This document shows, piece by piece, positions 1 through 64,000 of a stretch of 64,000 nt of DNA. Numbering within the stretch: position 1 is the stretch's first letter; each line of letters opens with the position of its first letter. The notes beneath the pieces were generated by a model. It had not been told where the DNA came from, searched no databases, and saw only the letters and a list, made by a program, of their open reading frames with translations. The DNA is from Thozetella sp. PMI_491 (Eukaryota; Ascomycota; Sordariomycetes; Chaetosphaeriales; Chaetosphaeriaceae), in contig MU270024.1 in the NCBI GenBank assembly GCA_021432635.1, positions 310,001 through 374,000 on the forward strand, written 5' to 3'. The translations under genes were made by a program, and so were the position numbers.

Positions 1-607
1 CGGCTCCCATTCCCGGGACGTAGATAGCACTTGAGGCAGAGGGGGCAGCTGTTATGGCATCTTGTGTGCCAATCTTGAATGCAGGTGGAATGGTAGACAT
101 GATCGCATGGCAGACAACGGATCAATTCATTGTCTACCAATGTTTCAAGGCAGATCGCGCTGCGAACGTAGGTGAAAGCAATAATTAGCACCGGCCCCGA
201 CAAGCCAGCAGTCGTGAATGATGGTTAAAACCTCTTACCAAATCTGAATTGATTCGAAATAGCTTGTTTTCGGCGATGTCTTCTGCAAGTTCCTTTTCAG
301 AAGCTCGTAAGTCTGCTCGGGCGCTACTTTCTGTAGCATCTGAATGCCATGATTCCTACTATTGCCCCGAGCAGCCTCGAGATTGTCTAGTGGCGTGGTA
401 GAGCGGGCGAAACGGGTGATGTAGTACCTGCCCAAGACATGTTAGCTCATAATCCTCCGACTTGAAAACGTGGAAGGGGGTCGGCACATACGCTAAAAGG
501 GCAATGAAAATGATTACCGCCAGCAGGACGAAACATATTATCAAGGCCCACGGCGATGAGGAACTTGGGTCGGAGCAGCTGGAGCCGACGCACTCCGGTG
601 TCGTCAT
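1..607 (-). CDS. Membrane RING-H2 E3 ligase-like protein (3' end beyond window)
   Basis: Likely a single-pass membrane E3 ubiquitin ligase. Reading the minus strand, exons 607-492, 427-239 and 159-1 join in frame. The first intron has a GTATGT donor, a CTAAC branch and GGGCAG; the second runs from GTAAGA to CGCAG. The ATG at 607 opens a Ser/Pro-rich N-terminus followed by one hydrophobic segment (around WALIICFVLLAVIIF) and a linker. The second splice rebuilds the first zinc cysteine (CAICLE), followed by LPCDHVYHSTC and CPLC, a complete C3H2C3 RING-H2. It is paralogous to the gene at 5053-5663 and shares both intron positions. The stop codon lies outside the window. RING-H2 with one membrane segment implies endomembrane ubiquitination; substrate unknown. 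Confidence 0.75.
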
Positions 608-2146
608 ATGGTTTCTCTTTCTCTTGGGAGCTTGTTGCAATTCGTGTTCTATGCCCACTGTTCACGCGAATCGTAGAACCTCTATAAATCTGGTTCCTTT
701 TTACGAGTCCCGCGCCCCAGCCGCTACTAAGACTGCTGCTGCTGGTCGCATTAGGAGAGAGTACAGGTAGAGTGGTGGGCTGACGGCCGGCGCCTGACTC
801 TGCTGGGTAGCCTGATTGCAGGGCCGACTATTTCCGGGCCGGGTAGAGGTATCGCCGCCACGTAGTTTGGGGCATCCCGAGTGGCGAAGTGTAATTTTGC
901 AGGACGCCACTTCTCGCCTACGTAGCCCCGCCAGGGCTGCGCCTTAGCTTTGTCGCCAGTAATGGATGTTCTAATCAGTTGCTGCATACGCCAATCTGGT
1001 TGTTTCACATAGTCCATAATTCCGCAATTTTCTCTCTATCACAGCTGGGCAGCCAATCTACAAGCCATCCGCTCAGCATCGCGATGCCAAGTCGGCTACG
1101 TTCTAGACCCAGGTCGCTCCATTGAACAAGGAATGCACACACAAGGAATAAATGCATTTTCTCAAGCCTTGGAGATCCTAAGACGTCCCTGTGTTATGTA
1201 GCTGCATTAAAGCAGAGCTCAACTAATGCGTAGAATACTATGCACACCCACGACTTTGTCCCAAACCAAGTCGTACTGACTGCATCAGTGTACAGCAGAT
1301 TAAAAGGAAAGCATCAAACTATGACAGGAAACGTGTATTGACGAGGGTCCGGGCCTGTGAGAAGACCTCGGATCAAGTGCTTCGTCCCAACACCCCCATG
1401 ATCCGCAGCCGGCCTTCTGGGAACTAGGTCGATGAAGCATTAATCGCTACTAGTGAGAAATAAGTATGTTTTCAATTGGTGGCATCGGTTGCGTACCACA
1501 CACCCGCCCACCACCGCTGCTTGAGCTGTAGCTGGTAGAACGCGTCCAGTTCACGGACAGCCAATGTGGTCTTTCCGCTGTACCGCACGCTCAAAGTCGG
1601 CGATCCGCGGAGGCGTTGGGAGGAGACTGCGGAGGCGAATATCTGAACTTGACAATCCCAAAAATTAAACCGCTGTTGGGTGCTGTTAAATCAGGTTACA
1701 GTCATCTGACACAAATATCAATAGGCTCTCCGATACCGCGACTATCTTGTGCTTTGTCATAGAGGCTGCGTTCGGACCGGGACCAATTAATTGTAAATGA
1801 AAGTTGGCTTAGATGAGCCAAGCTGCTTTCGAGTACAGAGCGCCCATTGAAGAAGCGTAAGCACCAGGGCCGCTTGCACATGTCGCGCCTATCATTAAAG
1901 ATACCTTTGGACTACATGCTATCGCTGCCCTTTATCAAACTCCAGTTTCACTTGGATGCTATTCGCATTCAATCTTGGTACCTATTTATATGTCGCTATA
2001 GAGATTGCTTCCGGGGCAGTTCAGGGTCTATCTTACTCCTTTTTCTTGGTATCAGCCTCCCGCTCCTTTCCAAGAATGACAGTTGGACTGTAGTGTAGAA
2101 AATGGGTTAGCCAGCGCGTAGAAACGATATCAAGGTATGGACCAGC
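608..2146. other. Intergenic, no supported gene
   Basis: Upstream side of the RING-H2 gene. Short open frames on both strands lack a good ATG, codon pattern or recognisable motif. I see no RNA gene or clear repeat here. Confidence 0.6.
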
Positions 2147-2680
2147 TTACACGGCATTGAAGAGGCTCTTGTTCTCATGACCGTGGTTTGTCTCCTTGAG
2201 CTTCGGATATCTTATCTCTAAGGCCATCATCCAAGCCGGCATGAAACAGAAAGCCACCAAAAGTCCCGCAAACAAGATTGCAGCTCGGTAGTCTCTCTCC
2301 CATAGCCAACCCTCTGAACCCTCGACATATAACACAACTGCTCCAAGAAGCTCTGCAATGATCATGAAAACAGTCGACAGAATGCCGATCGCCAGTCTGA
2401 ACTGTAAGCTCCGAGGTATTTCGTAGTATTTGATGATGAATCTTGCCCACAACGCAGTGGCCAGCAGCTGTAGCGGAAGCACAACGAGCTCGGACTGCGG
2501 CGCAATGAGATGATTGATAGGAGCTAGCCGAGTTGTGGTCCAGAACGAAAGTAGTGCTCCAGTGAAGAAGATCAAGATAAAGTAGATGAAGCTGATCTTG
2601 ATGATGTAGAAAGCAAGCACAATATCCCACAGAACTTCGATGACCGCCTCGGTAGTACTAAAAAGCATGGATTCAGCCAT
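2147..2680 (-). CDS. Small multi-spanning membrane protein, unknown function
   Basis: An uninterrupted 177-aa frame with an ATG at 2680. At least four hydrophobic segments are visible: around residues 15-45, 60-85 (LVVLPLQLLATALWARFII), 95-120 (IGILSTVFMIIAELLGAVVL) and 130-155 (AAILFAGLLVAFCFMPAWMM). The tail is short and charged. It resembles small fungal integral membrane proteins of unknown role, but I cannot name the family. A TATAAATA box on the minus strand (2799-2792) lies about 110 bp upstream of the ATG, which supports the start. Localisation (plasma membrane, ER or vacuole) cannot be read from the sequence. Confidence 0.65.
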   Translation of the reverse strand: MAESMLFSTTEAVIEVLWDIVLAFYIIKISFIYFILIFFTGALLSFWTTTRLAPINHLIAPQSELVVLPLQLLATALWARFIIKYYEIPRSLQFRLAIGILSTVFMIIAELLGAVVLYVEGSEGWLWERDYRAAILFAGLLVAFCFMPAWMMALEIRYPKLKETNHGHENKSLFNAV

Positions 2681-2791
2681 GAATGTTGGTTTGAAGATAT
2701 TGATGGTATGGAGGATTATTGGTTCGAAGAATAACTGGTTTCGAAAGGGACGGCGATAATATAGCCAAAGCCAGCGCCTGACCTGCTAAGG

Positions 2792-2799
2792 TATTTATA
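2792..2799 (-). promoter_or_regulatory. TATA box of the small membrane protein gene
   Basis: Minus-strand TATAAATA about 110 bp upstream of the ATG at 2680, at a plausible distance for a fungal core promoter. Confidence 0.4.
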
Positions 2800-5052
2800 A
2801 TACCGGGAATCGTGGTTTCTGTTTAGTACTTGAGTGCGGGGTTAGTTCATAATGTGACAGTGGCGTGACTGCTAGTGCTCAGGTGACCGATGTCTTCCAC
2901 ATCGCGCCCCGGGAGAGTCAAATTTAAATTAGCATAAGTGGCAGAAATCGTATGGTTCTGCACACTAAACAAGTATCTAGTGGTCTGGCATGCTAGGTGT
3001 ATCTCTTGGCGCATAGTTGCTTGAACCATGCATTGGATGTTCTATAATCATTACCTTCACTACTGCTGACACCCCGAGACTGAGGTATTGCGCGATCTGG
3101 ACTAGGCAGGAGGGTGCTACATAAGTTGTACATCCTAATAACAGGGAGTTAGAATAGCGCAGCCATCCATGCTAACTGGTAGGAAAAGGGAATAAAGTGC
3201 CGAAGGTCAGAAGCAGTGGCACGGCAAAAGAAGTCAATCCTTTGGGACTTCAATACTAGAGGCCAAGTTGTCGGTGATGACACATACAGAGCTCTTGCCA
3301 CAGTAACCTAGCCCCGCACGCAATGCTTATCTGCCGCAGGAGGATGACGAGGGTGACATTATAAGTTTTCTACTTGTCTGCCTAAGTATTGCTTTGGTAT
3401 AATTATATAATATATAATGCAATTCCCTTATATCGACTACCTCTTAGAAGTTAGTGAATTTTTAAAAGGCAATAAGAAAAGCTAGGAGCTTCTAGACCTG
3501 ATGGAATACAGAATTTCCTTTACAGGCGTTCTATATCTTCCTTCTTGGTGCGTTAAGACCTTTTAGCTAGGTTTTAATGAGCGTTACAGATAGATCGTGC
3601 AGCGTTATTTAATCGGGACGTAATGAATTTGGATAGAGATAACTAACGTTTTATTTGCTATCAGAGTGCGAATACCGTTTCGATATGGTCGGCGTCTCTA
3701 ACCTCTGCCCTGTTGGTTCTCCGATGGTGTTGTGGTAAAGGCTGGTGTCAGAGGTCCGGCTGATCCATCCCCATACCCAGCCCTAACCTTTAATTTAGAT
3801 ATCCCTCTAATATCAAAGTTCTTGGACTGCTAACATTAATGTCTACCTCCACATATGGTAGCATTCGAACATCTTCGGGACGATGCGGACCCGCTAAGCT
3901 CTTCGAACGGCAGTTGCATCTTACTGGGTTGCTCTAGGAGAAAAAGTTAGATTAGGTGTTGCAATCTGACTTGGGTGGCACGCAGGTACGGTCGCGTGAT
4001 ATATCCTGCGGGAAACAGAATCAGGCGCCCATTGGGTATGAAATTTTGCTGATCGGAACTTGTGGTGTTATTGAGTGGCTAAATCCAGACCATATAAATG
4101 AGAACTCCAGTCACTCCACCGCAGAAAATGAGTCTGCGGTGTTCCATGATGCTTCTATGGCATAGTAACAACAGTAAAATGGCTGGCAGATGCATTCAAT
4201 CAGGGCTTGCAGACTCTTATCCTTGCTCTACCTAGCTCACTGCTTTGCTCTCATGCAAATATCATCATGGTTGGTGAGCCCCGGCCATCAAGTGCAACGG
4301 TCAAGTTTGGCGAATGAATCACGATCTGGGTCGCTATTAGGGCGGCTACGGCGCGTCACGGAAGTATTAAGAGAAAACTATTGGCGGATGACTCAAAGCG
4401 CATCCCGCTTTCTCCAGCCAACCGTTCTTGGACGGGAAAAGCTCAGAGGATGCGGCAATAGCTCACGGTAAACTGACCATCTCGGCCCTCGACCAACCCC
4501 CTTACAAAAAGCATGGTGGCGTCGGTACCCAAAAAAAGATATATACGCACTACAGGCAAGCGCGTATAACTCTAACCCACACGATCTACTTGATTACACA
4601 TATAAACACAAGATGGCATCTATTCAAGACCCAAAGTCTCCAGTGGAAGCACGTACTCGAAAAAAAAGCCCATTTCAAAACTAGAGGCAGTCTAAACAAG
4701 AGTGCAGCCTTCGCGAGGACTATCAGTACCACTGAAGTCGACAACATATCCTCCACATAGCTGATCTAAAACCTGTTCTTTGGACGCGACATTCTATTTT
4801 AGAATTGAAATAGTTTTCTGGCGAGAATTACATGACTAAGTATGTGTCGTACAACGTATATACACCATACTATGACTAGAAGATAGTGGATTCACTTTTA
4901 TTGATTTGGCATAGCCGTACTTTACACGACAGCATTGCGATCATGCCATGCAAAGGGCTGGGAGGTATGCCAGCCAGCAATCCTGTAAGCTGCCGCACGG
5001 CATATTCCCACGCTTGAATACCACTCCCAGAGCCTTAGTTTACTCTATATTA
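2800..5052. other. Intergenic, partly AT-rich
   Basis: No convincing gene. 3360-3680 is AT-rich. Open frames at 3956-4165, 4190-4471 and 4428-4760 lack domain, splice or compositional support. Confidence 0.55.
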
Positions 5053-5663
5053 TTATAAACAGCTTCGCTTTGGGACATAGGAAACCTTACACATAGGGCA
5101 CGTTGGGTGATGTCTCAGGTACCATAACGTAATACAGCTGGAGTGGAAGACATGGCCGCATGGCAAGAGACGAACCATTTCGCCATCTAGCATTGGCTCT
5201 AAGCATATAACACTAAATGGACAAACTTTAGCACAAATACAGTTGGTCATTTTGTCAGGGACCAACACGGCAGAACCATTAGAACATACCAAGCATAAAA
5301 AGAGTCTGGCCAGATTGGATTCCGACTTGGGACACAATTGTCCGCTTCTCTTTCCGTCTGTCCATATGGCCGGGCGGGAGCAACTGAATTGAGCGTCTTC
5401 ATTGCTTGGCTTCGTGACTCTAAGTTATCTAACAGCGGCCCAAGCTCAGGGTCGTCAAGAGCTGGTAGTAAGTTATCTTGGACCGCGTCAAAGCTGGTAA
5501 TGGTTAGTTTGGGAAATGAGTATAATCGGCGACGCACATACAGAAGAAAGCAGATATATAAAATAAAAAAGATCACAGATAACACACACGACACGACTCC
5601 TACAAGGCTGACGTCTTCATCGAGGGGATGATGCTGTGAGTATGTCTCATCTGTCAGTGCCAT
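5053..5663 (-). CDS. Membrane RING-H2 E3 ligase-like protein
   Basis: A 161-aa predicted membrane E3 ubiquitin ligase. Exons on the minus strand are 5663-5542, 5493-5290 and 5212-5053 (486 nt with stop). The first intron (5541-5494) is only 48 nt, with a GTATGT donor, CTAAC branch and ACCAG. It is a multiple of three and open, so retention would add 16 residues. The second (5289-5213) runs from GTATGT to TTTAG and restores the first zinc cysteine, giving CVICLE, then LLPCGHVFHSSC and CPMC. The hydrophobic segment is around VVSCVLSVIFFILYICFLL. Start: an ATG at 5663, preceded only by a non-ATG extension. Both introns match the paralogue at 1-607 in position and phase. Substrate unknown. Confidence 0.8.
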
Positions 5664-7666
5664 CGTCAACCTTCTAGTATCGCAATACTATCTGCGTGCT
5701 CGGTGCTCTGGTTTAAGCAGAGAATCGCTCCGGGTACTCGTAACACGCCCTTGTCATATTCTTAAGTATTTCCACTATCACCTGACAGTCACTCTATAAT
5801 AACCACGAAGGAGGGTGGGGTGGGGGCGGGGAACTACGCACGTAATTTTGGGCCGGTTCGTCCTTACCTTAGCTATGTAACCGCAATTGATGGGTTGTGA
5901 CGCCAAAAGTTACGATATTGATGTAGAATATATCAGTTATAATTAGCCCATTACAGAGGCGATCTTTCGCGCGGACCCAAACCGGAGGGAAGCCAAAGGT
6001 GGAATGATCTCGAGGACTCACATGATTTCCGCTTTCTGATGCCACCGCTAGCCATGTGCTGAATCGCCATTCCCAGATATCTATCCAATTTTTTGGTCAA
6101 GCCACTCGTCTCTTCATCGAAATGAGATCAATAATTACCTGCTTCCAGCCCCTATGCTAAGGTGCCTGTCTAGGCTCGTTTTCGATTGAAGCCATAGCTG
6201 TTTAGTACTCCTTTCCTCGCCTTAGCTTTTAAGAACCCGAGAAGCTCCGGCTAGGTGTCTACGAACTTGAAGGTGCCAATGCAAACTTCTTCGCTATGGT
6301 TCGCAATATCATAGTTCTTGAGGGAACTCTCATCCTAGCTTTGTCGACATTGTCTGCAGGTTCCTAGGCATCACACCCTCCAGCCGGGTTTTGACAAAGT
6401 TGTCATCCGGCGAGTCGCGGTGCGAAATCGATGTTACCGTGCGCGGCAAAGATATCTACATTATACAGTCGTTTGGGGTCGGTGGGGAGGGTAAGCGGGT
6501 CAATGATAACTTTATGGGGCTTTGTATCATGATCTCTACCTGCAAGGTGGGCTCCGCGAAGCGTGCAGCTGCTGTGCTTCCACTGTTCCCCTAGGGCGGT
6601 GCGTGATGGAAACAACGAGCTCGCGCCACTATGGATATGCTGGATCCGCCGAGCTTCTTCGAGATCCTGGCGCGAAAACTGCTTAGAACCCAGCTTATTT
6701 GCAAGATACCGGCTCCCTGGCCGAGCCTGCTGGTGGATTAGCATTTAATTAATGCTACAAAGTTGGTATGGTGTCGAGCGAATCGGCCAATGTTCCATCA
6801 CATCGCATCCTTATCCAGTCCACATACTTGACATTACGTGTCTTAGGTGGGATAGATTTCGCGCGCGGAAGCGCGAAGAATGCGATCGACCAGTTGAATT
6901 CGTTGATCGACGCCCTTCTGGCCAGAGAGATCCCCTCTAGAAGTTGCCCCTATCCGCTAGATGCTGCTCTCGATCAAGTTCTACTTCCAATGAGGGCAGC
7001 TAGGGGCTGGTAAGGTAGGGCCAAGATCTGAACCGAAAACTCCAAGCCGAACAGAGAACGGAAGCAAACAGCTGGACACTAGCAGTTATGGTTGAGGAAG
7101 ATGGGCTGGCACTCCAGCAGAGAACGCCGGCAGGTGGTAGAGAGCACGTGCTACCAGCTGGGACATGGGGCATGGTGGATCTGACAGCGGCCTGACAGTG
7201 CAGGACGAAGACCCAGCTGGTCAGGGAGGTGCTCGGATTTCCTTGCTAATGAAATAGACGTTGAAGTTTTGGCTGTGTAATCCATTTTCGATGAGCTGCA
7301 GCTAGTGCTATAGCGCCGTATTCCCTCTCAGAGCTTGAGGCTGAACTCAAGTATCGATCAATAACACGCCTCTGATATTGTGACCATGAGCGGCTATTAG
7401 ATGTTTGCAAATCGGTGCCACCCCACGCTGCAGTGAGATGAAGTTTGAGCCTGTCAGTTGCTGGAAGCGGCAGTGCAGAAAAAAAGAGGAAAAATAAGAG
7501 CGATATTTTGGCGAATTAATAATATCATATCCCAAAGTTTTGTACTTTTTCGTCTTACTTGACGCGCAATAGTTAGTTAAGTACGTAAAATAGTGATTAA
7601 TTTTTTAATGGGGATAGGTTTCCCCAAGTTTTTTTTGGGGTCCCAGTCTCTCTACCCTGACAAGTG
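5664..7666. other. Intergenic, no supported gene
   Basis: About 2 kb without a recognisable gene. A frame around 6768-7013 has a coding-like stretch (RVLGGIDFARGSAKNA) but no domain, upstream exon or homologue I can recognise. G-rich (5810-5830) and T-rich (7629-7636) runs are present. Confidence 0.5.
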
Positions 7667-7674
7667 TCACGTGA
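7667..7674. promoter_or_regulatory. Palindromic E-box TCACGTGA
   Basis: Perfect TCACGTGA about 130 bp upstream of the oxidoreductase ATG. CACGTG is the classic bHLH site, and SREBP-type proteins can bind E-boxes as well as sterol elements. Control by the neighbouring bHLH genes is inference only. Confidence 0.35.
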
Positions 7675-7804
7675 AAATGGCTTCATCTAGAAGCCTTGGC
7701 AACACCTAGACCTTCCTCGCTGCCGTCTTTGTTTTCTATGCCAATTTCCACCAAAGATCGATGCTGAATGCCACAAACACCGTCAGCCATATATAGTTTA
7801 AACT

Positions 7805-9196
7805 ATGACGGACAAGACGGGTAGGCACATTGTGGTCATAGGTTTGTATTCCCTCTGGAGACAAGAAATCGGGTTCCTAAGGCGTTGGCTGATCGTATTC
7901 GGCTCTTCTCCAGGAGGCGGCGTCATCGGCTGCTGTACAGCTTACTATCTCACAAAACACCACAATTTTGATGCTAACACCGACACGATCACGCTCCTCG
8001 AGTCCGGTCGCATTGCCGGAGGTGCTTCCGGTAAGGCTGGCGGCCTCCTTGCTCAGTGGGCGTACCCGGCGAGCCTGGTGCCGCTGAGCTTCGACCTACA
8101 CGCCTCCCTTGCCGAGGAGCACGACGGTGCCGCTGCCTGGGGCTATCGGCTCATCCGATGCGGCAAGGTTACGGCGCGAGACCCCCGCTGCCAGCAGCCG
8201 CCGGCGCCGCCGCAGTGGGGAGAGAGCATGGTCTCATGGGCGACACGCCAGCTGAGCCCCTGGGTGCTGCTCGGGAAGCGGCGCGAGGTGGAGAAAGACC
8301 CAGGCAGCATGGTAGTTTCTGAAGAAGAGGCTCGTCTACCGAAAGACCTGGACTGGTTCCGTCAGCAAGATGTCGAGAAGTACGAAGACATCGCGCCCGC
8401 GAGCGCTACGGCGCAGGTGCAGCCAGCGTTGTTTACATCGGCGATGGCCCGGTTGGCCGAAGAAGGCGGTGCTAAGATCCTAATAGACTCCCCTGTCGAG
8501 GGACTTGAGTATGCTCTAGCCAATAATGACTCTGGAGGGGAGAAGAAGAAGGTGCGAGCGGTTCGCTACGTCGATAAGGCGACCGCGCAGGCAGCGACCA
8601 TCCCTGCCGACATCGTTGTACTCGCTGCCGGCCCGTGGACGCCGACTCTGTTTCCACACGTGCCCATGTCCAGCCTTCGGGCACACAGCGTGACCATCCG
8701 GCCCTCGCGGCCGCTCTCTGGCTACTGTCTCTTCACCGAGATTACGGTCCCGGCCCGGAAGGAAGGGGTCGGGGAAGAAGGGGAAGCTTTGGCAACACGG
8801 GTCGTCTGTCCGGAGGTCTACTCCCGCCCCAACAACGAGGTGTACATAGCCGGCGAGGGCGATACACGCGTATCGCTCCCGGCGAATACGGATGAAGTGG
8901 AGGTCGACAGGGAAAGCTGCCAGCTGATCGTGGACGTCGTGCGGGGCATCTCGGACGAGCTGCAGCACGGATTGGTAACGAGCCGGCGGGCTTGCTATTT
9001 GCCCATCGTGGATACACCTTCCGGGGCACCTTTGATAGGGCGTACATGGATTGAAGGCCTGATAATTGCGACGGGGCACGGCTGTTGGGGCATCCACAAT
9101 GCCCCCGCGACAGGGAAGCTGGTCAGCGAGCTGATCTTCGACGGGCACGCACAGAGCGCAGACATCAGCGCATTGGACCCGGAGCTGGCATTATAG
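7805..9196 (+). CDS. FAD-dependent oxidoreductase, FOXRED1/Tda3-like (DAO family)
   Basis: Exons 7805-7841 and 7914-9196 give a protein of about 439 aa. Splicing out 7842-7913 (GTTTGT donor, CTGATC-like branch, TCCAG) joins IVVIG to GGVIGCCTAYYL and builds the N-terminal GxGxxG dinucleotide fold. The intron is 72 nt and open, so an unspliced frame also exists. SGKAGGLLAQWAYP and the C-terminal LIIATGHGCWGIHNAP are typical of the D-amino-acid-oxidase-like family that includes yeast Tda3 and human FOXRED1. The substrate is not known; Tda3 has been linked to endosome-to-Golgi traffic. The gene converges on SCAP with about 150 bp between stop codons. A decayed copy of residues from about 140 onward lies at 21130-21990. 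Confidence 0.85.
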   Translation: MTDKTGRHIVVIGLYSLWRQEIGFLRRWLIVFGSSPGGGVIGCCTAYYLTKHHNFDANTDTITLLESGRIAGGASGKAGGLLAQWAYPASLVPLSFDLHASLAEEHDGAAAWGYRLIRCGKVTARDPRCQQPPAPPQWGESMVSWATRQLSPWVLLGKRREVEKDPGSMVVSEEEARLPKDLDWFRQQDVEKYEDIAPASATAQVQPALFTSAMARLAEEGGAKILIDSPVEGLEYALANNDSGGEKKKVRAVRYVDKATAQAATIPADIVVLAAGPWTPTLFPHVPMSSLRAHSVTIRPSRPLSGYCLFTEITVPARKEGVGEEGEALATRVVCPEVYSRPNNEVYIAGEGDTRVSLPANTDEVEVDRESCQLIVDVVRGISDELQHGLVTSRRACYLPIVDTPSGAPLIGRTWIEGLIIATGHGCWGIHNAPATGKLVSELIFDGHAQSADISALDPELAL

Positions 9197-9345
9197 TCTC
9201 CGGAGAGCGCCTCGCCAGTTCTACTCTATTCGGCATCGCTTGGCTGTAAATTTCCCCAGCCGCCATAGCATTATCAAAACGTCCCTTGCACAAAAAACTA
9301 CCTACCTACCCAGGCTGAAAAGAACATAACTGCTCCGCAGTGGTT

Positions 9346-12300
9346 TCATGGGCGTCTGAGCCGGCCAATCTGGCTGTTCTGCCTCGACAGTCTCCCGTGC
9401 GATGGCTTGTTGGCCAAGCCCTCCTCCTCGTCCTCCGCATATATCCGATCCCCGAATCGAACCAGGACAATAAGGTCTGCCAAGCCGATTGCCACCGCAT
9501 TGCGGGCTAACTTGCACGCCGGCCCTGTCCTGGGTGTAACTAAGCTAGCCGTCAGGCTCTGCCTGTTCGTGATGCCCTTGGCCGTCATTGTCCATGCCTC
9601 CCACCCTTCACGTGAGATCCTCTGGGTGCTGTTGCGCCGGTGGAGCATCTTGTCTATATCTGATCCAGCTGACTGCTTGCTGGATTTACTCTTCCTGAGT
9701 CCGGCGACAGCGTTGGCTCCCGACGCTTCCCAGACGCCTGGGTCCGGCAAAACGTGCGTCACCTCCCTTCCCGGAGTGAAGGTGCTGCATCGCCTCTCGC
9801 GCACGTCTCGTTCGGAGCGGAGGCAGATCATGCCGGTGTGGTACCGGCGGTCGTTCTCGGCACTCATAGTTCGCATGACGAACGGACCGCTCTGGTCTGT
9901 GTATGCGACGGAGAAGGAGGTCACCGCTGTCGAGCCACAGTGGACACAGTTCTGTGGCGGAGAGTGCAGCGCGCGCAGGGTCTGGAACTGGATCGAACAG
10001 CCCCGGAACGAGTGAATCGGTTGTCCTAGGCCGAATGAGTCAAGAGAATCGACGAGCTCTTCCGAGGGCCAGGTGAAACCTACCAGTGATGATGTCTACC
10101 ACATGCACACTCTCTTCATCGTATCGCAAGCACACACCTCGCAGAGCAGGCACCAATGCGATCCGCGACGACTTGACAGGGCCAGCTACGGGGGCCCCTA
10201 TCTGCATGCGTCGAGTGAACCACTGCCCCTCTCGGCGAGCTGAGAGGAAGAGCTGGCCGCCCTCGGCAATGGCGATGAGCTGCGTTGATGTACGGGGCTT
10301 GGACACGACATGTGCCGACACGACCCGGCCGTCACAAATCTGTGTCGTGACGACCTTGGCTGTCTCTATGTTCCGGTCTATCAAGACGCCGTCCTCCAGC
10401 ACCAGCAGGAGATGGGTCGACGGGCCATGCAGAGGATCCTGGCTAGTCATCCGAGCGAACAAACACGAGGCGAGGCGGCCACCCGCGCTCATGGATAGAC
10501 ATACACGAGACTGTTCTCGGCTCCAGACTACCACTTGCCCACCGTGGGTGCACATGGCAAGCCATTTAGCCCCGCTGTCCATGGAAGCTGCGCTGATGGG
10601 CCAGATGAACCCGTCCGAGGGATCGCACATGATGCGCTGGCTGCTGACAGTCTGCGAGTCAAGATCCCAGAGCACGACCCTGCGGTCGAAGCCAATCGAA
10701 ACTAGGAACGGTCTTGGGCCAGATGCAAGGCGAAAGACATCGAGGACGTGCGCCTGTGGGAGGAAAGAGGCGTACGAGATGTTGGCCTGCCCCACAGCAG
10801 CATCGCCTTCAGAGGGGAAGTCGAGCAGCGCATCGCGCGACATTAAACGCACGCTGACAAGGCTGGACAATGCGGCAACTCCTATCCAGAGGTACAAATT
10901 GAAACTAGCATCAATCCCAAGTGGTAGTGGGGGCTTTTCAGCTGCGGACACAGGCATGACATAGACAAGGGGATGGATGTGTACCGAGAATATCGAGAGC
11001 CGTCCGACGACACCTACCAGATCCTGGATGGCGAACCCGTCTCCTGGCAGGGGCCAGCCTATAGTATTCATGGAACGACTTGTATCGTCGGAGTCCGAGA
11101 CCACCACTGCCTGCAGTAAGCCAATAATTTCCTTGAGGGAGCGCCCCCGGAAGTTAGCAAGCACCTCGATCCCAGGAAAATGCCATGCAATAAAGCCCAG
11201 ATGGCCGGCCAGCAGAAGAATTTCCACCATATATTGTACCATCCAAGAACGGCATCTCCTTCTGTAAGTGCCGACTGCTTCGCCACGGGCGTGTGGATAC
11301 GTTCTGGTAATGGTATGTAGGCTATCAAGATGTGCCTGACCAGAGAGAAGCGATGTGTTTTGTATCGTGAAGGGGCAGAAGAAGGCGAGGTAGAAGAGAA
11401 GGCTGGACAGAAACGAGAGGATCGTGAATTTACAGTAGTGTGCGAGCCCGGAGGAGGCGATCTTCGAAAGGAGCAGGACGAGGAGGACTTGTTGGGAGGT
11501 CATCGACAGCGTTCTCAATCGAACCTGCCGAATGGCTCGGGAAAGTTGGAGCGAGGTGGTCAGATCCCGTGATGATCGGTCAATGGTATCGAGGAAGTAA
11601 AGACTAACGTTTGAGTTTTAGCTCTTATAGCGGCGGAAAGATCTCGATCGGAGGAAGAGAAGGAAACGAAGAGTGTCAAGCTACCTTAAAGCTAAACCAT
11701 GGATGCTTGCAGGTAGCGGATAGGCCAACGGCGGCACGTTTTCGACATTGGCGTGCGCGAGCCGGGCCAGCGCAAGAGCGCAGACGACGGGGCCGGTCAG
11801 CTAGGGACGAGTTAATGCTTGAGGCACCAGCGGTGTGCCAGAAAAGCTTGAACCTGGGGCATTCTGTTCGGGTATTGGAGACGTACCTGAATGAGGACAG
11901 CTCCGAGCTGGGCCCATCGGCTTCTCAGGGAGCGAGCTGATCGTGTATACCACGCCGCGCAGATGATCTCGACGATGTAGATGACGCAGAACACCACGAC
12001 GTCGGCAGTCGTCTGGGGAACGACGTGGATGACTGCCGTCTGGCAGGACGAACAATCATGGTCTACATCGCTTATCATCCAATCGCTGTGCTCCCGGCCT
12101 AGCGATGCTATGTTGGCCTCCCACAATGCACCGACCTTTGAAGTAGACAGCGAGACAATGGTCAAAATCGAGGCATTCGCGAGAGTTCCATGAGCGTGCA
12201 TCGCGGATGTGTGTAAAGATACATGGGCTTCGGGACGGGGAAGGAAGCTAACGGCTGAGGTGGAATGGGAGGAGATTGTCTCCGACTCGGTAACGGACAC

Positions 12301-12940
12301 GCCGGGCGTAGGAAGGAGAGGGTGGACGGCGGCGGTGGTGTCGTGAAGTGGTACGTCTATCTTGCCACGGAGATCCGCGGCCGGGACATCGGCCGCGCTG
12401 ATGCCTGTAAGTAGATGACCCGGGACAGATCTCGACATGGCTTCGACTTCAGGCGGTATGTCATTGCTTGTGTCTAAGATCCAGGCTTGTCTCACGTCAA
12501 GGTCCAGTGAATGCTTGGTAGCATGCGGAGTCCAGTCAACCGAGGTCCATGTCGCCGGTGAAAGTGTTCCAGGCCCCGGGCGGCGCTGCCGCTGAGGTGT
12601 AGACGTCGTTGATATCGTGAGCGCAACGAAGATGATGCCGATCGTCCAGAGAGTTAGCCTAGTCAACGAAGAGAGGCGATGCGTCCACCGCCTGTGTGCG
12701 ACCGACGCAACAGGATCGTGCTGTACGTGACCAACTCCTTGTCAGCAAGTCCGCTATCGTTGCGGCTCACACACGCGCAAAGGACAGGAGATGATCGGTA
12801 AGACAAGGAAGGCATGCGAACCTGAGGGTCTTTCAATTCAGGCATCGTAACCAGCTTTGGATGACCTGGAGATGCTAACCCGGGCGAGAACTGCCACTGC
12901 AGGCAAAGATCGCTGCGACCGAAGAGATCCGCCCGGCCAT
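9346..12940 (-). CDS. scp1: SREBP cleavage-activating protein (SCAP) homologue
   Basis: Escort and sensor that carries SREBP between ER and Golgi. Six minus-strand exons join in frame: 12940-12880, 12821-12775, 12720-11887, 11800-11685, 11603-10084, 10025-9346 (3258 nt, about 1085 aa, close to S. pombe Scp1). Order: a first membrane segment near residue 58 (LTLWTIGIIFVALTI); a luminal loop of about 200 aa; a sterol-sensing-like bundle around 275-460; two further membrane segments; then WD40-type repeats from about 640 (VLDVFRLASG, GFDRRVVLWDL). The last exon carries the conserved LHSPPQNCVHCGSTAVTSFS segment. A MELADL-like cargo motif and the conserved Asp ending the sensing domain are not obvious, so sterol sensing may be altered. 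The N-terminal two exons are least certain. A decayed fragment lies at 22010-22265. Confidence 0.8.
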
Positions 12941-13481
12941 TTGGTCCAGCTCTCTCCACCTAGTGCTGCATGATTTGATTTCGTGACCCGTTTCCAATAA
13001 CCCTTGCTCCGTACGAGCAACCCTAACCCTCCCATCGTCGTATTATCTGTCTCTGGCCTTGGTGCGTTGCGGTAAAGGATGCAATGCCATGCTGAGCAGG
13101 GCTAGGGATACGATTGCTGAAGTGCCGAGTTTCGAGTTCTCGGAAAAGCTTGGGAAGTGGGTGTAGTATTATATGACTTTTCGCCGCGCTCATGTGATGG
13201 TGTAGTGGGCCGAAGATGAGACCACGGACTGGCCGAGTCACCCTACTTCCATTAGCTTCAGCCGGGTTCGGCTCGGTACAGTGTGTCTCAACGCCACAGC
13301 TCATAGCGCCCCCTTGGCCCGGGGAAAAGTCCTTAACTGTGCTGTATAGAATCCAAAAAAATTAGTCGAGGTAAGAAATGATGATTAAACAGCATTATTC
13401 CACCCACTCGATCGTTAATGAGACATGAGACTCAGCACACAGATCCACCAAACTAGGACGGCTGGCACAGGAAGCTGGAAG
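12941..13481. other. Intergenic between SCAP and SREBP
   Basis: Contains the SCAP promoter and the region downstream of SREBP. It includes a sterol-element-like site (13237-13246) and a short CCCTAACCCT run at 13021 that is too short to be an interstitial telomere. Confidence 0.5.
13237..13246 (+). promoter_or_regulatory. Candidate sterol regulatory element upstream of SCAP
   Basis: GTCACCCTAC followed by T fits the published fungal SREBP consensus RTCABSCCACY at 10 of 11 positions. It sits about 300 bp upstream of the predicted SCAP ATG. Chance occurrence is possible; feedback control of SCAP by SREBP is inference. Confidence 0.3.
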
Positions 13482-16358
13482 CTAGGCGGCTAATGCTTCC
13501 GATGGACGTCCGAGTTCTGCAAGCCCATGAGGCCCAGTCTTCTCAGAATCATCCACAGGCTGCCCTTCTTGTATGCCAACCAACCACTGGAGCACGTTCA
13601 ACGAGAGGGAGGCCACATTCTCCTCTGCCTCCTGGCTCAGCCGACCGAGCCCCTCCGTCTGCTCTCCCTCCCGCCGACTCCAGACCCTTAGCAGCCCTGC
13701 CACCTGTTCGTACAGATCCTTCTGTCCGCCCGCCCGCTTCTTCTGTCGAAATGAATCATCCAAGAACCGATACAGCGCTGCTAACCCGAGCAGCCCTAGC
13801 TTCTGGTCCGCCGTGTCCCCAGTAAGGCCCCGGATCTCTGCCCCCAGGGCTCGGCACGCCATCTCCTCCCGGTCTCTTTCCGTTTGGGCCGCGGCAATGG
13901 CGCTCCGTAGTGCGACATTCAAGTCTATGCGCAGGCACGGCCACCAGATCAACCGATGCGAATCCCCCTGTCGCTGCTTTTCACCTGCAACACTCATGTC
14001 GGAAATGGCAGACCACAGTCCCTGCGGCCGAGACAGGATGAGGGCCCGGAAAGCCCGCGCGAGGCTCAGCGGACGGTTATCGCCGGGCAGCAGCAGAGCA
14101 TGCACTACGAACGCGGTAGCCCATGTTGCGGAATAAGGCGGCGCCGTGCATATGGCGAGGGTCAGATCCGATCCGACATCACTGGCCGACTCGGGCTCGA
14201 GCGTCCGGAATAGTGTGTCGCGCAGGGCTATCCCCGCATGCCAGGCAGCCAGCGCATCCAACGGCGACAGCACGCGATAGTCCTCGGCTACCGTGTCTAG
14301 CCAAGGGGCAAGGTTGTCGACGTCGGGACTTCCCGGTATGCCCGTCTGGGCTGTGCTCGGGAAGGCTAAAGCAGCTACACGTCGGACTGCTTCGTCGCTA
14401 AAGGCGTCGTCCGCGCTGAGAGAGAGCAAGACGGAGAGATGCGCCGGAAGCGTCGTGTCGGTGGCTTCTGCGCCCAATGCTACTGCCACATCCCTCGTCG
14501 CCTTGTGGTCGAGACGTGCGCGCTGCCACCACCGATGGGACATCTTGATGAGGAAGTAAGCAGCCCAGCGATGGGCCGTCCTGGCTGCCACGACCTGCGC
14601 GTGCAGTGACCGAAGCATCAGCCGGTATGGCGTCGCTGGTAGCGCAAGGCTCGCCAGGAGGGTGAGCACCAGCCGAGCGCTGCTGATCTTCGTATCGCCG
14701 CCAGTGAGTTGCGCGTCGATCGCGATATCCCATGCTCTCTTGGCGACATCTGCAGGCTTCGTCTCGGATCCCTGTGGCCCCTCCAGCTGCCAGCCGAATC
14801 CGCGGAAAAGATCGGCTCCAAGGTTTAGCAAGAGGATCCGCATGCTAGCCCACGCGATGGTGGCAGTAAGGGACAAGCCATTCTCCGGAATCTCAATGGT
14901 CCGCGTAGCCGTGATGAAGGCGGACCGACGGATGTCTCTGATGCCAGCAGACGTTAACGGCGCCGGGGCAGCCTTGGGGGCGGCAGGCGGGCGCGTCAGC
15001 GCACGGAAAACAGCAGGCAGAAATATATACAGCGCAGCAAGGAGGAGCATGAAGCTCTTGAACAAAGCAACCCCATTGCTAAGGGATGGTGAGCCGCCGA
15101 TGCTCGCAGAAATATGCTGGAAGGGCTGAGTCAGTCGGGTGAGTAAGTGGACGGGGATTGAGAATAGGCCTCGCCCCGAGGTCGTCTCGTTGCTCTGCTG
15201 CTCTGTGTGCATGCCCTGCATGGCTAGCATCCCGGCGAGGCCGCCGACCATGAGCTTGCTCGCCGCGCCGCCGCCGCCAGAGCTGCGTCCAGGCATCATG
15301 AGCTCGCGGTTTAGTTTGCCGAGTGCCAGAACCTGCTTTCCGAGGAGCTCTTTCTGCTCTGTTAGCTTTTCATTGCATGCCTGCAGATCTCGGATGTACT
15401 GCGTCGCACCCGCCAGCACCCGGGTTTTCGTAGCCAACCCGGCCTGGTTGCGCGTTTTCTCCTTCTTCAGGTGCGGGATGGCATCCTGCAGAGCGGCGAA
15501 CATATCTGTCAATCGGTCCCGGTAACGCTTCTCCACGATGTTGTGCGCCTGCTGCTTTGATCGCGTCGGCCCGAACCCCTCCGGCCCGTCGTCCTGCCCG
15601 GCATGCTTCCGCTTTTTTCTCGCATCATCTCGCCCCGCGGTGCTTCCCTCTTCCGGGGAACTGCCCAGTGGCTGTAGCACAATCGAAGGGTCACTGCGGC
15701 CACCCCAGACTTGGTCTGATGGTGATTCGGCAATGCTCGGGAGGCGAGTCTCTAATAAAGGAGGGGAGAGGCTCGAGGAATCGACGGGGAGTGTTGATGG
15801 GAGCGAGATCGAGAGCGAGGTTGATGGTGCTGCGAAGAGGGGTTGCTTTGCCGGAGAATCATCAGACCACAAAATTGAGAAATCGAACAATGGGTCAGCG
15901 ACCGCTGGGCCGGGCTGCTGCTTGGTCCCTCCGGTGTTTGTAGCCGCCTCAACGAATCCAGCCTTCCCAATTTCTACATCCTGCTCTATCCAATCCTGCC
16001 ACTGGTCCCAGTCACTTGGCGCTGTCCGCCATCTGCTACTGATCTCATTCTCCGGCGGATGGGCGGATGGGGAACCGGACGAGTAGACGGTACCTGGGGT
16101 TTGCTCCAAGGCATTCACAGCGCTGCTGTCGGGCCACGAGCTGCTAGCCGCGCTACTCGACTGGCGCGACGAGCGAAAAAAGAAGAGCGAGTCCAGCAAC
16201 GACTCGTTTATACCGAGTAGTGCATCCTATGGTTCCGACATGAGAACTATCCATTCCATTCTTCGGGATGTCGCGAGAACTGCTCGGCAGCCTGGGAGGG
16301 GAGTACGCACTAGATCATCCAGCGCCGTCAATTCGGCATCCGCTGTGGTGGCATCCAT
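13482..16358 (-). CDS. sre1: Sterol regulatory element-binding protein (SREBP, SrbA/Sre1 family)
   Basis: Membrane-tethered bHLH-leucine-zipper activator that, once released by proteolysis, drives sterol and low-oxygen genes. Exons 16358-16311 and 16226-13482 give about 930 aa. The 84-nt intron (GTGCGT to CATAG) joins TALDDL to DALLGINESLL in frame and supplies the ATG that the long frame lacks. A Ser/Pro-rich acidic N-terminus is followed by the bHLH near residues 240-300 (HNIVEKRYRDRL) with the SREBP-specific Tyr. Two membrane segments follow: near 405 (FKSFMLLLAALYIFLPAVF) and near 470 (TIAWASMRILLLNLGADLF). The large C-terminal half matches the fungal SREBP C-terminal domain (DUF2014-like). 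It lies head-to-tail upstream of SCAP, its expected partner. A decayed fragment is at 22325-22645. Confidence 0.9.
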
Positions 16359-17502
16359 ATAAAATCCCTGTGAGATGTCGGAATCGGAGCGTGGTCCGGA
16401 CTGCGTACACTTCGCTACTGTAATAGCTAGGGCAGCGGCTACTGCTCCTCTATGCTTCGACCCGAGCGACTCGGTTTGCTCGGCGAAACTTCGTCTTACC
16501 AGTCGCTGTGTTTGCGGGGGGGGGCAGCTGAAGATATTTCTCTATGGTCACCGCAGGGGTGAACATAACCGGGCGTTAACGGAGTTCTCGGCATTGAAGC
16601 GTTCATCACCCCGGGCCGGGGGCATAAGGGGGAATAGGGTTGGGGCCGGTGGGGGCGAAGTTTTTTTTTTTCTTTTTATGTTTTTACCCTCTGTAGATTT
16701 TACGTGGTCCTATGCGAGTACAGTAAGGGAAGCAGGACCTAATTACCCGTACTCTGCGCTATACAGCAAGCCCTTTGCTGTTGACCAACTCGCTTTTTAA
16801 TTGCAATCATTCTGGAGCTCTGGCGGGGTTTCTGCCCGATTGATTCGTGCTGTGCGATCGTCACCACCCATCCATCCCACGGAAGTCCAATTTTTTTCCT
16901 TGTTTTTTTCTTTATTATTAGTTTTTTTATCCTCCGTAGATTGTATAAGTTACGGAGAGCCCCGTACGCTATTCTAGCCGCCATCTGTTTGGAACAATTG
17001 CATCAGTTTCGATTGCATCCATGTCGGCGGATGGTGCCGCTGCTATCCAACTTGAGGGTAGTATGCCTGGATGGTGAGAAACATCGATTCTACACTGGCT
17101 GAAATGACGCCCTGGTGATCCTGGGACAGACACTTATGCCAATAAATCCCATTGGTTGGAGCCCCTCCATCTTGGTGTTCACAGTGTTCTAGACTGGTCT
17201 CCTCACATGTGATATGGATCCACAACACGCAGCTGTCCCCGGCCAGGACCCTCAATCGACGCCACTGATGCACTGATGGACCCACTCTTGGCTCTTGATC
17301 GATGTCATCGCAAGTAGATGCTCTCCGTAAGCTCTGCTCATTGGTCTAGCACACGCAAATCGATGCTATACACCATTTCGGAAGTACCATAAATATCATG
17401 ATGTATGAGTCGTAGCCAATAATTATCTCAAACGGAATGAAAAATTAACTAAGCTTCTTCCTCTGTCTTCAGCCCAATTCCGCCCATGGCGGCAACCAAA
17501 CA
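16359..17502. other. SREBP upstream region
   Basis: No gene supported. A weak sterol-element-like ATCACCCCGG lies at 16605-16614, about 250 bp upstream of the SREBP ATG. T-rich runs lie at 16660-16680 and 16890-16930, as often seen in fungal promoters. Confidence 0.45.
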
Positions 17503-18240
17503 ATGAGCTCACATACTATGGAACAATCGCCGTGGTCCTCGTCAGAAGACCTCTTCGAGTCGTTTATCGCACTTGGTTCTTTCGCGGCTGCAAACGATCT
17601 GAACCGGGACGATACATTCCCAACGAGCAGCTGTGCGACCGCAGAGGACTTATTTTGCCGCGATGGCATTGACGAATCCTACTATATTGACGACGGCGAT
17701 AACGAGGACGACGGCAGCGACGAGGATAACGGCTTTATGCTCCCAAGCCCGATCCCTGATACGCCCACGGGTAACGATTTTGAAGGGAACATATCGATAA
17801 GATCCTCCCCGTCGCCGCACCACCAGAACCGGCACGTAACCAAAGAAAACGTGCCTTGCATCTCACAAACTCCAGGTTGTGTTCTGGAGTCCACACCACG
17901 AACTTGAGGAAGAAAAAAAGACCAATGGCCAGCTCTATGGCCAAAAGAGCCGAGCCGACTTCTCCCTCAAGCGGCAACCCAGGCTCCCCAAGAGATGAGG
18001 TGGAGCTCCTCCGTCGCCATAGTCACAAAAACGTCGAGAAGCGGTACTGCAACAGGCTGAATATCGAGTTCGATCAGCTTTTGGTGTTTATGCTTAGCGC
18101 CGACGGCTAGAGCTGCAATCGTAAAACTGGAGTTAATCTGGCCAAGGGAGGAGTGCTGGCCATGGCACATCAGCGCATTAAAGATCTCGAGTAGCAACAG
18201 AAAACGCTTAAAGAGCATACCGCGATGATGAGTAATTTTA
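17503..18240 (+). pseudogene. Decayed SREBP-type bHLH gene (copy of the gene at 25341)
   Basis: The opening frame (ATG at 17503) aligns with the intact protein at 25341-26090: an acidic N-terminus, DGIDESYYIDDGD against DGIAESLYYDDDD, and a proline/serine segment. The frame shifts near 17900. In the new frame the DNA-binding region reads RRHSHKNVEKRYCNRL, where the near-invariant Arg after Tyr is Cys. A stop follows at about 18107. Beyond it, MAHQRIKDLE and an in-frame TAG correspond to the second helix of the intact gene. At least three disabling changes make a functional product unlikely. Protein-level identity is modest, so the duplication is not recent. It occupies the slot beside SREBP that the intact bHLH occupies beside the decayed copy. 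Confidence 0.75.
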
Positions 18241-20119
18241 TTTTCTATTGTGATTTTTGAAAGCCTTTTGGGCGGAAATGACATGATTAATTTTCCACGA
18301 TTAGGGTGGCTTGATTTGGGTGGCTTAGCTTGCGATATCCTGAAGCGTTTTCCTTCGAGATGAGGCAGGGGTTAGGAGGGGGGCTGGTGGGGGGAAGGTC
18401 CATGGTCAGGGACGAACCAGTGGGACTAACTCTCCCTTCATGATTATAATGAGTGTATGCCAAGAAAGGGAATACCAGCTCGCGATTGCCGGCCTGGTTG
18501 ACATAAGGCAAGGTCGCGGACGGATATTTGCAGTAATTGGTCCAATGCTAAACTTGTTAAGCTTAAACGTGTCTTCATGTCTGATATCGGCCCTAGTTGT
18601 TGAGTGGAGTTGCTATGTACCAAATTATGTTATTCCTCCCACATATACCACTCTAGATGGGATTGGGCTTCAGACCACATGCTAGGTAAGTTCAAACAAC
18701 AATATAGCATGAGCAGCGCATACGATAATTGTGGCGCTAGAGATTAGGGATCCAGATAATCTAGGTGGTAAACATAATAAAAAGTAAAATTAGAAAAAGA
18801 ATAGCGAAGAAAGAAGAGTCCAGGCAAGCGATCAGGTACGAAGGATTCCGGCATGGAAATGCAGTTCGTAGCTATGAATAATATATCTAGCTCGTAGTAT
18901 ATACCTAAATGATGCAACTGTGGCGAAACACACCTTATAACGGCTATGTATCGCTGAGGTTTCGGCTGTAACACTACCTATATACCTGAGATATGTATCC
19001 TAGTCAAGTTCTTGTTCAACTGCAGCTGTCTTACGCCACCTCAAGTTATATAGAGAGTCCATACAACGAAGCCTGTGTAATCTACTTAGCCAATATTCAC
19101 TTATTCACAGAGACAATCACATTCTCTTCGGGGAAAAAGTATTGTCCTTATGCTTCGTAAGTACTAGTTCTGCCTCCTTCGCTTCTCTCGCTGACTAGAT
19201 CTGTAGCACGAGTTGGAGATGTTGAGAGTGAAACGAAGGGACCGGATTGTATCAGGACAGCCTAAGACTGCGTGATATTTACAAGGTTTTTTATGAATGA
19301 CTATTAGGCTCTTGGGCTCGGTCAAGGAAATCTTCCCTCCGACTTTGTCTTCAAGCTGCCATCAGGATTGATCACGTCGAACCGCGATGGCTCAAGGTTT
19401 TGAAGGGCTAGCTAACCACGGTGCCCGGTCTGGCACTTAACAAGAACCAGACGGCGTCAGCCCAAGTGCTTCATTTGGTCATGAATATTGTTGATTGATG
19501 TGTTTAAATTCGGTCGACAGACGGACGCCTACTAATGAACCCTAGCTAACTCACCACGGAGGAAGATCTACGAATTCGGTGTGAATACTAGATAAGGATA
19601 ATGTTGATCCTCACAAAGCTCCAGCGCTCTTTCATATGGCAAAATACGTAGATCTACTGCCATTTCCAATATTGCCAGTAATGCTTCTGAGCAGAGAGTG
19701 CACTCACGATCATTGAAGCCGTTTACTAGAGCAGGGAACCTTTAGGAAATGTCCTGCCAGTTAGTACTGATTGAGTTAAAGCTACCCCTTTAGGTTAGAT
19801 AATATGGGGTTCTCGCTTACGCACGGGTGCGTGATTCCCGTTGGCTGCTACACTCACAACGTGCTGCAAAGGTGGTGTGATACGTAAGGGGCGCCGGAGT
19901 ACTACATGCCCACTAAAATACTTAGTCAAAAGGGGAAGGATGCCACCTTCATGCAATCATAAGCAGAGAGTGAGGCGCCAGGACGTCCTCTAGGTTAGCC
20001 GGATGCAACAATGCGGAAGAGCCCAAACAATGCGGCACTAACCATTATCTAGGAAGCATATACAAAAACGCCACGCCGTTCCTTGGTCTTCTATCCGAAT
20101 ACAAGGAGTATCACAAACC
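18241..20119. other. Intergenic, no supported gene
   Basis: Nothing recognisable on either strand apart from AT-rich stretches (18760-18990). It separates the bHLH pseudogene from the phosphatase-subunit gene. Confidence 0.5.
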
Positions 20120-21124
20120 ATGACTGAACAGCACTCATCGCCGGAAACGGGAGGAATGCTACAGGAGATGGTGCGGCGGAAGTCCGGTGAGATCGTGTGG
20201 CCGGTACTTCGCACATCGAGCCACCATTCGAGGAGCAGTGCGTCGGCGTCGGCCAAATTCGTGCATTTCAACGATTCCCAGCTGGAACAAGTGCGGCATT
20301 TTTTCCGGGAAGACCAGCCTCGGTTCATCAGTTCGTCTATACCGGGTTCCAATCCTGCGGACGAGATCCAGGTGGAGCGCGGAGAAGCTCCGGAGCCACC
20401 TTCGCCCCCGCTGCCGCTTGTAAATGATCTCACCATCCAACTACTCAATTTTCCCTTGGAGACGGCCGCCCGGAGGAAGCAACCAGTACGTCTACTGAGG
20501 ACATGGCTGTCTCGAGATTACAGCCTGTTGTATGGGTCTGTCGGAGTCGCCAATACGGGAGAGAACAAGCGTGTCGTCTGCAGGTTTAGCTTTGACAACT
20601 GGGAGACGACAGACGAGGCAGAAGCTTTCTACAACGTGACCAGGCTGTCAGGCGGGTACGAATGCTTTGTTTTCAGTGTCGATCTGGCCGAGGTGGTCGA
20701 CATCATGTCCAAGGTCATACGTTTTTGTATTCGATACACTGTGCATGGCACCGACTTTTGGGACAACAATGACGGTTCCAATTTTGAAGCATGTTTTTTA
20801 AGAAGCAGCCTACTTCAAAAACGAACGCCACCCTCATCGATATACCGGCCTCCAAGGATCGCTCACGGACGACGCCTGGCTTTGAGGGGGAGAAGCCCCG
20901 TGGAATATGATACAACTGACCGGAAGATAGAAACTTCAGGGTCTGACACAGATGAGAACAAGGCAAAGTATAAAGCCTGCCGGCTGTCTCACTGTTCCGA
21001 AGAACGTATCGGAATCGATACCTACGTAAATTGCCCATCCATCCCCTTTAAAGGCGGGAAGAGCCTTTTCTCGTACCAGTGCCATGTAACTCCATCACTG
21101 TATGATGCAGTAGCAAGCAGGTAA
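20120..21124 (+). CDS. PP1 glycogen-targeting regulatory subunit (CBM21 domain)
   Basis: Targets protein phosphatase 1 to glycogen, favouring glycogen synthase activation (Gac1/PIG/PPP1R3 family). A single 334-aa exon with an ATG at 20120. Near residues 47-51 is the PP1-docking RVxF-type motif (KFVHF), followed by the conserved LEQVRHFFRED. A CBM21 domain spans roughly 124-220: GSVGVANTGENKRVVCRFSF, DNWETTDEAEAFY and FWDNNDGSNFE, the last being the carbohydrate-contact loop. The tail is basic and degenerate. Fungal relatives I know of are usually longer, and the stop is only a few bases before the start of the decayed oxidoreductase copy at 21130. The C-terminus may therefore have been truncated or replaced at the duplication junction. 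Confidence 0.8.
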   Translation: MTEQHSSPETGGMLQEMVRRKSGEIVWPVLRTSSHHSRSSASASAKFVHFNDSQLEQVRHFFREDQPRFISSSIPGSNPADEIQVERGEAPEPPSPPLPLVNDLTIQLLNFPLETAARRKQPVRLLRTWLSRDYSLLYGSVGVANTGENKRVVCRFSFDNWETTDEAEAFYNVTRLSGGYECFVFSVDLAEVVDIMSKVIRFCIRYTVHGTDFWDNNDGSNFEACFLRSSLLQKRTPPSSIYRPPRIAHGRRLALRGRSPVEYDTTDRKIETSGSDTDENKAKYKACRLSHCSEERIGIDTYVNCPSIPFKGGKSLFSYQCHVTPSLYDAVASR

Positions 21125-21129
21125 TTTAT

Positions 21130-21990
21130 TGGGCTACACGCTAGATTAGCCTATGGGTGCTGCTTGGGAAGCAGCGCGAGGTGAATAAAGTCCTGGAAAT
21201 ATGGTAGCCTCTGAGGAAGAGGCTTGCTTGCTAGGAGACCTAGACTAGTTCTGCCACTGAGACGTCGAGAAGTATGAGGACATTGCGCCGGCTAGCGCTA
21301 CAGCTTAGGTGCAGCCGGCGCTGTTTACTGTAGTGATAGCACGGCTGGCTGAAGAATGTGGCGCTAAGGCCTTGGCTGACTCTCCTGTGGAGGGTTTTGA
21401 GTATGAAATTATTGACCTGTTCTGTGGCGAAAAGAAGAGAGTTTGGGCAGTATGACATATTAATAAGACGACTGTGCTAGCAGTGACTACCACTACTGAC
21501 TTTGTCGTACTTGCTGCTGGCCTATGGACGCTAACTCTGTTTCCTCACGAGCCTATGTATAGCCTTCCGGTACATAGCGTGGCTATCCTTGCGACTGCTG
21601 CCCAGCTATTTTCTTTTACCTAGATCATGGTTCTGTTTGGTAAGGAAGGGGAAGTATTAGTGACATGAGTTGTCTGTCTAGAGGTCTACTTATGCCGTAA
21701 CAACGAGGTGTATATTGCCAGTAAGAGTGACACCTGAGTGCCTATACCAGCGGGTACAGCTGGGGTAGAGGTTAATAGGGACTGCTACCAGTTAATTTTG
21801 ATACGGTTTGTGGCATCTCGGACAAGCTCCAGCCAGCATCAGTGACAGGTCAGCGTGCATACTATCCTCTGACTGTGGACACACTATCAGTGGCGCCTTT
21901 GATAGAGTCCACATGGATTAACGGCCTAATCCTGGCTACAGGACCGGTTGCTGTGGCATCCATAATGGTCCCGCCACAGGTAAACAGTAT
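21130..21990 (+). pseudogene. Decayed copy of the FOXRED1/Tda3-like oxidoreductase
   Basis: Nucleotide alignment by eye to 8230-9110 is clear and collinear: GGGTGCTGCTTGGGAAGCAG matches GGGTGCTGCTCGGGAAGCGG, GAGAAGTATGAGGACATTGC matches GAGAAGTACGAAGACATCGC, and ATGGATTAACGGCCTAAT matches the region before the C-terminal FAD motif. Differences are rich in C-to-T and G-to-A changes. Stops arise from CAG to TAG (around 21305) and TGG to TAG (around 21246), and several indels are present. The 5' third of the gene is missing. It is followed without a gap by SCAP- and SREBP-derived pieces in parental order. Confidence 0.85.
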
Positions 21991-22009
21991 ATACAGGCCG
22001 GTGACGCCA

Positions 22010-22265
22010 GACAGTGCGGCAACTCCTCACCAAAGGTACGGATAAGACTTTTTAATAGTCTCGAATAGTAAAATCAGTTCCTCGGCGGATGCAGGCATAA
22101 CATAGAGCGGAGGATGGATATCCGCCAAGAATATCGGGAGCTGTCCGATGATGCGTATCAGATCGTGGAGGGTGGGCCCTCCCGGTGCCAAGCGCCAGCC
22201 TGTATTCGCCGGACTGTGAGTAGATCTCGAGTCAGGGCCTATCAGCGCATGCACCAAGTCCATGG
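22010..22265 (-). pseudogene. Decayed fragment of SCAP
   Basis: The minus frame reads HDLIRIIGQLPIFLADIHPP then LYVMPASAEE. It aligns with QDLVGVVGRLSIFSVHIHPL then VYVMPVSAAE in the intact SCAP (source about 10855-11060). Only this luminal-loop and last-membrane segment remains; WD40 and sterol-sensing parts are deleted. Orientation relative to the neighbouring fragments is the same as in the intact block. Confidence 0.8.
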
Positions 22266-22324
22266 TTTCATCGACAGGGCACTTATTTATATTAACCGCA
22301 CTCTTGACTGTTAGAAAATGCTAC

Positions 22325-22645
22325 GCGACAAAGCGCATGTAGCTGCTCAACAAAATACTATCCACTAGGTACCATATTAACCAGGGACTGGGGTTGTCTC
22401 TAAGGTCCGACTCCTCGTCGCTTTCCGGCCCAGACTCGAGCGTTTGGATAAGCTCATCTCGCAGGGCTACGCGTGCACGATTGGCGGCTAAAGTATCAAG
22501 TGGCGGCTGCACTTGATAGTCCTCGGCTATCGTGTCTAGCCAAGGTGCAAGTTTGCTAACGTTTGGAACCCATTCCCGGCTGCGCAGAAATTTGGGAGGC
22601 CAGCGTACTTACATATTGGACCACTTCGTCGCCAAAAACTCTATA
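22325..22645 (-). pseudogene. Decayed fragment of SREBP C-terminal domain
   Basis: The minus frame PLDTLAANRARVALRDELIQ then TLESGPESDEESDL aligns with PLDALAAWHAGIALRDTLFR then TLEPESASDVGSDL of the intact SREBP (source about 14150-14400). Nucleotide identity continues through the TAGTCCTCGGCTA..GTGTCTAGCC stretch and CTTCGTCGC near 22630. The bHLH and membrane segments are gone. Confidence 0.8.
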
Positions 22646-22999
22646 AGACTTAGATAATGAGCTTCATGGGATATGTTAATGGCACGGTATTTGGTTGTTA
22701 GTTTCCTAGCTATCGTAGAGCTATAGCTACAGCAGCACTTTTAAAACTGAGCGTTTCTTACTTTTCTTTGACTTTTTCATCTAAATTGAACAAACCTCGT
22801 GATCACTTCCAATCCTGAATCGCATCATGTGTTTCATTGCACTTGATAGCTCCTTGGTGGCGGTTTAAGCGGATATAGGAGCGATAATGGGGAGGCCGCG
22901 TTAGAAAAGCTCTGCCGCTGAAACGGCAAGCATATAAGGTGACATTCTACAGCCACTCTCTTGATAGTTACTTGTACTTATGCCCAAGTCAACGACCGC
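22646..22999. other. Intergenic after the decayed block
   Basis: No gene or further match to the intact block that I can see. Confidence 0.5.
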
Positions 23000-23779
23000 T
23001 CACATCGCGCCACAGATGTCCCTAGGATAGCTTTCCGCAAGCATGGTGGAGGAGAAGGCGCGATTACTATATAGTTCTTCCAATGCTATATCCTCTACGT
23101 AACATACTTGAGCCTCAGCGGTGTCAAGAAACTCCTCCTTGAGGCAACCCCGTGGGGATGGCTTAGCAACTATGGTATTCGGAACCTCGTGGCGGTTAGG
23201 TTCGCCCATGTAAAGGCTTGTACGCCGCATATCGTTCACGAGGGTCTCGACCTCTGCTTCGGAAACTCGTTCGGCGGAAGCACGCTGTTCTTCGTCCCTG
23301 CTGCACATCGTAAAGCACCTTTCCGATTGCAAGTTGATGTCTGTGCTGAGTAGTGCACCAGTCGCACGGGTTTGTTCTCTTCTTTCGGTCGTATCATTAG
23401 ATGAGGGTCTGGGCGGGCCATCCAACAATTCTGTTGGGCTAGCTGGAGCGCAGCGGCTGTCAGAGCCGGAGTCTGGGCCAGATTCGGAGTCTGAGTCGGA
23501 GTCGGTGTCTGAGTCGGAGCTCGAGTCAGAATTTGATTCGTCCTCGTAGTCTCGTCTTCGATGGGATTCGCAAAGGAAGCTCGAGTAGCAGGCCCCCAAC
23601 GGCCAGGGCCTCCATGTTTTATCCTCCTCTAATACCGAATCAATGATGCTAGCGTGTCCGACCATGCGGCGCAAATTTGGTGAAGCAACGCCTGCCTCGC
23701 GTGTGAGTCGATGCCAGGCAAGCGAGGCAAAGTATCTCTTAGACAGGCGAGATATTGCTGGGTTAATTTCTGAAGCCAT
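23000..23779 (-). CDS. Conserved fungal protein with acidic Ser/Asp repeat, unknown function
   Basis: A 259-aa frame from the ATG at 23779 (an upstream ATG pair at 23920 would add 47 unconvincing residues). The N-terminus LAWHRLTREAGVASPNLRRM then VGHASIIDSV resembles a conserved segment of fungal hypothetical proteins (PNLR.LVGHAN.LD). A low-complexity Ser/Asp/Glu tract follows around residues 85-115 (SDSSSDSDTDSDSDSESG), then a poorly conserved tail. The function is unknown. It lies between the decayed SREBP fragment and the intact bHLH gene, with no counterpart in the first copy of the block, so it either inserted later or was lost there. Confidence 0.55.
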   Translation of the reverse strand: MASEINPAISRLSKRYFASLAWHRLTREAGVASPNLRRMVGHASIIDSVLEEDKTWRPWPLGACYSSFLCESHRRRDYEDESNSDSSSDSDTDSDSDSESGPDSGSDSRCAPASPTELLDGPPRPSSNDTTERREQTRATGALLSTDINLQSERCFTMCSRDEEQRASAERVSEAEVETLVNDMRRTSLYMGEPNRHEVPNTIVAKPSPRGCLKEEFLDTAEAQVCYVEDIALEELYSNRAFSSTMLAESYPRDICGAM

Positions 23780-25340
23780 TGCGGAGGTAGACACGAGTGA
23801 CAAGTCAGTGTGCCTACCGAGATGATGGATGAATATAAAACTGTTTTGTAATAGATTGATACGTAAAATTGCACTGATAATCCTATGTGGACTGCAGTGG
23901 CGGAAACTTATAGTCATCAAACTGTTACCCCAGATTTAACCATGGAAAGCCAAAGGCAGTGCAAACTCTGCTTGGCTATCAGGCTGCAAACATGTGATGC
24001 TACTAGGGTCCGCTAGTGCTGAAGCACGTTCCCTGTAGGTCTCATACCGTCACGTTATTTGTTACCAGGCTACTTTGGTGGCTAGAAGGCTCGGTGGGCT
24101 GATTAGACTTAAATACTTCACACGAAAATTCCCTAAGCATTTTCCATCAAATTTGCGCGGGTTCGAGACGCACCCAGCCCTAAGAACCAGCTCGTATAAA
24201 TAACATGGGGAAGCATGGGATAATCTGAGCTCGGATATCCGTTTGCAATTCCTCAAATGGGTTTTAACCCCCTCGCTCGGCCTGCTGTCAGCTTGGCATG
24301 ACGATAGGCGATGAGGATATCTTGGTCGTCCTGCCTCGGCTGTCAGTGAAGACTGCTAAGCAGCCGCTAGTGGACCGTCTGACCCGACTATACGGAACCA
24401 AGAAACGGGGTTGCAGTCACTCTGGGTGGGTGCAGATTCCCGATATACTCGGCTACCACATTGTCATGTAGCTACCCTGAAGACATGGGATAGAATCTAT
24501 CCAAATAGTCCGAAGCACGAGAGAGGGGAGACCGACTCTTCCCCATGCTCCTCCTGGCAGCGATTGTAGTTGCTTGTGCTTCACATGTAGATTGCTAACG
24601 AGAGGGATAGGCAGAGTCATGGCCAGGCAAGTCGAAGACGGGACCGATGCAAGTGGCGGCGACCTCCTCCAATATCATCGCATCGTAGCACGAACCGAGT
24701 TTTCTCGGACCACCTGACGCGGGGTAGTCCTTGTTTGGATTGTCCCCTCGCTGATTCGTCGGAAAATATTCGTAGTGTGGCATGATGTGGAGGCGAGGTT
24801 CTATAGTCTGGGCCTGGGTACTCTATCACGCCACGGAACGGCCAGTAAAGTTCGCCATCTGCGGAGAAGAAAGTTTTCCCTAACGGCCAAAGTGACGCAG
24901 GTGCTTGCTGATCCGGCCACTGCCGATCGCTCGGGATCTATGACATTGGCCCGAGCCCCGCCATCGGGCAGTCGCGGGTCTAGACCGTTCCATGAATCTC
25001 CTCATCGCGCCACCTTGCCTACGCCGCTAATTGGCCAGAATCTTGCACACTCTCATTGGTCAATTGCATGCCCCTGCACTTTGTGTCGTCACCTAGGTAG
25101 TTTATCGATGGCTTAAAGGGGTGATAAATAACCCCCCCCCCCCACCTGGTTGAGAACTCGCGACGATGTCATCATAAGCACGCCTTGCTCACTGTTGCAC
25201 AAAGAGCTCAGAACCGAATCCTAGTGTAGGACCCCTGATACCATACTGTATGTGTGCTGGCTTGAGTTACTCCGACCGACTCCGTGTTGACTCGACGTCC
25301 TTAGTCCCCAGCCCACCTTAAACTCCTTCGGCAGACAACA
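23780..25340. other. Upstream region of the intact bHLH gene
   Basis: No gene supported. A tRNA-like GGGTTCGAGAC at about 24160 lacks a proper cloverleaf. A C-run lies at 25132-25144, about 200 bp upstream of the bHLH ATG. Confidence 0.5.
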
Positions 25341-26090
25341 ATGAGCTTAAGTGCTACGAAGCAGTCGCTCTGGCTCTTGTCGGAGGACTACTCGGCCATG
25401 TTGACAACGCCAAGTTTCTTTGCGCTATCCGATGATCTGACCCAGAACGAGGGGTTCGGAACGGGCAGCTTCGTCGTCGCGGATGAGCTCCTTCCTTTCG
25501 ACGGCATCGCGGAGTCGCTCTACTACGATGATGACGACGACTTCAGGCTGCAAAGTTCCAGTTCCGACGGCGTTAGCGACAGCAGCTCTGAGTATCCCGA
25601 TCTCTTCGATACATCTACGGGACCCATCCGGGAGAGCCTCCCAGCGGCAACCCCAGCAGAGCCTGCGCCTAGCCCAAAAAAGCGAGTCTCAGAGCACGTG
25701 AGATATAAGCGCCGCTCCAATGTCGATGCCACCCGCGCGAGGAAAAGAACTAAGGTCACGCCTAAACCTGCCGCCGTACGTGACGAGCCTGATTCTCATT
25801 CTAGCAGCGAGTCTGGTTCCCCTCAAGTTGGAGCGGCGCTCCGTCGCCACAGTCACAACCACGTCGAGAAACAATACCGGAACCGGCTAAAATGGGAGTT
25901 TGAGCAGCTCCTAGCCCTCTTGCCCGATTCAAACGAGAGCCACAACGCGGATGATCGAGCTGGAGGCAGCCCAACCAAGGCAATGGTGCTCATTATGGCA
26001 CGACAGCGTATCCGAGAGCTCGAGGAGCAGCTGAGAACGTCCCAGGATCGAATCACAATGATGAATAGTTTCGGTTCGTCTTCAATCTGA
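25341..26090 (+). CDS. Short SREBP-type bHLH transcription factor without membrane anchor
   Basis: A 249-aa single-exon protein, ATG at 25341. Residues 1-75 are acidic (YYDDDDDF) and probably activating. A Ser/Pro linker and a basic stretch (RARKRTKV) lead to the bHLH near 170-240: HSHNHVEKQYRNRL, with the Tyr typical of SREBP-type bHLHs, a proline-ended first helix (FEQLLALLP), a long loop, and KAMVLIMARQRIRELEEQL. There is no hydrophobic segment, so it would be constitutively soluble and nuclear, like SrbB-type factors that act with SREBP. It lies on the same side of the decayed SREBP fragment as the bHLH pseudogene does of the intact SREBP. Dimerisation with SREBP is inference. Confidence 0.8.
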   Translation: MSLSATKQSLWLLSEDYSAMLTTPSFFALSDDLTQNEGFGTGSFVVADELLPFDGIAESLYYDDDDDFRLQSSSSDGVSDSSSEYPDLFDTSTGPIRESLPAATPAEPAPSPKKRVSEHVRYKRRSNVDATRARKRTKVTPKPAAVRDEPDSHSSSESGSPQVGAALRRHSHNHVEKQYRNRLKWEFEQLLALLPDSNESHNADDRAGGSPTKAMVLIMARQRIRELEEQLRTSQDRITMMNSFGSSSI

Positions 26091-27787
26091 TTTAAATCAC
26101 ATACGACTTGGTTCATGCGGGAAACTGGGGGTTTGTACGCCCGAGTATAGTTTAACCAGGTTGCGGATGTACCTGCGCGTGTCCATGGCATATACTGAAA
26201 ACTCTTTTGGGGGGTGGGGGTTTTCCCGGGCTTATAGGCATTCTCTAGGGTCGTGGTTGGATACCATGACAAGTCTGTGCCGAGAAACGTGACCTCGCCT
26301 CGCGCTTATCGGCATCGGTGAACGAGTGAGACGAGAAGGATCAAGGAAGGGGTTTATGCAGTATTGGACAAGATGTATAATTATGGATATCAAATGTCCT
26401 CCTTAAGTGTCCCGATGGCTTTTAGTGGATCCGTGGTACTATCCGAAGTTTCCGCTAATAAACTGCCATTCGCGAGCGCGTTCCTAGATTTGCCCTGGAT
26501 TTGGCCGTGATCTGACTTTGAATATGATTTTTATGCAGGTTTGAGTGCACGGGGCGGGAGCGAGAAATATTGAAGACGTGGCGCTCTAAAGGTAAATTAA
26601 CCTTTGCGGCTATGGTTACTTAAAGCTTTCCAGCCGAGTTTGTAGACAGAACACGATTGTATGGCCATAGAATACAGGAGAGCGTGATATGCGCGACTGG
26701 AAGCTCTCGGCTATGATCGAAGATCGATGCAAACGATCTTTCTCACGCAGGGTCTGAAACTGGCACAGGCACATTCCAGTGTTCATTGCAAAGCACGAGC
26801 AGACACTGGGACAGATCTAGTAGTTATAAAACTTTGCGTCTTCGAGGCCGAATTACCACGAGATGGTTTCAACCATTCTTAGGGGTTATTACACCGGCCA
26901 AGAAAAGCAGATGTCTCTCTGAGAGGCAGCGACTCGAACGAAACCATCGACCAGATGGGGAAGGTCCTGCAGAAGCGGCAGGAAAAAGGTATGGCGGACA
27001 ATATTCGGGCCACACTCGTATTCTCTGACCGAAAATCTAGACACAACGAGCTGGAGAACTGAACAAGCACCTCCGTGAAGACGCAGGGGCAAGCGAAGAG
27101 GCCGATGAGGGCGGTGGCATGGCTTAAATTCCTGGCCGTTTATGCTGAGTTCATCTTTCGATCGGGTTCTGATTCAGGGCACATGGAGCTAGAGAAATAT
27201 ATAATAAACGCTTACCTCTGACTGTTATCATTGCAACTATGCAAGCCTGATGGTTGTTCTCTGGATGGTGAAATGAGGGGGGTCCATAGTTGAAACAGGT
27301 GTCGTGGGAAGGGTACCTTGGTACCATTGTTATCTGCGCCCAAGAAGCAAGTTAATTGAGGCAGTCATTGACGTCCTTGAACACGTGACTCATGAACTAC
27401 TCGCTCCTCGGCGCAAGCATGTATTTAGAGGCCTTACCATAAATGGTTTACATAATATCATGTTACAGGATATGGTCCCGTGTTGCCTCCCCAAGGGACT
27501 GAGTGGAACCACAAATCTACCACAGAAGTGCAGTGCGGATGTCACGCCACCGCCACGACGTCATCCAAGTTCCAGGTTGAACGTTATGTTAACTACTAAA
27601 TACATGACTACGACGAGACTACTGAATATACATTAAAGCGTAGCGATACACCTGGTCGTGATAAGCTCATGGCGCGGGCTATCAAATAGCAATTTAAACT
27701 TCCCTAATCATATCCTCAACCAGTATTCCGTCTCAAAGCCAACAGATATTTGAGTTCTCAAGGTAGAAGTTTATACATACCCTTAAT
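26091..27787. other. Intergenic with possible coding debris
   Basis: No gene supported. Around 26940-27125 a frame reads VLQKRQEKGMADNIRATLVF and may be debris of a lost gene, but I recognise no family. Confidence 0.45.
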
Positions 27788-28118
27788 GGTTCGGGCTACG
27801 GCACGTCCAAGTCCCCTTGAAGGGGTCAACTACCGACAGATACTTCCACTTTACGTAAATGTTGGTACTACCTACGTTTGGCGCTGTCCATGTGGCGAAA
27901 TAGTTCCTGTCGGGCGGGAACTTGACACCGTGACACCATCAGGAGAGTATCAGGTGCAAATGGGCTGTACGCATTTCGTGAGCTTTCCACCGCTTTTACG
28001 ATGGAGGCGCGGGCAGAATATATCTATTGGGATAAGTGTTGGAAGTATATTAAATCCTTTACCTATCCCTCGTTCTAACCGCTGCCCAGAGTGCATATTC
28101 CTGAAATCGAACCTATAA
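27788..28118 (+). CDS. Small Cys/His-containing ORF, possible zinc-binding protein
   Basis: A 109-residue frame from the ATG at 27788. Cysteines are spaced CPCG, then GCTHF about 40 residues later, then CPEC near the C-terminus, a plausible C-C-C-H-C-C zinc site. There is no signal peptide. I do not recognise the family and see no splice signal that extends it. It ends about 55 bp before the secreted-protein gene on the same strand. Confidence 0.35.
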
Positions 28119-28172
28119 CCCTATCTCGCCGTTCAAGATAACCATTCTTGATCATAAACAACGCAAATCATC

Positions 28173-28586
28173 ATGTTTGACTTTACAATCGCTACCGCCA
28201 TATTTCTCTTGGGCATTGCCTCTGCAGCTCCGATGCCTGGGGGAACCGTTCCCTCTTGCCTCAACTATCCAACAGTACCCGTGACGTTCAATGGCGCGGC
28301 GGGGACATCCTACACGATTTTCGTGCTGGCGAATGGCTCCCCAGTGAATACCAATAATGTTTTAAGCATCACATCAATCTCGATGGAAGGACGGGCCAGC
28401 TTCACGTGCGTTGCCGACGGGATCGACGGCAGCCGCACATATTTAGTTGCCAATCAGGTAAGCGCTATCGTGCTCAGCTTTGATCAGTGCGCGCAGACCT
28501 AACAAGCTATCACTTAGCAAAACGTGCCGGTTGGCCCACCACAGGTGCAGGTTTCCGTTGCCTGCTCTGCCCCCCCTAACTCTTAG
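28173..28586 (+). CDS. Small secreted protein, effector-like
   Basis: Exons 28173-28457 and 28518-28586 (intron GTAAGC to CTTAG, 60 nt, phase 0) give 117 aa. An N-terminal signal peptide (FTIATAIFLLGIASAAP) ends in a typical Ala-x-Ala site. The mature part is beta-rich, with three cysteines (PSCLNYP, FTCVAD, VACSAP) and the C-terminal VPVGPPQVQVSVACS. Without splicing the frame would end in an unrelated tail, so the spliced form is preferred. It resembles small secreted proteins of plant- or insect-associated ascomycetes. No enzymatic motif is visible. Confidence 0.65.
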
Positions 28587-30556
28587 CGAACTTTTATTCT
28601 CTAGGGAGAACACTGCTTCACAGAGCGCCCCGTGACCGACTTGCTCTGACTGCTGTCTTGGATGCATCATATACCCTGGTATTGGAACTTTGGAGTAATA
28701 CTTAACTTTGATTTAAGCTACAAATTTCTCCGCCACGCAAAAGCTTTGAAATTTTCCGTTTCCTTGGTGGCTTTTTCGATTACTTGTCTCACGCTAGAGT
28801 TCCGGTTGTAACACATATTGTATGCGAATGCTGGAAGTTTGGCGGGCATAAGACCTGTTTAGTTATTGGCTGTTATTCCGATTACCACTGTTTCGGTCGA
28901 GTTACCGTAGTCTCCAGGCTGTAAAATAAGCTACCCTAGTTTCAGCAGACCGCGAAGTGGGTAGTGCCCCGAACATGAGTCTATCGTTTCCCGGCCATCC
29001 GATAGGCAAAATGCTGTCTCGTATCCCATGAACCTATTAACACTAGCGTCAGCAATATATCTCAGATCTCCCTATTGGCCGATATTAGTGTACACAGCAA
29101 ACTTTGGTCGGTCACCCGAATGCTCCCGAAAAACCAGAGCTAGGACATACCCGGGCCGGGTCACGCGGTTGCGTCTGTGAGCTATTCTGTCTTGCAAAGG
29201 TTGGCCTAGAGTAGCTCTGCGCGACTACTGGACAGCAGTGACTAATAATCCGTCTTTAATTGGTCAGGGGAGGTCCAGACCTCGACTAACGCCAAATGCA
29301 ACATCTCGAATAATCCAAGGTATGGGGCAGTCGATCTCGCTGGTGCCGTGACAGACGGCACTTTGATGCTGCTACAGCTCTAAATATATAATCTCGAACC
29401 TGGAAGAATTGCCGCTGAACGTTTTTCGAACTAGTGCTCTATGACACTGCTCAGTTTGCAATACAATCTCGCATTCCAGAACAAAGCTACCGCCGCACGT
29501 AGCCTTGGCTGGGGCTCGACCGAGTTCACGAGATTTGAACAGGCAAGGCAATGGTTTCCCTCGCAACTAAGAACCTTCGAGTTTTAGACTAAACGGTAGA
29601 CTGATAATGTGTTTCTTTTGACGAACGTCGAGTCATGGCCTTTTCGGCCTCCAGGTCTTCAGGCCGCCGGGGACGACCGCTGTTGTACAAGCTTCGGCGA
29701 TCTAAATCTCTCGCCCGGTGCGGATCAAGACCGAAGTATAGAGACGAACACGGACATCTACACTGCGGAACAGCCCGAGCTACACTCCCGCCTCTTGCAT
29801 GTGTCGCCTCCCTTCTTGTCAAGCTATTTTAGCCTGGGCTATCCTAGTACTCCGGGTGCTATGTCTACAATTTCAATTTCCTGAAACTGACATCCTGCTC
29901 GGTCGGTGACAGCATAAGGTGTTCCCTAGTGTTTGTTTCTGTCAAGCTATCGCCAGTGACCCACATTTAAGATACGGACCGAAGACGCTATCTGGCCATT
30001 ACCTCAGCCGGTGATTTTGCAAGGTTGTGTGTGCACATGATAGCGGATAAAATCAGATCCCACAAAAAGCCCCGTGACCACGAGGGGTGTAAAAGGTCAA
30101 TGTGAGTGAATAACCTCCTTGCACAAATCATGCATCCTTCTCCATTACCGTCCGTCAATGCCTTGGCTGATCGGTAGACGATTGATTAAGCAGTTTAATT
30201 TCTGAAGAGCTAGGCGGGGGTAGACGATCCTAGTCTCCCAAACCTTGGGGATCGGCTGAGTTCTTTTTTTTAGTAATGCCGAGCTTAACAATAAATGTCT
30301 TGACATGGTCTAGGACGGAGAACAACCGCTCTTAGTGAGGCGAGGTAACGACACCGACCTCAATTCCGAAGAGTCAGAGATCAGCCGCGTCGTGCCTAGA
30401 ATAGAGTGACTGTGCCGTTCGAAAAGGTGAGTTAGGAGCAGTTGTTTCAGTAGGAGACAATTATATGGACCATGACCGCTGAGTGTCAAAATTGCTTCCG
30501 TTCTTCAAAGCTACTAACGATTACAGGGACAGTTGGAGCGTCTTCTTTCGTCGCGC
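28587..30556. other. Intergenic, no supported gene
   Basis: Several short frames on both strands but no domain, signal peptide or splice structure that I can support. Confidence 0.5.
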
Positions 30557-31255
30557 CTAGGGTGCTACCTGCGGTAAAGTCATGGCGGGATACTCCTGGT
30601 CGCCCCAGGCCCAGTCGAAAGAATCGATCCTATTTAGCAGCGCCACGCAAGACATAATAGCCACCACTTCATCCAGCTGGTCTGAGTTTACAATGAGAAC
30701 ACAGTCCTTCTGGGTCGTCTGCCTTGCCCGGAACTCTCCAATCTGTAGGCGCCTCCCGTGCACAACCTTGTACAATACCCCTTCCATGTTTCCGCGCATA
30801 TGCCAAAAGTAAATATCGTCGTCTTTCTTGAAGATTTCATCAGAGTGACCAATACCTGTAGGCTTCATCTCGATTTCGTGCGTCGAGTGCTTTGAATCGG
30901 GAGGAAACCCCATCCGCCAGACCCCGTGTTTCCAGATAGAGGTGTTAAGCTCCGAAACGGGTTTTCCCGAGCTATCGTTGAACCGCATGTGAGACGAGTA
31001 CCATGCTCGCCGGTGCATGGTGAGCAGAGGCATAGAACCTGCAGCATTGGCTTCTTTTGTCGCCGCTTCTGCTTCTTGGGCGAGGTCATCGGAGAGAACG
31101 CCGTCATACTGATTTAAATCGACGTTGGAGGTAAGATCCATCACTTGGGCTATTTTGGAGAACCCTTTTGCCGAAAGCAACGTATATAGCCTGTTCACTT
31201 TCGGAGACCAGGTCTCGTTTATCGGAAAGTCGCTGAGTTTCACGTGCCCCGACAT
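30557..31255 (-). CDS. Conserved fungal protein, possible tubby-like C-terminal fold
   Basis: A 232-aa single-exon protein, ATG at 31255. Conserved-looking blocks are WRMGFPPDSKHSTHEIEM, IYFWHMRGNMEGVLYKVV, GRRLQIGEFRAR and VIVNSDQLDEVVAIMSC-like residues near the C-terminus. The alternation of beta-like strands around a GRR turn and a C-terminal hydrophobic helix recalls the tubby/LURP-one fold seen in many uncharacterised fungal proteins. That assignment is inference. No signal peptide or membrane segment. Confidence 0.6.
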   Translation of the reverse strand: MSGHVKLSDFPINETWSPKVNRLYTLLSAKGFSKIAQVMDLTSNVDLNQYDGVLSDDLAQEAEAATKEANAAGSMPLLTMHRRAWYSSHMRFNDSSGKPVSELNTSIWKHGVWRMGFPPDSKHSTHEIEMKPTGIGHSDEIFKKDDDIYFWHMRGNMEGVLYKVVHGRRLQIGEFRARQTTQKDCVLIVNSDQLDEVVAIMSCVALLNRIDSFDWAWGDQEYPAMTLPQVAP

Positions 31256-32816
31256 TTTGACTGTGTTGCAGGAAGCTTCAGCAAATGATCCGGGTATTGT
31301 GAAAAAGACACCTATCGAGAGCCTTCTTCAAGTAAAAGCAAAAAGAATATGTGGTAGTGCACTTGTATACTTCTATAACGTGTGAGGGTCTCGGGATTGT
31401 GGCGAGTTCTAGCATGGTCACCAAGAGCATAGCTGTCAGGTGCTCAAACGACTGATCGTGATTCGATTTTGGGTTTGTTTCGCCTCCTGCCTTTTCACCT
31501 TGCCCTTAACTAAGTTGAGCCGCAATTTTACTATCGGTTTATTCTGCCTCCAAATGAGCTTAGCCTCGTGGATTAATGCACCATTTCTGTAACGTGACCG
31601 TGGACTTTTTCCTTGGAGCATCAGCTATGTGGCCTGAACCCGAGATGTGTGAGGGGCAGTGGAAAGCTCAAATATGTAAATGTGGCACCACCGCAATCTA
31701 GCACACCACCAAGTTCTGGTCCTTTGCCAGCAATTCCGGTAGTGAGTGGATTCTGTAGTAGCGTAGGCATACAAAGATTATAGGTCTAGAGTTCCCAATT
31801 CTTGCCAAAATCAGCCCAGGTGGTTTGGGTAAGCTATTATATAAGAGCTCTGTTGAAGTAATTCATAAGAATGCTCTTCTACAACAAATTTTCTACGCAC
31901 CGTGGCCGCTCCCATATAAATAAGGTACTTTTCCTGACTGACTGTCCGGAAGAAGGAACTAGCATGTGCGATTCATCTCGTAGGGTTACAACATAGTAAC
32001 CTAACATTAGTTAGCTGACAGATTAGAATGAAAGCCAATAATCGTATGAATAGTGACACCTGATATAGATTATCCCGGATGTAACCGTAAATGGTGAAGC
32101 TGTTGGGGAATATGATTTAGCCTGCAGCTAGACTTTAGTGGAAGCCAGGCGTGTTGATGATACTGTTATTAAAATCTTCGTTTCCATGTGACTGAATTCT
32201 GGTCAACATGTTGACAAAGCAGTTGATATAGAAACGCCGCCCCTCACAAATAATGCTCGAAGGTGTATATTCTGCCCGCACCCATTTGCCTGTTCACATC
32301 TGTATATCTACCGCCCTTGAACTTGACTGAATGCCGGCAGTTGCTAACGGCTGATCTAACCGTTTTTGGTCTCTTAATTGTTTATTCGCCTGCTTATCAC
32401 GCCATTATCATGACTGGAACATATGATACAGCCATCGCCCAGGGACGGTCTGCATACCCATGCGGGTTTGACCTATCGATTTCATGCCTCAATCCCCACT
32501 ATTGAATATTCTTGTGAACTCGTGATCAAGGTCATAAGCTTCGAGGATTGAAATCGTCAGCATATCTGGACAATACTACTCGCGGGTCTATACCCCTTGC
32601 CACTCTGAGCTATCGCAGATTTTGAGATAGGACCATATCATCTGCACTATCCCTTCGCCAGTTCGCCTAGAATCTTCGCCGATATTCCAACATCTCTTTT
32701 CCTGTGAATGTTGGCCTTGTAGATCACTTCGAAACAGCAACCTCGGTATCCAACACCGAAGAACCAGTGCTGAGCAGGAATACCTCATACCACCGCTCAC
32801 GGCCACCTCATTTAAC
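31256..32816. other. Intergenic, no supported gene
   Basis: AT-rich in parts (31800-32260). No gene or repeat recognised. Confidence 0.5.
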
Positions 32817-33392
32817 ATGCATAACGATAGCCCTAGCGTCGAGGGGGCAAAGGATGGCCATGCGGCTGTCATACCTCCACCTATCTCAGACCTGCACTGT
32901 TTCACCGAGACTAATGGCGTAATCACTACTACTATGTTCGACATTCCAGGCTACCGCGTGGTCAAGGTGCTTGGCACCGTGTACGGCCTTACCGTCCGCT
33001 CCCGAAACTGGGCTGCTAGTATCGGCATGGTGCTCAAGAGTGTCGCAGGTGGTGAGCTTCGGTGGTTCACCAACATGGTGTGTATTCAGTTCCATTTTCC
33101 GTTCCTTATCAAGCACTATGGTTGTCTTAGGGTGGAAAGAAGCAGAATACGGGTGTGTTTTGCCGGTCGGAAGATATCGTCGCTAATCTTCACTCTGTAG
33201 TTGTACAGTGCGCGTAATGATGCCATCAGTCGGGTTGTAGCAGAGACCCAAAATCGCGGTGGTAACGCTGTCATTGCGATGCGTTTCGATGTTGCCGACC
33301 TCGGCAGCTTTGCGCAGGTTGGGGCTTACGGGACCGCGGCAGTCATTGAGAAAATTGAAGGGGAGAACTATGAGCACCCACAGCTTCTTTAG
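32817..33392 (+). CDS. UPF0145 / YbjQ-family protein
   Basis: Exons 32817-33077 and 33201-33392 (123-nt intron, GTGTGT to TGTAG, phase 0) give 150 aa. After a short N-terminal extension, the core TTTMFDIPGYRVVKVLGTVY then GLTVRSRNWAASIGM matches the first strands of the YbjQ family. The second exon supplies RNDAISRVVAETQNRGGNAV then IAMRFDVADLG and a C-terminal GTAAVIEKI strand. Family members are small pentamer-forming proteins of unknown function, sometimes called heavy-metal-binding. It is mainly bacterial but occurs in fungi; the intron shows this copy is adapted to a fungal genome. Confidence 0.75.
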
Positions 33393-34562
33393 GACTAATC
33401 GAGACGTACCAAGGTTATTACGACTAGCTCTGGCCTCGTAGCTTAGTTTGATCAGTCGATGGCCGAAATAATCTGAAAGCGCTATGATTTCCAATCCTTC
33501 CACGGCTCTAGGGAGCTATTTCCTCTCTCTTTTCTATTATTACTGTCAGGTTTATCAGGCATGCCAACTATGCGAAAGGAAGTATTACGTTTATCTACAT
33601 TTATTAGTGTCACCCTTTATCGATAAGGATAAAAAATATGGCAGTGCTGTAGCGCTCTCGCATGGCGATAAGGTCTTCTTTTCACGTACTGAGATTATGC
33701 TATGGAAAATTGCGAACATAGTTTGCCATTAGAATATGGACTGCATATTTGTAGATGGTGTGCCCGCGGGACACCGTTAAGGCCTTCCCGGATTAGTCTA
33801 GAAGTATCCTACACAGCCAGTGTGGAGTAACAACCAATACCGTGATAATAACCGGTCAAATATGCAGTTTTAAAGCCACCGATTTGTTTTGAGCCAGTCA
33901 CCTCTGGTTAGAAAGAAACCATCAACAACCCCCGAGCAATAGGATGAGGGCAAAAGTTATCCTTTCTTCACTTCCGACGGCTATGCGAAGCACAAAATCC
34001 TATCTTCTCACTCTGAAAACTTTCTGAAAAGTATGTGTGAGGTGAAACCATAAGCAACACAACTCCAATTCTGACATTATAGACCGGCTCGTCAATCAGG
34101 CCGAGCAGGGTCACAAGCTATAGACTCGTGCCGATATTCTAAAGGGATTCTTGAGTTAATTCGCATACGCTGAGACGAGGAAGAGCCGCGTAGGAAGCGA
34201 AAACTAAAGATGAAATATGCTCTTCATTACTATTAGCAAGTACCAAACCCGTTCTGGCATCCTTGTCCGTGCTAAGGAGCTAAGGCACCAGTAGTATTAT
34301 ATTAGTATATAAGGCTTTTGTAAAAATAAAAAATACTATTTTAAAGGAGGGTAAGGGAAGAGAACTTACTATTAACCCTTACTTAAGTACTAGTTGCCTT
34401 TGATATAGGCATATAGTTCCTTGTTCTTTAGTCTATAACCTTTATCTACGCTAATTAGATAGAGAAATAGTGGTATAAAAGGAATATAGTAGCCTTCAAA
34501 GCCTGACTAATACTATGCGCTATAGTAATGGTTAGTTATGTTACTAATATTATAGAGGTTAG
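33393..34562. other. AT-rich intergenic, repeat-like
   Basis: Increasingly AT-rich towards the solo LTR. No gene supported; looks mutated beyond recognition in 34280-34560. Confidence 0.45.
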
Positions 34563-34791
34563 TGTTAGAATAGCTGTTCGCAGCGCTGGCGAGCTGTGGA
34601 GGATCTGTAGTATTAGGATCCTATTGATCACGTGGATTCTTCTTATGCGATTAATAGGAGTATATAAAAGCTGTTCCTGAGCTTATTAGCTCTTAGGATG
34701 GATATATAGAAGATAGATACTAATACATGATACGGATTTACATAGTTTGTTTGCTTTATTGCTTTACGAGATCTTGTACGCTTACCAAACA
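34563..34791 (+). mobile_element. Solo LTR, probably Ty1/copia-like
   Basis: A 229-bp element that begins TGTTAGAATAGC and ends CCAAACA (TGTT...AACA ends). A 5-bp direct duplication GTTAG lies on each side (34558-34562 and 34792-34796). A TATA-like AGTATATAAAAGC lies inside. There is no internal region, so it is a fossil left by LTR-LTR recombination. Intact ends and target duplication suggest moderate age. Confidence 0.8.
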
Positions 34792-34813
34792 GTTAGAGTT
34801 TAACCTTGCTTTA

Positions 34814-35320
34814 ACGTAATCCATAAGCGAGTGACGAGGACAAGCGAGTGACGAATTTCTTATCGCATATTATACTCTCTATTTTCTTAACATCGTAACA
34901 ACACTATACTTTAATAAAAAGCCGTAAAACTTTGTATACCTCTTTTTATAGTAAGTAAGTAATTAATGAATATTCTTGATAATTATAGAAAAAAGTTTTC
35001 GGAGGTGGATATGGAAGGTGGGTGGGTTTAGGTGTCCACTTTTCTACTTTCTCGAATTTATTTAGCACTTTATTTTTCTAGAATTATAAAAAGAGTACTT
35101 ATAGATAATATAATATTTCTTTAAAATACCTGTAAATTTTTAAAGCTTTTTATTCAAGTATGGTGTTGTTATGATGTTAAGAAATATTGAGGACAATATG
35201 TGATAAGAAATTCGTCACTCGCTTGTCCTCGTCACTCGCTTGTCCTCGTCACTCGCTTGTCCTCGTCACTCGCTTGTCCTCGTCACTCGCTTGTCCTCGT
35301 CACTCGCTTATGGATTACGT
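34814..35320. mobile_element. Long-TIR MITE with TA target duplication
   Basis: A 507-bp non-autonomous DNA transposon. The ends are perfect inverted repeats starting ACGTAATCCATAAGCGAGTG, flanked by TA on both sides (34812-34813 and 35321-35322), as in Tc1/mariner-type insertions. The inverted similarity continues inward for over 100 bp (CTTAACATC.TAACAACAC on each side). The middle is AT-rich and encodes nothing. The right TIR has expanded a 17-bp unit that the left TIR carries once plus a partial copy. The autonomous partner is not in the window. Confidence 0.85.
35213..35310 (+). repeat. 17-bp tandem array inside the MITE right end
   Basis: The unit CGTCACTCGCTTGTCCT occurs five times in full and once as a 13-bp partial, without mismatches. 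The left end of the element carries only one full and one partial unit in inverted orientation. Confidence 0.95.
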
Positions 35321-35322
35321 TA

Positions 35323-35992
35323 GTTATTTCTTCTAAACAGTATGATACGCTAAACTTACTACTAGTTTAGTAAAGAGTAGTAATTCCCTCTAAATAGGAA
35401 TATAGCCCTATACTGGTCGGGCTATATTTTACTGCTAGTAAATGATCAGCTATCCTTATAGTTACTACTACCTTTGTGCTAAACTAGTCTTTGTTCACTA
35501 CACATTATACGCAAATCTATCTTAATGGATGTATTTTGTCGAGGACGAGATCTTCCAAGCATTACATAGCTTAAGTTAAATAAGAAAATTATACAACTCT
35601 TAGCCTATCTTTCTACCAGCTCGGGCTACGCAGTAATTAATTATGCCGATAATTTTTCAGATGGTTACAGCTTATATTACTATAGGCTGATATCGGGACA
35701 ATGACCAACATTCAAATGAGATTTTCCGATTATGTGGTGTCAGCCCTCGTCGTCGTGAGAAGCAAAGCTGTTTTCGCCTTCCTGAAGGTGTCATCGCGCG
35801 AGCGTAACAGCGTACGAATGATAAACCGCGCTTTGTCCCACCGTCAATGATTGGTGCGCTATCATTCCTGCTGTCACTTCGACGTCAAAGCGTGCTAGAA
35901 AATACTACCATGGCCCCGCAAGCACGGGTTTAGGTGGAGGGAGCTCGGTGATCTCCTTGATCACGCCCTAAGCATCAACCACCGCTGTTATG
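35323..35992. other. AT-rich intergenic
   Basis: No gene. Contains GATATCGGGACAA (35689-35701), which recurs at 37949-37961. Confidence 0.45.
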
Positions 35993-36236
35993 TTAGAGCT
36001 AGGCGAACTGTTGGACCAGGACACCCGTATCCAAAACTCGAGCATTAATCTCATGAGACCCTCATCTCAGACCATATTGATCTCAAAGGCATCGCTGCCT
36101 GGGCACTTGTTAGATCCCTGGGGTTTCTAAATCGTGTATATAAGACCTGCTCTATAGCTACTGGCTAATAGATCAATACACTCTACAATTCCTACTATCT
36201 TTGTGGCTATCCAGTCTCTGTGCCCCAGATACAATG
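35993..36236 (+). mobile_element. LTR-like fossil, low confidence
   Basis: Begins TGTTAGAGCTAGG, similar to the start of the solo LTR at 34563, with a TATA-like GTGTATATAAGACC inside and a CA-ended 3' border near CAGATACA. I find no target duplication, so the borders are approximate. Confidence 0.35.
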
Positions 36237-36490
36237 TGTAGATCCAGTATCTCACATAAAGAATCTAAGGGAAGACGTATTTTTTAATCTGTGTATAATC
36301 TGAAGCATTATTCAGATATTTTATTTATAGTTATCTTGATTTAATCTATTCGAGCAGAGTGCTAACTCGGCCATGGAAACTCAGTTTGCTGGACTGGGTC
36401 GGCATTTATGGAGAGCAGAGGTGGACATGGATAGATAGAAGGTAGTCAGAGAGTATAACGTTAGATAAAAAAGATAACACTATTGAAGCG
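36237..36490. other. AT-rich spacer
   Basis: Nothing recognisable. Confidence 0.4.
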
Positions 36491-37335
36491 CTAACGTACA
36501 CTACCAAAGAGTAATATCAATCCTATTTCGCCAGAGTAACCGTAGCTGCGGATAATTGGGTGCCTTATCTCGACTGCTGCTTTTGAGGTATTAGAAGGCT
36601 GTGTGTATAGGTTGTTCATGTGTTTAACTGGTACATTTTTCTCACCGTCAAAAATCTTCGCATGTGTTTCTGGGGATAGTGACCTACCTCTGGGAAGTGA
36701 AGCATCCACACCAATATTAGTCCTAACGGTAGGTGATAATTCTCGCAGCTTCTTTCTCAATCCAGGGTTTCGATAATGATTGCTTCAGGGCCTGACAACC
36801 CTCTGCACTATAGGAACTTTGGGAGCTGGACAGCAGAACCCTCCGATGAGACCTGGGTGTCCTCGACCACAGGCGAGTCTTCTTTCGTTGTCTCTGTGAA
36901 CCCGTATCCTGCAGTCCAGTTCTGCATCATTTCCATATGCAACGCATGCTTGTACTCCTGTCGGCTAAAGCTCACCCGTCTTGCTAGCATCGGGGTCCAT
37001 TTCATCGTCGTAGCCATCGCCCGCTCGGCGTCTTCGACCTGGTGGGACCAAACCGGGACAGTACGTGACCGCATCAGTGGAGGCGGCTCCATATCTTGCG
37101 AGCCTGTGTCTTTCGCCTCTATGTTCGGGGATGGGGCATTTACAGGAGACGTCCGCGATCGCCGTAGCGTAGGCTTCTTGCCAAGGTGCTCGGCATTGTT
37201 CTTTTTTGTATTTGCTAGCGTGGTGTCATGACCTTGGCTATGTATCAGTGATGCGCTGATCTCTGGCTTCTCATCGACTCGATTCTTATGCTCCAAGGGT
37301 ATCGCTAATGGTATTTTTTTCCACGGTTTCTTCAT
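36491..37335 (-). pseudogene. Broken conserved fungal gene of unknown function
   Basis: The ATG at 37335 opens a basic, Ser/Arg-rich protein (LMRSRTVPVWSHQVEDAERA then MATTMKWTPMLARRVSFSRQ and EYKHALHMEMMQ) that looks like a conserved fungal protein. At about 36806 the frame meets TAG. The same frame then reads LSGPEAIIIETLD and stops at about 36760, while the conserved continuation LRKKLRELSPTVRTNIGVD lies one frame over. One stop plus one frameshift, with continuing sense on both sides, indicates a recently disabled gene. An unusual intron is an alternative, but no good donor/acceptor pair is evident. It lies inside the AT-rich repeat region. Confidence 0.5.
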
Positions 37336-38703
37336 CGTTCATTTACAATCGTTGATAATTGTTGGGTAGTTTTGATAAATGATATTCTACAAGGGGATTG
37401 TCAGCATGGTAGTGTTAACAGTAGGATCAAAGGAAAATAAAGTGAACCACTTACTTTAGTTGTATTTCACAAGAGTATTTGGAATCAGAATCGGATATGG
37501 TAGGAGGGCTGTATATACTGCTAGCAAATGGGCCACGACTCTTGCTTCTAAGGCCGTAAATGCCCGGTTGTGTCACGCCACAATTGAACCACGGTCTCCT
37601 GCTTTAGCTAATTTAGCTTTTCGGTACGTAAAACATTCGAACTATCACACAGGCTTTTTACTATTGTATTTACCCGGGGCAGGCAAAACTGAAAATCATC
37701 GATAGATTGAAACCAGCTTACACCGAGATACAGTATACCAAAGATCAACAGTGCAGATATGATTCAAGGCTGGAGGGGGATCATTAACAGTTTTTGAGTG
37801 ATAAAAAGCTTTCCTGATGAACTGAGATGATTTGTGCTGGTATTATGCAGAAACAAGTATGGCTAGGTCTGACCCTGATAGGGGTTCACTTGGTCCTCAC
37901 GCGAGGTCGTTTTGCTGAAATTCCGAGGGCTAAGCATGCCGTCAGCTTGATATCGGGACAAGGAGGATCAAATATTGGAAATAGCGATGAAGATCGCAAC
38001 AGGTAATCACAGCTGCATGCAGAGGTCCTTAATGGTATGGAGGTGTTAAACTGCGGAAAAACTGGAGAGAGTGTGGCGATAAGACATCAGTTTACGTTCG
38101 TTAGGCCGGGGGCTGATACGTGCTCGTAACAAGTAGGCTCCTAATGTAGTAATAACACGGTCTACACTTTGTGGCCTTAGGCATGTGGCACACTGTGAGC
38201 TCTACCACCTTGCTGATTACCCCGCTTTTCCCTTTAACTAAACTCTAACTCCCCTTCCCCTCGTGGATATCCTAGCGGCAACTACCGCATCTCCAGCATA
38301 CCATGTCCGGCTAAGAGAGCTGCTCCTGCCCTTGCCACAGACGTTAGGTGCGCCTCCTGCCATGGTTCAAACCATCGATGGTACTCATACGCCTGTCGCC
38401 CGCCGCTTCCTTGCACTGCGTCTCAACTTAATCCTTTACTCTTCTTTACCAAAGGGTTGCATTCACTTGCTCCGACTAATGCCCCACCGAGACGAACAGT
38501 CTCCAATACGAGTGGAACTCTTCGATCACCATTCTCTAGAATTTGGGTGAAAAACACATTTACACAAGGCTGTATCCTACATTTGGGGCTCTTCAGACAA
38601 GCCCGAATCTGTGTTCACAAACAAGGGCTATCTACCGGCTCCTTGCGCTCAGCTCTAGGCAGCACAGCAACTACCGCATTCACACGATTCTCTTGAGGCC
38701 GCG
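37336..38703. other. Intergenic upstream of the oxygenase gene
   Basis: No supported gene. Composition shifts from AT-rich to GC-richer after about 38250. Confidence 0.5.
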
Positions 38704-41256
38704 ATGGAATATGCAGACGAGGCAAAAACGGACGCTACGGCCGCAGGAAAGAAGCGCGCCGCTCACGGCTCGGCTAAGCAATCGGATGTCGTCGAATGGA
38801 CGAAGAGGCCGAAGCACGACAACACAGACGAGGAAGTGGTCGTCGTGGACACGCAGAGCACCGGCCACGGCGACTCAGACTGGGAACAAGTCGACGGCGT
38901 GTGCGCCCGGTGGTGCAGCTTGCGCCGCGACGGAGGCTACGAATGGGACGAGTCTAGGGTCGAGAGCTTCCTGCCGCCGGGCCAGCGGGACGACCCCGAC
39001 CGCGTGCGCAGGCTCATCCTCGGGGCGGAGCCGACCGCGCGGCTGCATCCGCTCCTGTTTGATTCGGTCGACGACGAAGCCAACGAAGCTGTGCGGCTCC
39101 GATCGCTGCCCTTCCTCCGGGAGCTGGTTGAGGGGCGGGTCGAGTTCGCCACGCTCGCGGACGCGGAGAAGCGCCTCGTCGGCCTGGGCGTGCGGGACCT
39201 CTTCCTCGCGTCGTCCCGCGGGCTGCTCTCGGATGAGGAGCGGCAAGTCCTCGGATGCGTGGTTGATGTCCTCGACGAGAGCGCGGGAAGCGTCCGGGTT
39301 GACGGTGTGACCTTCTCCTTCCATCCCTCGACCCGCTGCAAGGTGGCGAGATTCGTCGAGGGTGTCGACGCCAGAGCGGACGATGCCCTGCGGCCCTTCT
39401 TCGCGCAGGTGGCGAGCGAGCCGCGGCTTTTTGTGGTCTTCGTTGACCCGGGCGAGCTGTCGTACCACAACTTTGAGAATATCGTGCCCCTGGATCGGTG
39501 GATCGAGACGCAGCCGAGGTTCCGTGGCGACGATGGTCTGTCGATCTCGCTGGAGGACTGCGCACAGGCCGAGGAGGGGACTGAAGTGTTCACAAGCAGG
39601 CTGCGGGGCGAGACGGCGGCGGCCCTCCTCCGGCAGCTCTCATCGCTAGACCTGTACGTCCCGCCGCTGAACAAGTCCACGCGCGGTGGCGAGCGCTTTA
39701 TATTCCAGAGCACACTACTCAGCAAGGCCCTCACACGGGCGGTGAGGGGTAGCGACCTCCTCGGTAAGATCGCGGAAGGCGCGCTGTCCCGCAGTTTCGA
39801 GTTCGTCAACTACGTCTTCCGCTGCAACCGCTTCCGCCAGGGCGGCGCCAAGTTCGACTGCCACCGCGACACACCCTATTACGACGCCGCCCGCGCCCAC
39901 GTGTCCAAGTACACGCTGCTGATCTACCTGGCGCCGGGGCGGGGTGATCCGGCCCTGAGGGTCGAGGGGGTGGATCTGCGCGACATTGAGGAGCTGACGT
40001 GCGTCGTCTTCGCCCAACGCTACGAGCACGAGGGCCGGCCGTTCGTAGACGGCGAAAAGGTCTTCTTGCGCACGGAGCTGGTATTCACGGACAAGAAGCT
40101 GCGCCACGACCCGAGGATCGGCTCCCTGTTCGGCCGGGCGTGTTACTTTACCGGCCGAGGCGTGTTCGACGACGAGCTAGCGCGATACGCGCACGACTGC
40201 TATGAGCGCGCCAACTCGCTGCACTGGGGGTTAGAGCTGGAGCAGGGGACGGCCGCCATGTACCTCCAGAAGCGGTTTCGCGGCCTCGACTTCGTAACCA
40301 ATGGACACGACTATTGGTTCCGCAGCCGCGAAGGCGTGGGCGCGGCAGACTGCGGCATGGTGGCCGTCCTGGACTACTTCAACTGCAAGCTTTCCGGGGA
40401 GCCCTTCCAGTCCCTGTGCCAGTGTAGAAAGCTGCATGAGAAAGTCGGCAGCGACCGAGACGTGTGGAAGATGCTGGCCTCGGCACAAGACACAGCAGAG
40501 GGCCCGCAGGTCTTCGGGCGGTTGGACAAGGGCCGCATCAACTCCCTCCGCAAGAACGGGCCGGACAAGCCCTTCGTCCGCCAGGAGTGCGAGTGGGACG
40601 ACCCGGACGAGGAGTACGAGCCGGACGGCGACGGCTGCTGCCCGATGCACTCGTACCCGAACTTTAACCCCTGGAAGAACGCGGACGTGGTTGATATGTA
40701 CGAGATGTGCTGGGAACACGCACGGACTGAGCTGTACGGCGCCCCTTTGCTGATCTTCGGCGGCGAGGCTGTGATCAACAAGGAGAACGTTCGGGTGGAG
40801 GGGGACAAGATATCTTTCCTCGTGAGGGAGGGCGGGAAGCCCCTGCCGCCCGTGAACTTTGCCGCGTGCTGGGGTGACTTGCCCTTTCCGGACGACTACA
40901 TCGGTGTCGGCCAAGAGATTCCCACGCCGAAACTGCTGGTCCCGCCTATCCAGGTGAGGGAGCACGAGGAGGGCTTCCATCTGCTTCTGGACTTCTTCCG
41001 GAACGACTGGGTGGTCGACGTCGACGGCGACCGCACACTCCCGGTGCCGGTCGTCCTGATGGACGACGGGGTGCAGGAGTGCGGCGAAGTGGAAGATGAA
41101 GCCGACGAGGTGGGTCACAAGTACGTGAGCAGGTTTACGAGGAAGTCGTTCGAGTTTTGCGGCAAGTTTGAGACCGTGAAGGACTGGTTTGACTTGCACG
41201 ATGGCTTGGACGATGACTTGGACGATAGCTCTTATGAATTTGATGGGACAAGGTAG
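38704..41256 (+). CDS. Large 2OG-Fe(II) oxygenase-like protein, GC-rich, intronless
   Basis: An 850-aa single exon, ATG at 38704. The N-terminus is basic/acidic and probably nuclear (KKRAAHGSAK, KRPKHD). The central part carries a prolyl-hydroxylase-type double-stranded beta helix. FDCHRDTPYYD gives the HxD iron ligands at His387 and Asp389, KYTLLIYLAPG is a core strand, YEHEGRPFVDGEKV gives the distal His442, and FLRTELVF places the 2-oxoglutarate-binding Arg at 456. The C-terminal half is unassigned, with a Cys-rich stretch (SLCQCRK; DGDGCCPMHSYP) and an acidic tail. The iron and 2OG ligands are all present, so it should be catalytic; the substrate is unknown. The very GC-rich composition and lack of introns contrast sharply with the AT-rich flanks, suggesting transfer or strong selection. 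Confidence 0.75.
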   Translation: MEYADEAKTDATAAGKKRAAHGSAKQSDVVEWTKRPKHDNTDEEVVVVDTQSTGHGDSDWEQVDGVCARWCSLRRDGGYEWDESRVESFLPPGQRDDPDRVRRLILGAEPTARLHPLLFDSVDDEANEAVRLRSLPFLRELVEGRVEFATLADAEKRLVGLGVRDLFLASSRGLLSDEERQVLGCVVDVLDESAGSVRVDGVTFSFHPSTRCKVARFVEGVDARADDALRPFFAQVASEPRLFVVFVDPGELSYHNFENIVPLDRWIETQPRFRGDDGLSISLEDCAQAEEGTEVFTSRLRGETAAALLRQLSSLDLYVPPLNKSTRGGERFIFQSTLLSKALTRAVRGSDLLGKIAEGALSRSFEFVNYVFRCNRFRQGGAKFDCHRDTPYYDAARAHVSKYTLLIYLAPGRGDPALRVEGVDLRDIEELTCVVFAQRYEHEGRPFVDGEKVFLRTELVFTDKKLRHDPRIGSLFGRACYFTGRGVFDDELARYAHDCYERANSLHWGLELEQGTAAMYLQKRFRGLDFVTNGHDYWFRSREGVGAADCGMVAVLDYFNCKLSGEPFQSLCQCRKLHEKVGSDRDVWKMLASAQDTAEGPQVFGRLDKGRINSLRKNGPDKPFVRQECEWDDPDEEYEPDGDGCCPMHSYPNFNPWKNADVVDMYEMCWEHARTELYGAPLLIFGGEAVINKENVRVEGDKISFLVREGGKPLPPVNFAACWGDLPFPDDYIGVGQEIPTPKLLVPPIQVREHEEGFHLLLDFFRNDWVVDVDGDRTLPVPVVLMDDGVQECGEVEDEADEVGHKYVSRFTRKSFEFCGKFETVKDWFDLHDGLDDDLDDSSYEFDGTR

Positions 41257-43260
41257 GTAGGAATTAAAGTCTTAAAGGTAGGGCCAGGTCGAAGCAGGGT
41301 TAGCGGAACGTAAGAGCGATCCCTGGGTCATTTCCTATTACCTCTCCACTCATAACGCCTTCCACAAAGGTTTTTCCCCCTACCTCCGATTTTGAAAATA
41401 AAGACTCTCTGTTGCAAGTACTTTCCCGGATAGCGAAGGGTGTCTGGGAGCTAAAGGAATGAATATAGTATCGCTGGTTTGTGTGAACAGCGACAGAAGG
41501 TAGAGACGACTAGCAGTTGTGATACCGAAGTGCCAGCAGTACACAGCCCCGTATAATACGTCGTTATAGATTGTAAAACTTCTATAGGATAAGACCTTCT
41601 ATTAAAGTATCACTCTTGAGCGCGCTATTTTCAGCTAGGTCTTTAAGACTCTGTTTTATTTAAACCAGCCTAATCTAGATGTAAAAGACTTATTAGAAGT
41701 ATATGTCTATAAGATTATAGTTTATATAGCTAGCGATTAGGATATGCTAGATGTCATAGCCATTAGCCCTAACCATGACCAGACCACCTATTATACAAGG
41801 TAATTTATCTTTAGCAAGCCTCAAAAGTTAGGCTGCGCACACAGAAGAAGTAAAAAACCGTCAATCCACACAGTAGATACCATACCCAGTATCTCTAAGC
41901 ACAGCAAAAATCCAGTAATAATCACAATTAATCTACTTCATTAACAGATACAGCCACTCGGGGCTTGCAGAGCCTCATCCTAGACCTACTCCCTTCACAT
42001 ATAGAGCTTATCAGGGCTAACAAGCCACGACCAGCGTTATATGTAAAGTCTAATGAAGTTAATAAATGCCACCATGGTAGTTATAGTAAGGTTTAGCTAC
42101 ACCACAGCAAGCTTGTGATAGCTTTGGCTATACTATAGTATAAAAGCTCTAGAAAAGTTTATCACAGCTTTGTAAAATGACTTAATTAGCATTAACCTTT
42201 CTCTAATAGGCCTAGCCTAAGAGGATAAAAAACAGCTGTTATACAAGTCGATTATTATCTTAGACATTAAATAACTTCCTTATTATCTTAGACCTTAAAC
42301 AACTTCCTTGCCTGCATATCTTATACGACATATTTAAGCATACCTATTGCTAAGATAAATCCTATTATAGTTTCTTTTTTTTTTACCTTTAAAGGCTAAT
42401 ACTATACCAAGGAGGCTATTTTTAAAGCTCTAGCTAATGTAAAGTAACTCTTTACTTAATCCCCATTAGTTATCTATTGAAGAACTTCTTTGACTCTTAA
42501 AGTTTAGTTATAATATTTTACTTAAGAATAAGAATAGGGTGATTAAGTGGGAGGAGATTATAGCAAGCCTTAATTTCCGTGAGAAAGAAGACGCTTAGGC
42601 TTTAGATTATTATGTTGTGCTTATGGAGGATGGGTCGTTGATACCACTAGTTAAAATGGCTCGGAGTATTTGTAAGAGGGTTTGGAATGGCTAGCGCTGA
42701 AGTGGTTTGCTAAAGCTAGATCCTTAGGATAGTCATGTAATCAAGGCTCAAGTGCCCATACTGTCAATGATCCATCACATTATTGTTCGCAGTCTAAGTT
42801 CCCTTATAGAGGGGACTTTTATTATATATAAGATGTATATACTTATTAAAAGCTATAAAAATTAACTAGATAATAAAGAATAGAGAAATATCTGTCTGTT
42901 ATAGCCGCTAGCCCTAACCACAAATCAGACCACCTGTTGCTAGCGTTGCGAGTAGATGGCCACAGCTGTCTAGTAGCTGCCCAGCCATCTACCTCTACAC
43001 TGCTGCGTACACCGAGATCGTGGAAAGCAGGGGAGCTGTGGGTGCCTAGCTCCCCGGATATACCCCTGATCAGAGCTGGGGAGCAGCTTTGCTGCCTCCT
43101 CTTCCCCAATCCTCATCTTAGAGTCTTTTAGCCCATCTACTTGAGTATGGTCCACCAGTCTTGAATTGACCCAGTGATCCTCGCCGTGACACTATCTAAA
43201 GCTATTATAAAGCTAAGAAGAAAAGAAGCCCGTTAATCTTAGTACTTAGGGCTAGGATCC
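41257..43260. repeat. AT-rich decayed repeat region
   Basis: About 2 kb with heavy AT bias and no open coding, likely retroelement debris with many breaks. A motif TAGCCCTAACCA...CAGACCACCT occurs at 41752-41790 and again at 42897-42937, which supports a repeated-element origin. Family and borders cannot be assigned. Confidence 0.45.
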
Positions 43261-44924
43261 AATCAAAATAACACTTTTTGAACAAGAAGCATCTCAGCCT
43301 CAAGCAACCCGCACAGCTGCCTAAAGTAACTTAATAATAGGCGCTATTGTAACATTTAAGGGGATACCGTCGAGACAGCTGCGTTCACGGTTTAATATTT
43401 GGTTGACGTGGCGACGAAGCACAAGAGAGCAGGAACGCGGGAGTTCTATTAAGAAGCTAGAGATTCAGGGACGGCAAAGACCTTAGTGGTACTAAGTGGA
43501 TGACTAGGATGCAGTTTAGAGCATCTAAGCCAGTGGGCAAGGCCGAACCCATACACTAGATAGGGCGAATGAAGGGCTGAGAAGAACCAGGGAAAAGCTC
43601 CAGAGTCATTCTCTCGGATTACCAATATAATAGTAGGCGCATGAGAATCTCAGCTGTTGTGGAGATCACGCTTTGTTAGAGTATCTACAAGGCAGTATGA
43701 CGCACCCTATAGAGCTGACCGGCCGAATATCTGGCCCAAAGTAGTAGTACAGGTGATTTTCGCACGCCCTCCGCAAGCTGCATGGGTTTCGTACGCCTAC
43801 TCTTGCTATTGGTAATGAAAGGAAGCGGTTTCGAAAGCTTTTGTTGGTATCGCCAAGGCATTATTTGATGATACTGGCCTGGGATTTTTGAATTACTCGT
43901 TTCCTGTCTCGTCTTCTACGCGAGTGATAAGCCAGGATAAGTGTAGTTAATCGAATTCCCCTTACAGGGCAAAGGGTTTCTTTGGTTATGATGCTAGTGC
44001 ATACGGTAGTTGTGTTTGGGAGTTGTACTTTGTATCTATGACGGAAGAGCCTGGGATCTTGAAGGCCGAGAAGCATCGTGAGGCGGGCATGCTGGCGGCT
44101 GAATATTGGGGTCAAAGTCCACTGCATGAATATTCATGGTGTGTGATTGAACACAAAGTCACAATCAGTCTGACATCAATAGGCTTCGTGGCGAAAAGCC
44201 AATGTGGACCACGGTTCTAGACCGCAGGAGCATGTTCTGGGCGAATTACCCGTCCAATACAGCCCTTAGCTGGTTGTACGAACCACTATCTCTCCTCACT
44301 TACATTTATGTTTTGTTTCCGCTTTGTGGCTTAGCATTACGAGATTACCGCCCGCCAAGGTGCTCCTTCATGGGTAAAATCGCGGATAGCTTCGCCTCGC
44401 GTCGTGGCGCAATGATTAGCATACTCTCGAATAGTAATTTGGCGTGACACAGCCACTGGAGCCCATTGCGCGCATCCAAATGGCGCCCGCTAGTGGAAAT
44501 GAAATAACGAGGGATTTCTGGATATAGCACAATAGGTGCGCAGTTGACTAGAGCTAATATGACGCTGCCCTTGGCAAGCTGCACCACGGCGTAGCAGGCT
44601 AAATACCTAAACCATTGCGAAGCGATCCTAGAGGATCCCGCCGTAATATATAGAATACGATTCATGCCGCCATAGTCCCACATATAAGCATATTCTGCGT
44701 TATTCGTTATACTGATTGCGGCCACATGATAGTCCTGTACGGGCAGCAATAGGGCGACGGAAGGAGTATACTTCATGTATTGAACTAGTTACCGTTTTCA
44801 TTAATGGTCTTCTTACTTCGCCGCATCATCACTGGGTAGTTATTATGTGCCCAAGGCAGAATCAAAGAAAACTTCTAGGATGCCAAGGCCTAGCTTGATG
44901 ACTTCACTTCGTGCGCTAGGCATG
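43261..44924. other. Intergenic, one unrecognised ORF
   Basis: A 143-aa minus-strand frame (44776-44345, ATG) has coding-like residues but no domain that I recognise and no signal of expression. I see no other feature. Confidence 0.4.
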
Positions 44925-44931
44925 TATATAA
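44925..44931 (+). promoter_or_regulatory. TATA box of the secreted Cys-rich gene
   Basis: TATATAA about 108 bp upstream of the ATG at 45039, at a usual core-promoter distance. Confidence 0.4.
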
Positions 44932-45038
44932 CTGTTTCCTGTCTCCCAGCTAGATATTGATCAAGTACATTCTACCACCCTCACCAACCAGTCCTAAAGC
45001 CCAACCCAAGGCACAGCCGAACATCAAATATTTCCACC

Positions 45039-45579
45039 ATGCTTTTCAAAACAATTGCTCTTGCCCTTACGGGGCTCGCGGTCCCCATCCAGGCTCTTGG
45101 CTTCACCATTCCCGACGGCCAACCTGATGGCGTCTACATAGTGACATACCTTGAAGATGGCATTGCAAATCATACCAAGATTGCGGACCCTTTTGTCAAA
45201 GGTATCCGGCGCCGAGCCCCGGGCACCCAAGGTCTCGAGATTGCCAACGACCCCCCCCATCACCATCTCGTGCGGTGCGGGCGGAGAGTTTAACCACGGC
45301 GACTGCGACTCTGCGGTAGAGGATCTTAAGCGTCAGTGCGGCAGCGGAACCTTCGTCAGCGGCCACCACAACTTTTACTCCATCCGCAACCAAGTTGTTG
45401 CCTTCTTCTGCAACTTTGGAGGCGACAATCGCTGCGATTCTGGCTCCGTCGGGCACTTTGCCTCGCTGATTACCAATCAGTGCGGCTGGTACAAGCCGGG
45501 CTGGGGCACCATTAACGACTGGGTTCTCTCGTATGGATATGACTACTCTAACACCCGGTTTTGCGGCACGGGTCCGTGA
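45039..45579 (+). pseudogene. Secreted cysteine-rich, killer-toxin-like (KP4-type?) gene, apparently broken
   Basis: Begins with a good ATG context (CACCATG) and a clear signal peptide (LFKTIALALTGLAVPIQAL). The downstream part encodes a compact cysteine-rich domain with Cys spacing and a C-terminal SYGYDYSNTRFCGTGP that recall small secreted fungal proteins of the KP4/killer-toxin-like kind. That family assignment is tentative. The coding frame is not continuous in this sequence (about one break), so it is recorded as a fossil. Confidence 0.5.
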
Positions 45580-57418: not shown

Positions 57419-57697
57419 ATGCCTTGCTTATACGAACCGGCCCAGCCCGCCCAATCCATCTCTGCCTCTTCCCAGCCCCTCTCCTATCCACAGAAGCAGC
57501 GCAGTCCCCACAGAGCCTGTAAAACGAGCATGTTAGCAAACTGCCTCAGACAGTCAGCCATGTGTATTGACGGCCCATTTTACATCCCACCCAGTCGACC
57601 GGAGCAGAACAGAAAGCCACAGCCCACGACTAATACATCTCAAGTGACGCTGGTGGACGATAACGGGGCTACGGTTACGGAAAAAGAAAAAAGATGA
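57419..57697 (+). CDS. Short hypothetical ORF
   Basis: A 92-aa frame from an ATG at 57419, about 140 bp downstream of a TATATATAG site. The protein is Pro/Ser/Gln-rich with four cysteines, a central YIPPSRPEQNRKPQP and a charged end (TEKEKR). No family recognised. It may be chance. Confidence 0.25.
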   Translation: MPCLYEPAQPAQSISASSQPLSYPQKQRSPHRACKTSMLANCLRQSAMCIDGPFYIPPSRPEQNRKPQPTTNTSQVTLVDDNGATVTEKEKR

Positions 57698-59206
57698 CGC
57701 CACGTGCACTATCGTTAGTCGGTAGCAGAGCTAGGGCTCAGATTCACATGGTAACATGTTCGTCTCCCACTCTTTCGTTTCTTGGATGTGTTGCAAAGGA
57801 ACCCTGGAATACCTAGTTACTAATGGAACATCTCACTCTAGATGCCCTTATAGATTGCAGAGGAGTTCCAAAACCCATCCTCACTAGGCGTCAATGACCA
57901 TTGGCCATTCTAGAAGCTTCGGCCCTAAGGCGAGGTTAAACCTCTTGCCTTAAATATTTAGAAACGGCTTCAGGCTAAACCGGCGGTGACTTTCATATAT
58001 ACTATCAGCCTTATAGTTGTGTAGTTTTATCAACCAACCTCCAGTGCTATTGTTTGAAGTATATAGAAACGACATCATGCTCGCTCCCGGCGAGCACTCT
58101 ACAAGAGATATTATTGCCATCGTTCAAATCAACCTAGTCCACTAAAGAGCTATACCATTCCACCGCATAACTTTACCCGCAGCTGTCTTGTTCTCCGTTG
58201 TGGTCTCTGTAACTGGCATGAGGCATCGCTTGAGGCATCGCACCGGCAGAAATCTGAACCAAGACAGGTTTACGAAGCATAGCATCATATTTGCTATTTC
58301 CTCTATTGCCACTATCCATGTTTTTTCAAAGACAGCAGTCTAGTGGATAAGATCCATGAGGTCTATAAAATGCCGATCTGTGACTAAATGGCAACTATTC
58401 GGCTTGAAGGCACTGCGGTTGCCGTTATATGTTAGCACAGACTGCGAATAGTGAAGAATTGCCCCTTGGGCTACCCGTCGGCTGTGATAGGAAGACGTGG
58501 TGGGAGCCTGTCTTGAATCTACAATTTTGCACGGCCTCTAAGATCTTCATCCAGCTAGCTTGAGGCTTTCCCAATATTCTCTTCAGAATAAGCAATCTGC
58601 GGTTTATAAATAGTACCCTCGTATTTACTTTCGGCCTTTTTTTCCCTCAAAGGGCATAGTCAAGTCGCAGAACGCTCTTTCCAAAAGCGTGCCTTCCCGC
58701 TTGTGCACCCTTGTCATGGATGGCTGTGTCAATTAAAATGAGAGCTGAAGTTTGAGGGTTAATGATTGAACACGTCAGCATAATACAAAATGCGATCATA
58801 TCTTACAAACTCAGAACTCAGGCGAAACTTTCAGAGCACACCATTGCTGCATACTCTCTTTGGTTGCGTATTTCTCTGTAGATATGATATCTGTATGGCT
58901 AACTTTATCTTCCGTGTCTGAAACAGAACTCAATCCAGTAGGCTAGGGTGGTGCTTGATATTACGAGTAAGGCACCAGCAGATTCGAACCTATTCAACTC
59001 CAGCAGGGGGACTTCCACGCTGTTTGGTATCAGTCCATTGAATGCCTCCGGTGAGAATTTAGTACTTTGGCTGAATCGAGAAGGGAAATATATCCCTGCG
59101 ACTTCGCAACGTAACGCATTTTAATACCTATTTGGGAACCAACAGCTTTTCTGCGGCTTGTAAACAAAGATTCTCCGGAAACAGACCACTGTAATTAACA
59201 CAGACA
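57698..59206. other. Intergenic, no supported gene
   Basis: Nothing recognisable. A minus-strand AGGTTCGAATC near 58983 is tRNA-like only in the B box. Confidence 0.5.
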
Positions 59207-59214
59207 TATAAATA
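59207..59214 (+). promoter_or_regulatory. TATA box of the secreted Cys-rich protein
   Basis: TATAAATA 95 bp upstream of the ATG at 59302. Confidence 0.5.
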
Positions 59215-59301
59215 TAGAGAGACTCGCTTGTCAAGAGCATTAGGCCTGAACACCATCGCACCACTTCTTAAGCCATTATAATAATCAATCACCAAGCAAT
59301 C

Positions 59302-59718
59302 ATGTTATTTCCGACATCAATATCTTCGCTAGCAGCGATTTTTTCGCTCTTCCATCTCACGGCAGGCTATGCCATCCAGGTAGACTTCCACAAGGATTCA
59401 ACCTGTTCCGATGCCGCGTTCGCAAACGTCGGCATGTACCGCCACTCGCCGATATACGTCGGGTATCCTGGAGAAGTCGGCGAATGCGGCGTCTTTGGCG
59501 CACCAAGCAGCACGAAATCTGCGAATGTTGCGGCCTGTTGGAAACCAGACGGGTCAAAGTACACCTGGGAGAGCAGCTGTTTTTGCAACTTTTACAACGA
59601 TGGAGGATGCGGGACGCTGGGGGGACAGCTGGTCGCCACATCATACTACCCTCAAAAGACATGCTTTACGAATATGAGCACATGGAAGACTTATAGATGC
59701 CAGGTCAAAGATCATTAA
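59302..59718 (+). CDS. Secreted cysteine-rich protein, effector-like
   Basis: A 138-aa single exon, intact. The signal peptide (SISSLAAIFSLFHLTAGYA) precedes a mature domain of about 115 residues with eight cysteines in STCSD, GECGVF, AACWK, SSCFCNF, GGCGT, KTCFT and YRCQ. The even number fits four disulfides. The strong TATA box and tidy promoter suggest regulated expression. No enzymatic motif is visible, so a role at the host or microbe interface is inference. Confidence 0.7.
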   Translation: MLFPTSISSLAAIFSLFHLTAGYAIQVDFHKDSTCSDAAFANVGMYRHSPIYVGYPGEVGECGVFGAPSSTKSANVAACWKPDGSKYTWESSCFCNFYNDGGCGTLGGQLVATSYYPQKTCFTNMSTWKTYRCQVKDH

Positions 59719-60852
59719 AGAGTCTTGACTCGGGAATAGTCGGTGGGATAAATATGGCGGTATTATGGGAGCTATGGTAAATTGGGGGCGAGTTACGGGA
59801 AAAGGATCTGCAGAAATATTTCTTTCACAAGCATATTAAGTAGGCAATCTCTCTGCCTCTTAGTTGCCTATTACATATAGAGGCCAAATGAAGACACCTT
59901 CACTATTTAATATTCTAGGATGCGGTACAAAAGACGTGTAGTCGATACTGATCGCAGCGCGATCTAGCCACGGTTTCCAAGATGTCTTGGTTTAGGTAGT
60001 GACTAGCCATGTGTAGTGTAACTCCAAAGGTTTAAGATTTGCCATGGTAATTTGTATAAAATATTGGTGTACGCTGGTTCGACCGCGTAGGGGGGGGGTA
60101 GAAGTAATTAAGTTATTGGAAGAAAAACAGGATTCAAACGCAACAGACACGTCGCGTTGCGCCGACGGGGTCATAGAAGCGCGCCTTTGCCTTGAAGTTA
60201 TAAACTGTTCGTGCGCGAAGAGCGTTCCGGATGATAAAGGTCTAAGTTCTATTTCTGAACAAACAAGAGACTGTGTTTCCATTTCACGAGCCTGATAAAT
60301 ACGAAAAACAGACTCTGCCAGCTACAGTCCTAGATGCTACAATACAAAGCCATCAAGATATTAACTCTGGATGCCGCATATCACAAGTGTGGTGAGTCTA
60401 CTAGGTGGCCAGGTATCATGGTGCCTGGCTTCTCAACGCCTGGCCAACCGCTGCCAAGGTTTAGCCTCTCGTCGAAAATATTGCTAGAACACCCCTATAA
60501 CTCGTTGCTACCTTATAAATCCTGCCTTAGTAGGCTGCCTGTGCTAGAATTAGCAATTCATCACCCCCCAAACATCTCTCTCAGCGCTAAATTAGTCTAC
60601 CCTAGCCCTCCTATCAGTAAAACGCTCACCGGGATGTACGGGGCGGTGCATTACCTACGAGCTAACTGGGGAACTGTGAGCAACAGGGCGGAGATGATAG
60701 CCCTTGCAGTCAAGTATATAAACCCATGATTCTTTACGAAAGCGGGGGCTTGAGCTGCAATGGCTAATTTCATGACTTTCGAATCTTTGAATGTAGATAG
60801 AGCAATCCTCTGGTTACAAAGCACACCATGCCTTTGACCCGCGGGCATTTTT
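59719..60852. other. Intergenic, no supported gene
   Basis: Frames at 59992-60295 and 60334-60729 have no recognisable features. Confidence 0.5.
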
Positions 60853-61565
60853 TCAAGCATGCGCCAACTCTTCGTCGTACTCGTAGCCCCGCTTGAAGTC
60901 GTTGGCCCAATCGTCCCCGATCTGCCGTCCTAGAGGCACCATGTCCAGATAGGTAAAGGTCAAAAGCACCTTCTCCAGGTTCTGATGAAGAGAGTATGTC
61001 ATAAAGACGTCTCCGTCTCTCAGAGCAAAGATGGTCAGGCAAGGCTCAATGCCGGACTGACCAATGTCCTTGCCGAAGTCACTGCCACTGGTTGAGTACC
61101 AGGGGATGGCCCAACCGGCTTTCTTCTTGTAGGGCTGGATCTTTTCCTGTGGCGCGGGCGACACGGCGCACAACGTGACATCCTTGACCCCGAGGTGGCG
61201 AACTTCGGGCACCTGGTCCAGCAGGAAGGAACAGCCGGGACAACCGTTCTCCCAAGAAGGCTCAAACATGAAGTGGTACACAATGAGCTGGCTCTTTCCA
61301 TCGAACAGGTCCTTGAGTCCGAGCTTTTCCCCTCCGGGACCTTCAAATGTGTAGTTCTTATCTATTTTGACCATGGGCATGCCGCGGATCTGCTCGTTTA
61401 TTTTCTTGGTTTCCAGCCGAAGTAGGTCTTCCTTTTGGGCAAGGGCCTTACGCGCCGCCTGCCACTCATCGTAGCTCACAACCTGCGTGAGGACCTGTTA
61501 GTGCTCCGCGCAGCAAGTCCAGAGTATATGCCAAAGAGCAGCGGCAAACTCACGGTTCCAGACAT
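60853..61565 (-). CDS. DUF899 thioredoxin-fold protein
   Basis: Exons 61565-61554 and 61482-60853 give 213 aa. The first exon encodes only MSGT, and the 71-nt intron (GTGAGT, CTAAC branch, CGCAG) leads into VVSYDEWQAARKALAQKE, the usual start of the family. The core has the thioredoxin-like FEPSWENGCPGCSFLLDQ with a CPGC pair, then DVTLCAVSPAP, AIPWYSTSGSDFG and a C-terminal GYEYDEELAHA. Family members are AhpC/TSA-related proteins of unknown substrate, probably cytosolic and redox-active. The gene is complete. Confidence 0.85.
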
Positions 61566-63374
61566 GTTCAATAGTCTCTTGTCAATTTGATAGAGAGAAA
61601 ATAGGTAAAGGGGGTAGAAAGTAGTCAAAATGCTGCACTTTGCTAATGGTGTGATGGGAAGAGCACTGCAAGCAGACCTAGAGCGGTTGTGTTCAACTAC
61701 AAATATATAGGAGGTCGCAGCTCATGTTCACTCTCTCTCGTATTCATCGTATTTGCTATCCATTTAGTCCGCGACTGGGTGATATGAAGCACTAGAACCC
61801 AAAGGGGAAGCCGAAAGTCACCAATAGCCTGGCGCTGAGAGGTCGGGCGCGTCGAACGCGATAAGACGAGAACTGGCAGTGTCGCGAACAAACGCCACTT
61901 CACATGACTGCCTAGAGCGACGCGGGGTCGCCAGGCAGAACCAGGCAGAATCCCCATCTCATACAAGCCAAGTTCACGGCAGCCAATGACGTACATGGCG
62001 GATCATGCATCTCCGGATTGGGATACACACACAGGATATCCGTTTATTTCAGCTGCACTATGTATGGTGCGACTTCGCGAGATCTAGAGCGCGATCGATG
62101 ACCTAGCCGATGCAAGCGTCGGCGAGATTGCCGCCCGGCTTATTTTCAGGCGTTAATACAAACAGGCGTCACAGGATAGCCAACAATGTGTGTTTTGGTC
62201 TTCCTTGAAGAAATAGGGGCAGGAATGCCGACTTTTACATTCCGTACGATTTCAGCATCCTCCTCTCACCCTATCGTGTCTTTCTTCTCCCCTTTTTTAT
62301 AGAAAATGGCTATTGATATTGTATATGTATCTAGCATTACGTCAATGCTCCGACTGCCAGATTAGCGCCAAAAGAACAACGGCGGGATACCTCTGGGTCA
62401 CCAAGTTTCAAGCCGGATATGACTGATCACCGAGCCATACGTTTACTCCTCTGCAAGTGACCCTTTAGGCTCACCTCCTCAGCTCTCCATTTGCTTGCTC
62501 TTTTCTTTTAGAATAGTAAAAGGGCTAAAAAACTAGGCGGTATCGTTAGATTTAGAGGGACTTGAGACTCGACCGGTCGAAATCTATTTTTTGGCCAAGT
62601 TTTGTTCGGCCTCTTTGATTAACTCTTTTTGATTTTCTTTTGCTTTTCCCTTTACATGAAGTGACGTGTCTTTTCAGGCACCTAAGAAAGCCGCGTAGGA
62701 CTCAACAGGTCCTTTCATAAAAGCCTCCCTTTGCCCGGTTTATGAGGATATTAGCACTCGAACAATCTAGGTGGAGAATGTGGGGAGCAAACTAGCTTAA
62801 CTTAAAGAGAATTCCCTCATACGAAAATCAGATTTTGTATGACGAACACGTACAGCATGAAATGTTCTGGCTGTCAGCCACCTCCAGTTCTTCTGTACTA
62901 GTTGCTCCGATATTGCAGCTAACTTTCAGTTCCTCTAGGCATACGTTCGTGTCTCAATTTCAGTTCCTCTGGGCAGCATTATTATTAGATACTAACCTCA
63001 ACTAGTCTTGGTATTTATGTACGCTCTACTTATAATAATACTCACACTAAAACAAAGCTAGCAGAAACTACCCATAAGACATACTTGAAGGTCTAACCCT
63101 GCCGTTATATTTGATAATACAAGAGGTTAGAAGAGCTAGGAGAGTAGAGAAGGCTAGAGTTTAATTCTAGTCAAATCCAACCGACTACTGGCTCCTAGCC
63201 AAAGGCAGATCCTAGACCCTTTCGCTCTGTAAGCAACCTCACGATCCTGACAGGAGTGTTCTCTCTTTGAGTGTTCCGAGGCTCAATATACTACCTGTGC
63301 CTGCATCTCTGGTATATCATCTAAATTTTGCCTAAATGCTGGTTATGTCTCTTGGCACTAAGACTACAAAGAAA
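61566..63374. other. Intergenic, AT-rich towards the end
   Basis: No gene supported. 62480-63300 is AT-rich with repeated TTTCAGTTCCTCT-like words near 62928 and 62960. Confidence 0.45.
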
Positions 63375-64000
63375 CTAGGTAAACACGCCAGCTTGCATGA
63401 ACATGTCGAATTCTACATCGCTCAGGGCATCCCTGAGAACTTGCTGCTGCTTCGGAGTAGAGAGCCGTGGCCGCTTGCCGGGCAATGCTGACGGCTCGTG
63501 CTCAGGCAGTCCATCCCAAAGCGGGCGCTTGCCCTTGGAAGGCCCTGGGTCGGCACCGGCCGAGTCGGAATCGATCTCGATGACCTGCCTAGTGTTCCTT
63601 GGAACCTCCGCTTCTGACGTTGATGCGCCTCCAGCCTGATCCTCCGGCGATGTATCCGTTACGTAGATGACCGGCGGCGGTGACGTATTGGTACAATCGT
63701 CGCCTGGAGAAGCATGCTGCTGTCCGCTTGTCGTGCTCCCCCTTGCACGGACAGACGGGGGGGTTGGATTTCCGTTGGAATCCCGATTGATAGGTATTCT
63801 GATCGCTGTCTCGGCGTCCTTTGGTGGATTCCGCCAGACAATAGAACTGAGCCGTTTGCCCGGCCGCATGACCTTGACCGTGTTGAGCGCATCCATGAAA
63901 TTAAACCCGATGCCTTCGTTAGAGAAAACGTTCATCCCGCTGGCATATCTCTTGCCCGCCCAGAACTCCTCCCCTCTAGGCGAGCTCGGGTGCCTGCCGC
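63375..64000 (-). CDS. Hypothetical protein, 5' end beyond window
   Basis: The minus frame is open from the window edge (EEFWAGKRYASGMNVFSNEG then IGFNFMDALNTVKVMRPGKR) to a stop at 63375, and continues upstream of the first ATG at 63935, so the start lies outside. A conserved-looking first part is followed by a low-complexity Ser/Pro/Asp region (DTSPEDQAGGASTSEAEVP; GPSKGKRPLWDGL) and a basic KRPRL motif that may direct it to the nucleus. I do not recognise the family. Confidence 0.5.
   Translation of the reverse strand, partial: GRHPSSPRGEEFWAGKRYASGMNVFSNEGIGFNFMDALNTVKVMRPGKRLSSIVWRNPPKDAETAIRIPINRDSNGNPTPPSVRARGSTTSGQQHASPGDDCTNTSPPPVIYVTDTSPEDQAGGASTSEAEVPRNTRQVIEIDSDSAGADPGPSKGKRPLWDGLPEHEPSALPGKRPRLSTPKQQQVLRDALSDVEFDMFMQAGVFT

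Follow-up and report, generated by a model that had tools for sequence, protein, structure and literature searches.

A four-gene SREBP/SCAP-like block is present as two collinear copies with complementary disruption in Thozetella sp. PMI_491

A 64-kb stretch of the Thozetella sp. PMI_491 genome (the window; all coordinates are positions within it, and contig numbers refer to other contigs of the same genome) contains two versions of one four-gene block. Copy A (7805–18256) comprises a DAO-family oxidoreductase gene (+), a SCAP-like gene (−), an SREBP gene (−), and an SREBP-type bHLH gene (+). Copy B (21130–26093) holds parts of the same four genes in the same order and orientation. For each gene, one version is intact and its counterpart is broken, and the broken side differs between genes.

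The DAO gene of copy A (7805–9196, + strand) is predicted to encode a 439-amino-acid FAD-dependent oxidoreductase from two exons (7805–7841 and 7914–9193, plus the stop codon). With the single predicted 72-nt intron removed, the frame is open from ATG to stop, and the product contains a GGGVIG motif and matches PF01266 at 132 bits. NCBIfam returned just amino-acid-oxidase-type models, far below their cut-offs, for this protein and no model for the SREBP and bHLH proteins, and a PDB search with the DAO protein gave weak matches to glycine oxidases; the protein may resemble yeast Tda3. The counterpart in copy B (21130–21983, +) lacks the 5′ part of the gene and is 71.7% identical to 8237–9117, with 8 stops in 277 in-register codons and 8 of 10 alignment gaps that are not a multiple of three.

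The SCAP-like gene of copy A (9346–12845, −; exons 12845–12771, 12720–11887, 11800–11685, 11603–10084, and 10025–9346) is open from ATG to stop once four predicted GT-AG introns (50, 86, 81, and 58 nt) are removed, giving 1074 amino acids. The product has eight hydrophobic segments within residues 41–593 and another at 1019–1037, and its membrane-helix array, followed by a WD40 region, can be aligned to SCAP along the chain. Its sterol-sensing region aligned with that of a SCAP encoded on contig 23 over 215 columns with one gap (23% identity, E = 2e-19), and a second alignment to the same protein had E = 6e-9. The only two matches in a PDB search were both SCAP chains, at weak scores (E = 0.067 and 0.42). 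The Pfam Sterol-sensing score was 17.4 bits, below the curated cut-off of 22.3 (contig-23 SCAP, 128.6); therefore, we refer to the protein as SCAP-like and regard it as a diverged paralogue. The copy B relic (21984–22337, −) abuts the DAO relic and is 65.1% identical to 10840–11199. A protein match at 22401–22024 suggests that it may reach 22401, so that approximately 354–420 nt are kept, with 2 stops in the 110 codons compared.

The SREBP gene of copy A (13482–16358, −; exons 16358–16311 and 16226–13482) is the second SREBP gene of the genome and one of two DUF2014 genes found in it. One predicted 84-nt intron leaves an open frame of 930 amino acids from ATG to stop, with a bHLH domain (PF00010, 36.9 bits) and a DUF2014 domain (PF09427, 242 bits; cut-off 27). 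The basic region carries the SREBP tyrosine (EKRYR) in alignment with the SREBP encoded on contig 54. Between the bHLH and DUF2014 domains, hydropathy revealed one clear segment (residues 408–426) and no second above threshold. The copy B relic (22403–22636, −) is 68.8% identical to 14164–14402 and may begin at 22348, according to a protein match at 22566–22348; thus, 234–289 nt, approximately one-tenth of the gene, are kept, with no stop in 76 codons. The junction between the SCAP and SREBP relics lies between 22338 and 22403.

For the fourth gene, the states are reversed. The bHLH gene of copy B (25341–26090, +) is open over 249 codons and encodes a protein with an HLH at residues 168–228, on the C-terminal side (PF00010, 31.8 bits), and with no membrane domain detected by Pfam. 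Its basic-region tyrosine (EKQYR) is common to the SREBP of copy A and the contig-54 SREBP. The copy A counterpart (17459–18256, +), also without a membrane part, is a pseudogene: its reading frame changes, one TAG interrupts the HLH, and another TAG follows downstream. Aligned to 25298–26093, it is 64.6% identical, and 19 of 25 gaps are not a multiple of three. Introns were considered as the cause of all breaks; they account for those in the DAO, SCAP-like, and SREBP genes of copy A but not for the TAG inside the HLH.

The original prediction of a four-gene block in two collinear copies was borne out. A BLASTN comparison of 7000–20000 with 20001–27000 produced matches to DAO, SCAP, SREBP, and bHLH in a single order and orientation, forming a collinear diagonal through all four genes (SCAP, 10866–11063 to 22010–22204 in two pieces; SREBP, 14196–14402 to 22435–22636; bHLH, 17499–18206 to 25337–26039 in three pieces). 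The four best matches scored 338, 77, 69, and 57 bits. Chance similarity can be ruled out at these scores: 100 dinucleotide shuffles of copy B reached at most 35.6 bits, and seven further 7-kb segments of the window, which overlap in part, did not exceed 34.6 bits. Sixteen of 35 pieces of copy B matched anything in a set of retrieved loci, and all 16 matched copy A best. In whole-genome searches with the intact proteins, the best non-self match was the other copy for DAO, SCAP, and bHLH. The SREBP of copy A scored higher against the contig-54 gene (160 bits) than against the copy B relic (48 bits), with identities of 32% and, over 57 amino acids, 60%, respectively. DNA alignment detected no clear homology between the copies outside the genes, so the duplication boundaries were not found.

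The frames also agree with the expected division of intact and dead genes: copy A has three intact genes and a dead bHLH, and copy B has three relics and an intact bHLH. Across 18 kb, every gene of the block is left with a single intact version. This is not, however, the organism's one working SREBP/SCAP set, as originally proposed, because better-conserved SREBP (contig 54), SCAP (contig 23), and INSIG genes are present on other contigs. The window pair is 29%–32% (SREBP) and 23% (SCAP) identical to the conserved genes, and its two members adjoin, whereas the conserved-set genes lie on separate contigs; it is therefore a second, diverged, and adjacent set.

The collinearity and the broken frames are best explained by a nearby, same-orientation duplication with complementary disruption. 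The reciprocity predicted alongside it is, by itself, less telling than it first seems: when every one of the four genes has to survive in one copy, 14 of 16 outcomes are reciprocal. Furthermore, three of the four losses form a single contiguous stretch of copy B; therefore, compensation between the copies is not required. An ancestral DAO(+)–SCAP-like(−)–SREBP(−)–bHLH(+) cluster would have been copied beside itself long ago, and selection would have acted on both copies for some time. Copy A may then have lost its bHLH frame, and copy B its DAO, SCAP, and SREBP genes by a combination of point lesions, frameshifts, and two or more internal deletions (approximately 1.7 and 2.9 kb in copy A coordinates), as indicated by the lengths kept and the abutting SCAP and SREBP relics. 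The products left intact would be a fast-diverging second SREBP–SCAP pair and a soluble SREBP-type bHLH protein. We consider this whole course of events, from duplication through shared selection to complementary losses and retention of the diverged pair, highly probable. The pattern in which the two copies of a duplicated block lose different genes is known as fractionation, or reciprocal gene loss. The locus resembles it in the complementary loss across two block copies but differs from general fractionation in its small scale (four genes) and in the adjacency and linkage of the copies, because of which the losses should not create segregating incompatibilities. The half-copies also record which parts selection retained and the order in which parts died.

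Comparison of DAO between the copies gave dN 0.19 and dS 1.22 (dN/dS 0.15), from which constraint on DAO B seems to have lasted through most of the period since duplication; the gene deaths were therefore probably staggered. The ratios were 0.29 for SREBP and 0.46 for bHLH, and the SCAP segment common to both copies showed no constraint (0.91; 0.60–1.38). In neutral simulations at the estimated lineage distance, means of approximately 10 stops were obtained for DAO A, 23 for SREBP A, 25 for SCAP A, and approximately 6 for bHLH B; none was seen in any of them. A first relative-rate count was significant for three of the four genes (p = 0.002–0.008), in a form biased to the intact copy because the outgroup was aligned solely to that copy. 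Under a strict control, all eight comparisons leaned to the intact copy, none individually significant (p = 0.057 to 1). A looser control, which let in chance alignments and was set aside, gave seven mixed rows: the intact copy was favored in three (47:22, 36:27, and 35:25; only 47:22 was significant), one was tied (27:27), and DAO (15:16), SREBP (49:67), and SCAP (59:76) leaned the other way. The unconstrained SCAP segment, the non-significant controlled counts, the higher-scoring match of SREBP A to contig 54 than to copy B, and the failure to find boundaries beyond the genes all weaken the duplication-and-decay explanation.

Copy B could instead have been dead on arrival, with a truncated partial cluster landing beside the bHLH gene and no gene-by-gene loss. 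The DAO match starts five bases past the stop codon of the preceding CBM21 gene, and the copy B relics abut one another, as such an event would leave them; however, a copy unconstrained since duplication should show a DAO dN of at least about half dS, and the bHLH gene, which is intact in B, belongs to both copies; this origin is therefore unlikely. Repeat-induced point mutation (RIP) of the duplicated copy is less likely still. The DAO changes from A to B are skewed (115 C-to-T plus G-to-A versus 48 in reverse), and DAO B has a TpA/ApT of 1.49 and a composite index of 0.36, but its second index, 1.13, is not depleted below 1.03. Because only one of the two indices shifts, RIP was rejected as the main cause of decay in B. 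Moreover, the composite index is −0.64 for the whole of copy A and −0.21 for the whole of B, both thresholds are passed by 1-kb windows starting at 33501–35001, 38001, and 39501–42001, the bHLH pair is less skewed (86 versus 65), and long deletions are not an effect of RIP.

The bHLH gene of copy A might also be alive as a shorter or differently spliced protein, in which case the loss would be one-sided, in B only. Its N-terminal frame is open over 152 codons and splicing throughout is predicted, but the TAG falls within the HLH, no intron of normal size that would remove it alone was visible by eye, and most gaps against B shift the frame; we think survival of this gene improbable. Equally doubtful is acquisition of the cluster from another fungus by horizontal transfer, whether or not already duplicated. 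A divergent second set, adjacent here and dispersed over contigs in the conserved set, would fit a foreign source, but GC3 of the intact genes (0.64–0.72) falls within the values spanned by 13 other gene pieces from this genome (0.51–0.83).

With duplication and decay as the preferred reading, the linked second SREBP–SCAP pair is a more novel part of the locus than the reciprocal decay. Fungi have been described as having at most one SCAP homologue (PMC3894159, PMC5395666), and a second, linked pair beside the conserved one contrasts with those descriptions. In Neurospora crassa, sah-2, sre-2, and scp-1 are described as one DUF2014 SREBP, one SREBP homologue without DUF2014, and one Scap homologue (PMC5395666). 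The same three kinds of gene are found here, but the second SREBP and the SCAP-like gene adjoin in a duplicated cluster, unlike the single Scap homologue of that account. Fusarium graminearum likewise has two SREBPs, FgSre1 and FgSre2, with HLH, transmembrane, and DUF2014 domains, and their deletion left tebuconazole sensitivity unchanged (PMC6420630); the description of these two proteins makes no mention of a second SCAP or of linkage, whereas here a second, SCAP-like gene adjoins the SREBP gene. The window bHLH protein is similar in its features to SrbB, which has the SREBP tyrosine and no transmembrane domain, and to PdSreB, a 296-amino-acid protein with a C-terminal bHLH and no transmembrane domain (PMC4223079, PMC5415137): it is short, with a C-terminal, tyrosine-containing bHLH. 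It differs in adjoining SREBP and SCAP genes and in having several relatives elsewhere in the genome.

By analogy with known systems, the SREBP of copy A may act as a transcription factor tethered to membranes, with the SCAP-like protein holding and escorting it, beside the conserved SREBP–SCAP–INSIG set. We tentatively suggest that this linked module, with its weakened sterol-sensing domain and its own bHLH and oxidoreductase neighbors, could respond to a different signal, and that the duplicated block could be a snapshot of the module rearranging. A second, linked SREBP–SCAP pair beside the conserved one would make it possible to ask directly whether a membrane sensor can duplicate and diverge along with its transcription factor.

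Two further features, absent from the original description of the block, lie among the copies: a CBM21 gene between them (20042–21124, +; PF03370, 83 bits) and an unnamed open reading frame within copy B, flanked by the SREBP relic and the bHLH gene (23003–23779, −), with no Pfam match at E ≤ 1. A search for relics of either in the flanks of copy A yielded nothing convincing (best E = 0.047). Transposon insertion was rejected because the spacer in copy B (22640–25290) and the gap between the copies (18260–20040) matched only themselves in a genome search that skips very common words. The CBM21 gene has paralogues on contigs 3, 5, 6, 9, and 14, and relatives of the unnamed reading frame lie close to CBM21 genes on three of these contigs (3, 9, and 14); on contig 9, two bHLH genes are also nearby.

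The two copies of the four-gene block, copy A (7805-18256) and copy B (21130-26093), were compared by BLASTN and in six frames (7000-20000 against 20001-27000), and whole-genome searches covered 72.3 Mb in 157 contigs. Both comparisons gave a single collinear series of matches spanning all four genes. The top four BLASTN scores were 338, 77, 69, and 57 bits, compared with at most 35.6 bits when the B side was dinucleotide-shuffled 100 times and at most 34.6 bits for seven further 7-kb stretches of the window that partly overlapped one another; the diagonal expected of a direct four-gene duplication is present. If the copy B fragments instead derived from other loci, they should resemble those loci more closely. 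Among the ten genome stretches compared, 16 of the 35 stop-to-stop pieces of copy B had any match; copy A was the best match for all 16 and the sole match for the SREBP relic. In the whole genome, the best non-self match was the other copy for the oxidoreductase and the main SCAP exon of copy A and for the bHLH gene of copy B. SREBP A was the exception by score, matching the contig-54 SREBP at 160 bits (569 residues, 32% identity) versus 48 bits (57 residues, 60% identity) for the copy B relic.

The original prediction of complementary decay agreed with the state of each gene. With predicted splicing, copy A encodes an intact FAD-dependent oxidoreductase of the DAO family (+; 439 aa, one 72-nt intron), a SCAP-like protein (-; 1074 aa; four GT-AG introns of 50, 86, 81, and 58 nt), and an SREBP (-; 930 aa, one 84-nt intron). 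In the splice model, the GGGVIG motif of DAO arises once the 72-nt intron is removed. The SCAP model is supported because the alignment of its sterol-sensing region with the contig-23 SCAP (215 columns, 23% identity, E 2e-19) crosses two predicted introns with only one gap; the WD40 part also aligns with that protein (164 columns, E 6e-9). The sterol-sensing domain scored 17.4 bits in Pfam, below the cut-off of 22.3, and the SREBP A hydropathy profile has one clear membrane helix where two are expected. The short SREBP-type bHLH gene (+), fourth in the block, is disrupted by a frame change and two TAG codons, one within the HLH and one downstream of it. The DAO relic of copy B is missing its 5' part, carries 8 stops in 277 in-register codons, and is followed directly by short pieces of SCAP (354 nt alignable as DNA) and SREBP (234 nt by DNA alignment, up to 289 by protein); the bHLH frame of this copy is open throughout its 249 aa. 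The relics adjoin, with the SCAP/SREBP junction somewhere in 22338-22403; therefore, at least two deletions occurred, of approximately 1.7 and 2.9 kb in A coordinates. A 95-codon open frame (22321-22608, -) spans this junction and joins bits of both relics, probably as an accident of deletion.

The original prediction also held that the block leaves one working SREBP/SCAP set. One intact version of each gene does remain, but these form a second set only. DUF2014 genes were found at two places in the genome, contig 54 (598 bits) and copy A (244 bits); PF12349 genes were found on contigs 38, 23, and 15, of which only the contig-23 gene was identified as SCAP, via best PDB matches; and INSIG gave one match (contig 13, 273 bits). 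The SREBP, SCAP, and INSIG genes of contigs 54, 23, and 13 lie apart and have higher family scores than the window genes, which are therefore the additional set. Identity between SREBP A and its contig-54 counterpart is 29-32%, and the GC3 of the window set is ordinary for the genome. Proteins of the HET, Zn2Cys6, and DUF2014 families were present in Pfam searches and indicate an ascomycete genome.

Neutral drift was simulated with the distance since duplication taken from DAO third positions. Free drift would produce on average approximately 10 stops in DAO A, 23 in SREBP A, 25 in SCAP A, and 6 in bHLH B; none was observed in any of them. With stop codons excluded, dN/dS between the copies was 0.15 (0.10-0.21) for DAO (dN 0.19, dS 1.22), 0.29 (0.13-0.55) for SREBP, and 0.46 (0.32-0.69) for bHLH. 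The shared SCAP segment (10840-11199 versus 21984-22337) had a dN/dS of 0.91 (0.60-1.38), with no constraint visible in either copy by this measure, and a dS of 0.52 compared with 0.93-1.22 for the other three genes. If the dS estimate is accepted as it stands, setting the DAO dN against half of its dS limits the unconstrained period of DAO B to at most approximately one-third of the interval after the duplication; for bHLH A, the corresponding limit is approximately nine-tenths. Gene losses were thus probably staggered, and the bHLH was possibly lost first. Base composition of the DAO relic is shifted toward AT; despite this drift, the two indices of repeat-induced point mutation (RIP) did not reach their thresholds together there.

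Relative-rate counts compared outgroup similarity to the intact and dead copies. The first count against paralogues gave intact:dead ratios of 27:10 for DAO (p 0.008), 20:5 for SCAP (p 0.004), 8:2 for SREBP (p 0.11), and 29:9 for bHLH (p 0.002), but it was rejected as evidence because the outgroup had been aligned to the intact copy only. A looser control of seven rows was mixed and admitted chance alignments, and was set aside. When the outgroup was aligned to each copy separately, all eight comparisons leaned to the intact copy (11:3, 11:6, 8:4, 7:2, 6:5, 12:8, 10:4, and 12:6), none of the eight significant by itself (smallest p 0.057). These rows are not independent because the two DAO rows draw on overlapping pieces of one paralogue and all four bHLH rows are built on a single pair of copies. 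The excess of the first count did not hold up.

By arithmetic, if each of the four genes must survive in one copy, 14 of 16 outcomes involve two-sided loss and 8 of 16 a 3:1 split. The reciprocal-loss pattern is real; the pattern alone does not show compensation between the copies. Because the copies are linked, reciprocal loss should not separate populations. More surprising than this pattern is the presence of a second, linked SREBP-SCAP pair; neither the pair nor its duplication is described among the literature matches listed, from a literature set with few subscription papers, or in the passages considered from the papers cited below. Judged from its anatomy, and on the model described for Neurospora (PMC5395666), SREBP A would reside in the ER membrane, its bHLH facing the cytosol and its DUF2014 part held by the WD40 part of SCAP A, and would be freed by proteolysis. 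Sterol sensing by the weakened SCAP A domain is putative. The short bHLH B would be soluble, on the model of SrbB and PdSreB (PMC4223079, PMC5415137).

Copy A shows no visible counterpart of either the ORF at 23003-23779 or the CBM21 gene at 20042-21124. On contigs 3, 9, and 14, relatives of these two lie approximately 5 kb or less apart, and those on contig 9 adjoin two bHLH genes of the window type; we infer that the ORF and the CBM21 gene may be fifth and sixth ancestral members of the block, lost from copy A. The contig 9 region (1151882-1166290), where two SREBP-type bHLH genes share a strand and are followed by a relative of the window ORF and a CBM21 gene, is a second locus sharing part of the window neighborhood. 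Another decayed duplicate, a CBM21 relative with five stops, lies on contig 5 (263241-263732) and is 52% identical to the window CBM21.

Elsewhere in the window, an AT-rich element (34812-35322), bounded by perfect inverted repeats of 43 nt and containing 5.8 copies of a 17-bp unit, resembles a small inverted-repeat transposable element and sits within a patch passing RIP thresholds. An 865-codon open frame (38659-41253; GC3 0.83) differs in composition from other genes, has no match in Pfam, and adjoins an AT-rich patch at approximately 41-43 kb that also passes RIP thresholds. DUF899 and YbjQ_1 are families known mainly from bacteria. The window carries a gene matching each, DUF899 (60856-61497; 203 bits), which Pfam describes as a bacterial protein, and YbjQ_1 (32631-33197; 45.9 bits), and both are possible old transfers.
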